Positions 1-64,000 of a stretch of 64,000 nucleotides of DNA are shown here, piece by piece. The position numbers and the translations under genes are program-made. Source of the DNA: Aquimarina macrocephali JAMB N27 (GTDB lineage Bacteria > Bacteroidota > Bacteroidia > Flavobacteriales > Flavobacteriaceae); assembly GCF_000520995.1 (NCBI RefSeq), contig NZ_JACA01000042.1, forward strand, positions 62,001 through 126,000. Reading direction: 5' to 3'. Each line of letters opens with the position of its first letter. The first letter of the stretch is position 1. The notes beneath the pieces were generated by a model, which saw only the letters and a program-made list of their open reading frames with translations, was not told where the DNA came from and ran no database searches.

Positions 1-1614
1 GTTCCCGAGAAATATAATTTAAAATATGTGTTTTCTAATGATAAGTTTTATGACCCTATCTTATATTTCTGTGGCTGGCAGAGGCTGCGACAATTAGAAA
101 ACGGGATTATGGTTTGGGAAAAACTAAATGTTCCTCCGTTATCCAGTATTTTACCCAAAGAAGATGTTCCCACGTTTCAAAAATTAATGTGGGGTTTAAT
201 TCCATTATGTACTGTATTATTGGCATTTATTATTAATATACAGTTGATATGGATACATGCTTTAAAAGCTAAACATAAAAGTTTTCCTGTATATTTTAAG
301 TATGGAATACACTATAAGGGATTTCAAAAATCAATTTTTAAAGCATCTTATCTATGGGGATTCCTAATGTTGATTTTTACGGGATATGGTTTTTATTTGA
401 TATACATAAAAAATGTAAAACAGATAAGCCCTGTTAATGTAACAGAATCATATTATGATGCATTGGATTTTAAAGAATTTGAAAGGGCATACTCTTATCT
501 GGATCCGAAAAGTGATAAAACTATGGATCAATATATGTTAGAGGTTGCGGTAACAGATGGACTATTAAGCTCATATGCCAAATTAGATGAGATTAATGTA
601 GACATTATTGCACAAACTGATAGTACGGCCAAAGCTAAAGTAATTACTTATTGGATCACTCCATTAGAAAAAATAGATAAAATATTTTATCATAAGTTGA
701 TAAAATATGGCAAAAAGTGGTTTGTAAAGCCATTACCATATGATTTGGATATTCCTCCGGATCAATTATTTGCAGAAAACATCACTGCTTTTTATAATCA
801 TGGAAGACGTAGAGTTAGTTCTGAACAGACCTACCATGAAGATGTTCTTAAACAACCTGTATTAGAGGTGTTATCGGCAAAAATTATTGAATGTAGAGAT
901 CAATATAGCCTTATAGGCGAAATACAAAATATCGATAATATACCAGCAGATGTTGTAATCACTGGCACATTATATAATAGTAATGATGAAAAATTAGCGA
1001 GATACAATGCCAAACATCAAATGAAACATAAATTAATGCCTAAGGAAATTACTAGTTTCCGGATTAATTTTGAAGGAATTGCCTGGATAGATAAAGAGGA
1101 CCATAAGCCTAAGACTTTTGACCCTGATCAGTTTACAGCAATGAAGTTTGATGAAAAACCTGCTAAATTCAACTTGCAATGTGCAGGAAATGTAACAACA
1201 GTAGATTTATATAAAGGAGTTGCAATTAATGAACTCTCTATAAAAAATGATCATGTAGAAGGAGTTTTATTTAACTCTGGACTAGAAGAGGTTACCATTC
1301 CTTTACTGTTAGTTTCTTATTACAATAAGGATCATGAACTAGTATGGGTAGATCATCAATATTTACCAGAAGGTATTCGCCCACAACGTAAACAATATTT
1401 TGATTATCGATTGTTAGATTTATCAGGGGTAAATACTATTAATAAAGATTTGAAAAACGTTTTTGTAAATGGACTATTAAATACTTTAATTAGTAGTAAA
1501 GTGGTTCCTAGTAGAAAAGTTGAACACCAATCAGCACAATTTTTACCAATAGAAGGAAAAGGGTTTAGTTATATTAAATTTGAAATTAATACCTATATCG
1601 GAGCACCAAATTAA
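1..1614 (+). CDS. C-terminal part of a large membrane protein (5' end outside window)
   Basis: The reading frame is open to the left edge, so the GTG at base 28 is probably not the real start. Two hydrophobic segments are visible, at roughly residues 53-78 and 106-127 counted from that GTG, followed by about 400 polar residues that should face the periplasm. Residues about 135-250 have the look of an NTF2-like domain (a short helix followed by curved strands), which is inference from pattern only. I do not recognise the family. Its stop overlaps the next start (TAATG), and the next two genes are also membrane-anchored surface proteins, one a glycosidase, so a role in exopolysaccharide assembly or export is likely but unproven. 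Confidence 0.6.
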   Translation, partial: VPEKYNLKYVFSNDKFYDPILYFCGWQRLRQLENGIMVWEKLNVPPLSSILPKEDVPTFQKLMWGLIPLCTVLLAFIINIQLIWIHALKAKHKSFPVYFKYGIHYKGFQKSIFKASYLWGFLMLIFTGYGFYLIYIKNVKQISPVNVTESYYDALDFKEFERAYSYLDPKSDKTMDQYMLEVAVTDGLLSSYAKLDEINVDIIAQTDSTAKAKVITYWITPLEKIDKIFYHKLIKYGKKWFVKPLPYDLDIPPDQLFAENITAFYNHGRRRVSSEQTYHEDVLKQPVLEVLSAKIIECRDQYSLIGEIQNIDNIPADVVITGTLYNSNDEKLARYNAKHQMKHKLMPKEITSFRINFEGIAWIDKEDHKPKTFDPDQFTAMKFDEKPAKFNLQCAGNVTTVDLYKGVAINELSIKNDHVEGVLFNSGLEEVTIPLLLVSYYNKDHELVWVDHQYLPEGIRPQRKQYFDYRLLDLSGVNTINKDLKNVFVNGLLNTLISSKVVPSRKVEHQSAQFLPIEGKGFSYIKFEINTYIGAPN

Positions 1615-2849
1615 TGAAGCTAAGAAAGAAACATATTATTCTACTACTGCTAGAGTCATTAATTTGTACCATAAGTATAGCTTTTACGACTGTTCTAGAA
1701 AAAACAGACGAAGTTTCTGCAGTGTTATTAACCAAAGAAAGAGTGTTTGAAGCAGGAAATACTATTGTGTTAGATTTTAAACTTAATACGCCTGTTAGGA
1801 CTCAACTTTTTATACATTCTTCTTTTGGAAGTAATGTAATCGATTCTGATGAACAGAATACAGCTCATTTTGTCGTTCCAGAGTTTATGGCAAAGAAAAA
1901 AGGGTTAGTATCGTATACCTTACTTGGTGGGTCAGGGAGTTTATATGAAGGTGAAATACGAATCATACCTAATACCAAAACAAAAGTGCATTTAGAATCC
2001 TATATTGGACCTCCTAGTATCATAGCAGGAGGAGAAGATTATACAATGCAAATTATCGTTCCTACTGATTCTTATGATAATCCATTGCCGGATAGTACAG
2101 CAGTATTGATCAGGCATCAATTTTTGGATATAGAAAAAGAAAGCATATTGCAAAGCAAAGATATGATAGGCTGGATAAACATATTCTCTTATGAGCAATC
2201 AGGACGAATATTATTGTTTTCGAAAGTTGGCGGGACGGTTTCTAAAGAGTTTTCTGTTGAGGTATATCCTTCGTTACCAGAAAATTTTGAGATTAAAAGT
2301 AATCGAAAACATGCATATGCAGATGGTAATCAAATTACAGAGTTTATTACTTCTATCATAAAAGATGAATATGGCAATATAGTAAGTGATGGCTCCCTTG
2401 TTAAATTTGTAATTAGAGATGCAAAAGGATTACTATTGCATACACAAGGAAGTACTGTTAATGGCCAGGCGGTAGGTAAAATTTTACATCCCGATCACAA
2501 AGATACGTGGCAAATTAAAGCCTATGTACCAGGAATGGCAGAGAGCAATACATTAACTATAGCATATACTCAGGTTTTGAATGATTTTGAAGTGAAATTT
2601 AACGATGATAATCGAGAGATTACTATTGGGCCTCTGATAAGTTTTATGGAACAATTGATCCCCGATGGAACTATAGTAAAGATTGATATTTTTAAGGATA
2701 ATCAAAAAATAGAAACCAGAATTAAGACTTCTTCACAAGGGATCGTTAGATTCCTTTTACAGGATGGGTTTTATGTTTCTGGGAACTATGATATTCAAAT
2801 CAAAGCTTTAGGAATACAAAAAGAATTTAAGAATATAGCACTAAAATGA
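1614..2849 (+). CDS. Membrane-anchored or secreted Ig-like (invasin/Big-type) domain protein
   Basis: It starts with a basic stretch and a hydrophobic segment (residues 7-25) that is a signal peptide or anchor. The remaining 380 residues are beta-rich, and two or three Ig-like modules seem present. The segment near residues 235-320, with the phrase DEYGNIVSDGSLVKF, resembles a Big_1/invasin-type fold. No catalytic motif is visible. It is translationally coupled at both ends: TAATG with the preceding gene and ATGA with the following one. It probably works as a periplasmic or surface partner of the neighbouring membrane protein and glycosidase. The domain assignment is by pattern, not alignment. 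Confidence 0.6.
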   Translation: MKLRKKHIILLLLESLICTISIAFTTVLEKTDEVSAVLLTKERVFEAGNTIVLDFKLNTPVRTQLFIHSSFGSNVIDSDEQNTAHFVVPEFMAKKKGLVSYTLLGGSGSLYEGEIRIIPNTKTKVHLESYIGPPSIIAGGEDYTMQIIVPTDSYDNPLPDSTAVLIRHQFLDIEKESILQSKDMIGWINIFSYEQSGRILLFSKVGGTVSKEFSVEVYPSLPENFEIKSNRKHAYADGNQITEFITSIIKDEYGNIVSDGSLVKFVIRDAKGLLLHTQGSTVNGQAVGKILHPDHKDTWQIKAYVPGMAESNTLTIAYTQVLNDFEVKFNDDNREITIGPLISFMEQLIPDGTIVKIDIFKDNQKIETRIKTSSQGIVRFLLQDGFYVSGNYDIQIKALGIQKEFKNIALK

Positions 2850-4393
2850 TAAGCTGGAATAGAAACATATATAGATCAATCATCATCATTTCTTTTGTTG
2901 GAGTCATTATATTAATACTCTTTGGTATCAGCCAGACATTATCTTATCTTACTACAGGAGCAGATCGAACTTCGATGCTACATCTGGCTTTACATAAAGA
3001 GCAAGTGTATTTACCCAAATTAAAATGGAAAGACACGATTAACCCCGGGCGACCTATAGAAAAACAGACGTTACAGGATATAGAACAAGATTACCTTAAT
3101 GCATGGTATATACGCAATGCAGCATACCAAACTAATAAACAAGAGGGAATAGAGGATTACTATACTAAAAGTGCACAGAAACATATTGTTACATCATTAG
3201 TATCCAACAAAGAAAAAGATATTGCTATACATAGCACCACCACTTCTCATAATGTAGCATTAGATTTTTATAGCGCAGATGGCCAATTAGCAGTTATAAC
3301 AGATACAGGTGTAAAAGAATATCAAAGAGTTTATCGCGATAATGAACTACTATTAGAAACAGAGTTGCAATCAGACTATCAGGTGATGTTAATGTTAGAA
3401 GATGGTTTTTGGCGAATACGCCATATGGTAAAAGAGAAAAATTATTCATCAGATCCTGTAATGCAAACCAATAACTCGATTAAAGTTATAGGAGAAAAAA
3501 TATTTGTAGAAGATAAAGAATACCAGATCAAAGGGATTAACTACTATCCACAGAAAACACCATGGGATATGTTTGGTGATGATTATGACATTAATGTCAT
3601 TGGTGCCGATTTTGATGTTATTAAGAATGCAGGCTTAAATACGATACGAATTTTTATACCCTATGAAGTTTTTGGAAAAGCTAAGGTGAAAACAGAAAAA
3701 TTAGAAAAACTTAAACAAGTATTAGATAAGGCAGAAGCCAAAAACCTTAAAGTTATTGTTACATTATTTGATTTTTATGGGGATTACTCTGTATTGGATT
3801 GGACATTAACCCATCGCCATGCAGAACAAATTGTAAGTGTTTTTACAAATCATAACGCTATCCTTGCCTGGGATATAAAAAATGAACCTAACCTGGATTT
3901 TGATAGCAGAGGAAAAGAAAATGTATTGGCCTGGCTAAAAGAAATGACTCGTCAAATCAAACAATTCGATCCTAATCACTTGATTACTATAGGGTGGTCT
4001 GATACAGCATCTGCTAGTTTACTACAGGATGAAGTAGATATTATCTCTTTTCATTACTATCTGGACATCAATACTTTTTCTGAAGCGTATACTACAATGA
4101 GTGCAAAAATTGAGAAACCTATGGTTTTACAAGAATTTGGATTATCTTCTAGCAGGGGACTTTGGAGTCCTTTTGGTCCTTCAGAAAAAGGGCAAGCCAA
4201 TTATTATAAACAATTTCAAGAGATCATTAAACAAGATAATATCCATTACCTCTCCTGGACTTTATATGATTTTGATGAGGTGCCTAGTGCCGTGGTAGGT
4301 AAATTACCTTGGCGAAAACATAAACAAAAATACTTTGGGTTTATTGATCGCAATGGAAATAAGAAACCTGCTTTTGAGTTTATAAGTAAGTAA
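2846..4393 (+). CDS. Membrane-anchored clan GH-A glycoside hydrolase (GH5/GH2-like)
   Basis: It hydrolyses or transfers beta-linked sugars outside the cytoplasmic membrane. A single transmembrane segment lies at residues 11-35. Residues about 70-200 resemble an NTF2/SnoaL-like module. A TIM-barrel glycosidase domain fills residues about 210-515. The clan GH-A signature is clear: the acid/base Glu347 follows Asn346 in the motif KNEPN, and the nucleophile Glu430 lies in VLQEFG. The start overlaps the previous stop as ATGA, so all three genes form one operon. Substrate cannot be read from the sequence. A glucan or exopolysaccharide made by the same locus is the natural guess. Confidence 0.8.
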   Translation: MISWNRNIYRSIIIISFVGVIILILFGISQTLSYLTTGADRTSMLHLALHKEQVYLPKLKWKDTINPGRPIEKQTLQDIEQDYLNAWYIRNAAYQTNKQEGIEDYYTKSAQKHIVTSLVSNKEKDIAIHSTTTSHNVALDFYSADGQLAVITDTGVKEYQRVYRDNELLLETELQSDYQVMLMLEDGFWRIRHMVKEKNYSSDPVMQTNNSIKVIGEKIFVEDKEYQIKGINYYPQKTPWDMFGDDYDINVIGADFDVIKNAGLNTIRIFIPYEVFGKAKVKTEKLEKLKQVLDKAEAKNLKVIVTLFDFYGDYSVLDWTLTHRHAEQIVSVFTNHNAILAWDIKNEPNLDFDSRGKENVLAWLKEMTRQIKQFDPNHLITIGWSDTASASLLQDEVDIISFHYYLDINTFSEAYTTMSAKIEKPMVLQEFGLSSSRGLWSPFGPSEKGQANYYKQFQEIIKQDNIHYLSWTLYDFDEVPSAVVGKLPWRKHKQKYFGFIDRNGNKKPAFEFISK

Positions 4394-4490
4394 ATTTGAA
4401 CCGACGCAGTTTTCTGATATCAAAATGAGGTCAATATTACTCATCCAATGATAGGCATTGAAACATATAAACAGATATTACCCTAAATAT

Positions 4491-5441
4491 TTAATTTTGA
4501 AGGATTAACTTTTTATTCAAAATTAAACCCTCATTGCTATAGACAGAGATAATGTATAATCCTTCTTGTATACCTTTAAAGAGATGCTTTTTAGAATTAC
4601 TTTCAAGATTAGCTTCTAATATCTTAAGTCCTTTTAATGAATATAAATAAATTGTGAATTGTTTTTCTTGATCTGTTTCGATAGAAATCGATCCATTAGA
4701 ACTCATTGGGTTTTGAAATTTGATAGCTACCTTATCTGTAGATTCATTGTTTATTTCAGAAACCACATCACATCCAATAAATTGATTTTGACCATAAAAA
4801 GTAGTATTTGGCGAAAAACTTATATCCCGATCGATTATAGAATTATTATAAATGTCTACAACCTTAAAATCATAAGGCCCTAAATTTTGATCATCTCTCC
4901 AAGTGATTACAAAAAAATCATTACTATTATTCTTTGCACGAAACACCTCTTTGAAATCATTGTTTTGATACCTGAAATACAGTTTCTTAACGGTCGATTT
5001 GGTGTTTACAACCATTACTCTCTTTTCTGATGCAAAGGAACTTTTGGAATAATAATACCCCATATTTCCCTGTTCGGGACAAGTTGTGATTTTCCATGTA
5101 ACGTTAACATTACCCAGGAGAGTATCTCCCAGTTTGGCAAAAGTCTTTTTATGAATGTCTAATCCATGAGTACCAGATTTATCCATTACTTTTACAATAA
5201 CACTGCCTTTGTTGGAACTTACTTTTAAACATGTATTACAAAGTCTTTCTGCTTGATAATCCGTAGCTCTAAGTGCAGCATATAATGTATCATTAGCCAT
5301 TGGGGAGTATCCACATGATGTAGTAGCATTTGTCACGTGATGGTACTTTGCCACTCCTGACCAAACCCTATTGTCACATTGTTGGGCAACCACGGAAAGA
5401 CTAAATAGAAAAAACAATAAAAAATACTGGGAATTAAGCAT
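4491..5441 (-). CDS. Expansin-like (double-psi beta-barrel) secreted protein with T9SS type A sorting tail
   Basis: A signal peptide (residues 1-19, ending VVAQ) is followed by an RlpA/expansin-type double-psi barrel, with the motifs GVAKYHH, TSCGYSP and GTHGLDIHKKTF; the last carries the Asp that expansins conserve. Residues about 125-225 fit the second, CBM63-like expansin domain. The last 75 residues have a type A T9SS sorting-domain pattern (YSLKG..ILEAN, then a GLYIISV strand). Expansins loosen cellulose or cell-wall networks without hydrolysis. Bacterial copies are patchily distributed and often considered horizontally acquired. The expansin call is fairly secure; the second domain is less so. 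Confidence 0.75.
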   Translation of the reverse strand: MLNSQYFLLFFLFSLSVVAQQCDNRVWSGVAKYHHVTNATTSCGYSPMANDTLYAALRATDYQAERLCNTCLKVSSNKGSVIVKVMDKSGTHGLDIHKKTFAKLGDTLLGNVNVTWKITTCPEQGNMGYYYSKSSFASEKRVMVVNTKSTVKKLYFRYQNNDFKEVFRAKNNSNDFFVITWRDDQNLGPYDFKVVDIYNNSIIDRDISFSPNTTFYGQNQFIGCDVVSEINNESTDKVAIKFQNPMSSNGSISIETDQEKQFTIYLYSLKGLKILEANLESNSKKHLFKGIQEGLYIISVYSNEGLILNKKLILQN

Positions 5442-5779
5442 ATAAATTACGATTAATTTGAAGTGAAATAGAACCTTGTGTATAAAAGAATATTTAGTAA
5501 GCTTTAATAACTAACTCATGCCATAGATTTATAGTATAATGCTATGCGTTTATTTCTTTTTTTAAAGGAAATAAAGGGTATGAATTGAACCTTATATTAA
5601 ACATATTCAAGAAAAAGAAAACAAATTGAATTTAACCAGAATACATTCGCATAATAGCAACTATTATACAAAGCTATTTAAAAAAAAACACTCTATTGTT
5701 TTTGCAATAGAGTGTTTTACAGTTACGACAAATCATTAAGTTTGGGGGCAATCCTGCCAGTATGCAGGCAGAAATGTTT
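5442..5779. other. Intergenic region between expansin-like gene and GT4 gene
   Basis: About 340 bases between two minus-strand genes. The left part is presumably the promoter region of the expansin-like gene, but I find no clean TAnnTTTG box. The right part carries the terminator hairpin listed separately and a weaker five-base-pair stem (CCTGC/GCAGG near 5754-5769) just past the glycosyltransferase stop. I see no convincing small gene. Confidence 0.5.
5680..5716 (-). terminator. Rho-independent terminator of the GT4 gene
   Basis: A perfect 12-bp inverted repeat pairs 5687-5698 with 5705-5716 around a six-base loop. On the minus strand the stem is followed by a run of about nine T residues (A-run at 5680-5688 on the plus strand). 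Short T-runs on the other side mean it may work in both directions. Confidence 0.85.
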
Positions 5780-6997
5780 TTATAAAGAAGCCCCTTTATA
5801 TGTCTTTTCAATTTTGCGAGCGTTATTTTTTTTAATAGCATTAAACTGCTCTATATACATTGCTGTAATTTTACTCATCGGTAAGGCAGTTGCTGCTTTA
5901 TAATTTGCTTTTCCTAAAGCAGTACGATATGCAGGGTCCATGACTATTTTTTCGATAGCATCGGCCAGGCTATCTACACTTTCCGGATTAAAGAATTCTC
6001 CTTGGTATCCTTCGTCTTTTACTAATAAACTTAGATCTCCTAAATCTGGCATAACCACAGCTTTACCATAACTTCCTGCTTGATGCAATACACCAGAACT
6101 ACCCGTTGTAGAGGTATAAGGAAATACGACCATTGCACTTTCTGTAAAGATTCGAGGCACATCTGCTTCTTCTACATAACCAGTAAAAGTGAGTTGAGGT
6201 ACATCTGTATATTTTTCTTTCATCGATTGTAGATATCCAATAACATTAGGATTATCGGTTCCAGCAATTACAATCTCTAAATCAATATTTGTTCTTGATC
6301 GTATTTTTTCTACCGCTTCAATCATGATTTCTACCTTTTTGTAGGTGCCAAATTTACCAAAAGTCATAATTTGTAATGGACCTTCTGGAAGCGTGTATTT
6401 TGGTTCTTCAGGTATTTCAAAAGTTCCATGAGGAATCTGCACTACATTTTCAGTTTTATATTTCGCTTTTAAAATATGTACATATTTGTCAATAGTAACG
6501 GCAACGATATCTGCAGATAAAATAAACCGGGTGAGTGTTGTTCCTATCCCGTTATAGATTTTTTGTAAAACTTTATTTTTTGTAAACCCAGAGCTTTCCA
6601 GATCTACTTGCTCCATAATATTGTGTAACAGAACTATAGTTGGTATTTTGTTAAAAACACAACGTTTGGGTAGTAATAAACCAAGTGCTGCAGCTATTTT
6701 TTTATCTCCGAATTTCATAAACTGAAGATTGAACAATACTGCATCTGGACGAGTTTGTCTAATAGCTTTCATGACAGAGAAGATGTTACTATAGCTATTA
6801 AATTTCCAACATTGTTTAACGACTACATTACATCCTTTTTCTTCAAAAACTGTATCAGCGTCATTAGGAGATACATCGGTTAATAAAATAAGTTCGGATA
6901 CCTCGGCATGCTGTCTAAAATGTTTTACCAGGTGGTATGCATATTCATTTAAAGTTACTTTACTAGGCGGATATGCTGTTACAATTGCTAATTTCAT
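5780..6997 (-). CDS. Glycosyltransferase family 4 (GT-B fold)
   Basis: It transfers a sugar from a nucleotide-sugar donor to a lipid-linked or polymer acceptor at the cytoplasmic membrane. Signs of the family are the N-terminal Rossmann start (KLAIVTAYPPSK), the linker strand MTFGKFGTYKKVE, and the donor-binding segment near residues 300-340 (VVFPYTSTTGSSGVLHQAG, then GKAVVMPDLGD). In this segment the usual E-x7-E acidic pair of GT4 is not obvious. Length (405 aa) is normal. It precedes a strong terminator and lies in a run of surface-glycan genes (flippase, second glycosyltransferase), so exopolysaccharide or O-antigen-like assembly is the likely pathway. Acceptor and sugar are unknown. Confidence 0.85.
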   Translation of the reverse strand: MKLAIVTAYPPSKVTLNEYAYHLVKHFRQHAEVSELILLTDVSPNDADTVFEEKGCNVVVKQCWKFNSYSNIFSVMKAIRQTRPDAVLFNLQFMKFGDKKIAAALGLLLPKRCVFNKIPTIVLLHNIMEQVDLESSGFTKNKVLQKIYNGIGTTLTRFILSADIVAVTIDKYVHILKAKYKTENVVQIPHGTFEIPEEPKYTLPEGPLQIMTFGKFGTYKKVEIMIEAVEKIRSRTNIDLEIVIAGTDNPNVIGYLQSMKEKYTDVPQLTFTGYVEEADVPRIFTESAMVVFPYTSTTGSSGVLHQAGSYGKAVVMPDLGDLSLLVKDEGYQGEFFNPESVDSLADAIEKIVMDPAYRTALGKANYKAATALPMSKITAMYIEQFNAIKKNNARKIEKTYKGASL

Positions 6998-7245
6998 CTG
7001 TTGAATTTTGTGTTCTTTTTAGAAACAGACAGAGACGAATTAAAATCGAGTAGAAATCTTATTGGTTATATAGGTTTCAAGATTTTAGGACGAATGGGGT
7101 ACGTCTTTATTTTTTGATATAATAAACTACAATTTATAATAACCTAACAACAAAAACAACTGAAACATAAGAAGAATGATTATAGTGTTGCCGATCAGAA
7201 AGAATTTTATAAGACTATTACAGGTAATAAACTTATATACCTAGA

Positions 7246-7545
7246 TTAGTAATTTTCTCTAAAAATATGATTTGCTTTATTTTTTTTGAAAGCATTTACT
7301 ATTACATTATTTTCTTTTCCTAAAACAAAAAGTATTTTACTTCTTCTATTTGCTTTTGCATAGATGTCTTTTAAAACTTTTATTGCTTTTTTGTCGATTT
7401 TATTTACTTTTTTTAAAGACATTACTACTTCTTCATAATGATCTAATAAGTAGTTAAAATGATCTCTTACTACTTCTGTATTATCCAAAGTAAAGTTACC
7501 TATTACTTCAAATGTTCCTGACGTATTTATTATTTGTAGTTTCAT
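7246..7545 (-). CDS. STAS-domain protein with altered phospho-site (non-canonical SpoIIAA-like)
   Basis: A single STAS domain of 99 residues, co-linear with the neighbouring 98-residue protein. In canonical anti-sigma-factor antagonists a Ser or Thr in a D-x-S-G motif is phosphorylated by a partner kinase. Here the motif reads D51-K52-K53-A54, so the phospho-acceptor is replaced by Lys. The protein can therefore be neither phosphorylated nor switched in the usual way and may be a constitutive binder or structural partner. No anti-sigma kinase or PP2C phosphatase is encoded in the window. It follows its paralogue with a gap of about 30 bases and is probably co-transcribed. Confidence 0.75.
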   Translation of the reverse strand: MKLQIINTSGTFEVIGNFTLDNTEVVRDHFNYLLDHYEEVVMSLKKVNKIDKKAIKVLKDIYAKANRRSKILFVLGKENNVIVNAFKKNKANHIFRENY

Positions 7546-7576
7546 GATATTTTATATTTGGGGGGAGTGTTAAATG

Positions 7577-7873
7577 TTATACGAAATCACTTCTTAGTAT
7601 GTAACTTACTTTACCAAAAGCATTACTTACTTTTTTGTTTTCTTTTCCAATGATGTAAAAAATCTTGTTGCTTTCCATAGCATTTCTGAATAACTTGGTC
7701 AATACCGTAACACCTGAAGCATCAATTTTTTTAACCTTGTCAATACACAATATCACTTTGTCTGAATTGAATAATAGCTTCTCAAAATGATGTTGTAGAG
7801 ATTTGGTATTTTCTGCTACAATACTTCCTTTAATTTCAAAAATCCCTTGATTTTTAGTAATTCTTAAAGCCAT
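7577..7873 (-). CDS. STAS-domain protein (SpoIIAA-like anti-sigma antagonist)
   Basis: A single STAS domain of 98 residues. The conserved phosphorylation motif is intact at D51-A52-S53-G54, after the hydrophobic strand KVILCIDKVKKI. Family members bind anti-sigma factors or scaffold proteins and are controlled by Ser phosphorylation. It lies between a flippase gene and a second STAS gene with the same register but no Ser, so the two look like a duplication in which one copy lost switching. The proximity to glycan-export genes suggests control of surface polysaccharide, as in other STAS-regulated biofilm loci; this is inference. Confidence 0.8.
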   Translation of the reverse strand: MALRITKNQGIFEIKGSIVAENTKSLQHHFEKLLFNSDKVILCIDKVKKIDASGVTVLTKLFRNAMESNKIFYIIGKENKKVSNAFGKVSYILRSDFV

Positions 7874-7975
7874 AACTTATTGTTTTATTGGTTATTAATA
7901 TTTCAAAGATGGATCAGTTTTTTTGCATCTCTACGCTAAATCTGTTGAGGTGCAAGTATCCTTCGATGAATTGAT

Positions 7976-9238
7976 TTAATTGTTCGTTGAGCTTTTTTTA
8001 GATAGCTTCTGATAGCTTATAAAAAAGAAGATTTGAAATATAAGAAGAATAGCCATTGCTATTATTTGCATAATAACAATATCGGATAATGTGTCGTGAA
8101 AGAATATAATAAGTACAACCTGTGAGACCCCTAGTAAAGCCGATAATATAACGGGGATATATTGATCTAAGGATAAAAAATAATAGGCAAAAATGTTAGA
8201 AATAGCAAAAAGTGAAGTTGCAATTGCATATTTCCATAGTAATGGAGCAACACTTAAGTATTCTGAGCCAAACATGATATTGATTACCAATTCGGGAAAT
8301 AGATAACATCCCAGAACAATGGATGCCGAAAGCAGTGTGATATAGAATACATATTTAAATAATATAGGAGCATGGGATTCTCCGTCCTTTTGTTTTTGTA
8401 CTACCTTGGGTAATAGTAACATCACAAACATCCAGGCCACAAAATAAACTACTCTACCAATCAATGCTAATGATGCATACAAACCAGCTTCATAAGTTTC
8501 AAAATAATGTTTAACCATTAGAATGTCGCTATTGTTGATTATGATTTGAGTAAACTCATAGAAAGCCGTTAGCAAGAAAAACTTAATGATATATTTAGAT
8601 TCTGCAGATGGTAGTTTATGCTTTTTTGTGATCTCTATATCTCGCGAATGAAAAGGTAATAACCCAAACAAAAAAGAAATAGCAATACCCAAAGCAACTA
8701 AAATAGAAGATTGTAAACCTAAGGTATATATCAAAATAAGAGTAATAACCAACCTGCTTAACATCTCTCCCTGATAGGTGATTGCAAGACTGTCAAACTT
8801 TTTACTGCCCTGAAACACTCCTCTGTTCACACTCATTATGAAGTAAATAGGAACACCAATCCCAAAAATGGTAAACATAACAGAAGATTGAGTATTAAAA
8901 AGTACTTGAAGTTGTTTGGAAAAAATAAGTAAGAGAGCACCAAAGATAACTCCAACAATACTTGAATATTTATAAATAATATTGATAAAACTTTTAAATA
9001 TTGAATCTTCAAAAATCACAGAAAATTTAGCTGTGGATAGCTGAAATGTCATAGCGATAAAAGATAAAACCAAAAGAAAAGTAATTAATAATGCTGCATC
9101 TGCAAATTGTTCGGGACCTAAGATTCTACCTAATATCAAATTGTATAGATAGTTTCCTCCATTAACAATGATAACGCTGATCATAAATTTTTGTTCAGCA
9201 CTTAATTTTTTTAAAGCAGTATTAAGAATCATATTCAT
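7976..9238 (-). CDS. Oligosaccharide flippase family protein (MOP superfamily, Wzx-like)
   Basis: A 420-residue integral membrane protein with about 12 hydrophobic helices over its whole length. The N-terminal phrase NGGNYLYNLILGRILGPEQFADAAL fits the polysaccharide-synthesis/flippase family within the MOP superfamily. It would flip undecaprenyl-linked repeat units across the inner membrane. The ATG at 9238 is followed by a second in-frame ATG two codons on; either could be used. The glycosyltransferases at 5780 and 13472 and the outer-membrane TPR/barrel protein at 14852 are plausible partners in the same pathway. Confidence 0.85.
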   Translation of the reverse strand: MNMILNTALKKLSAEQKFMISVIIVNGGNYLYNLILGRILGPEQFADAALLITFLLVLSFIAMTFQLSTAKFSVIFEDSIFKSFINIIYKYSSIVGVIFGALLLIFSKQLQVLFNTQSSVMFTIFGIGVPIYFIMSVNRGVFQGSKKFDSLAITYQGEMLSRLVITLILIYTLGLQSSILVALGIAISFLFGLLPFHSRDIEITKKHKLPSAESKYIIKFFLLTAFYEFTQIIINNSDILMVKHYFETYEAGLYASLALIGRVVYFVAWMFVMLLLPKVVQKQKDGESHAPILFKYVFYITLLSASIVLGCYLFPELVINIMFGSEYLSVAPLLWKYAIATSLFAISNIFAYYFLSLDQYIPVILSALLGVSQVVLIIFFHDTLSDIVIMQIIAMAILLIFQIFFFISYQKLSKKSSTNN

Positions 9239-9305
9239 AAAGTTAGTTTTTAATTTTCCAACGTTTACATTTTATTCTAAAAATATTCTCTTTTTGATAA
9301 AACCA

Positions 9306-9333
9306 CTATACTACCTGTTTTTAGGTAGTATAG
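9306..9333 (-). terminator. Terminator hairpin after the 1341-aa T9SS protein gene
   Basis: A perfect 11-bp stem pairs 9306-9316 with 9323-9333 around a six-base loop, about 20 bases past the stop on the minus strand. The following minus-strand bases (GTGGTTTTATC) are moderately T-rich. Confidence 0.7.
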
Positions 9334-9351
9334 CAGCTTTATTGACTATTG

Positions 9352-12300
9352 TTATTGTATTAAAAAACTTCCCTCGTATCTTTTCTTAAAATCATCTCCT
9401 CTAATAATGTACTTATACACTCCCTGCTGTAAATTCTTAGCGGTAAACGTAAATGTGTCTGATGGAGCTCCTGCACTTCCTAACTCTTCTTTTTGCACAA
9501 CTCTACCTAACATATCAATTACAGAAATTGTAATTTTTTGATTTACTGTAGGCATTTTGATAGTTGTTTGTGTCCTGAACGGATTAGGAGAATTGTTTAT
9601 GACAGTATTATTATCTGTAGCTAGAGTAATATCTTCTATATCATCATTATTAATAATTGTAGCATCGCTATCTTCCTCATCGATAGTGTCTGTGTTTTCT
9701 TTTTCCTTGGTAAAAGCGAGTTTAGCAACTTCGAGATTGAAAAGAGCAAAGCTTTGATAATCTCCCTGAATAGAAAATACAACACTTCTTAATTCATCGA
9801 TAGAAACACTTTGTTTTGCTTTACTCGAAAAATCTGAAAAAGGAATTGTATACGTTTGTTTTGTATCACTAGCTTTTATGGTATATCTAAGCCTTTCATT
9901 CCAGTTCGCAAGATCTTTGGTTACCAAAATTACTTCTACATCTCTGTCAGTATATAATTCAAACTCAACGGCATCATACTCAGAAACATTTAGTGTTAGA
10001 TCACCACCAAGGATATTTCTAAACAGGTTCATAGTTTCCTTTAGATTACCATTTACTTTGGCATCTCGTTCTACTTGATAATGCCCTTTTTGAGTTTCAC
10101 TGTTTTTATTTTTTATGATTTCAAAATTAAATACGGTAGCTCCTTGCTCCAGATAATCGATCCCCCAGGGGCCATCTGCCAGATATAGTATATCTGCTGT
10201 ATTGGGATTATCACCGGTAATGGCAAATCCAATATCAAATAAGTATCCTGTCTCTACAGTAATGGTCTCTTGATATTTACCAGATAAGGATATTGTTTTG
10301 GTAATTAGTTGTTCTTTAGACAATTCAGTGGCTCTTTTGTTTCCTCTGAAATTAAACTGACTTACTTCTGATTTATTTATAATATCTAGAACAAGTTTAC
10401 CATCTCTATAAAATCCTTTTTGTACAAATACTGATGGGATATTATTAGGAATAAAAGTTTTACCTAATGACTTTTGTTCGATCAATTTATCGATAATAGT
10501 ATTTGCAATAGTTGCTACCTGTGGGATAGAACCACCCCAAATCTGGAAATTAAGGTAATCGCCTTCTGGGTATTGATCGATATTCCATAAGCTATATAAT
10601 TCATTTTGAAATTCATCTATTCTCACAGAGAAATGTAAAGCTTGTTCGATTTCTCCTGTAACTCTTCTGATTTTGGTATTTACCAAAGTATGATTTCGAA
10701 TTGTTAATGTTCTTATATCTTCTAATACAGAACCATTAAGTCTGTCGCAGATCGTTTTAGAATGATCATAAATAGATCCTTTGGTTGCCATGGCAAGGGC
10801 CGCTCCAACTCTCTTATTTTGATTGTAGTAATCTATCGAAAATACTGCCGTAGCATTTGTTATACCAATCAGGTCATCAGGACTAGAAACAAAAGATGTT
10901 TCTGTTCCTGTGGCACCAGTTGTTGGGAAATAAATACTTAAATCTTGACTATTACCAGACTTGTATGATTTTTGACCCGGAGCGAAACGTTTCTGTAAAT
11001 TCTTTTGATTGTATACTTTGTTCGTTTTTGATCTTAAAAAATTTCTTTTGGCAATTAAACTTGCCAGATCACCATTACTTTCTAATCCACCGTCGTTTCC
11101 AGAAGTTACAACACCTTCTTCTGTTAATTCAGGGATATTTGTAGTTTTTAAAGATGAGTATTGATCAGCTTTGATGTGAAAAAGAACATCATTAAAATCG
11201 TGATCTACTCCCGGATAATCTCTTCTGATATCTTCAAAACCAAGTACTATGGTCTCATTTGCTGTATCTGCAAGAAGGATGTTATGTGGTCGTAGTGCTT
11301 CATCACATTCTGGATTGTAATCAGGATTAGAATAGATTTGCCATAATCCAGAGTCTACAGTGCTACCATTCCAACCGTCTACAAGTAATACCCAGCCAAT
11401 ACCAGTATCTGCAGCAAAACTACCTATGTTTACAGTATTACCAGCATTTAATTCACCATTGCTGCCTGTTTTAGAAGCATTAGGGAATACAATAGTTATA
11501 TCTTCTGGGTTAGGAGCCGCAGTAGAAGGACTATTTATATCATAGGTATAAAAACCTAATGTATTTTTATAATTTGTGTTTTCACCAATAAAAGTTACAG
11601 AAACATTCGTTGTACTTTCTATGGTAACATTGGTATCGTATCCCGAGTAAATATAATTCGGATTAAGATTTGGTACAGAATTTCCTTCTGGTAATGCGTT
11701 GTCGATTCGTGTGAGGTAATCAGAAGCGAGTGTTTCGTTTGTTCCTAAATAATCAGGAGTTCCGTTACTATTATATGTTCCTGGATATTGGTATCGCTGG
11801 CCAATACTTAATACAGGAAAACTGCTTGGAGTCTGGTTTCCATTCTCAGAATCAAATACGGTTTCCTTTAGATCAAAATTATCATCTAAGCCATCCTGAT
11901 CAAAATCATTTCCTGCGGCAACTGTATCAGCAGTACCATCACTGTTAGTATCATACCCATCTACAGTATCCAAAGTTCCATCATTATTAGAATCAGTATC
12001 CATAAAGTCAGGATTATCAGTGCCATCTGTATTTATATATCCTTGAGGCGTACCCCCATGATCTGGATCAAAGGCATCATCCATACCATCTCTATCCTGA
12101 TCTGAACCAGAAAGAGCAACGAAACTTGAGCTGTTTTGTCCTTCAATAAGATCAATAATACCATCCTGATCAGCATCAATATCGTATGGGTCATAAATTA
12201 AATCACCATCGGTATCTGTAGGGTAAAATGCAATTCCGGTTTGATCAACGTCTACTATGTCTGCAATTCCATCAAGGTCAGAATCTACAAAATTAGCATC

Positions 12301-13377
12301 CTGACTATTAAAAAAACCATCTCCATTGGTATCATAGCTTCCTAATCCGGCTTCAACGATATCGAATATCCCGTCATTATCACTATCAAGGTCCAATACA
12401 TTAGGGACTCCATCACGATCAGTATCAAAAGCCAAAGAGACTCCACTATTACAAGTATTCCCAAAATCTGGATCCAGGTAATTAAAAATTCCATCAGAGT
12501 CATCATCACCATATGGATCAATCCCACCACCTTCTACAATATCAGGGATTCCATCTCCATCGGTATCCTTATCAAAAGGATCTAAAACTTCATCTTTATC
12601 AGCATCAATAGGTGATACTCCAACTGCACATTTAAAACCATCATTAGAATTTGTTACTTCGGTATTATTGAGTAATGTGGCATAAGGAGAAGCTAACTCA
12701 TAATCATTTACTAAATACAATCCACCTTTATTACTAGATACATATAATCGGTTACTGGTATCGGTATAACAAGCACCAAATGTATGACTCGGTAAATCTG
12801 TAACGGTCTTATAACTAAAAGCAGGTGTAGCTGTAGTAAGATCCCATTTATAAACATTTCCTTTACTACCGCCATATAGATTACCATCTATAAAAACGAT
12901 ATCTGCGCAAGTACTTGGCGAGGCCTGATCAGATACTACGATCTCAAATGTTGGTGATGAAGAGCCATCATAACTTTGAAGATTGGTAATCTTATGAAAT
13001 GATTGTTTATCAAGTGCATTTTGAAAAACCCATAAGTTCCCTTCGCTATCTACATCGGCTGCATAACCGCCACCAAATGAAACACTTCCATTTTGGGCAA
13101 CAGCACCCAGATCTACTACGATGTCTGTTCCGATACGTAATAAATGCTTATCGCTATTTCTAATCGCATATAAAAAGTTATCTACAGGGTTGTATCCTCC
13201 CGCATTGTATGCTGTATGCGTATGAAGAGGCACTGAATATGTTCCTGTTATCGGGTCGTATGATCGTAATGCTCCAGAAATTACCTGATAAAATTTTCCC
13301 TCATTACAGTCTAATGATTGCTGGGCATACGTAATATTTGCTAGGAGAATTATCAAAAGTATAATGATCTTTTTCAT
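9352..13377 (-). CDS. Giant secreted T9SS protein with TSP3-like calcium repeats and DUF4114
   Basis: A signal peptide (residues 1-18, ending TYAQ) leads into about 230 residues of beta-propeller-like sequence resembling DUF6923. Next, at about 250-500, comes a long series of acidic DxDxDG thrombospondin type 3-like repeats that should bind calcium. A DUF4114-type region at about 600-750 contains [21 protein letters not shown] long unassigned region follows, and a type A T9SS sorting tail at about 1255-1341 begins [10 protein letters not shown]. It is expected on the cell surface or released. A full-length paralogue lies at 17699-21721. Function is unknown; an adhesin or matrix role is reasonable. 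Confidence 0.8.
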
Positions 13378-13471
13378 AGTATATACTGGTCGCTTGTATT
13401 GAAAACTAATACAGACGTTTATTGATAGTTAAAATATATTTTGAATTAAATTTAGTAAAGAAGAAAAGTAG

Positions 13472-14278
13472 TTATCGTACCATATAGTAATCTGTTTTAA
13501 GGTTGAAAATGTCTGAAGCACTTTTGCTATTTGTTTTGATTTTGAAGTAACTAAACCAGATCATTAATAGATTGATTGGGATAAGAAAAGAATCTTTTAG
13601 TGTTATTTTAGAACCTTCTACTTCAATCCAGCTATCTAGCGGTTCTTCACTAATACAGTTTAATAGATCTTTTAACCCTACATGCTTTTTTAATCGAAGA
13701 AAGATTTCAATATCAAATAACCACCTGCTGATAAATCGTTGGCTATATACATTTTCGATGATACTTTTCTTAAATACTTTTGCTCCACACTGTGTATCTT
13801 TAATAGGAAGCTGAAGAATAAATCGGATAAAGAATCCAACAAAGTTTGATAAGAGTTTTCTAATTATATTTCTGTCAATATTGTTTGACTCTGCTGCTTT
13901 TCTAGAACCAAAAACCATGGTTAGTTTTGGATCACTATTCAGTTTCTTTACTAAGTTGTCCATTTCTTCTAATGATGTAGAAAGGTCGGCATCAAGGAAA
14001 GCAATATTTTCTATAATGTCTATATCTGCCAGGTAGTTTGCTCCTGTTTGTACTGCAGTAGCCTTACCTTGATTATGTTCGAGATCAAGAACTGATATCC
14101 TTTGTGGGTCAAATTCTTTCAGTTCACACAACATTTTTAATGTATCGTCAGAACTGCCGTCATTTACAAAGCATAAGTGGTAATTTGAATTTCTGCTTAA
14201 AAAATCACAAAACTTTTTTTGAGGTAATCTATTATATTCATTATAACATGGGATAATAATTCCGGTAATTTTCGTCAT
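13472..14278 (-). CDS. Glycosyltransferase family 2, dolichyl-phosphate-glucosyltransferase-like
   Basis: A 268-residue GT-A fold enzyme. The N-terminal signature IIPCYNEYNRLP and VNDGSSDDT, the DxD-like motif in FLDADLST (residues about 98-105), and the later KDTQCGAKVFKK and RWLFDIEIFLR segments match the ALG5/DPM-like branch of GT2. Such enzymes load a sugar onto a polyprenyl phosphate. It has no C-terminal membrane helices beyond a weak one near residues 240-255. It sits between the giant T9SS protein and the TPR/barrel protein and probably belongs to the same surface-glycan region. Confidence 0.85.
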   Translation of the reverse strand: MTKITGIIIPCYNEYNRLPQKKFCDFLSRNSNYHLCFVNDGSSDDTLKMLCELKEFDPQRISVLDLEHNQGKATAVQTGANYLADIDIIENIAFLDADLSTSLEEMDNLVKKLNSDPKLTMVFGSRKAAESNNIDRNIIRKLLSNFVGFFIRFILQLPIKDTQCGAKVFKKSIIENVYSQRFISRWLFDIEIFLRLKKHVGLKDLLNCISEEPLDSWIEVEGSKITLKDSFLIPINLLMIWFSYFKIKTNSKSASDIFNLKTDYYMVR

Positions 14279-14851
14279 TTTTTTTTAGATTTTGGGACAT
14301 ACTTCTGGGGTAGTAGAAGTATTGGTTTCTTAATATTGGTCTTTATTACTTTTTTTAGACCTAAATCTTTTAAAACATGTTAAACATTCTTCTGGGGATT
14401 TTTGAAGATTATTTTACATTTTGACGAATTTACTGTAATCTCGAATTGACCATAAGCGCTAGTTATCAACTCGTTGTAAAAGTAATATGTGTTTTTGAAA
14501 TTTGGTTATGGTAAAACCACAAAATGTTTACGCAAATTCCAAAAACGGTGTATTTCATCGGTTAATCGATATTTTTTACTGAAATTTTAACATTTTTGAA
14601 TTTAAAAAAGAAGGTAAAATACTACAAGTGTTAAAGAAAAAAATGCTTTTTTGATAATTTTAATGTTAAAAAAAGGGGTTTTTTCCCCTGTTTTAATCCT
14701 TAATTCTATAAAATTATGTTAATACCGATGTGTTTTTTCTTAAATGAATCTTGGGTGGTGATATTATTTTTATAAAACTTATTAAGTTTTTGACAGATGT
14801 TTTTTTAGTTATTCTTACTTTAACGATGTTAATCAACTATTACACAAAATA
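14279..14851. other. 573-base intergenic region between divergent genes
   Basis: It separates the minus-strand GT2 gene from the plus-strand TPR/barrel gene, so it should contain both promoters. Next to the GT2 start is an 8-bp perfect hairpin (14299-14306 with 14315-14322, loop GGGGTAGT) that would lie in that gene's leader. The core CTTCTGGGG recurs at about 14381-14389. A second hairpin, GGGG-T6-CCCC at 14675-14688, is followed on the minus strand by a T-run and looks like an antisense-direction terminator. The rest is very AT-rich. I see no convincing gene. Confidence 0.45.
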
Positions 14852-16927
14852 ATGCACTTAAAGTCATTTTTTATTAGCCTTTTATTTTTGTTTTCATTTT
14901 CATTTTTGTTTGCACAAGATATGCAAGAAGGGTTTAAGTATTTGGAAACCGGTAAATATGATAAGGCAAAATCTTTTTTTGATACGATTCTAAAACAATA
15001 TCCCGATAACAAAACTGCACGTTTATGTTATGGAAGAGCTGTGGGGTTATTAGGAGATTCACAACAAGCAGTATCAATTTTTACAGGACTAAAAAAAGAA
15101 TATCCAAATGATTTTGAAATTAAACTAAATTATGCGGAGTCACTACTCTGGAATCGTCAATTTACCGAAGCCGAAACGTTTTATGAAAAATTGATTAAAG
15201 AAGATAGCACAAGCTTTCCCGCGGTACTGGGATATGCAAATACACTTTCTAATCTCAAAAAATATGAAAATGCATTGAAGTTGGTCAACAATGCATTACA
15301 ACTACAAAAAGGAAATCCTAATGCCTTACTATCTCGAAAATATATTCGTTTGGGGTATGCTAATACCATAGCACAGGACAAAAAATATGATGAAGCAATT
15401 GCGCTATTAGATCAAAACCTGATTGATTTCCCTAATGATAAGGATACTCAGTTAAATAAGGCAAACCTATATCTAATGACAGATAATCTGGATAACGCAG
15501 AAAAAACATATACCGCTTTGGCAGTAAACCCTAAGGATAGTATTTTATCGTTAAATGGCTTGGCTCTGGTGGCTCATAAAAGATATAAAGAGAAGAAAGC
15601 ATTAGCAATAGCTGGTATGGCAATGCATAAAGTGAAAAGATTAGAAGAAGATAAAGAACTTTATCTATCTACACGAGAACGATATATACAAGCATTATTA
15701 TGGAATAGGAAATTTACTGCAGCAAAAGAAGATATAGATCAATTACAACAATTATATCCAGATAACTCGAGAGTACTGGCTTTACAAGCTACTCATGGTA
15801 TGTATACCAGCAATTTTAAAACCAGTCTTCAAAAATACAATACGATTTTGGGAAAAGACAAGGGATCTTTTGATGGTAATTTAGGAATAGCAAATGCATA
15901 TAGAGCAGTGGGAGAGGATATGAAATCCTATACATATGCTTTTAAAACATTAGAATATTACCCAAAGCAACAGGATGCCGAAAAACTGATAAAGACATTA
16001 AAGAAAACACACACGCCTTTTATAGAAGAAAAAACAGCATTTACTTTTGACAATGGAGATAATGAAGCAGTAAATATTACGGTAAAGACCGAGATTCCAT
16101 TATCTGCCAAATTCAAATCCGAGATTCAATATGATTATAGAACTACTAAAAATACAGTAACCAAAAATGAAGCCACTTCTCATGATTTTTGGCTAGGGGG
16201 AGTGTATAAATTTAATGGAAGAGTTTCTCTACAATCCAAAATAGGGATTACCAATGCCGATGGATTTACAACTGAGTATACAGAATTGGTTGCCGAGGCA
16301 ATATTAAAAACAAAACCATTTACCCTTCAAAACTTAGATGTTGGATATAAAAGAGAGCTACAAAATTTTAATGCAGATTTGTTGAATCGTGAGATTGTAA
16401 TGAATAATTACTTTTTGAATTATAACCTTGGTACCAATTTTAATTTAGGATGGTATACCCAGTATATCTATACTTCTCAAACCGATGATAATAGTAGAAA
16501 TCTACTTTTTACATCTTTGTATTATACGGTACTACAAAGGCCTATTCTAAAAGTAGGTATTAATTATCAATACCTGTCTTTTAAGAATCAGGTACCTACA
16601 ATCTATTTTAGCCCTGCACGATTTAATTTAGGAGAGCTATTCGCAGAAGTGGTAAGTGATCCACAAAAAAAGTGGTTTTATAATGCTAGTGCAGCTTTGG
16701 GGCGACAATTTGTAGAAGATGATCCGGGATCATCTACTTTTAGAGCAGAAGGAAAATTTGGATACCGGTTTTCAGAACGTTTTAAAGCAGACCTCTATGG
16801 CAAGTATAGTAATATTGCTTCGGCTACAGCGGCAGGTTTTGAGTATGTAGAATTTGGTTTTAGACTAAAATGGTATTTCTTACGTAAACCGATTTTTGAT
16901 AAAAAGATAATGGAATTACAAAAGTAA
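14852..16927 (+). CDS. TPR-repeat protein with C-terminal outer-membrane beta-barrel (YaiO-like)
   Basis: A signal peptide (residues 1-21, ending LFAQ) precedes about ten TPR-type helical repeats (residues 25-385; for example EGFKYLETGKYDKAKSFFD). A C-terminal region of about 280 residues alternates amphipathic strands and ends in an aromatic residue near FRLKWYF, as YaiO-family barrels do. The TPR-plus-barrel plan resembles polysaccharide export porins such as PgaA and BcsC, which pass secreted polymers through the outer membrane. With a flippase and glycosyltransferases nearby, export of an exopolysaccharide is the best guess. The barrel boundary is estimated from strand pattern. Confidence 0.8.
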   Translation: MHLKSFFISLLFLFSFSFLFAQDMQEGFKYLETGKYDKAKSFFDTILKQYPDNKTARLCYGRAVGLLGDSQQAVSIFTGLKKEYPNDFEIKLNYAESLLWNRQFTEAETFYEKLIKEDSTSFPAVLGYANTLSNLKKYENALKLVNNALQLQKGNPNALLSRKYIRLGYANTIAQDKKYDEAIALLDQNLIDFPNDKDTQLNKANLYLMTDNLDNAEKTYTALAVNPKDSILSLNGLALVAHKRYKEKKALAIAGMAMHKVKRLEEDKELYLSTRERYIQALLWNRKFTAAKEDIDQLQQLYPDNSRVLALQATHGMYTSNFKTSLQKYNTILGKDKGSFDGNLGIANAYRAVGEDMKSYTYAFKTLEYYPKQQDAEKLIKTLKKTHTPFIEEKTAFTFDNGDNEAVNITVKTEIPLSAKFKSEIQYDYRTTKNTVTKNEATSHDFWLGGVYKFNGRVSLQSKIGITNADGFTTEYTELVAEAILKTKPFTLQNLDVGYKRELQNFNADLLNREIVMNNYFLNYNLGTNFNLGWYTQYIYTSQTDDNSRNLLFTSLYYTVLQRPILKVGINYQYLSFKNQVPTIYFSPARFNLGELFAEVVSDPQKKWFYNASAALGRQFVEDDPGSSTFRAEGKFGYRFSERFKADLYGKYSNIASATAAGFEYVEFGFRLKWYFLRKPIFDKKIMELQK

Positions 16928-17139
16928 CGAGTATTGGTACCTTAAATCCACACTATCGGGGATAAACAACTTCACAAGAATTATAATTGGTACTTATAGA
17001 AACGCTGGCTAAAACGTCCGAATTTTTTGAAATTCAAACATTTCGGATATTCAAAAAACATTTTGTTATTAGGTTTATACTATTCTTAGAAACGTAAGTT
17101 AAGCGTTAAGTAAAAAGTGTATAAACAAAAATAATAATT

Positions 17140-17295
17140 ATGAAGAATCTTAAAAATTTCAAGAAGTTAGATAGAAAAGAATTATCCAAAATCAATGGAG
17201 GAGATGATGACCGACGACCAGGACCTGTTCCATTTGTTTTATGCCCGCAATGCTATATGTTAAATATAATGTATGCAGCAATGGCTATCCATTAA
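17140..17295 (+). CDS. Small double-glycine leader peptide (bacteriocin-like precursor)
   Basis: This 51-codon gene encodes a leader with the sequence LKNFKKLDRKELSKINGG near its N-terminus, an archetypal double-glycine leader in which the Leu/Ile spacing before GG is as recognised by C39 peptidase-containing ABC exporters. Cleavage after Gly-Gly (residue 21) would release a 30-residue peptide: three Asp, a Pro-rich stretch (RPGPVP), a CPQC motif, then a hydrophobic tail ending MAIH. It is followed by a terminator. No dedicated transporter, modification enzyme or immunity gene lies next to it, so processing would need machinery elsewhere. It could be a bacteriocin, a signalling peptide or an unmodified RiPP precursor. 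Confidence 0.75.
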   Translation: MKNLKNFKKLDRKELSKINGGDDDRRPGPVPFVLCPQCYMLNIMYAAMAIH

Positions 17296-17388
17296 TTGTA
17301 AAGAACAAGCTTACTACATTCTTTAGATAAAACGGATCTAATGTAAAGTGATTTTGTTTTGTGAAGCTATGTTCTTTTATAGAAAATT

Positions 17389-17421
17389 CGATAACCTATG
17401 TTGGATTATCGGATTTTTTTT
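17389..17421 (+). terminator. Terminator after the double-glycine peptide gene
   Basis: A stem CGATAA/TTATCG (17389-17394 with 17406-17411) is extended by a CC/GG pair and followed directly by an eight-T run at 17414-17421. It lies about 95 bases past the peptide stop on the plus strand. Confidence 0.7.
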
Positions 17422-17633
17422 AATGCTATAAGTAGAAAGTATTCTGTATCGTTTAAGAGGGATTAACTATCTATTGTTGGTTGTGTAAATTACTTCAGGA
17501 TTAATATCAAAACAGCCGGATTATAGGTGACTGTTCGAAATACGTTGGTAATCCTTCGAGTCATTTTGGGACGGGCTTGATATCATATGCTTGGTTAAAT
17601 TTGGATTATGTATTTCAAAATAAATTATATATA

Positions 17634-17669
17634 AATAGCGAGGACAACCATGACGTTATCCCCGCTATT
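17634..17669 (-). terminator. Hairpin downstream of the 1340-aa T9SS protein gene, likely terminator
   Basis: An 11-bp stem with one mismatch pairs 17634-17644 (AATAGCGAGGA) with 17659-17669 around a 14-base loop, about 30 bases past the minus-strand stop. The following bases are AT-rich but lack a pure T-run. Confidence 0.5.
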
Positions 17670-17698
17670 ACCCAAATCCTGAACTTAACCTATTTTTG

Positions 17699-20600
17699 TT
17701 ATCGGATTAAAAAACTACCTTTATATTTTTGTTTGTTATTGCCTCTTAAGATGTAATAATATACACCTGGGATAAGGCTTCTTGTTTCAAAAGTTATGGT
17801 GTTATTATATACAACCATGCGCTCTTGTCGTACTGTTCTTCCTATCATATCGATGACTACCATTTCTAATGCTTCATGTGTTCCTGGTACTTGAATTGAA
17901 GTTTTGTTTTTAAAAGGATTAGGATAATTAGAAAGCGTAGTAACTGTGATTTGTTCATCTGTTTCTACTTGTGCGATTTCGTCGCTATTATCTTCTCCAT
18001 TTTCTACCACCACCACAGGTGTTTCAGGATCTAATTCTGGATCTATTATTGTTGTATTGGTGAATGCCAGATCAGATACTTCCAAGTGAAATGGAGTAAA
18101 GTTTTGATAATCTCCCTGTACAGAAAACACAATACTTCTTACTTTTTTGAAGCTTTCATTTTCTTTATTACCATTTGTGAAATCAGAAAACGAAATGGTA
18201 TGCGTTGTTTTTTCATCGGTAGCAGGAATTCTATATCTAAGTCTGTTACTCCAGTCTGTAAGACCTTCGGTTACTAATATCACCTCGATATCTCTATCAT
18301 TATACATTTCAAACTGTACAGCATCATAGTCAGACACAGATAGCGTTAATTCGCCTGCCAATATATTTCTAAAAAGATTTAAAGTTTCTTTTACATTACC
18401 ATATACTAGTGCATTACGTTCTATAGTATATTCATTTTTCTGAGCTGCAACATCATGTTTTGTTACTTCAAAATTCTCGATCACTACTCCTTGTTCCTGG
18501 TAATCAATACCCCAGGGACCATCTGCCAGATACAATGCATCTAATTGAGTAGAGTTTTGTCCTAGGATAGAGAACCCGATATCAAATAGATATCCTGTTT
18601 CTATGGTGATTTGCTCATTGTATGCTCCTGATAATGCTACTGTTTCAATCATATTGTGTTCTTTTGATTGTTCAGTCTTTCTAATGTTACCATTAAATGT
18701 CATATGATTGGCACCTAATTTATTGATAATATTTAGGGTTAGCTTTCCATTTGCATATGATCCTTTTTCTACAAATACAGTAGGTACTCTATGACTCACT
18801 TTATGACTACGCATAGGTTTGTCGGTTGTAAATGAATCCAAAATATGATTCGCAATATTTGCTACTTGTGGTACTGATCCACCCCATACCTGGAAATTTA
18901 TATAATCTCCATCAGGATAGTTGCCAATATTCCATAAGCTATAGATTTCATTCTCAGATTCACCTTTCTTAACCGAAAAGGTTAGTGCATATTCAATTTG
19001 ACCAGAAGCTCTCTCTATTCTAGTACTCACAATAGTGTGATTTTTAATAGTTACTGTTCTTACATCTAATAATTTAGAGCCATTTAATCGGTCACAAATT
19101 GTTTTTGAATGATCATAAATAGAACCTTTGGTCGATGTGGCTAATGCTGCTGCTACTCTTTCATTTCCTTTGTAGTAATCTACAGAGAATACAGCTTTTG
19201 CATTAGTGATACCTAATAGATCATCTGGACTTGATACATAAGTAGACTCCGTTCCGAATATTCCTGTATTAGGGAAATAAATACTTAAATCTTCATTGTT
19301 ACCCGATTTGTACGATTTCATACCAGGTTGAAATCTTTTTTGTGATTTTTTGGTATTGAAAATACTATTTGTTTTTGTTCTGCTAAAGTTACGTTTAGCA
19401 ATTAAGCTTGCTAAGTCACCGTTACTTTCTAACCCACCATTATTAGCAGAAGTAACATCTGTAGCCGTATCGATATCCACATAATTATCTGTTGAGATCG
19501 CTGTATAAGGGCTTGCTGTGATATAGAATAATGCATCATTAAAATCCTGATCACAAGAAGCATAATCTCTTCTAATATCTTCAAAGCCTAATATAATTCT
19601 TTCATTATCAGGATCAGATAATAATACGTTGTGGTATCTTAATGAAGGATCTGTTTCTGGGTTATAATTTGGATTAGAATGTAGTTGCCAGTATCCAGTT
19701 CCCACACAACCGTCTGACCAAGCATTGGCTAGCAGTACCCATCCTATTCCTGTATTAGGAGGGAAAGTTCCAATTTTTACTTTATCACCAATTTCTAATT
19801 CACCGCCGCTTCCTACAGCAGATACGTTAGGAAAAATGATGGTAATATCTTCTGGAGCAGGTATTGAAGTCGATGGATTATTAATATCATAGGTATAGAA
19901 TCCTAATGTATTTTTGTATCCAGCACCTTCTCCTATAAAAGTTACCCAGATATCAGCTTGTTCCTGTACTTCAATATCTGAATCGTAACCAGAAGAAATA
20001 TAATGAGGGTTAAAATCTGGTACCGGATACCCTTCTGGTAATGCATTATTAACCAAATCGATAGTTTCTTGGGTAACTACATCTTGCCCATCCAAATACA
20101 GTGGCTTTCCATTAGAAGAAAAATCACCTAAGTAGTTATATCTGTCACAGATCTCAGGAATAGGAAAACTTGCTGGAGTTTGCCCTCCGTTTTCTGGAGC
20201 AAAACTACTTTTTCTTAAATCAAAACTATCATCTAATCCGTCATTATCATTATCAACTCCAGATAATGTAGTTTCTGCAACTCCGTCACCATCACTATCA
20301 TATGCTTCTGTACTATCAGATACACCATTATTATCAGAATCGGTATCCAGATGATCATAAGTATCTGCACCATCAGTATTTATGGTTCCGTTTGTGGTTC
20401 CTCCATAATCAGGATCAAACGCATCATCCATACCATCCTTATCTTCATCAATATTAGATAACCCTTGATAGCTACCACTATTTTGTCCTTCTATAATATC
20501 TACAATTCCATCATTATCAGAATCGATATCGTAGCAATCATAAATACTATCATTATCAGTATCGTTAGGAATAAAAGTATTCCCTTGATCAGGATCAAAC

Positions 20601-21721
20601 GCATCTGCTAATCCATCTAGATCAGTATCCAGAAAATTGCTGTCAGATCCATTATAAATCCCGTCGTTATTTGTGTCTTTATCGCCTTGCCCTGCTTCTA
20701 CAATATCATAGATACCATCGTTATCAGAATCGATATCCAGAAAATCGGGATTACCATCACTGTCTCTATCAAAAGCGTCTTGTACTACATTGTCTCCGTT
20801 ACCACTAATATCGTTATCCAGGTAGTTGTATAAATCATCTCCATCATTATCTCCATAAGGATTCATACCGTTACATTCTGCAATATTTGTTATACCATCA
20901 CCATCACTATCAGCATCCATAGAATCTAAAGCCCCGTCTTGATCTTTATCGAGTGGAGAAATACCGTTGGCACATTTAAAACCGTCATTAGAGTTTGTGG
21001 TTTCGGTAAGATTAAGCAATGTGGCTGTTGGGGTAGCACTTTCGTAATCATTGATTAAGTATAAACCTCCGTTGTTAACAGATAAATACAATCTGTTATT
21101 AGCATCGGCATAAGCAGCTCCAAAAGTACCAGTAGGTAGATTGGTTACTGTTTTTTGAGAAAATACAGGGGTTCCTGAAGACAGATCCCATTTGTATAGC
21201 TTTCCTCTGCTTCCTCCATAAAAAGCACCATTTATATATGCAATATCTGCACAAGTACTAGGCGAAGTCTGATCAGCTTCTACAACTTCGAAAACAGGAG
21301 AAGAAGATCCGTCATAATCTTTTAAGTTTGTTATTTTATGAAATGTTTTTTTGTTGGTATTTTGATACACCCAAAGGTTTCCGTCTGCGTCGACATCTGC
21401 TGCATATCCACCACCAAAAACTGTAGTCCCGGCAGGGGTTACAGCACCAAGATCAATCACCATATCCTTGGCAATTCTAAGGAGGTGATTGTCACCTCTC
21501 TTAATTGCATATAGATAATTATCTTCGGGATTATATCCTCCAGCATTATAGGTGGTAGAGTAGGTGTGTAGTGCATCAGAATATGAACCGGTAATTGGAT
21601 CATATGCTTTTAAAGATCCAGAGATCACCTGATAGAAATTACCTTCATCACAATCAAAAGGTTGTTGAGCGTATCCAGATAAAACTACTAATATTAATAT
21701 GAGGGTAGTTATTTTTTTCAT
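17699..21721 (-). CDS. Giant secreted T9SS protein, paralogue of the 9352-13377 gene
   Basis: Its order of parts matches the neighbour: signal peptide (residues 1-18), propeller-like N-terminal region with a shared FYQVISG and GGGYAADVD signature, TSP3-like acidic repeats (about 255-510), DUF4114-like region containing EDIRRDYASCDQDFNDALF, a long shared unassigned region, and a type A sorting tail starting NYPNPFKNKT. The pre-tail linker is Glu/Asp-rich and diverged between the paralogues. By eye the N-terminal part shares around two thirds of residues. The two copies sit about 4.3 kb apart in the same orientation with the GT2, TPR/barrel and peptide genes between, so a dispersed duplication is likely. 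Confidence 0.8.
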   Translation of the reverse strand: MKKITTLILILVVLSGYAQQPFDCDEGNFYQVISGSLKAYDPITGSYSDALHTYSTTYNAGGYNPEDNYLYAIKRGDNHLLRIAKDMVIDLGAVTPAGTTVFGGGYAADVDADGNLWVYQNTNKKTFHKITNLKDYDGSSSPVFEVVEADQTSPSTCADIAYINGAFYGGSRGKLYKWDLSSGTPVFSQKTVTNLPTGTFGAAYADANNRLYLSVNNGGLYLINDYESATPTATLLNLTETTNSNDGFKCANGISPLDKDQDGALDSMDADSDGDGITNIAECNGMNPYGDNDGDDLYNYLDNDISGNGDNVVQDAFDRDSDGNPDFLDIDSDNDGIYDIVEAGQGDKDTNNDGIYNGSDSNFLDTDLDGLADAFDPDQGNTFIPNDTDNDSIYDCYDIDSDNDGIVDIIEGQNSGSYQGLSNIDEDKDGMDDAFDPDYGGTTNGTINTDGADTYDHLDTDSDNNGVSDSTEAYDSDGDGVAETTLSGVDNDNDGLDDSFDLRKSSFAPENGGQTPASFPIPEICDRYNYLGDFSSNGKPLYLDGQDVVTQETIDLVNNALPEGYPVPDFNPHYISSGYDSDIEVQEQADIWVTFIGEGAGYKNTLGFYTYDINNPSTSIPAPEDITIIFPNVSAVGSGGELEIGDKVKIGTFPPNTGIGWVLLANAWSDGCVGTGYWQLHSNPNYNPETDPSLRYHNVLLSDPDNERIILGFEDIRRDYASCDQDFNDALFYITASPYTAISTDNYVDIDTATDVTSANNGGLESNGDLASLIAKRNFSRTKTNSIFNTKKSQKRFQPGMKSYKSGNNEDLSIYFPNTGIFGTESTYVSSPDDLLGITNAKAVFSVDYYKGNERVAAALATSTKGSIYDHSKTICDRLNGSKLLDVRTVTIKNHTIVSTRIERASGQIEYALTFSVKKGESENEIYSLWNIGNYPDGDYINFQVWGGSVPQVANIANHILDSFTTDKPMRSHKVSHRVPTVFVEKGSYANGKLTLNIINKLGANHMTFNGNIRKTEQSKEHNMIETVALSGAYNEQITIETGYLFDIGFSILGQNSTQLDALYLADGPWGIDYQEQGVVIENFEVTKHDVAAQKNEYTIERNALVYGNVKETLNLFRNILAGELTLSVSDYDAVQFEMYNDRDIEVILVTEGLTDWSNRLRYRIPATDEKTTHTISFSDFTNGNKENESFKKVRSIVFSVQGDYQNFTPFHLEVSDLAFTNTTIIDPELDPETPVVVVENGEDNSDEIAQVETDEQITVTTLSNYPNPFKNKTSIQVPGTHEALEMVVIDMIGRTVRQERMVVYNNTITFETRSLIPGVYYYILRGNNKQKYKGSFLIR

Positions 21722-22196
21722 TTTGATATAGATTTAGGTTTCAGATGACTAAAATTAATCTATATAAACTCCTTATATTGGAGTTATTCGATCAGGGGTA
21801 ATTTACTGTAGATGAATGGGTTTTGTATAGAGTTGAGTACATGAGGGTGGGAGTGGTTAAATCCAGATTATGCGATTTGAAATATCATAGATATCAAATT
21901 CAATTACCTTCTTAGATAAGACTGGCGTGATGTTATTTAACCTGGATTCGATGTAAGGATTTAGTTTTAAAAAGCCGTCAACTTGAGTGATTTTTCATAG
22001 TGAAACGGAGAAAAATTGTATCGACCCTTCGACGAAGCTCAGGATGACAAGGCTTTTGCTTGAAAATTTACTTGTCTTCGATAGTTCTGCTGAGCTTGGT
22101 CGAAGTACAATTTTCTACCGAAAATCACTCTGACTGACGTAAATTTTCTTATGTCGAACTCACGTTATTTATGTAATTGGCTACTATTCTCTTAAC
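21722..22196. other. 475-base intergenic region with long inverted repeat
   Basis: It separates two minus-strand genes. Just upstream of the giant T9SS gene is a small perfect inverted repeat (AACTCC/GGAGTT, about 21767-21785), possibly an operator. The right half is occupied by the imperfect inverted repeat at 21976-22139. No small gene is evident. Confidence 0.5.
21976..22139. repeat. Long imperfect inverted repeat (palindromic interspersed element)
   Basis: The two arms, each about 75-80 bases, read as reverse complements of one another with small gaps. CGTCA at 21976 pairs with TGACG at 22135; GAGTGATTTT with AAAATCACTC; AAAATTGTA with TACAATTTT; TTCGACGAAGCTCAG with CTGAGCTTGGTCGAA; and GACAAG with CTTGTC. 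The core TTCGAC..AAGCTCAG resembles palindromic units that recur in many Bacteroidetes genomes. It lies past the end of the nitric-oxide signalling operon and could also act as its terminator. Confidence 0.7.
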
Positions 22197-22928
22197 TTAA
22201 AGCATATTAAGGCGCTTCATTAACTCAGGGCGGTTAGAACGACTCACCGGTATAACATCTTTTGCAATAAGTACACTGTTGTCTTCTATATCAATAATTT
22301 TTTTGATATTAATAATATAAGATCGATGTACTTTTAGGAAAAGATCGGTTGGTAGTTTTTCTTCAACCTTTTTTAATGTAGAATGTACTGTGTAATTTTG
22401 CTTTTCGGTTTTAATCAGCACATAATCTCCTTTGGCTTCAATCAAATTAATAGTTGGGATATTAATCTTGATTAACCTTCTGTCTATATTAATATAAAGC
22501 TCATTTTCTTCAGAAGAAGAAGTGTTTAAGGACGATTCTGTTTGTGTCTCTGTTGAGGTTTCTGTAGCAGCAACTGTTGTTGCGCTTTCTGCCTTTTGTA
22601 TTGCTTTAAGAAATCTAGGTAAGGTTATTGGTTTTACCAGATAATCTACGATACATTCATACTCAAAAGCTTCTAAAGCAAAATTTTTGTCAGAAGTTGT
22701 TAAAATAATCTTAGGTGGATTCTTTAAGGTATCAATAAAATCAAAACCTGTAAAGTCTGGCATATGAATATCCAGAAATATAAGATCTACTTCTTCTTTA
22801 TTTAAAAATTTAATGGCCTGAATTGCATTCGGAAAATCATCAATAACATTTAGTTCATCAACCTGTGAACAAAGTTGTTGAATAATCATTCTTGCGGTTT
22901 CTTCATCATCTATAATTATGCAATTCAT
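22197..22928 (-). CDS. LytTR-family response regulator
   Basis: The N-terminal receiver domain (residues 1-115) carries the acidic pocket D7-D8, phospho-acceptor D53 in LIFLDIHMPDFTG, the T/S switch region LTTSD and the conserved Lys in LVKPIT. A Ser/Thr-rich linker (about 118-140) leads to a LytTR DNA-binding domain (about 145-243) with LIEAKGDYVLI and LPTDLFLKVHRSYIIN. It would bind DNA as a dimer and control genes in response to the upstream kinases. It is the last gene of the H-NOX operon, 24 bases after the Hpt gene. Targets cannot be read here. Confidence 0.92.
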   Translation of the reverse strand: MNCIIIDDEETARMIIQQLCSQVDELNVIDDFPNAIQAIKFLNKEEVDLIFLDIHMPDFTGFDFIDTLKNPPKIILTTSDKNFALEAFEYECIVDYLVKPITLPRFLKAIQKAESATTVAATETSTETQTESSLNTSSSEENELYINIDRRLIKINIPTINLIEAKGDYVLIKTEKQNYTVHSTLKKVEEKLPTDLFLKVHRSYIINIKKIIDIEDNSVLIAKDVIPVSRSNRPELMKRLNML

Positions 22929-22952
22929 AATAAATTGGTTTTTAAAGGATTT

Positions 22953-23273
22953 TTAAAGAGTTTTTAGAAAATGCTCTATGGATTCTAAAATTAATATAAA
23001 TTTTGAATATAACGAAGTGTTACCGCTTTTTAGCTCTTCTTCAAAGTCTATTGCAGTTTGGTACCCTTCTTCAAAACCAAACATTCCAATTTTATGTTTT
23101 AGTTTATGAACATTTTCTGCTGCTTTATTATATGTTTTTGAGGTATAATTTTTAAGAAATTCATCTTTTTCATCAGGGAATTCTCGCTTTACAATACCAA
23201 TTAATTTTTGTTCAAAAGACTCAGAACCAGCCGCCAATTCTTTAATATATATGAGATTTGGAGTTTCGTTCAT
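22953..23273 (-). CDS. Histidine phosphotransfer (Hpt) protein
   Basis: A 106-residue all-helical protein. The phospho-accepting His56 sits in the motif NVHKLKHKIGMFG, which matches the Hpt consensus (A/V)HxLK(G/H). Hpt proteins carry phosphate between receiver domains. It starts three bases after the second kinase gene and is followed by the LytTR regulator, so translation is coupled. Neither kinase in the operon has a fused receiver, so an intermediate receiver is needed for a classical four-step relay; the CheY-like gene at 27869 is a candidate. Confidence 0.85.
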   Translation of the reverse strand: MNETPNLIYIKELAAGSESFEQKLIGIVKREFPDEKDEFLKNYTSKTYNKAAENVHKLKHKIGMFGFEEGYQTAIDFEEELKSGNTSLYSKFILILESIEHFLKTL

Positions 23274-23276
23274 ATG

Positions 23277-24341
23277 TTATTTTTTTAATGTAAAATAGAA
23301 AGTAGTTCCTTGTCCTTCTTCAGACTCGATCCAAATTTTTCCATTATAAAATTCTACTATTTTTTTTACGATCGATAACCCAATACCTGTTGATTTTTTT
23401 TCGTCATCAAGAGTTTGAAATATCTGAAATATCTTGTTGTGATATTTTTCAGAAATTCCTCTTCCATTATCTTTAATACCAAACTTCCAGAAATTAGGGA
23501 TTTCTTCATACATTACTATGACCTCTCCTTTATCTTTATCTATTGCTTGTATAGCATTATTAATTAAATTCTGAAATATTTGTTTAATTCTTGATACATC
23601 TGCATATATAACAGGAAGTTGATTGTGTATGCTAATTTTTATATGATCAGGAGGATGTATTACATGTGTAATATCTCCGATTAGAGTATTTAGATCAATA
23701 TCAGATTCGAGATTTTTTGTTCTATCACTAATTATAGAATATTCTAAAATTCCACTAATTAGATTATCCATTTTTTCAATATTCTGATCAATTAAATTCA
23801 GGTTCTTTAGTATTGGCGCTTCAAGTCCTCCTTGGGTATCTTCTTTTATCCAGTTAATAAGCGTATTGATACTTCGTAATGGAGATTTTAAATCGTGAGA
23901 TACCACATGCGCATAATCGTTAAGCTCTTTATTACTTTTTTCTAAATCCTTGAGTAACAATTCTCTTTGTTTCTCGACTTTTGAAATTTGAACAGCCTGT
24001 TCTTCGATCATTACAGCTAGTTCGATTCCTGAGAGTTCATCCCCATTTTTTCCTCCTTTCATATTTTTGAAAGTTATGGATTGAAGAATTCTAGTGGCAT
24101 CGGTTAAACTGGCAATTACTTTTTTTTGCTGTTCTGCTTCTTTCTGAAGTTTTTGGTTGGCATCAAATAATTCTTTAGAACTTATAGACATTGCCCTCTG
24201 TAACATACCTAGTTGATCTTCAAAATTGTGATAGGATCTATCAATAGCACTTAAGAATTTTTCGGAATACTGAGATTCTTTATGTTCAGTATCCAAATGT
24301 TTTTTGATTTGTCTGGTCAATAATGAGTGCATACTATTCAC
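23277..24341 (-). CDS. Soluble histidine kinase partnered with the FIST protein
   Basis: A long coiled-coil N-terminus (about residues 40-145) with no transmembrane segment leads into a HisKA domain with the phospho-His in AHVVSHDLKSPLRS, then a HATPase_c domain with N box (NLINNAIQAI) and G boxes (KDNGRGIS, STGIGLSIVKK). It overlaps the FIST-protein gene by eight bases, so the two are translationally coupled, and a FIST-kinase pair is the arrangement known for NosP and its kinases. The coiled coil could receive the FIST signal through protein contact. It is a close paralogue of the PAS kinase at 25475 in the kinase core. Confidence 0.9.
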   Translation of the reverse strand: MNSMHSLLTRQIKKHLDTEHKESQYSEKFLSAIDRSYHNFEDQLGMLQRAMSISSKELFDANQKLQKEAEQQKKVIASLTDATRILQSITFKNMKGGKNGDELSGIELAVMIEEQAVQISKVEKQRELLLKDLEKSNKELNDYAHVVSHDLKSPLRSINTLINWIKEDTQGGLEAPILKNLNLIDQNIEKMDNLISGILEYSIISDRTKNLESDIDLNTLIGDITHVIHPPDHIKISIHNQLPVIYADVSRIKQIFQNLINNAIQAIDKDKGEVIVMYEEIPNFWKFGIKDNGRGISEKYHNKIFQIFQTLDDEKKSTGIGLSIVKKIVEFYNGKIWIESEEGQGTTFYFTLKK

Positions 24342-25470
24342 TAAATAAAGTTAAAGTCATTGTTTGATTGTGTAACTCACAGTTTGAATTTTTTCCTTCA
24401 AAAGGAGATAGTTCGCCATATGAATAAAATCCAGCTACGGTAGCTTGAGCGCCAATAGATTCTATAACTTCTTCTACTTCTTCCTCAACACGTTGATCCA
24501 TGACTAATTTTCTACCGATACAGCTTACCAATAATGCTAGTTCGGGTTTATGCTTTCTGTCTCTCATTCCTATTTCTGCTGCTTGCAATGCTCCATCTAC
24601 AATATTATCAATATGTCCCATCATTAATTGAACGACGGCTCCTTCTGGTACATCTCCTGCCAGTGTCATCGTATTGGTTTTCTCATCGATCGATAAAATT
24701 GTTCTTACAATAGGCTCTTCTTTATCTTTGGACTTAACACTAAGCGGATATAATAAAGCAGATTGAGGAAGTTCTGCAGCTTTATCACCCAAATATTTTT
24801 TGTATAAATCCAGAGCAGGTTGATTGTCTAATTCATATAACACATTCTGATCAGATTTTGTAATAATTCGCTCTGGTCCAAAAGCAGTCCATCCTCCATA
24901 TTGGGCATAACTAATCTCTAGAGATTCACCATAAAAGGCGATTAATATAACCTCTCCTTCTTTAGGGTTTTCATTATAACCCGATATTGTTTTTTCAAAT
25001 CTCGAATCGTCACCACAGAGTCCACCCGTTATTGCAACATTGTCGATCATTGTTTCGAGGCCTTCAATTAATGCCGAACCGTTTACAAAACTTCCTTCAG
25101 AAATAATGAAAACATGTTTTAAACCTTCTTTTGGTACTTTTTGAATCAGTTTATTTCCTAGTCGTACTGCATCTTTATTATTGTCGATACTATTTTCACG
25201 AAATATAACATAAGTACTTTTTTCAAATTCTATGGCAGTTAGTGCTATTGAATCATCAAGAACTTTACCGCCAATAATTTCACCAGCAGTAGAACCGATA
25301 ACAATTTCTCCATCTGGGAATAGTTTTTTTACGTCATTATAAACTTCTGGGTCTTCTAGTTCATATCGATTTCCGAAAACCAACACTAAAGGGTTTTTTA
25401 GTTTTTTTTCTGTTGTTACAACGGCAGTCCATTCTTGATTTTTTCTCTTTTCAAATTGTTGAAATCTCAT
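24334..25470 (-). CDS. FIST-domain sensor protein (NosP-like)
   Basis: A 378-residue soluble protein with a FIST N domain (about 30-220, including GEIVIGSTAGEIIGGKV and AITGGLCGDDSRF) and a FIST C domain (about 235-365, including ALLVSCIGRK and GFYSYGELSPF). FIST proteins in other bacteria (NosP) bind haem and sense nitric oxide, then inhibit a co-encoded kinase. Here the gene sits between two kinase genes in the same operon as an H-NOX protein. The FIST family is clear; haem binding is inferred from context, and I cannot pick out the haem-ligand residue with confidence. A different small ligand is possible. Confidence 0.85.
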   Translation of the reverse strand: MRFQQFEKRKNQEWTAVVTTEKKLKNPLVLVFGNRYELEDPEVYNDVKKLFPDGEIVIGSTAGEIIGGKVLDDSIALTAIEFEKSTYVIFRENSIDNNKDAVRLGNKLIQKVPKEGLKHVFIISEGSFVNGSALIEGLETMIDNVAITGGLCGDDSRFEKTISGYNENPKEGEVILIAFYGESLEISYAQYGGWTAFGPERIITKSDQNVLYELDNQPALDLYKKYLGDKAAELPQSALLYPLSVKSKDKEEPIVRTILSIDEKTNTMTLAGDVPEGAVVQLMMGHIDNIVDGALQAAEIGMRDRKHKPELALLVSCIGRKLVMDQRVEEEVEEVIESIGAQATVAGFYSYGELSPFEGKNSNCELHNQTMTLTLFSE

Positions 25471-25474
25471 ATGC

Positions 25475-27070
25475 CTATTTTTTTAATGTGAAGTAAAATG
25501 TTGTACCCATACCGAATTCACTTTCCAGCCAAATATCTCCTTCATACAGGTCTATTATTTTTTTAACAATGGCGAGTCCGATTCCCGAAGAATTTTCATT
25601 GTCTCCTACAGATTGGAACATTTTAAATATCTTCTCGTGATGTTCTTTTTTTATACCTATACCATTGTCCTTAATTTTAAAGAGGTAATAGGTCTTTTTG
25701 TCTTCATAATTGATTTCTATTTTTCCGATTTCTTTATCGTTATAAATTACAGCATTACCAATTAGGTTTTGAAAAAGTTGTTGAATTCTGGTAATGTCAC
25801 CATTGATTACAGGAAGTTTATTTTTAATAGAAATCGTTATATTTTCTGGTATTAATACAGTATTTTTTATCTCACCAATAAGTATATTAAGATCTATTTC
25901 TTTGGTTTGTAGGCCTTCTTTGTTACTTACACTAGAATAACTAAGGATATCATTGATGAGAGTTTCCATTTTTTCCAATGTATTTTCGATCATGGTAAAA
26001 TGGCGTACCCCGGTTTTATCAAGTGTATCAACATGATCTTCTTTAATCCAGTTTACAAGAGCATTAATACTTCTCAAAGGTGATTTTAGATCATGAGAAA
26101 CGATATGCGCATAATCCTTAAGTTCCTGATTTGTTTTTTCCAGATTTTTTACGAGTTGATCCCTTTGTTTTTCTACCTCTAGTTGCTCTGTAATATCTTC
26201 TACTAGGGCAACCATATATTTAATATTTCCGTTAGGATCTCGTACTGCGGCTACATTGGTTTTTGCCCAGAATGTGGATTTATTTCGTTTTACATACCTC
26301 CTATTTATAGAAAAATCATCAATCTCACCAGTATTCATTTTCTCCATATTACTGGCCGAGGCTTCGTATTCATCTTTTAAAGAAATATCTTTGATCTCCA
26401 TTTGTAGTAGTTCCTCTTGCGTATATCCCAATAAATTCTGGAAAGCTTTATTGGTTTGAAGTATTTTTCCAAATTGAGAAAGAGCAATTCCTAAAGACGA
26501 ATTTTCAACAATAACAGATAGTTGTTTTTTTTGCTCTTCGAATATTTGTTTTTGTATAAGCTCATCAGTAATGTCCGTTACAATACCTTGTGCTCCAATT
26601 GGAGTTTTATTTTTATCAAAAATAAGACTGGCATTGATATGAACGGTACGTACTCCATTATCTTTTGTATATACTCTGGCCTGGTAATTAGAAAAAGAAC
26701 CTTTGGTGACCAGTTCCTGAAAAGAAACCATGGCATATTTATAATCTTCTTTATAAATAAGTTTTACAACATTTAGTTTTTCTTCTGTAATATCGTATCC
26801 AAATAAATTTCTGGCGGCATAATTCATCTCCAGAACATTACCAAAAATATCCATTCGAACATAGGCATCCAGTAAATTATCAAAAACACCTTGTAACTCA
26901 GATTCCTTTGTACCAACTTGATCTTCTAGCTTTTCATTGGTATCCTTTAATTCTTGAGTGATTAGATAAAGTTCTCGAGATTTATCTTCAAGAATTTTTT
27001 CTGCTTGTTTTCGAGCTAATTTCTCTCTTTGTATAGCTCTTTTTAGTATTTCTATATCATCACTACTCAT
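25475..27070 (-). CDS. PAS-PAS histidine kinase partnered with H-NOX
   Basis: An N-terminal coiled coil (10-55) leads into two PAS domains (about 60-170 and 185-300) with PAC-type ends (GIVTDITDE, ALVEDITEQ), then HisKA with AHIVSHDLKSPLRS and HATPase_c with NLIGNAVIYN and SSGIGLAIVKK. There are no transmembrane helices. It overlaps the H-NOX gene by eight bases, the standard layout for H-NOX-associated kinases, where the haem protein controls autophosphorylation. The kinase core closely resembles the second kinase at 23277, so they may feed the same Hpt protein. Confidence 0.9.
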   Translation of the reverse strand: MSSDDIEILKRAIQREKLARKQAEKILEDKSRELYLITQELKDTNEKLEDQVGTKESELQGVFDNLLDAYVRMDIFGNVLEMNYAARNLFGYDITEEKLNVVKLIYKEDYKYAMVSFQELVTKGSFSNYQARVYTKDNGVRTVHINASLIFDKNKTPIGAQGIVTDITDELIQKQIFEEQKKQLSVIVENSSLGIALSQFGKILQTNKAFQNLLGYTQEELLQMEIKDISLKDEYEASASNMEKMNTGEIDDFSINRRYVKRNKSTFWAKTNVAAVRDPNGNIKYMVALVEDITEQLEVEKQRDQLVKNLEKTNQELKDYAHIVSHDLKSPLRSINALVNWIKEDHVDTLDKTGVRHFTMIENTLEKMETLINDILSYSSVSNKEGLQTKEIDLNILIGEIKNTVLIPENITISIKNKLPVINGDITRIQQLFQNLIGNAVIYNDKEIGKIEINYEDKKTYYLFKIKDNGIGIKKEHHEKIFKMFQSVGDNENSSGIGLAIVKKIIDLYEGDIWLESEFGMGTTFYFTLKK

Positions 27071-27608
27071 TTGTTTTCACGATACTAAATTTTACTTCCG
27101 TTCCATCTGATGTGAGTTTTTCTAGAGTGATTGTAGCCGTAGCATCAAAATGCTCAAAAGTTTTGCGCATTAATCCAAGTCCAAAGCTGTACATAGCTCT
27201 ACTGGATTTATAAATCATGACCAGTTTAGAAGCTGTTTTTTCTTGTATTTCAAAAGTGGGAAGTTCTGCATCAGGATATATTTTTCGAACTTCGACATGA
27301 ATATGATTTTCGATAGAAGATAGCATTTCTATTGGATCGTTGTATTTGTTAATTAAATCGGGGTAACTACTAGCTAGGACAGAAAAAAAATGTTCGGCGT
27401 AGGTAAGAAGAAGGTCATCGATACTTAGTTTTGTATGCTCGCTAAGATGCTTTAACAATCCTAGCATTTCAGAAAAATCGTAAGTACCTATAGCAGTATA
27501 TGCTCCTTGTGAAGGCAGATTAGACTGTTGGATGATTTTGTCAACTACCGCTAACCCGAATTTATCTTCGACTAATTCTAAAAATTCTGTAAATACTATT
27601 CCTTTCAT
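27063..27608 (-). CDS. H-NOX haem-binding nitric-oxide sensor protein
   Basis: A 181-residue stand-alone H-NOX domain, the usual length. The proximal haem ligand should be His104 in HIHVEVRKIYP, aligning with the H-x7-YP pattern of soluble guanylate cyclase. The haem-propionate motif YxSxR is present as Y133-K-S135-S-R137. It binds NO with very high affinity and regulates a co-encoded kinase or cyclase. The gene opens the operon and overlaps its kinase by eight bases. A TAnnTTTG box (TATTTTTG) lies about 40 bases upstream. Confidence 0.93.
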   Translation of the reverse strand: MKGIVFTEFLELVEDKFGLAVVDKIIQQSNLPSQGAYTAIGTYDFSEMLGLLKHLSEHTKLSIDDLLLTYAEHFFSVLASSYPDLINKYNDPIEMLSSIENHIHVEVRKIYPDAELPTFEIQEKTASKLVMIYKSSRAMYSFGLGLMRKTFEHFDATATITLEKLTSDGTEVKFSIVKTNE

Positions 27609-27868
27609 TCTTTTAAAAACTTTTTGGTTAGACGCCTTTATACCTCAAAAATACTGTTATGTTGTAGTTTCGAATGATTGTGTGTAATCTTGAAAGAAAA
27701 CAATATAGGGGTAGTTCTCAGTATTTTAAATTAAATTACTTTAACTCAAACTGATGTTTTCTTTTGGGGTATAAAAACAGATAAGAACTTCTATAATGAC
27801 AATATATTTACATTAAAAAGAAAATTATTTCATGTCTATATTATTTCTGAAGTTAATAAAGATAACCG
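27609..27868. other. Intergenic region upstream of the H-NOX operon
   Basis: 260 bases between the receiver gene and the H-NOX gene, both on the minus strand. It holds the likely H-NOX operon promoter (27646-27653). The receiver gene has no clear terminator here, so some read-through into the operon is possible. Confidence 0.45.
27646..27653 (-). promoter_or_regulatory. Putative Bacteroidetes -7 box of the H-NOX operon
   Basis: The minus strand reads TATTTTTG, a full match to TAnnTTTG, 37 bases before the H-NOX ATG. No perfect TTG lies at the -33 position, so the call rests on one box and its placement. Confidence 0.4.
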
Positions 27869-28276
27869 TTATACTTTTAAAAGCTCATTAACACTCCAGT
27901 ATTCAATTAAACATTTTATTTTATGTGTGTATTCTTCATATTTTAATGGTTTAACAATATAACCTGCAGCTCCAATTTTGTAAGACTCTTTAAGATCTTG
28001 ATGATTATTAGAGGTACTTAAAATGATCACCGGTATGTATTGTAACGATGCATTTGACTTTAACTCCTTCAAAAATTCTAAACCATTCATTTTAGGCATA
28101 TTTAGATCAAGAAAGATAATATCTGGTTGTTGATCTTTTTGAGCTAAAATATCTAAAGCTTCCTCACCATTTTTGGCCTCTACAATTTTATGCGGATAGC
28201 CATTTTTATCTATAACTCTAGCAAATTTTAGTCGTTCTATTTCATCATCATCTATTAATAAAAAAGTCAAACTCAT
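27869..28276 (-). CDS. Single-domain response regulator (CheY-like)
   Basis: A stand-alone receiver of 135 residues with acidic residues D9-D11, phospho-acceptor D57 in IIFLDLNMPKMNG, the switch region ILSTSN and the conserved Lys in IVKPLKYEEY. It has no output domain, so it either shuttles phosphate or acts by protein contact. Its orientation matches the H-NOX operon, starting 260 bases upstream. Because the operon has kinases and an Hpt protein but no intermediate receiver, this protein could fill that place. That assignment is inference. Confidence 0.9.
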   Translation of the reverse strand: MSLTFLLIDDDEIERLKFARVIDKNGYPHKIVEAKNGEEALDILAQKDQQPDIIFLDLNMPKMNGLEFLKELKSNASLQYIPVIILSTSNNHQDLKESYKIGAAGYIVKPLKYEEYTHKIKCLIEYWSVNELLKV

Positions 28277-28562
28277 TATTTCAGTGTTTTAAGTTAGGTT
28301 AAAAAATGTTCTTTAACAACACTAAAGGTCTCCTTTTTAGGGAGAATTTTATTATTTCTTTCGTTGAAATGCATTTTTAGTGTAGACGAATGGTAATTTT
28401 TTGTAGATAAATGGAAGATTGAAAAAACAACAAAATTAGAGTGTAAAATGTGAATTTTATAGAGAAAAGTGGTACTCAGGATAGGTTCATTGATCACTTC
28501 TGAAAATATAGTTGTATCATTACAACACAATTAAAAAAATAACCCTTCATTTTATTAAGACA
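28277..28562. other. Divergent intergenic region before the FAD oxidoreductase
   Basis: About 286 bases between the CheY-like gene (minus) and the FAD oxidoreductase (plus). A near-match to the -7 box on the plus strand (TATAGTTG, about 28507-28514) would suit a start at 28563. A 78-codon minus-strand reading frame here has no family features and is not called. Confidence 0.4.
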
Positions 28563-30308
28563 ATGCGAGACAACCCTCAAGAAACATCAGATCTAAAATT
28601 GAAAAATGAAAATGAAACGGAAATAGATACAATTATTATTGGTTCTGGAGTAGGAGGACTTGCTTCTGCAATTTGTCTTGCTCGTAGTGGTCAACGTGTA
28701 TTAGTTCTCGAACAACACGATGTGCCTGGAGGGTGGTGCCATAGTTTTTATCTAAATGGGTATCGTTTTACACCTGGAGTGCATTATGTAGGGTTGTTAG
28801 ATAAAGGGCAATCTACAAGCGAGCTTTATGAAGGATTGGGGATTGCAAATGATCTCGCTTTTTTTAGAATGAATACACAAGCATACGAACATTGCTGGAT
28901 TGGTGATGAGCGTTTTGATTATCCTGCTAATTTTGATGAATTATGTGACTCATTATCACAACGTTTTCCAGAAGAAAAGAAGAATATTAAAAAATACCTC
29001 ACTATGGTTCGTACAGTGAGTCGACAAATACAATTAATTCCTAAAATAAAAGGTTTTTGGGATCACGTTACTATTCCTTTTCGAACAAAATACATGGGGA
29101 AATATGCATTATTTAGCTTAAAAAAGGTGATCGGTTGGTATCTCAAAAACCCATTACTCAAAACGATACTTAATATACAATATGGTGATCATGGATTACC
29201 ACCGGGTAAGGCAAGTTTTCCACTGCATTGTGCAGTAATGGATCATTATTTTGACGGTGGTTTTTATCCCATGGGCGGTGGCGGAGCTATAGTAAAGGCA
29301 ATGACTAATGCAATCAAAAAACATGGTAGTGAAGTACGTACCGGTCAAAGTGTGAAACGTATTTTGGTAGAAGGAGAAAAGAAAAAACGAGCTATTGGAG
29401 TCGAGCTCGAAAACGGAGAGAAAATTCTTGCCAAAAGGGTGATCTCTAACGCAGATCCGGGAAAAACCTATTTAGATATGGTAGGTCGTGATAATATAAG
29501 CCGTAAATTATTAAAGAAACTTAATAAAACAAAATATTCGTGTACATCACTTATGCTGTTTTTGACTGTGGATATGGATCTTCGAAAAGCAGGATTGGAT
29601 TCTGGTAATATTTGGATGATGCCCAAAAATGCAGATATGGATGAGCAATTTGCAGAGATGCAAAGAATTGATATTGAAGAAGGCGATGAATTTGCTGGTC
29701 TTTTTATAAGTTGTACAACTCTTAAAGATCCTATAAGTTATGATGGCCGATATCATACTATGGAAGTAATTACTTATATTAATTATAAGGCTTTTGAAAG
29801 ATTTGAAAATGAGAATAAAGAACGCTCTCCAGAATATCTGCAATTCAAAGAAAAATTGACTCAAAAGTTTGTGAATAGCTTGGAAAAAGTAGTTCCTGGG
29901 ATTAGTGACCATATTGTACAAAAAGAATTAGGAACTCCGATTACCAACGAGTACTATATAAATTCTACCGATGGTTGTGTGTACGGTACCGAAAAAAGTT
30001 TACGTCATATTGGTCCTTTAGCATATAAACCAAAAAGTGAGATCGAGAATTTATACCTCTGTGGTGCTAGTATTGCATCTCATGGAGTAGCAGGAGCAAG
30101 TTATTCTGGAGTTCAGACAGCTGCACTAATTCTCAAATGTAGACAAGATGATCTTATACAACCAGATGTGGATCTAAATCAGGATGTTCGTATTTATGAT
30201 GCCGAAGATTCTTCTGATTATCCAGACTGGATGCTTCGTAAAATAGAAGTTAAAAAATCACGTTTGGCTACCGATGATAATAGATTCTCTTCTGTTAAAG
30301 AAAAGTAA
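28563..30308 (+). CDS. FAD-dependent oxidoreductase of the CrtI/CrtISO (phytoene desaturase) family
   Basis: A dinucleotide-binding motif near the N-terminus (IIIGSGVGGLASAICLARSG) is followed by LVLEQHDVPGGWCHSF and, at the C-terminus, the family signature LYLCGASIASHGVAGASYSG. It resembles carotenoid isomerases and desaturases and all-trans-retinol saturase-like enzymes. The frame extends upstream to a TTG at 28512, but the ATG at 28563 is the more credible start because a weak promoter box lies between. It faces away from the pigment operon and ends in a shared terminator. Its substrate might be a polyene (carotenoid or aryl polyene), but membership of the pigment pathway is uncertain. Confidence 0.8.
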   Translation: MRDNPQETSDLKLKNENETEIDTIIIGSGVGGLASAICLARSGQRVLVLEQHDVPGGWCHSFYLNGYRFTPGVHYVGLLDKGQSTSELYEGLGIANDLAFFRMNTQAYEHCWIGDERFDYPANFDELCDSLSQRFPEEKKNIKKYLTMVRTVSRQIQLIPKIKGFWDHVTIPFRTKYMGKYALFSLKKVIGWYLKNPLLKTILNIQYGDHGLPPGKASFPLHCAVMDHYFDGGFYPMGGGGAIVKAMTNAIKKHGSEVRTGQSVKRILVEGEKKKRAIGVELENGEKILAKRVISNADPGKTYLDMVGRDNISRKLLKKLNKTKYSCTSLMLFLTVDMDLRKAGLDSGNIWMMPKNADMDEQFAEMQRIDIEEGDEFAGLFISCTTLKDPISYDGRYHTMEVITYINYKAFERFENENKERSPEYLQFKEKLTQKFVNSLEKVVPGISDHIVQKELGTPITNEYYINSTDGCVYGTEKSLRHIGPLAYKPKSEIENLYLCGASIASHGVAGASYSGVQTAALILKCRQDDLIQPDVDLNQDVRIYDAEDSSDYPDWMLRKIEVKKSRLATDDNRFSSVKEK

Positions 30309-30324
30309 TCTCTACTTGATATAT

Positions 30325-30369
30325 TAACGTTATCCTATTAGATTATAAAACCTAATTGGGATAACGTTA
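30325..30369. terminator. Bidirectional terminator between convergent genes
   Basis: A long stem pairs 30325-30341 (TAACGTTATCC, then ATTAG) with 30352-30369 around a ten-base AT loop with one small bulge. T-rich sequence follows on the plus strand. It lies between the two convergent stop codons at 30308 and 30393. Confidence 0.8.
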
Positions 30370-30392
30370 TTACTTACTTGCTTTTTTATTCT

Positions 30393-32156
30393 TTACTTTT
30401 CATCATAAGGGATATAATCTTCCCAATACCATGGTGTATACGTATCTGCAATTGATATTTCTAATAGCTCTTTAAAAATACTTTCTCCATTATCACTATT
30501 GGTCATTATCATTATACCCTTTTGTGCTTCTGGAAATATAATTGAATAATGCTGAAATCCATTGCCATGGCATTCTTTAAACGCTCCAAAACCATAAGGA
30601 GTTTTCAAAATACCCCAACCTAATCCATAACTTAACTCAATAGGATCATTTTGTGTAGAATCTTTTAGAGCTAGTGGTCCAAATTGCTTGATAGAATGAA
30701 TTCTAAACTGTGGTTTAAACAGTTCATTCCAAGAGTTTCGTGTGATAATTTTTTGTTGTAATACGGCTTTAAGAAACTTCGAATAATCTTCTGGAGTAGT
30801 TTCTAATGTACTACCTCCTCTTGGCTCATTGTCTATATCTTTTTTAAAACGCTCACTTGTGATAGTATGACCATATGCAAAGTTATCTTCAAATAATGGT
30901 GACCATTGGTAACTAGAGCGACTCATGTTTAATGGTTCGAAAATTAATTCCTGCGCTAATTCCTCCAGATTCTTTCCCAGTATTTTCTCTAATACGACTT
31001 GCAGGTAAATAAATCCTTCTCCAGAATAACTATACCTGCTTCCTGGTTCACGGTTTACACGCAGTTGATAATACGATTCCATCCACCGGGAATTAGCAAA
31101 ACCTGTAGTGTGTGTCAAACACATACGAGCCGTTATTTTATGATATAGGCTATCGTTTTTTAAGGCAGAAAAATCATCATGCCAACGTGTAAGTGGTTTG
31201 TACTCGTATATTTTTTTGGGTAAATAAGACTCTAAAGCTGTGTCGAGATCAATAACACCATCTTCTACCAATTTCATTACGAGTACTCCAAAAACTGCTT
31301 TACTAAAAGAACCTCCATAGATATTAGTAGAATCATTTAGAGCTAATTTTTTATCATAATCTTTATACCCAAAGGCCTTCTGATATGTAACTTCATTGTC
31401 ATTAAAAATAGTAACTGCAATCCCAGGTATATTTGCCTTTTTGATGAGTCGATTAATTTTAATTGTTAATGAATCTTTAGCTATTTCGGTTCCATCTAAA
31501 CGTATAATATTTTGTGCTTTCGCTTGAGTGCAACTTGTGAACCACATAGTGCTTGTCAATAGTAATACTATCATTTTTTTAGGTATAGCTTTTTTAGTAC
31601 TGCTTATAAACGGAAATGATAATGGGTAATAACATTTTTGTGAATTAACGACTCTTACTATATTAAATAACATGCAAATTATACTAAATGGGATTACAGA
31701 TATAAACAAGAAAAACCCCCATTTCTCAATAGTTACAAGGGCAACTAGTGATAGTAAGTATAGTATACTCATCGTTATCTGAAAATTAATAATTTTTATA
31801 CCATGACTGTTGTATAGCTCATTATCTTCTCTCTTATGAATCCAAATAAATAAAGGAAGAAGTATATTTGCAAGTGGTATTATAAAGCCTAAAAAAGGAG
31901 TGCTATGTAATAATATTAACCATTTTTTCTGTATCGTTTCTTCTTTTGGGTTTTCTAATATCAATAAATCATTCACTTCAATATCCAATGCAGTAGCTAA
32001 CAATTTTACAGTTTGAAGATGTGGAGTTACATCTCCTTTTTCTATACGCTGGATAGTACGAATTGTAACTTGTGTTTTCTCTGATAATTCTTCTTGAGTA
32101 TACCCTTTTAATTTTCGTTGATACACTAAGTTTTTAGCAATTGATTGGGTTTCCAT
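30393..32156 (-). CDS. XRE regulator - DUF4870 membrane domain - class C beta-lactamase-like fusion
   Basis: Residues 5-65 form an XRE helix-turn-helix (YTQEELSEKTQVTIRTIQRIEKG). Residues about 80-175 form a DUF4870-type membrane domain (ILLPLFIWIHKRED, then IINFQIT). A further hydrophobic segment ends in a lipobox-like FTSC (Cys209), then a serine-hydrolase domain with SxxK (S283-F-S-K286) and a YSG motif where class C enzymes have YxN. The frame reaches back to 32213, but a perfect promoter box lies inside that extension, so the ATG at 32156 is chosen. The beta-lactamase part with its own signal-like segment suggests two genes fused. It could be a one-component sensor of cell-wall or ester ligands. 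Confidence 0.8.
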   Translation of the reverse strand: METQSIAKNLVYQRKLKGYTQEELSEKTQVTIRTIQRIEKGDVTPHLQTVKLLATALDIEVNDLLILENPKEETIQKKWLILLHSTPFLGFIIPLANILLPLFIWIHKREDNELYNSHGIKIINFQITMSILYLLSLVALVTIEKWGFFLFISVIPFSIICMLFNIVRVVNSQKCYYPLSFPFISSTKKAIPKKMIVLLLTSTMWFTSCTQAKAQNIIRLDGTEIAKDSLTIKINRLIKKANIPGIAVTIFNDNEVTYQKAFGYKDYDKKLALNDSTNIYGGSFSKAVFGVLVMKLVEDGVIDLDTALESYLPKKIYEYKPLTRWHDDFSALKNDSLYHKITARMCLTHTTGFANSRWMESYYQLRVNREPGSRYSYSGEGFIYLQVVLEKILGKNLEELAQELIFEPLNMSRSSYQWSPLFEDNFAYGHTITSERFKKDIDNEPRGGSTLETTPEDYSKFLKAVLQQKIITRNSWNELFKPQFRIHSIKQFGPLALKDSTQNDPIELSYGLGWGILKTPYGFGAFKECHGNGFQHYSIIFPEAQKGIMIMTNSDNGESIFKELLEISIADTYTPWYWEDYIPYDEK

Positions 32157-32176
32157 AATTATATTTTTGTTTGATA

Positions 32177-32184
32177 CAAAGCTA
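32177..32184 (-). promoter_or_regulatory. Bacteroidetes -7 promoter box of the XRE fusion gene
   Basis: The minus strand reads TAGCTTTG, an exact TAnnTTTG match, ending 20 bases before the ATG at 32156. The leader would be only about 10-15 bases. No clear TTG at -33 is seen. The box lies inside the longer open frame, arguing against the upstream start at 32213. Confidence 0.5.
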
Positions 32185-32219
32185 TGGAGAGCTCCTTGTT
32201 GTTGTAACGACATTTAGAT

Positions 32220-32250
32220 GTCACCTATCTGTCATTTATCTATTTTATCT
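32220..32250 (-). promoter_or_regulatory. Tandem AGATA-type repeats, possible operator of the XRE fusion gene
   Basis: On the minus strand AGATA occurs three times in a row: AGATAAAAT, AGATAAATGAC and AGATAGGTGAC, the last two being 11-base direct repeats. They lie about 35-75 bases upstream of the -7 box, where an activator or autoregulating repressor would bind. The 11-base period equals one helical turn, putting the sites on the same face. Confidence 0.45.
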
Positions 32251-32488
32251 AGATAGATCCTATTTTCTTCTATAGTAATGTTGATTTACTACTTAGTCAC
32301 CCTATAGATTAATAGTTTTCTTCTTATGAGAAATCAAAACACAACACTCTACAACACCATTATGATTTTATACAGGATATGTTGTAGCCATTATGAGTAT
32401 CTTATTGTTTGTCGAAGATAGCTAAAATCAATCTAGAGATTGCAAGATTTCTTTGGAGGTAGGAGTACTCCATAAATCAGAAAAGACA
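32251..32488. other. Gap between pigment cluster end and XRE fusion gene
   Basis: Minus-strand genes on both sides. I see no strong terminator after the CoA-ligase gene and no small gene. The sequence just past 32250 contains ATCTAGATAGAT, a partial palindrome next to the tandem repeats. Confidence 0.4.
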
Positions 32489-33784
32489 TTATTCCATTTC
32501 CCTTTTATCAATAACAATTACAGGTTTCCTGCTTAGCTTAGGAAATTGAAGTTTCTGAATATCTTTTTTATCGTGAAATTCAATTTTTGGAGATACTCTT
32601 AACTTTGCTCTAAAATGATCTTTTATATCATGAAGTAATTCTTCTGTAGGGGTTTTTGTAACTATTTTAATTAAAATTTCGTCTGTACCTATTGTATTAT
32701 GAAAAATTTCGATGATATAATTCTCTACCTCATTAAAATCATTGAGAATATTATCCATGGCGGGAGGGTATAAGGTTGTTCCTTTATACTTGATCATCTG
32801 TTTTTTTCTTCCTACTACTGGCCCCAAACGCATTGTATTGCGCCCACATGCACAACTTGAAGTATGTGCCTTGATCATATCTCCTGTTTTAAATCGCAAT
32901 AAAGGCATTGCTTCTACTCCTAAAGTAGTAACGGTAAGTTCTCCTACCTCACCAGGAGAAACAGGGCTGTTGTTGTCGTCTAGAATCTCTGCAATAATAA
33001 GCTCTGGATGATGATGCCCACCTTGTTGCTCGCTACACTCTGTAAAAGCGGTATTCATTTCTGTAGATGCATAGGTAGAGTATAATTCGATGTTCCAGGT
33101 GTCTTTTATGTTTTTTGCAAGTGTGTTTAACGAAAAATCTTGATTTCTAAGAGATTCTCCTATACAAATAGCGCCTTTTATCCCAGAAGCATTGAGGTCA
33201 ATATCGTGTTCTTTGGCATATTTAATTAGTTTCAATAAAAATGAGGGAACTACGATTAGGTAGGTAGGTTTAAATTTTAAAATAGAATCCCATTGTAATT
33301 CAGGGATTCCAGCTCCTACGCGTATGATTCCTGCTCCTAATTCTCGAGCGCCCAGGAAATAGGCTAGTCCCGCCATAAAACGCCTATCGATGGTTGTCAT
33401 TAATTGCATTACATCTTCCTTTTGCACACCAGCACAGGCAAAAGAAATTGCTTCGTTATAAGCTAGCCTTTTTAAATCATTATCTGTTAATGCAAAAGTA
33501 ACAGGTTCTCCCAAAGTTCCCGAAGTAGTAACATAATCTATGATTTCGCTTTTTGGTACGCAGATAAAATCATCATTAAACTGTTGCAATTGCTCTTTGG
33601 TAGTAACTGGTATTTTTACTAAATCCTCTAGTGTATTAATCGTCGAAGGAAGAATATTATGCTTTGCAAAAACACTTTGATAATAAGTAGAATGCGTATC
33701 TAAATAAGATATTAATTTCTTTAATTCTTGCTCTTGTACTTTTTTGATCTGAGCCAACGATGCTTTTTCTATTTCAGGAATCAT
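32489..33784 (-). CDS. Phenylacetate-CoA ligase-like AMP-forming enzyme (aryl acid activation)
   Basis: A 431-residue ANL-superfamily enzyme of the PaaK/CapK branch. The phosphate-binding loop reads TTSGTLGEPVTF, the A5-type motif YSTYASTEMNTAF, and the C-terminal hinge region RLGPVVGRKKQMIKYKG. It activates aryl acids as adenylates and thioesters. In this operon the natural substrate is 4-coumarate made by the lyase at the other end, loaded onto CoA or an ACP as starter of the aryl polyene. The start overlaps the preceding gene by four bases (ATGA). The substrate is inferred from cluster logic. Confidence 0.85.
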   Translation of the reverse strand: MIPEIEKASLAQIKKVQEQELKKLISYLDTHSTYYQSVFAKHNILPSTINTLEDLVKIPVTTKEQLQQFNDDFICVPKSEIIDYVTTSGTLGEPVTFALTDNDLKRLAYNEAISFACAGVQKEDVMQLMTTIDRRFMAGLAYFLGARELGAGIIRVGAGIPELQWDSILKFKPTYLIVVPSFLLKLIKYAKEHDIDLNASGIKGAICIGESLRNQDFSLNTLAKNIKDTWNIELYSTYASTEMNTAFTECSEQQGGHHHPELIIAEILDDNNSPVSPGEVGELTVTTLGVEAMPLLRFKTGDMIKAHTSSCACGRNTMRLGPVVGRKKQMIKYKGTTLYPPAMDNILNDFNEVENYIIEIFHNTIGTDEILIKIVTKTPTEELLHDIKDHFRAKLRVSPKIEFHDKKDIQKLQFPKLSRKPVIVIDKREME

Positions 33785-35457
33785 TGTTTTAATTTCCTTT
33801 TTAATTTTTTAATATACAAATCGATTTCACGTTTGTCGGGAACTGTCGTAATTTCTTTTTTACTTGCCTCCTCAAAAGCATGTAATGCCGCGGTATAATA
33901 TTTTTTTTCGTAATAATATTTACCAATTAAATAGTATACTTCCCAATACTCTGGATTGGTCTTCTGAAAATCTCCAATAAAAGAAGGATCCAACATTTTT
34001 TTGTTGTCAATTGCTATTTGAATCTCCTTACTTAATCGCCTGTAGTTTTCATAATCTTTATATGCCTTAGTAAATTGAAAAGAGTCTTTTTCAATATTTA
34101 ATTCAGATTGAGATAATGCTGCCTTTGTCTGTCTTTTATTAAAAATATCATTGAGATTATAGGCAACAAATTCTCCTAATTGATATGGGCTTGATGATAC
34201 CCAAACCATACGATCTTCTGGTTTAAAAACAATACCATGATGCGCTAATAATTGATTTAAAGCTTTTTCATTACCGTATCCAATCTGTTTGTTGTTTAAT
34301 CCTTCTTTATTTCTTAGAATATCAACAGCAATTTGTGGTGTTACTTTTGGTTGTTGTTGCAATAGCTCCTGCATTCTTTTATAACGATATTGAGAATGAC
34401 TTTCTGCGATATGTTTTATATTGTTTTGATCATCAGAATAAGCCTCACTTTGAAAATGATTAGAACAAATTAATTGATTAGAGTTAGAGACTTCATAAAC
34501 ACCAAAGTTTTTGGGAGAAACCTCAATAGTAATTGCCTTTTTATCTTTTGCGCTTCCTATAAATATTGATTCAGATACAAAAACTTCTCGTTTTTTTGCT
34601 ATTGCTATTGCTTCATCTATTGTTGAAGCATATTGTAAAATCTCACGGGCCAAAATTGAAATTGGTGTTTTTGCTAATAAAGGGATCTTGGATTTTCCTG
34701 CATTTATAGTTATTGTAAGTCCATGTTCGTTCATTCCCGAAACCACACCAATCATTCCTCCCCAGGTTACAGACATAAATTTATGGCCTTCTGTTGGACT
34801 TACAAAAGCAATGATTTTATCTTTGGCAAAGTCATCACCAGCATAAAAATCAAAATTCCTACCAATGATCAAATCACCATCTACAGTTTTTTCTCCCCAG
34901 GCGGCAAATGAAGAGCACCCTACTAATGCTAAATCTTGCAAAGCATGCCCTATATCATGCGCACCATGAAGGTATAGTATTCTTAGATAGTTCTCTGCTA
35001 TATGATTATAATCGTTTGATGCATATTTTGAAAGTCCGTATATTTCTGCTTTATACTCTGCAGGAATGTGTAAATACATTTTCCTATTATACCAGGCTAC
35101 AACTTTTCTTAATAAATATTGTTTTGTTTTTGAAGGCACTAATTCTCCAACCTTAGATAGAAAAGCATGTTCTTGCTTTTTAAATAATTCTTGTGTTAGA
35201 CTCCCGGTTTGTAAGCCTATTTGCAAAGGATCTCCTTCTACATAAAGTTCCCATAAACCTTGTTTGTTTTTACTAAGAAAACTATTCCCGATAGTAAAAA
35301 CAGAATCCGAAACTTTAATTCTTTCTTCAATAGAAGAAGAATAGGCACTAACATCAGGAATATCCTTTATAGATCTAGAAACGCCACACGACATTAATAG
35401 AAAAAGGAGTGCAAAAAAGCACAGCCATTTTGTACAACAAGATGTTTTTGAGAACAT
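33781..35457 (-). CDS. C45-family NTN-hydrolase/acyltransferase lipoprotein
   Basis: A lipoprotein signal (lipobox LLMSC, Cys24) precedes an acyl-CoA:6-aminopenicillanate acyltransferase-like (peptidase C45) domain. The autocatalytic nucleophile should be Cys181 in ALVGCSSFAAWG, followed by the GRNFDF motif and SVTWGGMIGVVSGMNEHGL. A helical, TPR-like tail fills residues about 450-558. Such enzymes make or break amide and ester bonds after self-cleavage before the Cys. As an envelope lipoprotein in a pigment operon it is a candidate for joining the aryl polyene acid to the dialkylresorcinol, or for processing the ester. Which one cannot be told from sequence. Confidence 0.8.
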   Translation of the reverse strand: MFSKTSCCTKWLCFFALLFLLMSCGVSRSIKDIPDVSAYSSSIEERIKVSDSVFTIGNSFLSKNKQGLWELYVEGDPLQIGLQTGSLTQELFKKQEHAFLSKVGELVPSKTKQYLLRKVVAWYNRKMYLHIPAEYKAEIYGLSKYASNDYNHIAENYLRILYLHGAHDIGHALQDLALVGCSSFAAWGEKTVDGDLIIGRNFDFYAGDDFAKDKIIAFVSPTEGHKFMSVTWGGMIGVVSGMNEHGLTITINAGKSKIPLLAKTPISILAREILQYASTIDEAIAIAKKREVFVSESIFIGSAKDKKAITIEVSPKNFGVYEVSNSNQLICSNHFQSEAYSDDQNNIKHIAESHSQYRYKRMQELLQQQPKVTPQIAVDILRNKEGLNNKQIGYGNEKALNQLLAHHGIVFKPEDRMVWVSSSPYQLGEFVAYNLNDIFNKRQTKAALSQSELNIEKDSFQFTKAYKDYENYRRLSKEIQIAIDNKKMLDPSFIGDFQKTNPEYWEVYYLIGKYYYEKKYYTAALHAFEEASKKEITTVPDKREIDLYIKKLKRKLKQ

Positions 35458-35503
35458 ACTTCTTTGTTTTTTAGATGCTCGTTATTTTAATTTTTCCCAT
35501 TGC

Positions 35504-37042
35504 CTAAATAGTTTTTTGTTCTTTATTGGCTTCCAGTATTTTATCAAGTAAATAATCTTTACCGATTATTTCTGAGCAAGTAGTGACTGCACTAATAGTG
35601 ACTCCTAAAATACCATGCATATTTAAACTCTGGCCAGTAAACATTAAGTTTTTAATTTTGGTTTTTGGAGATAAAAAAGAGTGCATAGGTTTATTAACAT
35701 CTTTGACATAACCATACATCGATCCTTCATTACTACCGATATAATCTCTGTAGGATAATGGTGTTGAAGTGTATGTTTCTTGAATACAATCTCTTATATT
35801 CGGAAATTTTTTCTCTAATGCATTAATAATTTTTTCAGCTTTTTCAGCTTTAAATTCTTCATAGGTTTGTCCTCTTTCATTTTTATTAGCTACCGTATTA
35901 AATGTGTTTTCCCAAGGTTCAACTTCTTCATAACGCATATATGTCATTACAGCAATACTATCACCATATTCATCTGTGTTTTTATTAATCCCCATAGTCA
36001 TCATATATCCTTCTGGCCAACTTTCCTGTGTATAACTTTGTGTATCCCAAACCCTATCTGGATGATTAAAATGATAGAAGTTTTTGTTTTGATAAGCAAA
36101 AGTGTTAGGTTTTAATACGATATATAATGTAAAAGCGGCGATTGTGCTTTCAATCTTATGTACTCGATTGGCATATGATTTTCTAAATTTATCCTCTCCT
36201 GCTAATTTTAAAGTGAGTTTTGGCTCAATATTAGAAATAAACAAATCTCCTTTTATTTCTTTACCATTTTTACAGGTAACAGAACTGATTTTACCATCAT
36301 CAAATCCAAATTTAGTAACCTCATGGTGTTTGTATGTTTCACCACCATATTCTTTTAATCTTTTAATTAAAACTTTTGTAATCTGGCTCCCTCCATTTAT
36401 ACACCGATATGAACTTTCGATATATGAGTTAATACATAAAGCGTGTACATAAAAAGGAGTACGATCACTATCCCCGGCATATAAATAATTTGTTCCTGCA
36501 AGAACTCCTTGTAGTTTTTTGTTATCTGTAAGGGAATTGATATAAGATTTTGCATTGAGACCAAAAATTTCAGTATCATCAAAGTAAGGTTTACCTTGTT
36601 TTAGCTGGTAAAGCGGAAATTTAAGACATGTTTCTTTTAATTTATCACAATAGGTTATAATGGCTTCTTCCTCTTCTGGGAATTGATCTACTAAAATTTT
36701 TATGAAATTTTCATATCCTTGAGCATGTTTGTATTCTTTTTCATCACCTTCAAAAGTTATGATATCAAAACCGTCTTCATCTAGTTTTTTTAATTTTAAG
36801 TCATCAACGATATTAATGTATTTAAAATATTGATATAGGTTTTGTCCTTTAGAAAGGCCGCCAATATAGTGTACTCCTGTATCAAAAATAGTTTTATCCC
36901 TTACAAAGGTTTGTAAATTTCCTCCATACTGATTGTTTTTTTCTAACACACATACACTATAGCCTTCTTTGGCTAAAATGATAGCAGAAACCAAACCACC
37001 CAAACCACTTCCGATAATTACAATATCATAATGCTCTTTCAT
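35504..37042 (-). CDS. FAD-dependent oxidoreductase, CrtI/CrtISO-like, in the pigment operon
   Basis: The N-terminal FAD-binding motif VIIGSGLGGLVSAIILAKEG is followed by VCVLEKNNQYGGNLQTF; the C-terminus carries LMFTGQSLNMHGILGVTISA. It belongs to the same family as the plus-strand gene at 28563 but is clearly diverged and shorter at both ends. In flexirubin-type clusters such enzymes are expected to desaturate, isomerise or hydroxylate the polyene or aryl part. It is separated by three bases from the transporter fusion gene upstream, so it is co-transcribed. The exact reaction is not known. Confidence 0.8.
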   Translation of the reverse strand: MKEHYDIVIIGSGLGGLVSAIILAKEGYSVCVLEKNNQYGGNLQTFVRDKTIFDTGVHYIGGLSKGQNLYQYFKYINIVDDLKLKKLDEDGFDIITFEGDEKEYKHAQGYENFIKILVDQFPEEEEAIITYCDKLKETCLKFPLYQLKQGKPYFDDTEIFGLNAKSYINSLTDNKKLQGVLAGTNYLYAGDSDRTPFYVHALCINSYIESSYRCINGGSQITKVLIKRLKEYGGETYKHHEVTKFGFDDGKISSVTCKNGKEIKGDLFISNIEPKLTLKLAGEDKFRKSYANRVHKIESTIAAFTLYIVLKPNTFAYQNKNFYHFNHPDRVWDTQSYTQESWPEGYMMTMGINKNTDEYGDSIAVMTYMRYEEVEPWENTFNTVANKNERGQTYEEFKAEKAEKIINALEKKFPNIRDCIQETYTSTPLSYRDYIGSNEGSMYGYVKDVNKPMHSFLSPKTKIKNLMFTGQSLNMHGILGVTISAVTTCSEIIGKDYLLDKILEANKEQKTI

Positions 37043-37045
37043 TCT

Positions 37046-40000
37046 TTAATTTTCTTTGTTTTTTAAAATAACCAGATTATTCTTTTGGTGATCGATCTCG
37101 AATCCCAAATTAGTAATTATCTGTGTATGTATATTTTGACCTTCTTTTAGTAAAATTAACAGATTAATTTTACTGCTTAGTACCTTTTCTAATTCATTTT
37201 GTGTAATTGTAGCTAAATTTATAATAAGAACACTTGCATCATATGCCATTGTTTCTTCTAAATTATCGACACAAATAATTTTACTATGATTATTAGTAAT
37301 ATAGCTGTTTTTAACAATATCCCTAGTGTTTTTGTTTTCTATATAATTAATAATCTTTCTGTCTGGACTATCTAGAGATAATAGGAAATCTAATTGACCA
37401 GAATCTTTTGAAATATGAAGTATAGTTTCTTTTTTTCCGACTGTGTCTATAATTATTTTATAAATTTCTTTATTAATTTTTAGATCGTTTAGTACTTCTT
37501 TATATAGAGAGTCACCTTTGTATCGGTATTCTTCAAGAATAATATTATTAAAGTAGGCATCATGTTCTATCTCATTTCTAAGTTTTCCAAATTCACTTTT
37601 AAAATACGCCCCGATTTGCTTTGTCTTTCTAGCATAGTTTTCGCCAAAACTAGTATCGTTTGCTTTTATTCTATCGAGTATTTTGATAGTTATACTACCA
37701 TCTTTAATAATAAAACTTCCTTTTGGGAGCACTTCGGAATTTCCGTGAATAAGTATCGGAATGATGTCTAACCCAAATTGCTCTGCAAGATAAAATGCTC
37801 CTTTGTGAAATCGTTTAATTTTATTGGTATTAGATCTTGTCCCTTCAGGAAAGGCAATAAGAGAGTAGCCTTGATCAACTTTCTTCTTTAAATGATCTAA
37901 TCCATTCTCTATACCACTAGACACTGGATAAAAACCTGCTAATTGAACTGCTTTTCCAAAAACAGGAGAGTTGTACACCCAATCATTTACCAGGAAAATA
38001 ATTTTTGGATATAACATTCCTATTGCCAAGATGTCTAAAAATGAAGTATGATTAGCAATGATAACCCCTGGTTTTTCGAAGGTTTCATTACTTTGATTAA
38101 TGATTTTTTTACGTACAAAAGGGTTTGTATATAGTACTGATCCCATAAATTTTGACATTATTTTATGAAACCATTTCATTTTCATTTTTTTAGGTAACGG
38201 GATAATTTTTATCAGAAATACACTAAATAATGAAAGTAGTAAGCCTCCTATACCATAATAACAAAAAGAAAGAACAGAATGTATAAATAACCTAAGTGTT
38301 ATCGGTCTTTTTGTTTTACTTCCAATAAAAAGTCTAAATAATTGAGGTTGAATTGTAAATGAAATAACAATTGCAGATAATATGCCGATAATAGAAAGTA
38401 ATGATATCGTATATAGCGCAGGGTGTTTAGCAAATATTAAAACACCTACTCCCAAAATAGTAGTGATAACAGATAAAATAATTGATGTTTTATGAGTTGC
38501 TAATGCTTTTTCCCCGGTTCTATATTCATGTAGTAACCCATTAGTCATAAAAATACTATAGTCAATCCCAAGACCAAAAATAAAAGTTGAAATTATAATA
38601 TTAAAGATGTTAAACTCTAATGAAAATAATCCCATTATACCAATTGTTAGCAACCATGTGATCGCTATAGGAATACTTGTCACTAGGGTAAGAGATAAAC
38701 TTCTATAAAATAATAAAAGGATAAGCAGCACAACAATTAATGAGTAACCTACTAGTTTGTTAAAGTCATTTTTTAGATTCCCTAAAAAAGTTTCATTCAT
38801 ATGTTTCCTGTCAATAACAATAGTTTGAGGCTGATCTTTAAAAATATCAACTATATGTTGCGCATTTTCATCTTTTACCTTAACGAGTGTTGTTGCAGTG
38901 ATGAAATCATCTTTTGTTGTTATATAATCTGCAATAGAAATTGTTTTTAAAGCATTATAATCTGTAATTTTAAGAGGCTTGAAATTCGATTCTAAGAGGG
39001 TGTAAAAAGCATTAAAACTATTAGGTTTAAAACCTAATTTGTTTCCGCTTTCAATAAGATTAGCTTTTGTATCTGCTATGGTATTAGTGTTCCAGAAAGA
39101 ATTCCATCTCGAAATTCTTTCTTTTTGAGCTTTTTCTGAATAAATTAAAGATCCAATCGAGCTAAAATCAATTACTTTTCCTTCAGCTTTTAGTATTTGT
39201 AGCTTTTCGAAAATCTTGTCATTTATTTGTAAAGCACCTTGCTCCGAATCTTCATAGGCTGCCAGATAAATTGATTTTGAAGCAATATTAGTCAGAGCAT
39301 CTAATCTTAATTGTGCATCTTTTAGCTCTTGTGGCTCAAAGTTTAGCTTAGAAATGTCATTATTAAACTGTACTTTATTATAGGTAAACAAGCTTACAAT
39401 TAGTAACAACGTTAATACTATAATTGCCCATTTGTTTTTATGTAAAGGATATTGAGCGGCATTATCGATTAATGTTGTTTTTGGCTTTTTTTGAGAAGTG
39501 CTTTTATATACTTGAGGTATAAAAATTAATGCGAAAAAAGAGGACCCGACAACGCTAATTGCTGCAAAAATACCTAAATCTTGAAGGGCTTGTGATTCTA
39601 AAAATAATAAACATAAAAATGCTAAAGCTGTTGTTAAACTACTCATTAAAACCGGAGTAGTGATTTCTTTGTAAACAGCTTTTATATTGGTAGTACTTCT
39701 TATATGTGTTAGAATATGAAGTGAATAATCCAAAGTAACCCCTAGCAGTACAGAGCCAATACCCAGGGATATTGCAGAAATTTTTACGCGAATTAAATAC
39801 AATAAAGCAATAGCTAATAACCCTCCGAAAATTGTTGGAACAAATAAAATAATCGGAATAGTAATTTTTCTATAAAAGAAGATAAGTATGATCAATAAAA
39901 TAGTAATAGCAATACTAATGGTTAGTTGGATATCGCGTTTTATTTGCTTAGCATTTGCTACAGCGATTAAAGCACCTCCAAAATATTCACTTTGTACTTT

Positions 40001-40735
40001 ATCTTTAAAAAGACCATTGAGTTGATTGTTTATTAGATAAAGATCTTCTACAAACGCAGCATTCTTGGCTGTTTCGCTAGATTTTAATTTAGGAGTTATA
40101 AATAATAGAACATGATTTTGATCTTTACTAAGTAAAAAACCATTGTGCAATGTGAAATCATCACCAAAACTAAGTTGCTGTAATTTTTTTAAGGCAATAA
40201 ATGATAACCCCAAGGGGTCCTTTAAAATATTATCTTTTGCAATGATTCCTGTAGGAGAAACTAAAGTTTTATAATTACTATTTGTGATAGCCTCAACACT
40301 ATCTTTTTGAATTTTATTTTTAATGTCTTTATAATCATTTTCTTGTAAAAAAAGAGGAAGATTTTTGTACACAAAATCCAAAGTGTTAAAAATATCTTCT
40401 TCTTCGACCTTACCTTGGATTTGGGTAATGTGCTTACCAGATCTTAGAGTAACGCTATCAATAAATTGTGCTGCATACTGAGTGATATCATCAACCGATC
40501 CTCCCGGTTGACGTGTGATATTTACTATAATTTTATCGGCAAAATTTACTGATTTTAATACTTTTTGAATCTCAGAAGTTTTATCATTTGTAGGAATCAA
40601 TTTGGTGATATCTTCTTCAAATTGAATTTTTGAAGCTATAAATAATAAACCCGAAATAATGAGTACAAATATTCCAAAGCTTGCAACTTTTTTGGAAACA
40701 ATAGATGTATATAAACTATAAAAAAAGTTATCCAT
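37046..40735 (-). CDS. MMPL/RND-type transporter fused to PlsC acyltransferase and a C-terminal domain
   Basis: Residues 1-830 are an MMPL-type exporter: two halves, each one helix, a large periplasmic loop and a five-helix bundle. A PlsC-like glycerolipid acyltransferase follows (about 880-1060) with NHTSFLD (His896, Asp901) and FPEGTRS (962-968). The last 150 residues resemble a degenerate Rossmann/methyltransferase-like fold and lack a clear glycine-rich SAM loop. Known exporters of this kind move lipid-linked pigments or lipids out of the inner membrane. Fusing acylation to export would couple building of the lipid anchor to its transport. The gene abuts the GT2-DUF2062 gene with a one-base overlap. 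Confidence 0.85.
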   Translation of the reverse strand: MDNFFYSLYTSIVSKKVASFGIFVLIISGLLFIASKIQFEEDITKLIPTNDKTSEIQKVLKSVNFADKIIVNITRQPGGSVDDITQYAAQFIDSVTLRSGKHITQIQGKVEEEDIFNTLDFVYKNLPLFLQENDYKDIKNKIQKDSVEAITNSNYKTLVSPTGIIAKDNILKDPLGLSFIALKKLQQLSFGDDFTLHNGFLLSKDQNHVLLFITPKLKSSETAKNAAFVEDLYLINNQLNGLFKDKVQSEYFGGALIAVANAKQIKRDIQLTISIAITILLIILIFFYRKITIPIILFVPTIFGGLLAIALLYLIRVKISAISLGIGSVLLGVTLDYSLHILTHIRSTTNIKAVYKEITTPVLMSSLTTALAFLCLLFLESQALQDLGIFAAISVVGSSFFALIFIPQVYKSTSQKKPKTTLIDNAAQYPLHKNKWAIIVLTLLLIVSLFTYNKVQFNNDISKLNFEPQELKDAQLRLDALTNIASKSIYLAAYEDSEQGALQINDKIFEKLQILKAEGKVIDFSSIGSLIYSEKAQKERISRWNSFWNTNTIADTKANLIESGNKLGFKPNSFNAFYTLLESNFKPLKITDYNALKTISIADYITTKDDFITATTLVKVKDENAQHIVDIFKDQPQTIVIDRKHMNETFLGNLKNDFNKLVGYSLIVVLLILLLFYRSLSLTLVTSIPIAITWLLTIGIMGLFSLEFNIFNIIISTFIFGLGIDYSIFMTNGLLHEYRTGEKALATHKTSIILSVITTILGVGVLIFAKHPALYTISLLSIIGILSAIVISFTIQPQLFRLFIGSKTKRPITLRLFIHSVLSFCYYGIGGLLLSLFSVFLIKIIPLPKKMKMKWFHKIMSKFMGSVLYTNPFVRKKIINQSNETFEKPGVIIANHTSFLDILAIGMLYPKIIFLVNDWVYNSPVFGKAVQLAGFYPVSSGIENGLDHLKKKVDQGYSLIAFPEGTRSNTNKIKRFHKGAFYLAEQFGLDIIPILIHGNSEVLPKGSFIIKDGSITIKILDRIKANDTSFGENYARKTKQIGAYFKSEFGKLRNEIEHDAYFNNIILEEYRYKGDSLYKEVLNDLKINKEIYKIIIDTVGKKETILHISKDSGQLDFLLSLDSPDRKIINYIENKNTRDIVKNSYITNNHSKIICVDNLEETMAYDASVLIINLATITQNELEKVLSSKINLLILLKEGQNIHTQIITNLGFEIDHQKNNLVILKNKEN

Positions 40736-41919
40736 TATGATGCATTATTTTTTTTATAAAAAATGATAAGAAATACATATGCCAAAATCCCTATAGTAAA
40801 AGCAGAAATTATGGCTAAGGTAAAACTACCTACAATATAGGTTTTTAGACTTTTTATCATTTCAAAATTTTCACCAATATTGGTAAATGATGGTTGAGAT
40901 TCTCCTAAAACAAAACTACCGACTTTTAAACTCATAAAAACGATAAAAGGAATGAAAGGGGGCAAACTTACATTAGAAAAAGCAAAAGCAATTACCTTAT
41001 TTAGTTTTAAAACGACAGCTAAAAAGAGCACGAGTACTGTATGAAACCCCCATAGAGGTGACACCCCTATGAAAACTCCCAGAGCTACCGATAATGCCTT
41101 TTTTTGTGGGGAATCCTGACTTTCTAAGAAATCTTCAAAAAAGAAACGTTTTACTCCTTTTTTTTTAACTTTCCGGAATAAATTTCTCGGCTTTATATAT
41201 AAAAAAGCCACCGTAACCAACCAGGTATTAAGAATACTTATTCGGGTAAAATCTTTAAAAGGCCTAAAATGTGATACCCGTTCGGTTTCATCATATAATA
41301 CTTGTATTGGAATATTTTTTACAATTACATCACTCCAGGCTGCTTTTACAATAACTTCTATTTCAAATTCAAATTTTGAAGTATAAAAATTCAATTTTGC
41401 TAATTCTTCTAGTGGATATAATCTATACCCAGATTGTGTGTCCTGAAGTTTTGTACCGGTTTCTACCCAAAACCAAAAGTTAGAAAACTTATTTCCGAAA
41501 CTACTTTTTTTAGGAACGCTTTCCTGGCTCATATTTCTGGCACCAATGAGTAAGATATTTTTATTTTCTGATTTTTCTAAAGCTGTAATAAAAGCTGGAA
41601 TATCTTCAGGAAAATGCTGCCCATCAGAATCTATCGTAATTGCATACTTAAAACCTTGTTTTTGTGCAGATACAAACCCAACACGTAAAGCATTACCTTT
41701 TCCTTTATTTTTTGGCAGATGGATTTGTTGAACTTGAGGATATTCTTTTAATATCTCCTGAGTAGTATCTGTGGCCCCATCGTTTACAATAATAATATTT
41801 TTAGTGTAAAGTAATACACCATCTATAACCCGTCGTAATGTTTTGCAATTATTATAGGTAGGAATTATTACACATACGTTGAATAGGTCGATTTTTTGTT
41901 TTGTAAACTCTTTTATCAC
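40735..41919 (-). CDS. GT2 glycosyltransferase fused to DUF2062
   Basis: Residues about 15-240 form a GT-A domain of family 2 (CVIIPTYNNCKTL, IVNDGATDTT, the DxD motif ITIDSDGQH, KLQDTQSGYRLYP). Residues about 265-385 are DUF2062 (SVALGVFIGVSPLWGFH and three membrane helices). The fusion is typical of flexirubin/aryl polyene loci in Bacteroidetes. It could attach a sugar or polar head group to a lipid, perhaps the pigment's lipid precursor. The acceptor is unknown. Confidence 0.85.
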   Translation of the reverse strand: MIKEFTKQKIDLFNVCVIIPTYNNCKTLRRVIDGVLLYTKNIIIVNDGATDTTQEILKEYPQVQQIHLPKNKGKGNALRVGFVSAQKQGFKYAITIDSDGQHFPEDIPAFITALEKSENKNILLIGARNMSQESVPKKSSFGNKFSNFWFWVETGTKLQDTQSGYRLYPLEELAKLNFYTSKFEFEIEVIVKAAWSDVIVKNIPIQVLYDETERVSHFRPFKDFTRISILNTWLVTVAFLYIKPRNLFRKVKKKGVKRFFFEDFLESQDSPQKKALSVALGVFIGVSPLWGFHTVLVLFLAVVLKLNKVIAFAFSNVSLPPFIPFIVFMSLKVGSFVLGESQPSFTNIGENFEMIKSLKTYIVGSFTLAIISAFTIGILAYVFLIIFYKKNNAS

Positions 41920-41940
41920 TCAATTGAAGTGTTTCAATTT

Positions 41941-42435
41941 TTAAGGAACTAAAATTACTGCTTTTTCTTCATCACTAAAAGCTTTCGATTGCAAAATATA
42001 CTCACCGATATGCTTTTTTAAAATTTTGGGTTTTATAGTCTTGTATTGTTTAAGCAGAAATAATTTGTCTTCTTTTATATTGGATTTATATTTTAGCAAT
42101 TTAGGAGTATTTTCTTGTATTCCTATACGTATAAAACGAGGTTCGATAGCATTTGGTGATTTTTCTATAGCAAATTCTATATATGTAACTCCTTCTATAA
42201 ACAACCGTCTTTTTTCTTTTATACTTTTTTCATATTTGGCTTGCAATGTGATAGCAGCTCCTTTATAAGCCACTAAAACAATATTATCTTCTTTATTTAC
42301 CGATGCAAGTTGCTCATTAAGTGCAGCTACTTTTGTCTTGTCATGAGCAGCTTCTTTATACGCGATTCTAATGGTATCCAGATCTATCGATAGAATGGTA
42401 AGAGATAATGATATGAAAACAATTAAAAATTTCAC
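41941..42435 (-). CDS. Small secreted protein of unknown function in the pigment operon
   Basis: A signal peptide (about residues 1-15) precedes about 150 lysine-rich, mostly helical residues with EKSIKEKRRLFIEGVTYIEFAIEKSPNAIEPRFIRIGIQ near the middle. No catalytic or binding motif is visible, and I do not recognise the family. It lies between the hotdog dehydratase-like gene and the GT2-DUF2062 gene. A periplasmic accessory role in pigment transport is possible but only guilt by association. Confidence 0.65.
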   Translation of the reverse strand: MKFLIVFISLSLTILSIDLDTIRIAYKEAAHDKTKVAALNEQLASVNKEDNIVLVAYKGAAITLQAKYEKSIKEKRRLFIEGVTYIEFAIEKSPNAIEPRFIRIGIQENTPKLLKYKSNIKEDKLFLLKQYKTIKPKILKKHIGEYILQSKAFSDEEKAVILVP

Positions 42436-42555
42436 ACGGTTAGGTTTTGGTAATTATTTGATAATATATTAATTATAAAATTGAGAATGAGCGTAGTCAC
42501 CACATTCTTTCATTAAAAATTAAAAATATTTTTAATGTTCGTTTTATATTTAAAT

Positions 42556-42921
42556 TTACTTTGTCTTAAAATTAGCAGTTAATTTTAAAGCAACTGTATC
42601 TTCAAATGTAGTTACATTTTTTACTTTATAAGTATCATCTGTCTTGGTAATATCTAAAGTTAAAACTAAATCTGGGTTTTTTTCCGGATTTATGATGGCC
42701 ATGAATTTGATATTACTAGAGGATTGCATAAATAGTTTTTTATCTACAATACCTTCTGTTAATTCTTTTATGATTTGCATCATACAAACACCTGGTGTTA
42801 CAGGATTCCCTGGGAAATGCCCTTTGAAAATTTTATGGTTTTTGTTGATGGTAATAGTTGCTGTCGACATATTTTCAACAGTCTCTAATGTATTTGCGGT
42901 GTAAAAATCTTTTAGTAACAT
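42556..42921 (-). CDS. FabZ-like hotdog protein with His but no catalytic Glu
   Basis: A 121-residue hotdog-fold protein with the FabZ motif GHFPGNPVTPG, so the catalytic His is present (His35). The position 14 residues later, Glu in true FabZ enzymes, is Gln49 (CMMQIIKEL). In FabZ dimers the active site is built from His of one chain and Glu of the other, so alone this protein should be a poor dehydratase. The cluster also has two relatives with the opposite loss. It may act in an ApeI/ApeP-like heterocomplex, the arrangement described for aryl polyene biosynthesis. Confidence 0.85.
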   Translation of the reverse strand: MLLKDFYTANTLETVENMSTATITINKNHKIFKGHFPGNPVTPGVCMMQIIKELTEGIVDKKLFMQSSSNIKFMAIINPEKNPDLVLTLDITKTDDTYKVKNVTTFEDTVALKLTANFKTK

Positions 42922-42927
42922 AAGTAA

Positions 42928-43524
42928 TTAGAAATTAAATCTATACGATAGGCCAATTTGAAAAACACGATTAAATTGATTTTTTTCTTCGTATATCGAT
43001 TGTGTTGAAAAATCATGGAAATCACCAGAAAATACATCTAGTGTACCATGCTTATATCTAGCTTCTATACCAATTCCGTTTTTAAATTCGTAACCAAGAC
43101 CAGCAGCAATAGAAAGATCTACAAAGGTAATATCATTACCTTCTTCTCTGTTTACAAGACTTACTGGGGTGTCATCAAAATCAAAATCAAGACTTGGTGC
43201 AATTATTAAATGTAATCCTGTATTTCTAACGAAAAATTTATTGGTGGCAGATATTGAAACGTAATGGATTTCGAGATCATCTCCATTTGAAAATTTGTTA
43301 TTACCACCTTGATTAGAATATCCCACTTCGGGTTGAAGAGCATATAGCTCTGAAAATCTAATATTTAAAAAAGCTCCTATATAAATACCTGCTTTAGTTT
43401 CTAAATTGGCATTTGAAAGATCCGAAATGTTAGCTCCGCCTCTTAATCCAAAAGATGTCTTGCTTTGTGCAGAAACCGTCCCAAAAACACCAAGAAAGGT
43501 TATGACTAATAAAAGATTTCTCAT
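42928..43524 (-). CDS. Outer-membrane beta-barrel protein (PorT-like family)
   Basis: A signal peptide (residues 1-19, ending SAQS) precedes about eight amphipathic strands starting FGLRGGANISDL and ending FQIGLSYRFNF, with a terminal Phe as outer-membrane barrels have. Length (198 aa) fits the small porin-like/PorT group of Bacteroidetes. It lies in the pigment operon beside LolA- and LolB-like genes, so it may help the pigment reach or stay in the outer membrane. No specific substrate is evident. Confidence 0.8.
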   Translation of the reverse strand: MRNLLLVITFLGVFGTVSAQSKTSFGLRGGANISDLSNANLETKAGIYIGAFLNIRFSELYALQPEVGYSNQGGNNKFSNGDDLEIHYVSISATNKFFVRNTGLHLIIAPSLDFDFDDTPVSLVNREEGNDITFVDLSIAAGLGYEFKNGIGIEARYKHGTLDVFSGDFHDFSTQSIYEEKNQFNRVFQIGLSYRFNF

Positions 43525-44132
43525 TTTTGAATTGATTTTAAATTAATTTTAAGCTTTAAATTCTTATGCTCAATCGTAATTAGATTTGCAATAGTGTCAC
43601 TAATTTCTGAAAATGTAAAAACTACTTTTTCTTTTCTATTTCCAGTCCTTACAATTTTATTTATTTCATTATTTGTATTGTAATAATAATGTTTATCATT
43701 ATTAATTTCAGTTTCAAAAACGACATCGTTTTGGTATGAGAACGTATTTAAAAGCACAGGAGTTTCTTCAATCAATGCTTTAAAATCTTTTTTCAAAATG
43801 TTTATTAAAATCTTTTTATTAAAATCTTCTAAGATGTAATTTACTGTAAAGCCTTCATTAATAAATGAGAAGTCAAAAATTTTATTTCCCATTTCTGTAG
43901 TAAAGACAATGCGATGATTTTTATCTTCAATTTTTTTTACAATAAAAATCCCACCAAAATGTTTTTTGTAAACTTCAATATTTGCCTTATACACATAGTC
44001 TTGTGCCTTATCTGAAAAATATAAATTTCTTATTTCTATATCAGATGTTTCTCTTTTGATGAAATTGTTTTTCTTTGAATAGGAAGCACATCCTATACAT
44101 ATAAAACAAAAACTAATGAGCAAATATCTCAT
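43521..44132 (-). CDS. Lipoprotein, probably LolB-like
   Basis: A lipobox (FICIGC, Cys15) marks an outer-membrane-directed lipoprotein. The body is a mostly antiparallel-strand sequence consistent with the half-barrel LolA/LolB fold, but identity to LolB cannot be judged by eye. It overlaps the LolA-like gene by 20 bases and the barrel gene by four. A LolA-plus-lipoprotein pair is also found in gammaproteobacterial aryl polyene clusters. Function as pigment acceptor at the outer membrane is inferred. Confidence 0.65.
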   Translation of the reverse strand: MRYLLISFCFICIGCASYSKKNNFIKRETSDIEIRNLYFSDKAQDYVYKANIEVYKKHFGGIFIVKKIEDKNHRIVFTTEMGNKIFDFSFINEGFTVNYILEDFNKKILINILKKDFKALIEETPVLLNTFSYQNDVVFETEINNDKHYYYNTNNEINKIVRTGNRKEKVVFTFSEISDTIANLITIEHKNLKLKINLKSIQK

Positions 44133-44730
44133 CTGCCAAAGGGGTGTTTAAGACTCTATTGCTAAATACTATTCTCGTATAATCGTTTGAAGGCTCTATC
44201 ATTTTTACTTCAACAACATCACCTTTGGAGTTAAATGTAATATGAAATGCTTTAATGAATTTTTCGAATTTTTTGTCTTTGGGGTTAAAATGTACTTCGC
44301 TATTACTTTGGTTTTTATAATAACTAATACTAAACTCATCATCATTAAACATATCTCCTTTTACACTATTAATAATAAGTTTGTTCAATTGCTTAAACTG
44401 CTCGCTAGACCCAATATCAATGTTACTTTTATTGCCTTCATCATTAATGTATAGTGTCTTGTTTTTAAATAACACAGAATATTTAAAAGGTTTTACATAT
44501 TCCCATTTTACAACATCTGGTGTTTTAAAAGCAAGTTTTCCTGTTGTGATAATATCATTCGATAAAAAATCCAGGTGTTTGTATTGTATAAAATCACTTG
44601 AAATAGTTTTTGTTGTAGTAGCAAGAGCTTTTACTTTTGTTTTTAAGGCATCAGCTTCTATAGTACTCATTTTAGTTTGAGCAGATAGAGTAGTGGCTAT
44701 AAATAATATTAAATAAACAATTTTAGGCAT
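44113..44730 (-). CDS. LolA-like outer-membrane lipoprotein carrier protein
   Basis: A signal peptide (residues 1-17) precedes the half-barrel LolA fold: the helix KTISSDFIQYKHLDFLSNDIITTGKLAFKTPD and the strand pair VVKWEYVKPFKYSVLFKNKTLYI are characteristic. LolA proteins carry lipidated molecules across the periplasm. A copy inside a pigment operon probably carries the pigment or its lipid carrier from the MMPL exporter to the outer membrane rather than housekeeping lipoproteins. It overlaps the polysaccharide deacetylase gene by eight bases. Confidence 0.85.
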   Translation of the reverse strand: MPKIVYLILFIATTLSAQTKMSTIEADALKTKVKALATTTKTISSDFIQYKHLDFLSNDIITTGKLAFKTPDVVKWEYVKPFKYSVLFKNKTLYINDEGNKSNIDIGSSEQFKQLNKLIINSVKGDMFNDDEFSISYYKNQSNSEVHFNPKDKKFEKFIKAFHITFNSKGDVVEVKMIEPSNDYTRIVFSNRVLNTPLADEIFAH

Positions 44731-45499
44731 ATGCTTTTATCTTAAATAAAGAATCTATTGTAACCGATTCTATATTTTGTTGTTGTAAAAATAACAATAA
44801 CTGTTCCAAAACAATAATTGTTTTTGAACTTGTATCATGAAGTAAAATGACATCACCTTTGGATAGTTTTTTTGTTATTCGTTTTAGTACTTTATCCGAA
44901 CTTCTGGATGTTGTATCCAGGGACCTGACATTCCATCCAATAGGTTGTAATTCTGTGACTTTTAATGCTCTTTTAATTCTTGGATTTGTTACACCAAAAG
45001 CAGGTCTGTATAGCCGCATAGCTAACCCGGTTACTTCTTTTGCTATGGCATTGGTTTGTTGTAATTCTGAAATTACCTCTTCTGTTTTTAAAAAACCAAA
45101 AGAGTTAGGGTGTGAATACGTATGATTACCAATAACATGGCCTTGTTTGATACTTTCTTTAACCAATTCGGGATACATCTCAATGTGTTTGCCAATGCAA
45201 AAAAAAGTAGCTTTTGCATTATACTGTTTTAAGAGTTGTAAGACTTGCGGTGTGAATTCGGGATTTGGTCCATCATCAAAAGTAATGGCAATTTGATTAT
45301 TTTTTATATCTCTATTTACATTAAGAGAAGTAAAATGATAGTTCCATTGTATAAGCCCAGAACCAGCCATAGTAATAATTAACCATATAAATGCTAATAA
45401 GAAATAAGACCATACTGGTATTTCTAATGAGTAATTGGTTATGTGTAAAACCAAAAAAGCGAGTGCTGTTATTCTATTGACGTATTTAAAATTTAGCAT
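44723..45499 (-). CDS. Polysaccharide deacetylase (NodB/CE4) family protein
   Basis: Two N-terminal membrane helices (residues about 8-50) precede a CE4 domain with the motif ITFDDGPNPEFT (Asp pair), the zinc-binding GNHTYSHPN (two His) and LYRPAFGVTNPR. These form the metal site and substrate groove of N- or O-deacetylases. In a pigment cluster the substrate is not obvious: it might remove an acyl group from the pigment or its carrier, or modify peptidoglycan. The active-site residues are intact, so it should be catalytically active. Confidence 0.85.
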   Translation of the reverse strand: MLNFKYVNRITALAFLVLHITNYSLEIPVWSYFLLAFIWLIITMAGSGLIQWNYHFTSLNVNRDIKNNQIAITFDDGPNPEFTPQVLQLLKQYNAKATFFCIGKHIEMYPELVKESIKQGHVIGNHTYSHPNSFGFLKTEEVISELQQTNAIAKEVTGLAMRLYRPAFGVTNPRIKRALKVTELQPIGWNVRSLDTTSRSSDKVLKRITKKLSKGDVILLHDTSSKTIIVLEQLLLFLQQQNIESVTIDSLFKIKAYA

Positions 45500-46557
45500 T
45501 TACGCAGTAAAGTGAAGCTATGATTCTCTCCTCGATATTGATTGTATAATAAAATAGTAGTAAAGTTTGATGTTGATTTTTTGTTTAACCTAACTACTTC
45601 TGGTAACTCTTGTGTTTTTAAAATTTTTGAAGCCAACCATACCCCAAAAGACGATGCGGTATTAAATTCACCACATAAATGTTTGTAATATATCTGTTGT
45701 GTCTCTTTGAATAGATTTAAACTTAACTCATTGTAAAATGTATCGTATTTTACATCTCCGTTATTTCCTAATACAATAGCATCTATATCATCAATAGCTA
45801 AGTCATTATCCTTTAAAAATAGTTGAGCTGTATGAGAGACTTCCGTTTCTGATAATGTATTATAAGTTTGTACTGCTATAACTTCGGCATAGCTCGAATC
45901 TTGTTTTTTATTTGATACTACAAAGAAATTTGCACCTTCTCCAAATATTGCACCTTCTGTTTTAGAATCCAATACCTTAGTAGATTCGGTTTTTTCTAAT
46001 TTAATGTGATTAATAAGTTTGTGAATGGTAATTGTATGATCACCATGTTCATCAACACCTCCGATTAAAATAGTATCGGCCTCATTATTTTCTAATTGTA
46101 ATTGGGCATCTAATAATGTCGATTCAAAAGATACACTTGCATGTACATATGTAAAATTGTAGCCTTTACATTGAAGCCCTAAAGCGATTTGCCCACCAAC
46201 TGTATTATGAGTTGATTGTATAAATGAAGTAGGGGTGAGGTATTGTTCGTCATTATCTATAATTGCACTAACAAATTTCTCTGAATCCCTAACGCATCCC
46301 ATTCCTGTTCCTGTAATAATGGCATCAACATTTTCTATGTTTGCGTCTTTCAATGCAATTCTGGATGCAACAACTCCCATTTTAATGCCTTTTGCCATTC
46401 TACGTGCTGCAGCAGGTGGGATATACTCTTTATAATTAGGGTTAACCACAGAAATCACATTATCTGTATAGGTGAGGATTTCTTTCAAAAACTCAGTATT
46501 GTCAAAAGTTTTTTGAGATGAAATAGATCCGACACCGGTTATATAGACTGCACTCAT
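45493..46557 (-). CDS. Ketosynthase-like protein lacking the catalytic Cys (chain-length-factor-like)
   Basis: A thiolase-fold ketosynthase relative of 354 residues, shorter than normal. The Cys position reads A140-S141-V-S, so the nucleophile is Ser141 instead of Cys; the HGT and GHT histidine motifs are also not seen intact. Type II polyketide systems pair such an inactive subunit with an active KS to set chain length, and aryl polyene systems are known to use a KS:CLF pair. The likely partner is the complete KS starting 57 bases upstream at 47816. It belongs with the KS-like N-terminal group of aryl polyene clusters. Confidence 0.85.
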   Translation of the reverse strand: MSAVYITGVGSISSQKTFDNTEFLKEILTYTDNVISVVNPNYKEYIPPAAARRMAKGIKMGVVASRIALKDANIENVDAIITGTGMGCVRDSEKFVSAIIDNDEQYLTPTSFIQSTHNTVGGQIALGLQCKGYNFTYVHASVSFESTLLDAQLQLENNEADTILIGGVDEHGDHTITIHKLINHIKLEKTESTKVLDSKTEGAIFGEGANFFVVSNKKQDSSYAEVIAVQTYNTLSETEVSHTAQLFLKDNDLAIDDIDAIVLGNNGDVKYDTFYNELSLNLFKETQQIYYKHLCGEFNTASSFGVWLASKILKTQELPEVVRLNKKSTSNFTTILLYNQYRGENHSFTLLRKC

Positions 46558-46613
46558 ATCTCTTTAATTAAACAGTTTTTGCATATAGGTATTAACCTTT
46601 GTTTACAATTTTG

Positions 46614-47816
46614 CTATTGTTCTTTTGAAAAAATTACTGTAGAACAATTACCTCCGAAACCTAAGGAATTAGACAACACGGTGTGCAATTCTTTTTCTTT
46701 GAGCTCTAATTGTGGTGTAATATCAAACTCTTTCATCTGAGTTTTAAAATTGAGATTAGGATAGATGATATTATGTTGAAGGGCTAATACGGCATAAACA
46801 GCCTCGATAGCTCCTGCTGCAGCCAAAGTATGTCCTGTATACGCTTTTGTAGAGCTAAAATCGGGAATTTCTTCACCAAAAACTCTTAGAATAGCACGCC
46901 CTTCAGATAGGTCATTATTTCCTGTTGCTGTTCCGTGTGCATTAATATAATCAATATCATTTGCTGTGTATGCTGCAACTTTTAAAGCTTTTTGCATTGC
47001 TAAAGTAGCTCCGTCTCCATTTTCTGAAGATGCAGTTTGATGATAGGCATCATTTGCATTGCCATATCCTTTAACATATCCCAATACTTCTTTTTTTTCT
47101 GCAGCAATCACTTCATCAGATTCTAGTACTAAGAAAGCGGCAGCTTCACCTAAATTTAAACCTTTTCTATTTTCATCAAAAGGAGTATTGTAGGTATCAG
47201 ATAAGATCATTAGGGTTTTAAATCCATTAATGGTGAACTTAGATAAACAATCTGCACCACCAACAATAACTCTGTCTAGTTTTCCTGATTTAATCAATCG
47301 GGCACCGAACATTATAGCATTTGCAGCAGAAGAACAAGCCGTACTTATTGTAGTTACCAGGCTTTTTTTGATCCCTAACTGCTCTGCGATTTTTTGAGTA
47401 GAATCTCCGGCATGGTGACCTTCGATATATTTTTGGGTGCTTTTGTTTTCAAGATAATCATAATAGTAAGTCTCTGTCATATCCATCCCACCGACGCTGG
47501 TCGCCGAAACTAATCCTGTTTTATAGGTATTGATATCAGAGATTCCGGCATCTTGTATTGCTTGCTTAGCAGCAATAGCACCTAATAAAGCTGTTCTTGA
47601 GTAATTATTATCAGGAGTTAGACCTAGTTGTTGTTCTAACTCCAGATTTGTAGATGCGATTTCACCAACCATAATATCGTCTTTATGTATGGTATTAATT
47701 TTGGAAACCCTGGAGATTCCTTTTTTACCATTAATAAGCGATTGGTAATTTTCTGTGACATCGTTTCCAATAGCAGAAATTATTCCCATTCCGGTTATAG
47801 CAACACCTTTACTCAT
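46614..47816 (-). CDS. Beta-ketoacyl-ACP synthase (KAS I/II type), complete
   Basis: A 400-residue ketosynthase with all catalytic parts: the nucleophile Cys in STACSSAAN, His in NAHGTATGNND and His in AYTGHTLAAAGA, with the terminal GFGGNCSTV motif. It would extend the polyene by condensing malonyl-ACP with the growing chain. It sits directly between an ACP gene (17 bases upstream) and the inactive ketosynthase-like gene, the expected KS:CLF:ACP unit of a type II system. Confidence 0.9.
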   Translation of the reverse strand: MSKGVAITGMGIISAIGNDVTENYQSLINGKKGISRVSKINTIHKDDIMVGEIASTNLELEQQLGLTPDNNYSRTALLGAIAAKQAIQDAGISDINTYKTGLVSATSVGGMDMTETYYYDYLENKSTQKYIEGHHAGDSTQKIAEQLGIKKSLVTTISTACSSAANAIMFGARLIKSGKLDRVIVGGADCLSKFTINGFKTLMILSDTYNTPFDENRKGLNLGEAAAFLVLESDEVIAAEKKEVLGYVKGYGNANDAYHQTASSENGDGATLAMQKALKVAAYTANDIDYINAHGTATGNNDLSEGRAILRVFGEEIPDFSSTKAYTGHTLAAAGAIEAVYAVLALQHNIIYPNLNFKTQMKEFDITPQLELKEKELHTVLSNSLGFGGNCSTVIFSKEQ

Positions 47817-47833
47817 TTAAATACAACTAAAAT

Positions 47834-48091
47834 TTATTTTGTTCTATGCTCAGAAATATATTTTGCCATTACTTCTATAGATGCAAAAATTTCACGCCCT
47901 TCTTTAGGATCGGTTAATTTAATACCATAGTTTTTATCTAGCATTACGATTAACTCTAATGCATCAATTGAGTCTAAACCTAAACCATCACCAAAAAGAA
48001 TATCGTCATCAGCAATATCTTCAACAGCAATATCTTCAAGATTTAATTGCTCAATAATGTTTTCCTTTAGTTCTTGTTTTAAAACCTCCAT
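47834..48091 (-). CDS. Acyl carrier protein (first of two)
   Basis: An 85-residue acidic four-helix protein with the phosphopantetheine site LGLDSIDALELIV, where the Ser accepts the prosthetic arm. It lies between the truncated KS-like gene and the complete KS. It would carry the polyene chain. A second ACP is encoded at 58644. Confidence 0.9.
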   Translation of the reverse strand: MEVLKQELKENIIEQLNLEDIAVEDIADDDILFGDGLGLDSIDALELIVMLDKNYGIKLTDPKEGREIFASIEVMAKYISEHRTK

Positions 48092-48092
48092 A

Positions 48093-48713
48093 TTATGTAT
48101 TATATAAATTTACTATATTTTGTTTAGTATGTGTTGTGGTTCCTTCTTTAGAAACCAAGTATAAAAATGCGTCATATGCCACCCCATCAAATTCTACCCA
48201 GCCACAAAGGGCTTCATCAGCTTTATTTGCTAATAAAAGACTATTTGTATAGTCTGATAAATATTCAGCATTAAAGCTGTCAAAGATAAAAAAACTATTT
48301 TCAGAATGAAGTTTATATTTTATACTAATCTCACCAATACAAATATTGGGTAATGTATAAACAAAAACGGCAGGACTTGGATAGTAATTGTCTTTATTTT
48401 GGATAGATTCCTGATGTTTTTCATCGGTATCTAAACTGGATGATTTATTTGAAAATACAATAGCAATGTTATTTTCGTCTTCTATATTTAATTTTTCTTT
48501 TTGTAGGATAAGATCTGATGCCAAAAATGCAAGTTTACTTAACCCATCCATTTTAAAGAATTTAGGATATTTAATATCAAAACTTCTATAAGCTGCTTTA
48601 ATAAATTCTAAAAAATCTAAAGCACCTTTATCGTCATATATAACAGATCCGTTTAAAGAGACTTTATTATCTTTTATGTGACAGAATGATTTTATATAAA
48701 ATCCAGACTCCAT
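48093..48713 (-). CDS. Truncated, degenerate ketosynthase-like protein
   Basis: About 206 residues covering only the N-terminal half of a ketosynthase. The region around KHQESIQNKDNYYPSPAVFVYTLPN fits the KS fold, and the place of the active Cys reads SFFIFDSFNAEYL without Cys. The open frame reaches back to 48764, but the ATG at 48713 lies seven bases past the previous stop and avoids a long overlap. It cannot condense by itself. It may be a structural third subunit or a remnant kept for complex assembly. Similar short KS-like genes are typical of Bacteroidetes flexirubin loci. Confidence 0.75.
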   Translation of the reverse strand: MESGFYIKSFCHIKDNKVSLNGSVIYDDKGALDFLEFIKAAYRSFDIKYPKFFKMDGLSKLAFLASDLILQKEKLNIEDENNIAIVFSNKSSSLDTDEKHQESIQNKDNYYPSPAVFVYTLPNICIGEISIKYKLHSENSFFIFDSFNAEYLSDYTNSLLLANKADEALCGWVEFDGVAYDAFLYLVSKEGTTTHTKQNIVNLYNT

Positions 48714-48720
48714 AAATCGA

Positions 48721-49785
48721 TTACTTTTTTTTGCAGACAAACATGGTATGGTATTCTCCCACAACCAAATCTTCTTTTATTATTAATCCTGCCTGATCAA
48801 TTAATTTTGTAAAAACAGTAGCAGGATACATTTTACTATTTCCATTTGCCAATACTGTAAAGTATAATGATGTAGCTTCTAGGATAAACTTGGCATTATC
48901 AAATTTTTGTCTGTCTGTAAAAGTTTCCATGATTAATAACTCAGTCGTATCATCCATAGAATTAACACAGGTTTTTAAAACTTTAAGGATTTCTTTTTCA
49001 GAAAAACAATCTAGAAATTGACTCATCCAAATCGTATCTACTCCATCATTAGGAATTTGTGGGTTTTCTGATAACCAATCTATTTCATGACCAGAAACTC
49101 GTTTTTCAAACCCTTTGTTTTTTACATTAGCTAGTGCTTTGTTTAATTGACCGGGTAAGTCGATCATTTTTATAGAAACTGTTTCACTAAATTCGCAACT
49201 ACTTATAGCAAATTTACCCGTGTTGGCTCCAATATCAAATATAGTTTTTGGGTTAGTTCTAAAAACAATTTTTAAAGCATCTTGAAATACGTCATCAGAA
49301 TAATGGTGATCAAATTCAAACCAGGATTTTTGTATTTCGGGATCTAATTGTGATAAGCCTTCATATATGGTATCCCAATTTCCTAATTCTTTTAAGCCTT
49401 CGGGTTTTCCTTCTTTAATAGAATCGTTTAAATGATATAACCCTTTATAGCAGACGTCATTTGTGAAATTAATATTAACATCAACCGTTTTATTATACGT
49501 CAAAAAATAACCAATTGTAGTAATCTCATATTTGTCATCACTATTTTTACTAACAATATTTGAGCTTTCGGCGATTTCTAATAAAACACCAATGCCATAT
49601 ATGCTAATAGATAATTCTTTAGAAATATCTTCTATAGAAATTCCTCCGTTTTTTCTTCTATCAAAAATAAGATTTAGAACTCCCAGTTTTCTTAGTGAAA
49701 CTGTGGCTTGAAAAACAAAAGGTGCAAAAGCTATTTTTTGAGCTTCCTGAATTGCGTCTATAGCTTTTATTGTTTGGATTGGCAT
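48721..49785 (-). CDS. SAM-dependent O-methyltransferase-like enzyme
   Basis: A winged-helix dimerisation domain (residues about 1-100, including LRKLGVLNLIFD) precedes a class I methyltransferase fold with the SAM-binding loop FDIGANTGKFAISS (about residues 177-190) and the acidic strand end MIDLPGQ. It matches the Methyltransf_2/acetylserotonin-type family, which methylates oxygen or carbon of aromatic and polyketide products. In flexirubins the aryl ring is often methylated, so it may act there. It is coupled to neighbours by short gaps. Confidence 0.85.
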   Translation of the reverse strand: MPIQTIKAIDAIQEAQKIAFAPFVFQATVSLRKLGVLNLIFDRRKNGGISIEDISKELSISIYGIGVLLEIAESSNIVSKNSDDKYEITTIGYFLTYNKTVDVNINFTNDVCYKGLYHLNDSIKEGKPEGLKELGNWDTIYEGLSQLDPEIQKSWFEFDHHYSDDVFQDALKIVFRTNPKTIFDIGANTGKFAISSCEFSETVSIKMIDLPGQLNKALANVKNKGFEKRVSGHEIDWLSENPQIPNDGVDTIWMSQFLDCFSEKEILKVLKTCVNSMDDTTELLIMETFTDRQKFDNAKFILEATSLYFTVLANGNSKMYPATVFTKLIDQAGLIIKEDLVVGEYHTMFVCKKK

Positions 49786-49801
49786 GTCTTTATAGAATAA
49801 A

Positions 49802-50947
49802 TTATTTTACTTTTTGAAATATAACTGCGGTATTACAACCTCCGAATCCGGAGGCGGTTTTTAGAAAAATATGTAATTGTTTTGGGGTGGTTTTTGTGAT
49901 AATGTTTAAAGGTTTTGATGTTCCCGGTTCATTAAACCCTAATGAGGTGTATAATGTATTCTTTTCTAATGAATACATCCCAACAATAGTCTCAACTAAT
50001 CCTGAGGCACCTAATGTATGTCCAAAATAGCCTTTTAAACTATTTAATGGTACTTTGCTTAAATTAAGTCTGTCAAATGCAATCGATTCTGTTTCATCAT
50101 TAAACAGTGTTGCTGTTCCATGGGCCGAAATGTAATCAATATCGTTATGGGTGACATTCCCTTCTTTGAAAGCAGATTGTACACTTCGAAATAAACCTTC
50201 ACCAGTTCGGGAAGGTCCCGAAATATGATTAGCATCGTTACAAGAACCTTCACCCAAAATAGCAACCGCTTCTTTTGGTAGCCCTTTTTTATTATTAGTA
50301 ACTAAAATACTGGCAGCTACTTCTCCTATATTAACCCCTGTTCTGTTTTTGTCATAAGGTTTACAGGGTTCATTACTTAACGCTTGAAATGAATTAAAAC
50401 CAGTTATTATAAATTCACTTACCATATCTCCGCTAACAATAAAAACATCATCATAGGTACCATGGTTAATGTAGCGTTTTGCAATTGCAATAGATAAAAT
50501 TCCAGAAACACATGCATTAGAAACAACAATAGCATCATTTTTAAATCCTAATGTTTCTTGGACCACTTTTCCTAAGGAGCTTAAATAAGCTCGTTCTTTT
50601 AGGAATTCATTGTTTTTATTTAAGGCATCAATATTACCTTTGGTAGTAGATATAATAAGTCCAACACGATTTGTTAAGGGTATTTTAGATGCTTTAATAA
50701 CTTTGCTTAACGAAGAAATCATCATCTGTTCTAAACGTGTGAACTGCCCTTCATTATTTAATTGTTTAAAATCGGTATATAAATCTTCTGTATTTATTAT
50801 TGAAGAATAAAATGGATCAGGCAGCAGATCTTTATTATCGATAAGTCGTAAGCCCGAATTCTCGTTATGAATATTCTGTACAACAGTTTGACTGTCAAAG
50901 CCAAGCGATGATATTATGTTATTATATGAAGCGTAAATCTTACTCAT
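49802..50947 (-). CDS. Beta-ketoacyl-ACP synthase, second complete copy
   Basis: Catalytic Cys lies in SNACVSGILS, with His motifs SAHGTATLFND and GYFGHTLGASG and the end motif GFGGCNTAV, so it should be active. It is diverged from the KS at 46614. Several KS genes in one pigment operon suggest separate jobs: initiation with the aryl starter, polyene extension, and fatty-acid chain building for the resorcinol half. It overlaps the thioesterase gene by eight bases. Confidence 0.9.
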   Translation of the reverse strand: MSKIYASYNNIISSLGFDSQTVVQNIHNENSGLRLIDNKDLLPDPFYSSIINTEDLYTDFKQLNNEGQFTRLEQMMISSLSKVIKASKIPLTNRVGLIISTTKGNIDALNKNNEFLKERAYLSSLGKVVQETLGFKNDAIVVSNACVSGILSIAIAKRYINHGTYDDVFIVSGDMVSEFIITGFNSFQALSNEPCKPYDKNRTGVNIGEVAASILVTNNKKGLPKEAVAILGEGSCNDANHISGPSRTGEGLFRSVQSAFKEGNVTHNDIDYISAHGTATLFNDETESIAFDRLNLSKVPLNSLKGYFGHTLGASGLVETIVGMYSLEKNTLYTSLGFNEPGTSKPLNIITKTTPKQLHIFLKTASGFGGCNTAVIFQKVK

Positions 50948-51410
50948 TCAATTTTATAAGGCCTTCTTTTTGTTTCCATTTGATGAAGAAAGATGGAATT
51001 GTTAGTGATAAATCACCACTTCCTGTATCTCCAACAAATACCTGTACGGTTTCTCCTGTGCAGACTAATTTATGATTTTGGTTATAAATTTCATATCTAA
51101 AAATCATTTTAGCAGCTGGACTATCTACATAAATTGTTTTTATGGTAGCAATATCTCCATATCGTAAAGGTAGCTTGTGTTCTGTACTAGATTTTACGAT
51201 TGGCGTAGCATAACCAAATTTTTTTTGATCTAAATAAGAAATACCATGATGTCTTCCAAAAGCTTCCCTACCATCTTCAAAATATTGAATATAATTACCA
51301 TGCCAGACAATTCCTAAGGGGTCAGTTTCTACAAAACGTACTCTAACCTGGCTGGTGAAACTTATCTCTTTGTTATTTTTAGACTGCATTTTTCTTTTCA
51401 TTATAAACAA
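50940..51410 (-). CDS. Hotdog-fold thioesterase (4-hydroxybenzoyl-CoA thioesterase family)
   Basis: The active-site phrase VRFVETDPLGIVWHGNYIQYFEDGREAF is the 4HBT signature, with the catalytic Asp in ETDP. Four possible starts exist between 51410 and 51389; all overlap the ABC permease stop. It would release or edit acyl thioesters; aryl polyene clusters encode a matching thioesterase (ApeK-type). Its coupling to the KS suggests release or proofreading of stalled polyene chains. Confidence 0.85.
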   Translation of the reverse strand: MFIMKRKMQSKNNKEISFTSQVRVRFVETDPLGIVWHGNYIQYFEDGREAFGRHHGISYLDQKKFGYATPIVKSSTEHKLPLRYGDIATIKTIYVDSPAAKMIFRYEIYNQNHKLVCTGETVQVFVGDTGSGDLSLTIPSFFIKWKQKEGLIKLNE

Positions 51411-52653
51411 TAGAAATTAAAGCTGTTATTATAAAAAATAATAAAAGTAATATTATTTCTGGAACAAGTTCTATAAAGCTGGCATTTCGCAAAAATACAT
51501 CATAGAAGGCATTTAAGCCCCAATTCATTGGTGAAATATTTGATAACAGTTGCATGAATTTTGGCATTACAAAAACAGGTACCCAAACACCTCCCAAAGC
51601 AGCTAGAATAACCACAAAGGTTGCCCCAAATGGAGCAGATTGTTCTTGCGTTTTTGCAACCGTTCCTAACAATAATCCTAATCCTATCGCGGCTAAACCT
51701 GCAAAAAAAGCAACAATAAACAGATTAAATATTCTTCCCGACACGTCTAATGTTGGTAAACCTAATTTAGGAAATAAAAACACTCCTATTGCTAGCATTA
51801 AAGTAAATTGTATGAGACAAACAGCCAAATAGACGACTGTTTTCCCCCCTAATACTATTGCATAGGATACAGGGTTTGTTCTTAATCGTACAAAAGTTCC
51901 TTGATTTTTTTCTTTTACAATATTTATAGATAAAGGTACTATAATAAAAAAGATGGCAAATAAAGTCCAGGCTGGTACATTGTGCTGCGCCGAATTGGGT
52001 ATGATCTCTTTGTCTCCTTGTTTTGGAACTATTTCTTTAAAACTGATAAAATTATCGGTTTCAAAAATAACCTCGGTATCATCTTCTGATACTTGTTCGT
52101 GAAAAGCTTTGTATATAGATTGTGTTTCTATTTTAGAAATCATCTTATCGATACCATTTTTCACAGAACTTTTAAAGGTAAGTTGAGTTGCCGGATCAAA
52201 ATATAATCTAACCTCTTTGCTTAAAATAGTTTCTTCTGGTTGAACTTCTTTCTCTTCTTCTTCCTCCAAACCAAATTTTGATAAAATCCCTTCTACATTC
52301 TGATTGACTTTTTTGTCTAAATCCGATGATAATTTTTCTGGAATGATGATCGCTAATTGATAATTTCCTTTAAATACCAGGTCTCTGGCTTCTTGTTCTT
52401 TATCTTTTTGAATGACCTCAAAAGTATTGGACGCTGTTAAGCTACTAATTATAGTCTCAGAAACACGACCATTATCATTATTTACAAGAAGTATAGGAAT
52501 CTTAGTATCGCTAATCGTTTTAAAGCTACTGTCTTGAATTATTGTTATCGTGATGATTAGTACAATAGGCATTATGAATAAAATTGCAATACCTCCAATA
52601 TCCCTGGTGAGTAATAAGAATTCCTTATATGTAGAAGCCCATAATTTATGCAT
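51379..52653 (-). CDS. ABC-2 type transporter permease
   Basis: One N-terminal helix (about 18-40), a large periplasmic domain (40-225) with a highly acidic stretch EEEEEKEVQ, then five helices (about 230-420) with the ABC-2 pattern. It forms an exporter with the ATPase encoded just upstream; the genes overlap by eight bases. Such transporters move lipids, drugs or polymers across the inner membrane. In this operon export of a pigment part is likely. Confidence 0.88.
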   Translation of the reverse strand: MHKLWASTYKEFLLLTRDIGGIAILFIMPIVLIITITIIQDSSFKTISDTKIPILLVNNDNGRVSETIISSLTASNTFEVIQKDKEQEARDLVFKGNYQLAIIIPEKLSSDLDKKVNQNVEGILSKFGLEEEEEKEVQPEETILSKEVRLYFDPATQLTFKSSVKNGIDKMISKIETQSIYKAFHEQVSEDDTEVIFETDNFISFKEIVPKQGDKEIIPNSAQHNVPAWTLFAIFFIIVPLSINIVKEKNQGTFVRLRTNPVSYAIVLGGKTVVYLAVCLIQFTLMLAIGVFLFPKLGLPTLDVSGRIFNLFIVAFFAGLAAIGLGLLLGTVAKTQEQSAPFGATFVVILAALGGVWVPVFVMPKFMQLLSNISPMNWGLNAFYDVFLRNASFIELVPEIILLLLFFIITALISIVYNEKKNAV

Positions 52654-53386
52654 GATCTCTTAAAGCTTTTCCGGTTAAGGCTAAAAATACATCTTCGAGG
52701 TTATTTGCATTTTTTTGATTAGAAATTAATTCTTGTGGTTGTCCTTGAGATATTATTTTCCCATGATCTATAATAGCTACTCTGGTACAAAAATCTTCAG
52801 CTTCATTTAAATGATGTGATGTATAAATAATAGTAGTTCCTTTTTTATTTAAGAGTTGCAAGTATTTAATAATTACATTTTTAGATTGTACATCCACCCC
52901 AACAGTTGGTTCGTCTAAGAATAATACTTTGGGCTCGTGCAATATACTAGCGATTAAATTAATACGACGTTTCATCCCTCCAGAAAACGTACTCACTTTT
53001 TTATTAGCAAACTTAGATAGACCTAATATTTCAATCGCCTGGCTTATTTTAGATTTTAATAACTGCCCTTTTAGACCATACATACTACCAAAATAGGTAA
53101 GGTTTTCATTCGCAGTTAATGCCGGATATAAAGCATATTCTTGTGGTACAATACCAATGAGTTGTTTTAATTGATTGGGATTTTTATAGGTTAAACCATC
53201 TATAGTAAATGATCCTGATGTAGGTTTTATTAAAGAACATAACAACGAAATTAATGTAGTCTTTCCTGCGCCATTTGGACCAAGTAGTCCAAAAATTTCT
53301 TTTTCATCGATAAACAAATCTAAATCTGATACAGAATATGCTTCTGCACCTTTATGTTTTTTAGATAATTGTTCAATTTTAATCAT
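52646..53386 (-). CDS. ABC transporter ATP-binding protein
   Basis: Walker A GPNGAGKTT, Q-loop region IGIVPQEYALYPALTANENLTYFG, signature FSGGMKRRINL, Walker B VLFLDEPTVGVD and the H-loop TSHHLNEAE are all present, so it should hydrolyse ATP. It matches the ABC-2/drug-export subfamily and pairs with the downstream permease. Confidence 0.93.
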   Translation of the reverse strand: MIKIEQLSKKHKGAEAYSVSDLDLFIDEKEIFGLLGPNGAGKTTLISLLCSLIKPTSGSFTIDGLTYKNPNQLKQLIGIVPQEYALYPALTANENLTYFGSMYGLKGQLLKSKISQAIEILGLSKFANKKVSTFSGGMKRRINLIASILHEPKVLFLDEPTVGVDVQSKNVIIKYLQLLNKKGTTIIYTSHHLNEAEDFCTRVAIIDHGKIISQGQPQELISNQKNANNLEDVFLALTGKALRDHA

Positions 53387-53400
53387 GCTTTATTTTACTA

Positions 53401-54402
53401 TTAAATAGCTTTCTTTAGTTTTTTAAAGAAAACTTCTTCTCGATTTGCTATATCATCTAATTGCGAAGCAACATCGTTATATGCATCATCTTTTGCACTT
53501 CGGTTTTTGTATATACGAGAAGCATCTAAAGCAAAATCTCTCCACGAATCACCAATTGCAGTCATTTCTGTAGATAACTCGATTAATGTATCATTCTTTA
53601 ATACTTTACCTGCCTCCTGTAAGAATGCAGCATAGATATATCTAAATCCACCACCTCCGGTTCCTATTTCTTCTTGCATCCTAACTACTTGTCCTAAATA
53701 ATGATTGGCCACTTTTGTGCCTTTCTTCTTCGGCCATTTACGAATTAATTTAGCAACTGTTCGAATTCCTTTAACTCCAACGATAGGTACAGGTGCAAGC
53801 ATTTCTCTACAGGTTTGTTTAATTCCTCGAACTATGGCTTTTTCTAAATTCAACTCTTTAGGAAAATCGATAGGATAATACATATGCCCTTTAGGAGCGA
53901 AAGCACCTTTGGCAAAACGTACTTTTTCCAGTTCTTTTGCTGTTAAAGTTGTGACGGTCTCCATTACGGGGTCGCTAATTAAGTACGAATCTTCTTTTTT
54001 TCCGTAAACAACTAAGTTATGAGCATTAAAATGAAAACGGTATTCGTCGGGAAAATATACTAGATTATATACCCCAACTTGAAGCCCTACAGGGTTGTTT
54101 TTGTTAAGGTTTTCGTCTAAACGTGCCTTAGCATTTTGAGGGTTTTTAAATTTTTCTCGTTTTATTTTTATTCCAACTCTTTTTGCAAATCGTTTAAAAA
54201 TAAAGCCAGGCATTGCTCTATATGTAAGAGCAGGAGCATGGTTTACCATTAAAAACGGTATGTAGCAAAACAATAGGCCTGATCCGATACCAAAGACCAT
54301 AGGTTCACTAACATTGAAGCCATTATGCTTCATTAAATTAGACACAACACCATTTTCGCAGTGTGCAGATTGATGGTGTGTAAAATTAATTTCCATGTTC
54401 AA
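53401..54402 (-). CDS. BtrH-like acyltransferase (butirosin H N-terminal domain)
   Basis: Residues about 1-150 match the BtrH_N/papain-like pattern: the nucleophile Cys15 in SAHCENG, and the conserved His in NAHNLVVYGK followed by SDPV. In butirosin biosynthesis BtrH moves an acyl group from an ACP onto the aminoglycoside. A homologue in this operon could move the aryl polyene acyl group from ACP onto the dialkylresorcinol hydroxyl, forming the flexirubin ester. The rest is helical (DUF4872-like). It overlaps the preceding gene by 17 bases. Confidence 0.8.
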   Translation of the reverse strand: MNMEINFTHHQSAHCENGVVSNLMKHNGFNVSEPMVFGIGSGLLFCYIPFLMVNHAPALTYRAMPGFIFKRFAKRVGIKIKREKFKNPQNAKARLDENLNKNNPVGLQVGVYNLVYFPDEYRFHFNAHNLVVYGKKEDSYLISDPVMETVTTLTAKELEKVRFAKGAFAPKGHMYYPIDFPKELNLEKAIVRGIKQTCREMLAPVPIVGVKGIRTVAKLIRKWPKKKGTKVANHYLGQVVRMQEEIGTGGGGFRYIYAAFLQEAGKVLKNDTLIELSTEMTAIGDSWRDFALDASRIYKNRSAKDDAYNDVASQLDDIANREEVFFKKLKKAI

Positions 54403-54793
54403 TGTGTTTTAATTGATCTACGGTGATTTCGAAAATGTCAGCGTATTTTTGTAATATTTTTTGTGATAGTTTATGAAACACTTTTGGTTTAAAGTGCCTT
54501 TTAACCCGCCATTTCCATAGACCAACATAACTAGCTAAAATAGTAATGTCCATTTTATGTAGTTCCATATAATATTCTATGGGGCTTGTCTGATTATTTA
54601 AAACTTTAATTTTTGCTTTTTCTACACGCTCGTTTATTTCCTGTAGCGCATTGTTTAATGCAATAGTCTTAGGAGTCCATCCACTGCTGCCTGCAGTTGT
54701 ATACTCTCCATTTTCATTAACGGCATAGCATAATTCTTTAAATTTTGCAGACTTTAAGCTGCCTTTATCTTGTGGAATGTCACTTTTTTTCAT
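54386..54793 (-). CDS. Conserved small protein of unknown function, possibly HTH-like
   Basis: A 135-residue soluble helical protein. The C-terminal half (ILASYVGLWKWRVKRHFKPKVFHKL, then FEITVDQLKHIE) looks like a helix-turn-helix or structural helical bundle, but I cannot match it to a family. It overlaps the BtrH-like gene by 17 bases and follows the dehydratase-like gene by seven, so it is certainly translated with them. A partner for one of these enzymes or a local regulator are both possible. Confidence 0.65.
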   Translation of the reverse strand: MKKSDIPQDKGSLKSAKFKELCYAVNENGEYTTAGSSGWTPKTIALNNALQEINERVEKAKIKVLNNQTSPIEYYMELHKMDITILASYVGLWKWRVKRHFKPKVFHKLSQKILQKYADIFEITVDQLKHIEHGN

Positions 54794-54800
54794 AGTACAC

Positions 54801-55256
54801 CTATTTCATTTCCTGAATAAATAAATTCATTTCACAAGATAATAATTCTTTATCTGCTTCATGGATAGTGCACTCTAATGTACACATGCTGTATTGTTCG
54901 GTGTCGAATCGGGATTTTAAAACAGCCTTAGAAACTATTGTCTCCCCTATACTGGGGCAGCTATGCACTACGACTTTTTTTATTGCACTAATAAAACCAA
55001 TAAGTTTTGTGCCTTCACCTTCGAGGTCATCTTCTTCAAAATAACTTTTGCCAACGATTGAAGAGCAGGTTTGAGCAGCATTTTCTACCATACCAATTTC
55101 ACTGAAAATAGTATCGTTAACAAAAATACAATCTGGTTTTATATCAAAAGAGGTTGCTACATGTTCATCATCAATAGATAGCACTTTGTCTACCATTAAA
55201 AATGGTGCTCGATGTGGCAGGAATTTAGCGATATCTAATGTTTTGACTTTATCCAT
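54801..55256 (-). CDS. FabZ-like hotdog protein with Glu but no catalytic His (ApeP/ApeI-like, copy 1)
   Basis: The N-terminal phrase FLPHRAPFLMVDKVL is typical of FabZ. The loop that should contain HFPG instead reads CIFVNDTIFSEIG, without His, while the Glu of the next helix is kept (MVENAAQ, Glu58). It lacks half of the catalytic pair and is unlikely to dehydrate alone. It shares a stop/start base with the next hotdog gene, suggesting a fixed heteromer. Confidence 0.85.
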   Translation of the reverse strand: MDKVKTLDIAKFLPHRAPFLMVDKVLSIDDEHVATSFDIKPDCIFVNDTIFSEIGMVENAAQTCSSIVGKSYFEEDDLEGEGTKLIGFISAIKKVVVHSCPSIGETIVSKAVLKSRFDTEQYSMCTLECTIHEADKELLSCEMNLFIQEMK

Positions 55257-55687
55257 TAACTAGCAATAACTGTTTTCATTTGTCCAGAAGCGATCACTTC
55301 TTTTTTGGCGTTAAATACTTCAATTTTAACCATAGTAACTCCCATAAATTCATGTAAGATTTCGGCTTCGGTAGTTATAGTCTCATTTAATTTGGGAAGA
55401 TAAAAAACTTCTACTTTTTTTATTGATCCTATATAGCCTGTGGGAGCGGGTTCGTCTCTAAGAAAATAATCATAACCTGTGTGTAATGCTACAGTTTGTG
55501 CCATATTTTCTATAATTCCTGGTTCTAAAAATAGATTGTCTTTTAGAAAAAGGTTGTTTTCTGTGATTTTGAAAGAGGACGCAACACTTGTCTCAGAAAA
55601 ACCTAACAAAGTATCTACCATTTCGAAAGGCTCTTTTTGAGGTATTAAGTGTTTAATATTTGTAATAGGAAAATTTGTATTTTTCAT
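55256..55687 (-). CDS. FabZ-like hotdog protein with Glu but no catalytic His (copy 2)
   Basis: A 143-residue hotdog protein. Its start region HLIPQKEPFEMVDTLL and the helix PGIIENMAQ are FabZ-like and keep the Glu. The His loop is replaced by LFLKDNLFLE. It overlaps copy 1 by one base and follows darB with one base between, so it is tightly coupled. A heteromeric dehydratase with the His-bearing protein at 42556 is an attractive model. Confidence 0.85.
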   Translation of the reverse strand: MKNTNFPITNIKHLIPQKEPFEMVDTLLGFSETSVASSFKITENNLFLKDNLFLEPGIIENMAQTVALHTGYDYFLRDEPAPTGYIGSIKKVEVFYLPKLNETITTEAEILHEFMGVTMVKIEVFNAKKEVIASGQMKTVIAS

Positions 55688-55688
55688 T

Positions 55689-56822
55689 TTAGCAAACAGT
55701 TAAAAGTGCCACCGAATATGAAAAACGGGAGCTTTCTGGTACAGAAAGTAAAATTTTATTTCCTTTTTTTAATTTTCCAGTATTCACTAATTCTTCTAGC
55801 ATAATATAAATAGAACCAGCACCAACATTTCCTACCTTACTTAAATTGATAAACCAATTTTCCCAAGGTATTTCTACACCGTTATCTTTCATAGCTTCAT
55901 ATAAGGCGTCTTTAAAATAGTATGAAGAAATGTGTGGTAAATAATACGTGATGTCTTCTGGGTTAATATCATGTTTGTCAAATACTTTAACTAAGGTTTC
56001 TACAGCCTTTGTTAGAATATTTTCTGATAGTAATTTAACATCTTGCTTTATCGCGAATAATGATTTTTGTGCCCATTCTTCTGATGGGTATTCGCTCCAT
56101 GGTTTGAGTTCTCCATTGTCTAGTTTATCTCCTCCTGCATACATGCATGCTTCTATTTCATGAGCATAAGAATACGCATCCATCCATTCAATTTTTAAAG
56201 GAAGATGACCATTAGGTTTATCTTCTAAAAGAAAAGCTCCGGCACCATCAGATAACATCCAGCGTAAGAAATCCTTATTAAAAGCTAGGATTGGTGTTTC
56301 TTCTAACTTTTTTAAATGCTCTATTTCATTTTTAAAAACATCTGATTTCATCCACGAAGATGCACGCTCAGATCCTGTGCAAACTGCATTAGTATTTTGC
56401 CCTGATTTGATTGCAAGGTAACCAAATTTTAAAGCACTCATACCAGAACAACAGGCTCCCGAAGGGGAATTAATTTCTACATTTCCATTTTTTAAAAACC
56501 CGTGAACCATAGCGGCATGTGATGGTAATATTTGATCAGGACTACCTGTACCACAAGATAATAATTCAATGTTTTCTGTAGTAAAACTTTCATCACACAA
56601 AAGCTCTACAGCTTCTTTAGTAAGCTGAGCATTATTATGTGTTATATTTCCATCATTATCAATCGCATAATATCTGGTTTTTATTTGATTATTTCGTAAA
56701 ACAATTCTTCGGCCTTTTGATACTTTTCCATCTAGAATGCCCAATCTCTCTTCCATCTGATCATTATCGATCGGGTCGTTAGGTAAAAACTTTGATATTC
56801 TGGTAATGTATACGTCTTTCAT
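55689..56822 (-). CDS. darB: DarB-like ketosynthase III (dialkylresorcinol synthase)
   Basis: A KAS III/FabH-fold enzyme of 377 residues with the nucleophile in PSGACCSGMS (Cys124/Cys125, the second aligning best), His in YLPHISSYYF and Asn in KVGNVGAGS. DarB joins two acyl chains and cyclises them into a dialkyl-cyclohexanedione, the precursor of dialkylresorcinols. Its one-base overlap with the flavodoxin-like DarA candidate matches the known darA-darB gene pair. Product chain lengths cannot be read. Confidence 0.85.
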   Translation of the reverse strand: MKDVYITRISKFLPNDPIDNDQMEERLGILDGKVSKGRRIVLRNNQIKTRYYAIDNDGNITHNNAQLTKEAVELLCDESFTTENIELLSCGTGSPDQILPSHAAMVHGFLKNGNVEINSPSGACCSGMSALKFGYLAIKSGQNTNAVCTGSERASSWMKSDVFKNEIEHLKKLEETPILAFNKDFLRWMLSDGAGAFLLEDKPNGHLPLKIEWMDAYSYAHEIEACMYAGGDKLDNGELKPWSEYPSEEWAQKSLFAIKQDVKLLSENILTKAVETLVKVFDKHDINPEDITYYLPHISSYYFKDALYEAMKDNGVEIPWENWFINLSKVGNVGAGSIYIMLEELVNTGKLKKGNKILLSVPESSRFSYSVALLTVC

Positions 56823-57769
56823 TAATTATTTTTTGTATCAACAGATGAATAATATTTTTTTTCTCTGCTAATTTTTTTATACATAAAAATATAAGCAGTC
56901 AAAAATACAATAAAAACTAGTGGTGCTATAATCCAAATAGCAAATAACAAGTAATAATTAAAAAAAATAAGGAGATTTTCACGTCCAGTCTTACTTGTTT
57001 TTCCTTTTTTGTAAGCTAAGTTGGCTAGTTTTGAAAATATAATATTGCCTCGCTTATCTACAATAACTAGAAACGGTTTGATTTTTACCGCACCTAATTG
57101 TACCAATTTTTTTTGTAATCCTGAAAAATTACTAGCAAGTAATGCATCCTTTATGGAAGGAGTGAATTTTGCTACATTCTTTATGTCTTTATCAGAAACC
57201 CCTGGTTTAGGGAAAAAACCTAAAAATCGACTTTTTTTTCCTTTAAACATCCAGTGCTTTATGGTTAATACACTTATGTGATTAATGTGTCTATCTACTA
57301 AGGCAATATTCCCTACTAGTTTTGCATTACAAGATGCTAAAAGAATTTTCATTTTTTCTTGCGCTTGAATCCACAAATTTCTACATCCGATTACTGTAAT
57401 CACAGGTGTGTTATCCAATATTTTTTTAGCACTTTCTGACTTTAAAAAAGAATTGGTAGGGATAGAAGGTGTTAGATACCAGATTTGATAGCCAAGTATC
57501 ACTAAATCGTATTTTTGATTTGTTATTTCTGAAGGAATTGGTTTGATTTTTTCTGGTATCTGAAGAAATGCTTCTGGGAAAACACCAAAAAAAGCTTTTT
57601 TATTCCATGGAAAAGGATAAGGTTTTTCCATTTCAATTCTATGATGTGTTACCTTTATTTCTTCAGAAGAAGCCATAGGAGAAACTATGTTTTTAACAAT
57701 TTCTGACAATTGTCCGGACTGCGAATAATGGATTACTAAAACATGTTTCATTTTATTTGTTGTTTCCAT
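56822..57769 (-). CDS. darA: DarA-like flavodoxin-fold aromatase/oxidase of dialkylresorcinol biosynthesis
   Basis: Residues about 8-190 are a flavodoxin-like domain with the FMN phosphate-loop pattern VLVIHYSQSGQLSEI. A long hydrophobic segment near residues 265-292 would anchor the protein to the membrane by its C-terminus. DarA is the partner of DarB and is thought to oxidise the DarB product to the aromatic resorcinol. Starts at Met1 (57769) or Met7 (57751) are both plausible; Met7 leaves a one-base gap to the upstream gene. Confidence 0.8.
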   Translation of the reverse strand: METTNKMKHVLVIHYSQSGQLSEIVKNIVSPMASSEEIKVTHHRIEMEKPYPFPWNKKAFFGVFPEAFLQIPEKIKPIPSEITNQKYDLVILGYQIWYLTPSIPTNSFLKSESAKKILDNTPVITVIGCRNLWIQAQEKMKILLASCNAKLVGNIALVDRHINHISVLTIKHWMFKGKKSRFLGFFPKPGVSDKDIKNVAKFTPSIKDALLASNFSGLQKKLVQLGAVKIKPFLVIVDKRGNIIFSKLANLAYKKGKTSKTGRENLLIFFNYYLLFAIWIIAPLVFIVFLTAYIFMYKKISREKKYYSSVDTKNN

Positions 57770-58637
57770 TCCAAAAGTCGAAATAGTTAAACCATTGTAA
57801 TGGATATTTATCTAACATCCATTTTACACTTTCTGTATATTCTTTTAGTAGTTCTTTGGCATCTCTATGTTTTGCTTTGGCCTTTCTTGCATAAAGGTGG
57901 TAATGAGTATTTGTTTCTTTCATTACATATACAAAAAGTACAGGTACTTTTAATCTAGAGGCTAACATAAAAGGCCCAGAAGGAAACTTGGCTTCTTGTC
58001 CTAATAAATCTTGTGTTAAATATTTAGAACCTTCTAGATAACGATCTCCTGTAATACATACGATTTCATTTCTAGCCAAAGCGGCGTTAATTTGAAAAAT
58101 ATGAGAAAGATCTTCTTTGATGAAAATAAATTTAATATTAGATTTTGAAGTAACGCTATCAAGGTAATTCTTAATTGCAGTATGCTCTATGTCTGTGGTT
58201 AAAAGACTAATTGCGGCATTTTCCTCAAGCTCACCAAAAAAATGCTCAGCAATCTCAAAATTACCAAGATGAGCACTAATAAGAATACCTCCTTTTTTTT
58301 CCTTTAAGGTTTCATTTATTAGTTCTACACCATCAAACTCGTACGTAAATTTATTTCTAAGACCCGATGATATGGCAACTTTGTCTATAATAGTCTGGCC
58401 AAAAACATAATAGCTTTGGAATATCTTTAAAAAACTTTTAAATCTAGGGTATTTAAGTCTCTTGTTTAAATAGTAATATATAGATCTACTACTAGATAAG
58501 GCAAAAAAACAAAAATATATAGCAACAAAGTATAAAATAAAATAGGCAGAGCCTAAGCCAACTTTTTTAATAAAGAAAACAAATATTTTATACCCAAGTA
58601 CTGTACCTCTGGACTTTCCTTTCCATTCAGTAGTCAT
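57753..58637 (-). CDS. LpxL/HtrB-like lysophospholipid acyltransferase
   Basis: A 294-residue membrane-associated acyltransferase. The catalytic motif HLGNFE (HX4E) lies at about residues 117-122 in GILISAHLGNFEIA. An N-terminal helix (about 25-50) anchors it. Family enzymes move acyl chains from ACP to a lipid, often in lipid A assembly; aryl polyene clusters carry such enzymes, which may attach the polyene to a lipid. It sits between an ACP gene and darA, in line with use of ACP-bound chains. Confidence 0.85.
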   Translation of the reverse strand: MTTEWKGKSRGTVLGYKIFVFFIKKVGLGSAYFILYFVAIYFCFFALSSSRSIYYYLNKRLKYPRFKSFLKIFQSYYVFGQTIIDKVAISSGLRNKFTYEFDGVELINETLKEKKGGILISAHLGNFEIAEHFFGELEENAAISLLTTDIEHTAIKNYLDSVTSKSNIKFIFIKEDLSHIFQINAALARNEIVCITGDRYLEGSKYLTQDLLGQEAKFPSGPFMLASRLKVPVLFVYVMKETNTHYHLYARKAKAKHRDAKELLKEYTESVKWMLDKYPLQWFNYFDFWNGNNK

Positions 58638-58643
58638 ATATGT

Positions 58644-58892
58644 TTATAGCGATTTTATTTTATTTTCTATAAGGTCATAAAAATTTTGAAGTGTTACAAC
58701 ATTGATAAAATCTTCGCCTATTAATTTTACACCAAAATTGGATTCTACAGCTACTACAAGATCGACAAAATCTAAGCTATCTAGCTCAAGAGTTTCTTTT
58801 AAGTTTGCTTCTGGTGAAATATTTTCCCCTTCTACTTCAAACTCATCAATAAGAAAGTCGTTTATCTTTTCAATAATAACTTCTTTATCCAT
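58644..58892 (-). CDS. Acyl carrier protein (second of two, darC-like position)
   Basis: An 82-residue acidic helical protein with the phosphopantetheine Ser in LELDSLDFVDLVV. It lies beside a complete KS, an LpxL-like acyltransferase and the darA/darB pair, so it may serve the resorcinol half or lipid transfer. It is distinct in sequence from the ACP at 47834. Confidence 0.9.
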   Translation of the reverse strand: MDKEVIIEKINDFLIDEFEVEGENISPEANLKETLELDSLDFVDLVVAVESNFGVKLIGEDFINVVTLQNFYDLIENKIKSL

Positions 58893-58895
58893 ATT

Positions 58896-60119
58896 CTATT
58901 TATTAAATTTTTTTATTATTAACGCGGAATTTGTTCCCCCAAATCCAAAAGAATTAGACAAAAATACATCAATTTTTTTATCTAGGGTTTTATTAACCAA
59001 ATTTAGTTTAGCAGCATCTTCATCTGGATGCTCCAAATTTATATTTGGTGCAATAAAAGAATGTTGCATCATGAGCATAGAATAGATCACTTCACTAGCT
59101 CCTGCCATCCAGCATTCATGGCCTGTCATAGATTTTGTAGAACTCACATGAGGTCCGTTTTCTCCAAAAACATTAAAGATAGCTTTTGCTTCATTAGCAT
59201 CTCCAACAGGAGTTGAGGTTGCATGAGCATTTACATAATCTATGGCCGATGTTTGGATATTTGCTTGTTGGAGCGCTTTTTTCATAGCTCTGGATGGACC
59301 ATCAACATTAGGAGTAGAAATATGTTCACCGTTTGAAGAAAATCCATATCCTATAATTTCTCCCAGAATTGTTGCTCCTCTTTTGATTGCAGATTCATAA
59401 CTCTCTACAATAAGAGTAGCAGATCCACCACTGGGTACCAATCCATCTCGATTAGTATCAAATGGGCGAGAGGCTTTTTCTGGATGTTCTGTATTTGTAG
59501 AGAATACTCCTAAGCCATCAAAACTTCCCATGGCAAGCTGGTTTATTTCTTGAGCTCCTCCACAAACAATACAATCTTGTAATCCTGTTTTTATAAACTG
59601 ATATGCCATTCCGATAGCATGGGACCCACTGGCACAAGCTGCGCTAATCGTAAAGTTGATCCCTCTAAGTTTAAAAATTGTAGAAAGATTCATAGTTACA
59701 GAAGAGTTCATCCCTCTAAAAATAGCTCCAGAACCTACTAATGTGGTGTCTTTTTTTTCTCTGATCTTTTCTACAGATTCAATAACCGACTGTGCGGTAC
59801 TATCATTGCCATAAAGTATGCCCACCTCGTTTTGATCAAGGAAAGATTGATCTATATTTGCATTTTTTAAAGCTTCGAGTGTTGCTATATATGCATATGT
59901 TCCTTCTTGCCCTAAACTAATACGTTGTCTTCGGGAAAGTAATTTATTTAATTCTGGTTCTGCTACCATTCCTGTTAAACAAGAACGATATCCAAACTCT
60001 TTTCTTTTTTCATCAAAAACAATTCCAGATGTTCCGTTGTATAATGATGTTTTTACTTCTTCTAGGTTTTTACCAATACAAGAATATATACCCATTCCTG
60101 TGATTACAACTCTTCTCAT
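58896..60119 (-). CDS. Beta-ketoacyl-ACP synthase, third complete copy (FabB-like)
   Basis: It contains nucleophile Cys in SAACASGSHAIG, His in NAHATSTPVGD and His in SMTGHECWMAGAS, with end motif GFGGTNSALI. The His motif HATSTP is typical of FabB-type KAS I enzymes. It is next to an ACP and FabG, so it looks like a chain-extending set. It starts 15 bases after the FabG stop. Confidence 0.9.
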   Translation of the reverse strand: MRRVVITGMGIYSCIGKNLEEVKTSLYNGTSGIVFDEKRKEFGYRSCLTGMVAEPELNKLLSRRQRISLGQEGTYAYIATLEALKNANIDQSFLDQNEVGILYGNDSTAQSVIESVEKIREKKDTTLVGSGAIFRGMNSSVTMNLSTIFKLRGINFTISAACASGSHAIGMAYQFIKTGLQDCIVCGGAQEINQLAMGSFDGLGVFSTNTEHPEKASRPFDTNRDGLVPSGGSATLIVESYESAIKRGATILGEIIGYGFSSNGEHISTPNVDGPSRAMKKALQQANIQTSAIDYVNAHATSTPVGDANEAKAIFNVFGENGPHVSSTKSMTGHECWMAGASEVIYSMLMMQHSFIAPNINLEHPDEDAAKLNLVNKTLDKKIDVFLSNSFGFGGTNSALIIKKFNK

Positions 60120-60134
60120 ATATTCTAAATTAAT

Positions 60135-60866
60135 TTACGAGTAAATTCCACCATTTATATTAATCACTTCACCAGTAATGTATGAAGCTTTCTTGGAGGC
60201 TAAAAACGACACGATATGCGCTACTTCTTCAGCTTCTCCAAATCTATTGGCTGGAATTAATTTTTTAAGTTCTTTTTCGTCCAACTCATTGGTCATGTCA
60301 GTTTTAATAAACCCCGGAGCAACAGCATTTACTGTGATATTTCTTTTTGCTATTTCTTGTGCCAGAGCTTTAGTAGCACCAATTATAGCACCTTTGGCAG
60401 CAGAATAGTTAGTTTGCCCAGCTGTTCCTTTAACTCCAGATACAGAAGCAATATTTATGACTCTACCGTATCTGTTTCGTAGTAATTTTTGAATTAAATG
60501 ATTTGTTACATTATAAAAACCATCAAGAGAAGTATTAATAACATTTTGCCAATCATTCTGGGTCATCCACATAAATAAGTTGTCCTTCGTGATTCCTGCA
60601 TTATTTACGATGACTTCAATAATAGCATCTTTATTATTCTCTTGCCAGGTGTCTAACTTAGTTTTTACCTGATCAGCATCAACTACATTAAATTGAATAA
60701 TTTCTGCAGTTCCGCCATTAGTTTCTATTTCTGTAAGAGTTTGCTTTGCAGCAGTTTCGTTACTATTGTAATTAATTAATATATGATAGTCGGTATCTTT
60801 AGCGAGTTGTATGCAAATTGCTTTTCCAATTCCTCTTGAGCCACCTGTTATTAAAGCACACTTCAT
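60135..60866 (-). CDS. fabG: 3-oxoacyl-ACP reductase (FabG-like SDR)
   Basis: A 243-residue short-chain dehydrogenase with the cofactor loop TGGSRGIGKAI, NNAGIT, catalytic Ser in NIASVSG and the Y-x3-K motif YSAAKGA. The C-terminal GEVININGG is typical. It should reduce beta-ketoacyl-ACP to beta-hydroxyacyl-ACP with NADPH, supplying the hotdog dehydratases. It is the only ketoreductase in the window, so it probably serves both halves of the pigment. Confidence 0.9.
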   Translation of the reverse strand: MKCALITGGSRGIGKAICIQLAKDTDYHILINYNSNETAAKQTLTEIETNGGTAEIIQFNVVDADQVKTKLDTWQENNKDAIIEVIVNNAGITKDNLFMWMTQNDWQNVINTSLDGFYNVTNHLIQKLLRNRYGRVINIASVSGVKGTAGQTNYSAAKGAIIGATKALAQEIAKRNITVNAVAPGFIKTDMTNELDEKELKKLIPANRFGEAEEVAHIVSFLASKKASYITGEVININGGIYS

Positions 60867-60941
60867 TTATTTTAGATATCGTTTTTTGGGTAAGATGTAA
60901 TAGTTATTTCAATCGATTAAGGATTAAGATTAATAGTTTTA

Positions 60942-62069
60942 TTAATTAAATAACTCTAAGTTTTCAAACCACATGTTTTTAAGTATTTCTCCTTTAGTGT
61001 TTAGAAAACACCAAGATTTTTTTTGTTTAACTCTTGCTAAGCCATTTACAAACCCTTTTTGCGCATTTTTTTTGAAAATAGAAAAACCACCAGCTGTAAT
61101 TTCATATTTCTCTTCTATGACAAGTTCTCCTTTTGTATTTATAAATCCCCAAAGTTTTTTAGATTTAACAGGTGCTAACCCATCTTTACTAAATATTTCT
61201 GCGTCTCTAAATTTAAAAGGAATTACAGTTTCGCCACTAGTATTAATATATCCCCATTTACCATCTTTAAGCACAGGTGCTAACCCGTTATTAAAAGCTC
61301 TTACCTTATCGTAGGTGGGTTCAACTATCCATTCTCCATTTTTATTGATAAAACCAATTTTATCATTTTTTTTAGCGTAAGTGTATTCTCCATTTACAGA
61401 GAAATCCCAGATTTTTTGAGCTCCTGATATTTCTTTAAACTCTCCGTTAATAATCAATCCATGTCTAAGACCTTGGGTAGCTACAATTGTGTTATGATAT
61501 ACATTACTAACGCCATCATATGTTGTTTTTACAAAATAACTACCAGAAGGATCTATTAATCCCCATTTTTCATCTTCTCTTACTTTGGCATATCCATTTT
61601 CAAAATTGAACGCTTTCGAAAATTTTGGAGTTACTGTAGTCTCTCCTTTTGTGTTGATAAAGCCTATTTTATCCCCTTTTCTTAGGATAGCAAAACCGTC
61701 TTTAAAATCATAAATTTTATCAGAATCAATATTGGTAAGAGTTTTCTCCCCTTTGGTGTTGATATAAAACCATTCTTTGTTTTTCAAAACAACTGCTATA
61801 CCAGAATTGAAAGCTTTAACTTTATCGAAACCAGGCTCTATAGCCCATTCTCCCTTTCTATTTATAAATCCCCAAAGTTTACCTTTTCTTGCGGCAGCTA
61901 GATCTTCAGAAAAGTTTTTTGCAACGTCAAATGTTGCAGGTATTTTCCAATCACCTGATTTTGTAAGATAACCAAATTTACCTTCGAATTTTGCTAATGC
62001 TAGTTCTTGGGCAGATCCTGCCAGCAAACAAAAAGAAAATACAAAAATTAAAAAATGTTTAGTTTTCAT
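60942..62069 (-). CDS. Secreted WG-repeat protein (copy A)
   Basis: A signal peptide (residues 1-20, ending AGSAQ) precedes about nine WG repeats of the kind KWGYINTSGETVIPFKF spread over residues 25-370. WG repeats form beta-rich solenoid/propeller-like folds; their function is mostly unknown. The frame can start at a GTG at 62072, but the ATG at 62069, overlapping the TGA of a lyase remnant, is better. The second copy at 62236 is clearly diverged. It sits in the pigment operon without an obvious enzyme role; a structural or protein-binding role is possible. Confidence 0.8.
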   Translation of the reverse strand: MKTKHFLIFVFSFCLLAGSAQELALAKFEGKFGYLTKSGDWKIPATFDVAKNFSEDLAAARKGKLWGFINRKGEWAIEPGFDKVKAFNSGIAVVLKNKEWFYINTKGEKTLTNIDSDKIYDFKDGFAILRKGDKIGFINTKGETTVTPKFSKAFNFENGYAKVREDEKWGLIDPSGSYFVKTTYDGVSNVYHNTIVATQGLRHGLIINGEFKEISGAQKIWDFSVNGEYTYAKKNDKIGFINKNGEWIVEPTYDKVRAFNNGLAPVLKDGKWGYINTSGETVIPFKFRDAEIFSKDGLAPVKSKKLWGFINTKGELVIEEKYEITAGGFSIFKKNAQKGFVNGLARVKQKKSWCFLNTKGEILKNMWFENLELFN

Positions 62070-62197
62070 CACGCTTCTATGGTTTCATTATTTATAATAA
62101 AATCTTTTACTTGATTCACATAGGGGTACATAACAACATCTTCTGTAAATATAGGAACTATATTTCGTATGGCATCATACATTTTTATTGGTGTCAT
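62069..62197 (-). pseudogene. Remnant of the ammonia-lyase C-terminus (42-codon duplicated fragment)
   Basis: This short open frame encodes a protein end almost identical to the last 38 residues of the lyase: KMYDAIRNIVPIFTEDVVM and VNQVKDFIINNE are shared. It has its own ATG but no lyase active site. It lies exactly where the lyase end lies relative to the other WG gene. It is a scar of duplication or recombination, not a functional enzyme. Confidence 0.85.
62072..62190. repeat. Direct repeat copy A (lyase 3' end)
   Basis: About 119 bases matching 63375-63493 with roughly six differences, at an offset of exactly 1303 bases without gaps. The match stops abruptly after 62190. Confidence 0.85.
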
Positions 62198-62235
62198 TAT
62201 GTTTATCTCTATTAGCAATAATTTCTTATCTATAT

Positions 62236-63372
62236 TTATTTACTGAACAGTTCTGCATTAACATACCATCGATCTCCCAAAACGTCTCCTTTTTTATTAA
62301 GGAATCCCCATTTTTTTTTGTATTTAACTCTTACAGCACCATTAACAAATCCTTTAGCCAAAAAATCCTTTAATCTTTTAGCATTAATGAGTATGGTTGG
62401 GGCAAGATCATATTTAGCAGGTATTACAAGGTTTCCTTTAGTATCTATAAACCCCCATTTCCCTACTTGAACCTTAGCTAATCCGTTATTTCCAAAGAAA
62501 CCCGCATTAAGATAAGTGAATGGTATTGGCTCTTCTCCTTTCTCATTCACATATCCCCATTTAAAACCATTATTTACTGGAGCAAATCCTTTATAAAATG
62601 GTTTGACAGTTCTATATTTTGGTTCTATAATCCATTCTCCTTTTGTGTTGATAAATCCGTATTTCCCTCCTTTTTTTGCAAAAGCTAAATCGGAATGATC
62701 ATAAAAACTTCCAATTTCTTTGACTTTTGGTACAGGTATAAAAGAGTTATCAATTATAATTCCCCAACCGTTTTTCATTTTTGCAGAAACTCCTTTGGCA
62801 CTATAATGTCCTAATACTTTATATTGTAAGGGGATAATTATTTCCCCTTTTTTATCAATCATTCCCCAATGTTTCCCGTTATTCACTCTGGCATACCCAT
62901 TTACAAAAGTACGTATTATGTTATATTCGGGCTCTATAATCAATTTGCCGGCACTATCTAATAATCCTATTTTTTTGCCTTTTTGAAAAAACGCTACTCC
63001 GTCATCATTAAAGTCATAATATTTATCTGGAACGGGACAATCCAAAACTTCATTAGAGCTGTTAATATAACTCCATTCATTTTTTTGAAGAACCAATGCC
63101 CATCCAGAGTAAAAATCTTTTACTCTATCGTACTTTGGTTCTATAATCCATTCTCCTTTGGTATTTATAAATCCCCATTTCCCGTTTTTAAGAACTCCTG
63201 CATAACCATTATGAAAACTTCTAGCTTCTTTAAATTGAGGTTGAATCGTATATTCGCCCATGAGGTTAATATAACCCCATAATCTATTTTCTCTAACTAA
63301 AGCGAGCTCTTGACCGTATAGAAATATGGTTTGAATAAAAGCAAGAATGATTAAAAGTATTCTCATTTTCAT
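62236..63372 (-). CDS. Secreted WG-repeat protein (copy B)
   Basis: A signal peptide (about residues 1-20, ending FLYGQ) precedes about nine WG repeats, for example KWGFINTKGEWIIEPKYD. Length 378 residues, close to copy A, and the repeats are in the same order, but many residues differ. The start ATG overlaps the lyase stop (TAATG), so it is translationally coupled to the lyase. Function unknown. The strong coupling suggests a role in the pigment pathway or in the folding or placement of envelope parts. Confidence 0.8.
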   Translation of the reverse strand: MKMRILLIILAFIQTIFLYGQELALVRENRLWGYINLMGEYTIQPQFKEARSFHNGYAGVLKNGKWGFINTKGEWIIEPKYDRVKDFYSGWALVLQKNEWSYINSSNEVLDCPVPDKYYDFNDDGVAFFQKGKKIGLLDSAGKLIIEPEYNIIRTFVNGYARVNNGKHWGMIDKKGEIIIPLQYKVLGHYSAKGVSAKMKNGWGIIIDNSFIPVPKVKEIGSFYDHSDLAFAKKGGKYGFINTKGEWIIEPKYRTVKPFYKGFAPVNNGFKWGYVNEKGEEPIPFTYLNAGFFGNNGLAKVQVGKWGFIDTKGNLVIPAKYDLAPTILINAKRLKDFLAKGFVNGAVRVKYKKKWGFLNKKGDVLGDRWYVNAELFSK

Positions 63373-64000
63373 TATGCTTCTTTGGCTTCATTATTTATAA
63401 TAAAATCTTTTACTTGATTCACATAGGGGTACATAACAACATCTTCTGTAAAGATAGGAACTATATTTCGTATGGCATCATACATCTTTTTTGTATTCGT
63501 GGAAACCTGATCTTTCACCTCTAAATACTCTATTGCCTGAACAACGGTTATTAGTTCTATAGCAACAACTTCAAAAGCATTTTCTATAACTTTTTTTGTG
63601 ATCAAGGCAGCATTTGTTCCCATGCTTACAATATCTTGATTGTCATTGTTGTTAGGGATACTATGCACATACATAGGATTTGATAGCATTTGGTTTTCTG
63701 CAGTAGTAGATGTCGCTGTAAATTGAACTCCTTGCATTCCAAAGTTTAAACCTAGTTTAGCAAGGTTTACAAAAGGAGGAAGTATGTCGTTTAATTTAGA
63801 GTTTAATAAGTAATTTAATTGACGTTCTGCCAGCATTGACAATTTGGTAACTACAATTTTTAATTTATCCATTTCTAAAGAAACATAATCCCCATGAAAA
63901 TTACCTCCATGGTATACGTGTTTTTTCTTAACATCTATAATAGGATTGTCATTAGCAGAGTTAACTTCTTCTATTAGAATTTTTTCAATATTGTTTAAGG
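63372..64000 (-). CDS. Aromatic amino-acid ammonia-lyase (HAL/TAL family), C-terminal part
   Basis: The frame is open to the right edge, so the 5' part lies outside. The segment NSANDNPIID and HGGNFHGDYVS is the conserved HAL/PAL-family region that closes the active site. The MIO Ala-Ser-Gly site is not in the window. In flexirubin clusters this enzyme is a tyrosine ammonia-lyase that makes 4-coumarate; here tyrosine rather than histidine is inferred from context. Confidence 0.85.
   Translation of the reverse strand, partial: LNNIEKILIEEVNSANDNPIIDVKKKHVYHGGNFHGDYVSLEMDKLKIVVTKLSMLAERQLNYLLNSKLNDILPPFVNLAKLGLNFGMQGVQFTATSTTAENQMLSNPMYVHSIPNNNDNQDIVSMGTNAALITKKVIENAFEVVAIELITVVQAIEYLEVKDQVSTNTKKMYDAIRNIVPIFTEDVVMYPYVNQVKDFIINNEAKEA
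63375..63493. repeat. Direct repeat copy B (lyase 3' end)
   Basis: The intact counterpart of the repeat at 62072-62190; here it is the real 3' end of the lyase gene. Confidence 0.85.

Follow-up and report, generated by a model that had tools for sequence, protein, structure and literature searches.

A predicted phosphorelay operon with an H-NOX input and an optional FIST-kinase cassette in Aquimarina and related Flavobacteriaceae

Introduction

In Shewanella oneidensis, two NO sensors, H-NOX and NosP, are said to converge on shared regulators; they reportedly reside in separate operons and have c-di-GMP as output. In Vibrio fischeri, H-NOX/HahK signals through the Hpt domain of SypF to the syp polysaccharide regulon, as described in the available part of PMC8738867. 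NosP occurs with the kinases NahK or NosK in Pseudomonas, Legionella, Vibrio and Burkholderia (PMC12570481, PMC11237717, PMC6769237, passages available), and NosP-group FIST proteins bind haem and NO and control the neighbouring kinase (PMC12570481, PMC11237717, same passages). At network level, FIST has also been recorded next to hnox genes of 'group 1' (PMC8738867, section 10 and legend to Fig. 6), a group illustrated by Cellulophaga and Runella (PMC7108781); in the available parts of both papers, neither the anatomy of the operon nor a relay, an exchange of cassettes or a motif is described.

Here we analyze an operon of Aquimarina macrocephali JAMB N27, located in a stretch of 64,000 nucleotides that is referred to as the window. 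As far as the V. fischeri system is described in the text available, the operon shares with it the kinase-adjacent H-NOX, the Hpt step and, by prediction, the polysaccharide-gene output. It differs in that the receiver and Hpt are separate genes rather than Hpt being a domain of SypF, that a LytTR regulator stands at its end and that a FIST-kinase input can share the operon. The NosP-NahK/NosK pairs resemble it in having a FIST protein next to the kinase that it controls or, here, would control; in the passages available the partners linked to NosP are c-di-GMP enzymes or LuxU, whereas the window's FIST protein fails the NosP cut-off and accompanies H-NOX and LytTR. With the 'group 1' neighbourhoods, as covered in the available parts of PMC8738867 and PMC7108781, the likeness is the H-NOX/FIST association itself.

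Results

Seven genes encode the parts of a putative phosphorelay

Open reading frames and Pfam matches place seven genes on the minus strand between 22197 and 28276: a stand-alone receiver (REC), H-NOX, the PAS-PAS kinase HK1, a FIST protein, a second kinase HK2, Hpt and a LytTR regulator (Table 1). The initial annotation had listed six of them in the correct order, and its reading of two sensor families, each with its own adjacent kinase, upstream of a single Hpt and a single DNA-binding regulator agrees with gene order and domains; it had omitted the receiver-only first gene (27869-28276). From H-NOX to LytTR, adjacent genes are spaced by 3-24 bp or overlap by 8 bp. REC (ending at 27869) and H-NOX (starting at 27608) are parted by a gap of 260 bp, which could reflect separate transcription of the two. 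None of the five hits of a terminator scan (shuffle mean 2.4, sd 1.7) falls into this gap; a terminator-like hairpin is found at 28345-28329, between the upstream motif and REC. A sigma-70 scan yielded 31 hits against 29.6 in shuffles, i.e. chance level, and an Rfam search of 21000-29000 returned no match. Genome-wide, there is a single H-NOX and a single FIST match (E <= 0.001), both in the operon.

Table 1. Features of the window, from the upstream motif through the operon to the linked gene cluster.
Feature	Position	Strand	Details
LytTR-like motif ACCATTCGTCTACACTAA	28377..28394	-	~100 bp before REC gene; 29.2 bits
Stand-alone receiver REC	27869..28276	-	PF00072 93.7 bits
H-NOX haem/NO sensor (predicted)	27063..27608	-	PF07700 135.7 bits
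PAS-PAS histidine kinase HK1	25475..27070	-	Pfam PAS, HisKA, HATPase; phospho-acceptor motif YAHIVSHDLKSPLR
FIST-N/FIST-C protein, type A	24334..25470	-	PF08495 137.8, PF10442 123.2 bits
Second histidine kinase HK2	23277..24341	-	HisKA, HATPase; N-terminal 'N2' region; HK1-type core
Hpt phosphotransfer protein	22953..23273	-	PF01627 25.7 bits (cut-off 24.6)
REC-LytTR response regulator	22197..22928	-	PF04397 74.7, PF00072 66.5 bits
Weak LytTR-like motif CCCATTCATCTACAGTAA	21803..21820	-	81 bp before next gene; 13.1 bits
Secreted DUF6923/DUF4114 protein	17699..21721	-	type IX secretion tail; candidate target
TPR protein	14852..16927	+	linked cluster
Family 2 glycosyltransferase	13472..14278	-	linked cluster; PF00535 69.5 bits
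Polysaccharide flippase-like protein	7976..9238	-	linked cluster; PF13440 47.4 bits
STAS protein	7577..7873	-	linked cluster; PF01740 32.0 bits
Second STAS protein	7246-7545		score under cut-off
Group 1 glycosyltransferase	5780..6997	-	linked cluster
GH5-like protein	2846..4393	+	
Weak Ig-like match	1614-2849		beside GH5-like gene
End of 1029-aa membrane-like protein	1-1614		window edge

The HNOB domain of H-NOX scores far above the Pfam cut-off of 25.5 bits. Its ligand residues are intact, as the initial annotation had stated: the proximal His104 and the YxSxR residues Tyr133, Ser135 and Arg137 are all present in the window protein and are kept in 80, 80, 80 and 77 of 80 H-NOX proteins, respectively. 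The nearest solved structure is 6bdd (280.5 bits), the H-NOX of Kordia algicida (PMC7356049). The phospho-sites are invariant (REC Asp57 in 77/77, Hpt His56 in 76/76, LytTR Asp53 in 73/73 sequences), and all parts of a His-Asp-His-Asp phosphorelay, namely kinases, receiver, Hpt and response regulator, are present with their phospho-sites. REC is the probable relay step that joins the kinases to Hpt.

The FIST protein falls outside the NosP family model

Both FIST-N and FIST-C domains exceed their Pfam cut-offs, and the protein is thus a FIST member. The initial annotation had also regarded it as a NosP-like haem/NO sensor. Membership of the NosP family was rejected, because the protein reaches 69.3 bits with the NCBIfam NosP equivalog model NF041558, whose cut-off is 450 bits. 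None of the 198 Bacteroidota genomes surveyed attained this cut-off, and a match also came from an archaeal genome used as control; the cut-off is likewise missed by the FIST proteins of Kordia, type B (a divergent FIST occupying the same slot in some loci) and Azospirillum.

A haem-binding, NosP-like FIST, which would place the relay under two NO sensors with unequal affinity or redox state, is nevertheless conceivable, if rather doubtful. NosP-group proteins do bind haem and NO and control the adjacent kinase (PMC12570481, PMC11237717, passages available), and one histidine of the FIST protein, His367, is invariant (60/60 sequences), the only one to be so. In HK2, solely HisKA and HATPase-type domains are recognized and no known sensor domain, as in the NosP-linked kinase described in the available part of PMC12570481. 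Besides the model score, two observations argue against this alternative: the residue aligned to His367 is Tyr or Phe in the four type B proteins aligned, and FIST has no real solved relative by sequence (lone hit at E 0.94), its closest matches by fold being FBXO22 and chorismatase/Toblerone enzymes. The AlphaFold model of the protein has a pLDDT of 92.2. The available literature passages on NosP name no haem-ligand residue. HK2 scores 72.4 bits with NF041832, the NCBIfam model for NahK/ErcS-type kinases near NosP, against a cut-off of 400, and its N2 region is common to FIST-linked hybrid kinases.

A tandem 21-bp motif precedes the operon

The motif upstream of REC, ACCATTCGTCTACACTAA, obtained its score from a matrix built without the window copy and three near-identical Aquimarina copies; when the window was Markov-shuffled 10 times, the best score was 12.6 bits. 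The motif has REC on one side and a divergently oriented CrtI-like gene on the other, and by eye weaker tandem copies flank it on both sides. Of 220 regions upstream of the operon across the family, 182 have a plus-strand site above 9 bits and 38 lack one, as compared to 0/220 with a site in shuffles; the matrix was trained on the same promoters, with the window copy excluded when the window and the 220 regions were scored. Neighbouring copies are spaced by 21 bp in 62 pairs and by 22 bp in 6. LytTR sites consist of two direct repeats about two helical turns apart, which this spacing fits. This tandem 21-bp motif in front of the operon is new.

Strong sites were inspected at 14 loci picked for an exact match. 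Here, 21 of 23 sites are followed by a start within 160 bp, where any in-frame Met among the first 40 residues was accepted as start; for random positions the share is 12.8%. In relatives, strong sites precede genes for GT4, REC-GT2, flippase/STAS, membrane and secreted proteins and, at L369 and L371, genes whose products have no Pfam match.

The motif could instead be the site of another regulator or a general promoter element, in which case the polysaccharide link would not be an output of LytTR; we consider this unlikely. The general LytTR half-site consensus shows no enrichment in the upstream regions (74/220 against 75.75 expected; pairs 0 against 0.25). Good sites are few in the A. macrocephali genome, where the exact 16-mer is absent and a loose search gave 13 hits versus 19 in the control, so that no wide regulon is apparent. 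The motif also resembles the BtsR site; the window's LytTR regulator reaches 118.5 of the 246 bits demanded by the NCBIfam BtsR model PRK11697. The available part of PMC10653868 gave nothing usable on that site. Against these points stands the distribution of the exact 16-mer, which is present in 32 of 105 genomes with H-NOX and in 2 of 194 others (reversed-pattern control 0/299); one of the two exceptions, G048, carries HK1-, Hpt- and LytTR-like N-termini at a contig end. Moreover, in G172 the operon lacks LytTR, and a LytTR located elsewhere, whose identity with operon LytTRs reaches 76%, has retained the tandem motif in front of it and adjoins secreted-protein, flippase and GT4 genes.

Polysaccharide and secreted-protein genes adjoin the operon

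The second motif of the window, CCCATTCATCTACAGTAA, barely exceeds the best of 10 shuffles (12.6 bits). Stronger sites are located 73-91 bp before the gene following LytTR in L359, L364, L366, L368 and L372. The DUF6923/DUF4114 protein has relatives in the last four of these (tblastn), and in L359 by its N-terminus only; a DUF6923 protein is present in 27 of 61 named loci having full flanks. Within the window, no motif above 6 bits occurs in positions 1-9000 and a site is lacking at the GT4 and flippase genes; the genes at 1-1614, 1614-2849 and 2846-4393 follow a motif situated 1.7 kb before the window.

A relative of the TPR, flippase, GT4, STAS or GH5 protein lies within the stretch covered, up to 12 kb, in 68 of 148 family loci (46 when TPR is left out), a raw count without background; in 80 loci all five are absent within reach. 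Kordia algicida has the operon, and 0 of 8 cluster proteins were found in the flanks covered.

FIST and HK2 form an exchangeable cassette

For the family census, 148 H-NOX loci from 397 genomes were used (148 of 150 places; G076:C2, a broken fragment, and G140:C28 were omitted). HK1 is followed by a type A FIST in 75, directly by Hpt in 57, by type B in 4 and by another gene or a contig break in 12 loci. The 80 named loci, an uneven sample as they are those nearest to the window's H-NOX, comprise 45 with type A, 29 without FIST and 6 with type B. All seven genes in order were found in 66 of the 148 and 42 of the 80 loci; complete operons in the census number 66 with the type A cassette and 54 without. 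REC is directly upstream of H-NOX in 142/148 and 79/80 loci. The notion of an unusual or rare arrangement was dropped on these counts, since this is the commonest H-NOX layout among the 148 loci and FIST near 'group 1' hnox had been published (PMC8738867).

By gene content, FIST and HK2 are a two-gene cassette: the slot that separates HK1 from Hpt contains this pair in some loci, a substitute in others and nothing in yet others. On the core tree, 13 changes are required, at least 4 of them forced by well-supported branches, and the cassette is weakly clustered (25/500 shuffles equally low). Copper nitrite reductase is associated neither with H-NOX (21/146 versus 51/251, p 0.18) nor with the cassette (10/80 versus 11/66, p 0.49; the cassette set being 75 genomes from the FIST matches listed, 125 places without type B, plus five post-census genomes).

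When the genome's 30 best kinase loci are compared, the cores of HK1 and HK2 match each other best in both directions (54% identity, ~255 bits); next come an orphan GAF kinase (209-214 bits) and then kinases at 131-142 bits. A quick tree with long branches, which included 30 of the 80 loci, unites both kinases in one group (SH-aLRT 99) that excludes 27 further kinases from this genome as well as 13 FIST-linked hybrid kinases. A common target is plausible, because HK1 and HK2 are of one catalytic type. That the FIST-HK2 pair is a mere neighbour, with a different regulator as its target or a chiefly phosphatase role and hence no two-input gate, is improbable: the 57 operons without the pair, its position away from H-NOX in L121 and L137 (FIST-N2-HK) and the pairing of FIST elsewhere with hybrid kinases carrying their own receiver (13/20 loci, 20 of 37 such places) would suit this reading, but in complete operons the pair sits between HK1 and Hpt, the kinases share their core type, FIST and HK2 gene distances track those of core genes (rho 0.55-0.84, 54 loci), and in L199 a type B second-slot kinase is fused to Hpt.

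Discussion

Gene content and order, phospho-sites, the presence, absence or replacement of the cassette, the shared kinase core and the placement of the motif are established at the sequence level. On this basis we moderately favour a multi-step phosphorelay with a fixed H-NOX and an optional FIST input that would control surface polysaccharide. H-NOX, binding haem and presumably NO, would control HK1, and the FIST protein would control HK2. The stand-alone receiver may accept phosphate from both kinases and hand it on via Hpt to the LytTR regulator. Convergence of the two inputs is likely given the shared kinase type, the loci in which Hpt directly follows HK1 and the kinase-Hpt fusion. LytTR is predicted to bind the 21-bp-spaced direct repeats and may drive its own operon together with adjoining polysaccharide-synthesis and surface-protein genes.

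A more far-reaching version can be put forward tentatively: on one catalytic core, a plug-in slot would gain, lose or exchange a type A, a very divergent type B or no FIST-kinase cassette, tuning a dedicated surface-polysaccharide regulon with H-NOX as fixed input and a second signal other than NO, without c-di-GMP.

The available passages place H-NOX and FIST signalling so far in Proteobacteria, mostly via c-di-GMP or quorum sensing. In the present data, a large share of one bacterial family has a compact predicted relay with a LytTR output, which is directly testable thanks to the predicted DNA site. Sister species that either have or lack the FIST cassette, e.g. within Aquimarina, would provide natural controls for the second input, and type A versus type B FIST proteins in one slot may offer a handle on what FIST domains sense.

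Operon content and relay components

All genes of the proposed H-NOX, PAS kinase, FIST, second kinase, Hpt and LytTR order read on the minus strand, and the H-NOX ligand residues, which had been described as intact, are in place. The gene list of the initial annotation stood for the kinases, Hpt and LytTR, but it had omitted a receiver-only protein (REC) at the operon start, with which the relay set of kinase, receiver, Hpt and regulator is complete. The observation was confirmed, while its interpretation is supported in part. The genome has a single H-NOX match and a single FIST match; the H-NOX protein shares 99% identity with its counterparts in Aquimarina sp. Aq78 and AU58, and 98% with that of A. 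megaterium.

Operon genes and motif sites (window positions)
Feature	Position	Strand or location
REC (receiver-only)	28276-27869	minus
H-NOX	27608-27063	minus
HK1, PAS-PAS kinase	27070-25475	minus
FIST	25470-24334	minus
HK2, second kinase	24341-23277	minus
Hpt	23273-22953	minus
REC-LytTR regulator	22928-22197	minus
Strong motif site	28377	window
Weak motif site	21803	window
Further motif site		1.7 kb before window start

The cores of HK1 and HK2 are reciprocal best matches among the best 30 of 39 kinase matches in the genome. A quick tree built from 99 cores places them in one group, apart from 27 other kinases of the same genome, from 13 FIST-linked hybrid kinases and from the odd H-NOX kinase of locus L089. 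The N-terminal region of HK2 is shared with the FIST-linked hybrid kinases. Judged by these sequence relationships, HK2 looks like a FIST-partner region joined to an H-NOX-kinase core, since its N-terminus is as in the hybrids and its core as in HK1. No phospho-acceptor residue varies within the sets examined. In L199, a locus with the divergent FIST, the second-slot kinase is fused to Hpt (10863-12347, 494 residues; the Hpt part scores 22.6 bits, slightly under the Pfam cut-off of 24.6). Together with the completed relay, the invariant phospho-sites and the common core type, this fusion favours, but does not prove, a common target of HK1 and HK2. The genome also encodes, at another place, an orphan GAF kinase (L143, G000:C47:31864-32565), which has a catalytic core of the same type and is a possible third input.

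The two-sensor gene order is widespread in Flavobacteriaceae

Among 397 family genomes, 146 contained PF07700 and 116 PF08495 matches, and the DNA was read around 148 of 150 H-NOX places. FIST of the window's kind (type A) directly follows HK1 in 75 of the 148 loci, Hpt does so in 57, a divergent FIST (type B) with another kinase occupies the same slot in four, and 12 are otherwise arranged or cut off. The full operon is present with the type A FIST-HK2 cassette in 66 of these loci and without it in 54. The 80 loci named individually, i.e. the best 80 of at least 528 confirmed stretches and hence those nearest to the window, comprise 45 with type A, 29 with no cassette and six with type B; REC comes first in 79 of them, the exception, L201, beginning at a contig end. 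Kordia algicida OT-1, whose H-NOX structure is 6BDD (PMC7356049), has the complete seven-gene order, and in a genome of the same class outside the family (G544) H-NOX and FIST are same-strand genes separated by about 2.2 kb. Given these counts, the arrangement, presented before as unusual, is a family trait rather than an oddity. The H-NOX-to-FIST gap is stepped at intervals of roughly 380 bp, consistent with HK1 proteins that carry between one and four PAS domains.

Several loci deviate. Other H-NOX arrangements occur in L089, where FIST precedes H-NOX together with a hybrid kinase, and in L116 and L262, with short or hybrid kinases beside H-NOX. In L120, H-NOX is followed by a kinase with both PAS and the FIST-partner N-terminal region, and no adjoining Hpt or LytTR was found. 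Four FIST genes occur in one place or genome in L135, G069, G101 and G261. L259 (G049), perhaps a decaying operon, combines an H-NOX match containing one internal stop with a weak FIST match. The PDB H-NOX entries 6bdd and 6bde bear aldolase as molecule name, apparently a mislabelling.

On a tree of the four core genes (72 loci), FIST presence requires 13 changes, at least four of which are forced by well-supported branches; the window differs in it from G177, a neighbour of the same genus (core 80% identical). As FIST and HK2 distances track core-gene distances (rho 0.55-0.84, 54 loci), long residence with repeated loss would fit better than frequent import. Type B FIST shares 22-26% identity with its counterpart in the window across about 195 residues, and the LHNQTMT motif has lost its His there.

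The FIST protein is not recognised as NosP

The suggestion that FIST is NosP-like finds no backing in NCBI's curated NosP model, which the protein matches with 69.3 bits versus a cut-off of 450; none of 198 genomes across the phylum reached this cut-off. Methanocaldococcus likewise matches the model, so low scores are a sign of general FIST homology. Structure prediction gives a confident model (pLDDT 92.2), similar to human FBXO22 and to chorismatase/Toblerone enzymes, a likeness uninformative on haem. Haem/NO binding by FIST proteins is cautiously worded in PMC8846402.

A motif may link the operon to surface polysaccharide genes

REC is preceded by the conspicuous motif ACCATTCGTC[GT]ACACTTA. 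The form CCATTCGTC occurs in 119 of 220 operon upstream regions (0.0 in shuffles), and plus-strand sites above 9 bits in 182 of the 220; neighbouring copies are spaced by 21 bp (62) or 22 bp (6). Exact 16-mer matches were found in 34 of 299 genomes, namely 32 of 105 with H-NOX versus two of 194 others, the window's own genome not being among them; the reversed pattern had none. A loose search of the whole window genome returned 13 hits, three on the window's contig, versus 19 in the control, which leaves the operon site as the only one beyond doubt there. A CrtI-like oxidoreductase gene (28512-30308) reads away from REC, and the strong site between these two might serve both.

Other copies in the 16-mer genomes precede genes for a secreted DUF6923 protein, a group 1 glycosyltransferase, a 1029-residue membrane-like protein, a receiver-glycosyltransferase fusion and a STAS/flippase pair. 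In G205 they stand before a gene that joins a receiver to a sugar transferase and before one for an outer-membrane protein of the efflux family, in L369 and L371 before genes whose proteins have no Pfam match. No LytTR adjoins the operon of G172; elsewhere, a closely related LytTR (up to 76% identical to operon LytTRs) and a second REC lie behind a tandem motif, next to secreted-protein, flippase and GT4 genes. Window region 1-21721 is a cluster matching these motif-linked genes of relatives and includes two DUF6923/DUF4114 proteins with type IX secretion tails (9352-13377 and 17699-21721; 1341 and 1340 residues). Receivers fused to family 2 glycosyltransferases stand behind the motif in L362 (7345-8526), in L364 (14859-16000; weak motif, 13.7 bits) and, as recognised by their N-terminus, in L363, L365 and L367; the receiver of L361 (5915-7093) has a sugar transferase as its fusion partner. 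Direct phospho-control of glycosyltransferases via such receivers is possible.

From these gene contexts, we consider it somewhat probable that the operon encodes a two-input phosphorelay whose LytTR would control surface polysaccharide genes. Alternatively, the motif would belong to another regulator or be a general promoter element, and the polysaccharide link would not be LytTR output. The general LytTR consensus was not enriched upstream of the operon, and cluster linkage was counted without background control; both points speak for this alternative and temper our preference, although we regard it as rather unlikely.

A functional parallel exists in V. fischeri, with H-NOX, HahK, the Hpt of SypF and polysaccharide genes. 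FIST as hnox neighbour, in a sequence group to which Cellulophaga and Runella belong, appears in PMC8738867 (section 10) and PMC7108781 (its ref. 57). No account of the seven-gene operon was found in the listed papers and passages on H-NOX with NosP/Bacteroidetes, LytTR/phosphorelay, Kordia algicida or Flavobacteri, a search outside which most subscription journals lay. Taken together, the system is of a known kind in a new arrangement, and the predicted DNA site and target set make it testable.
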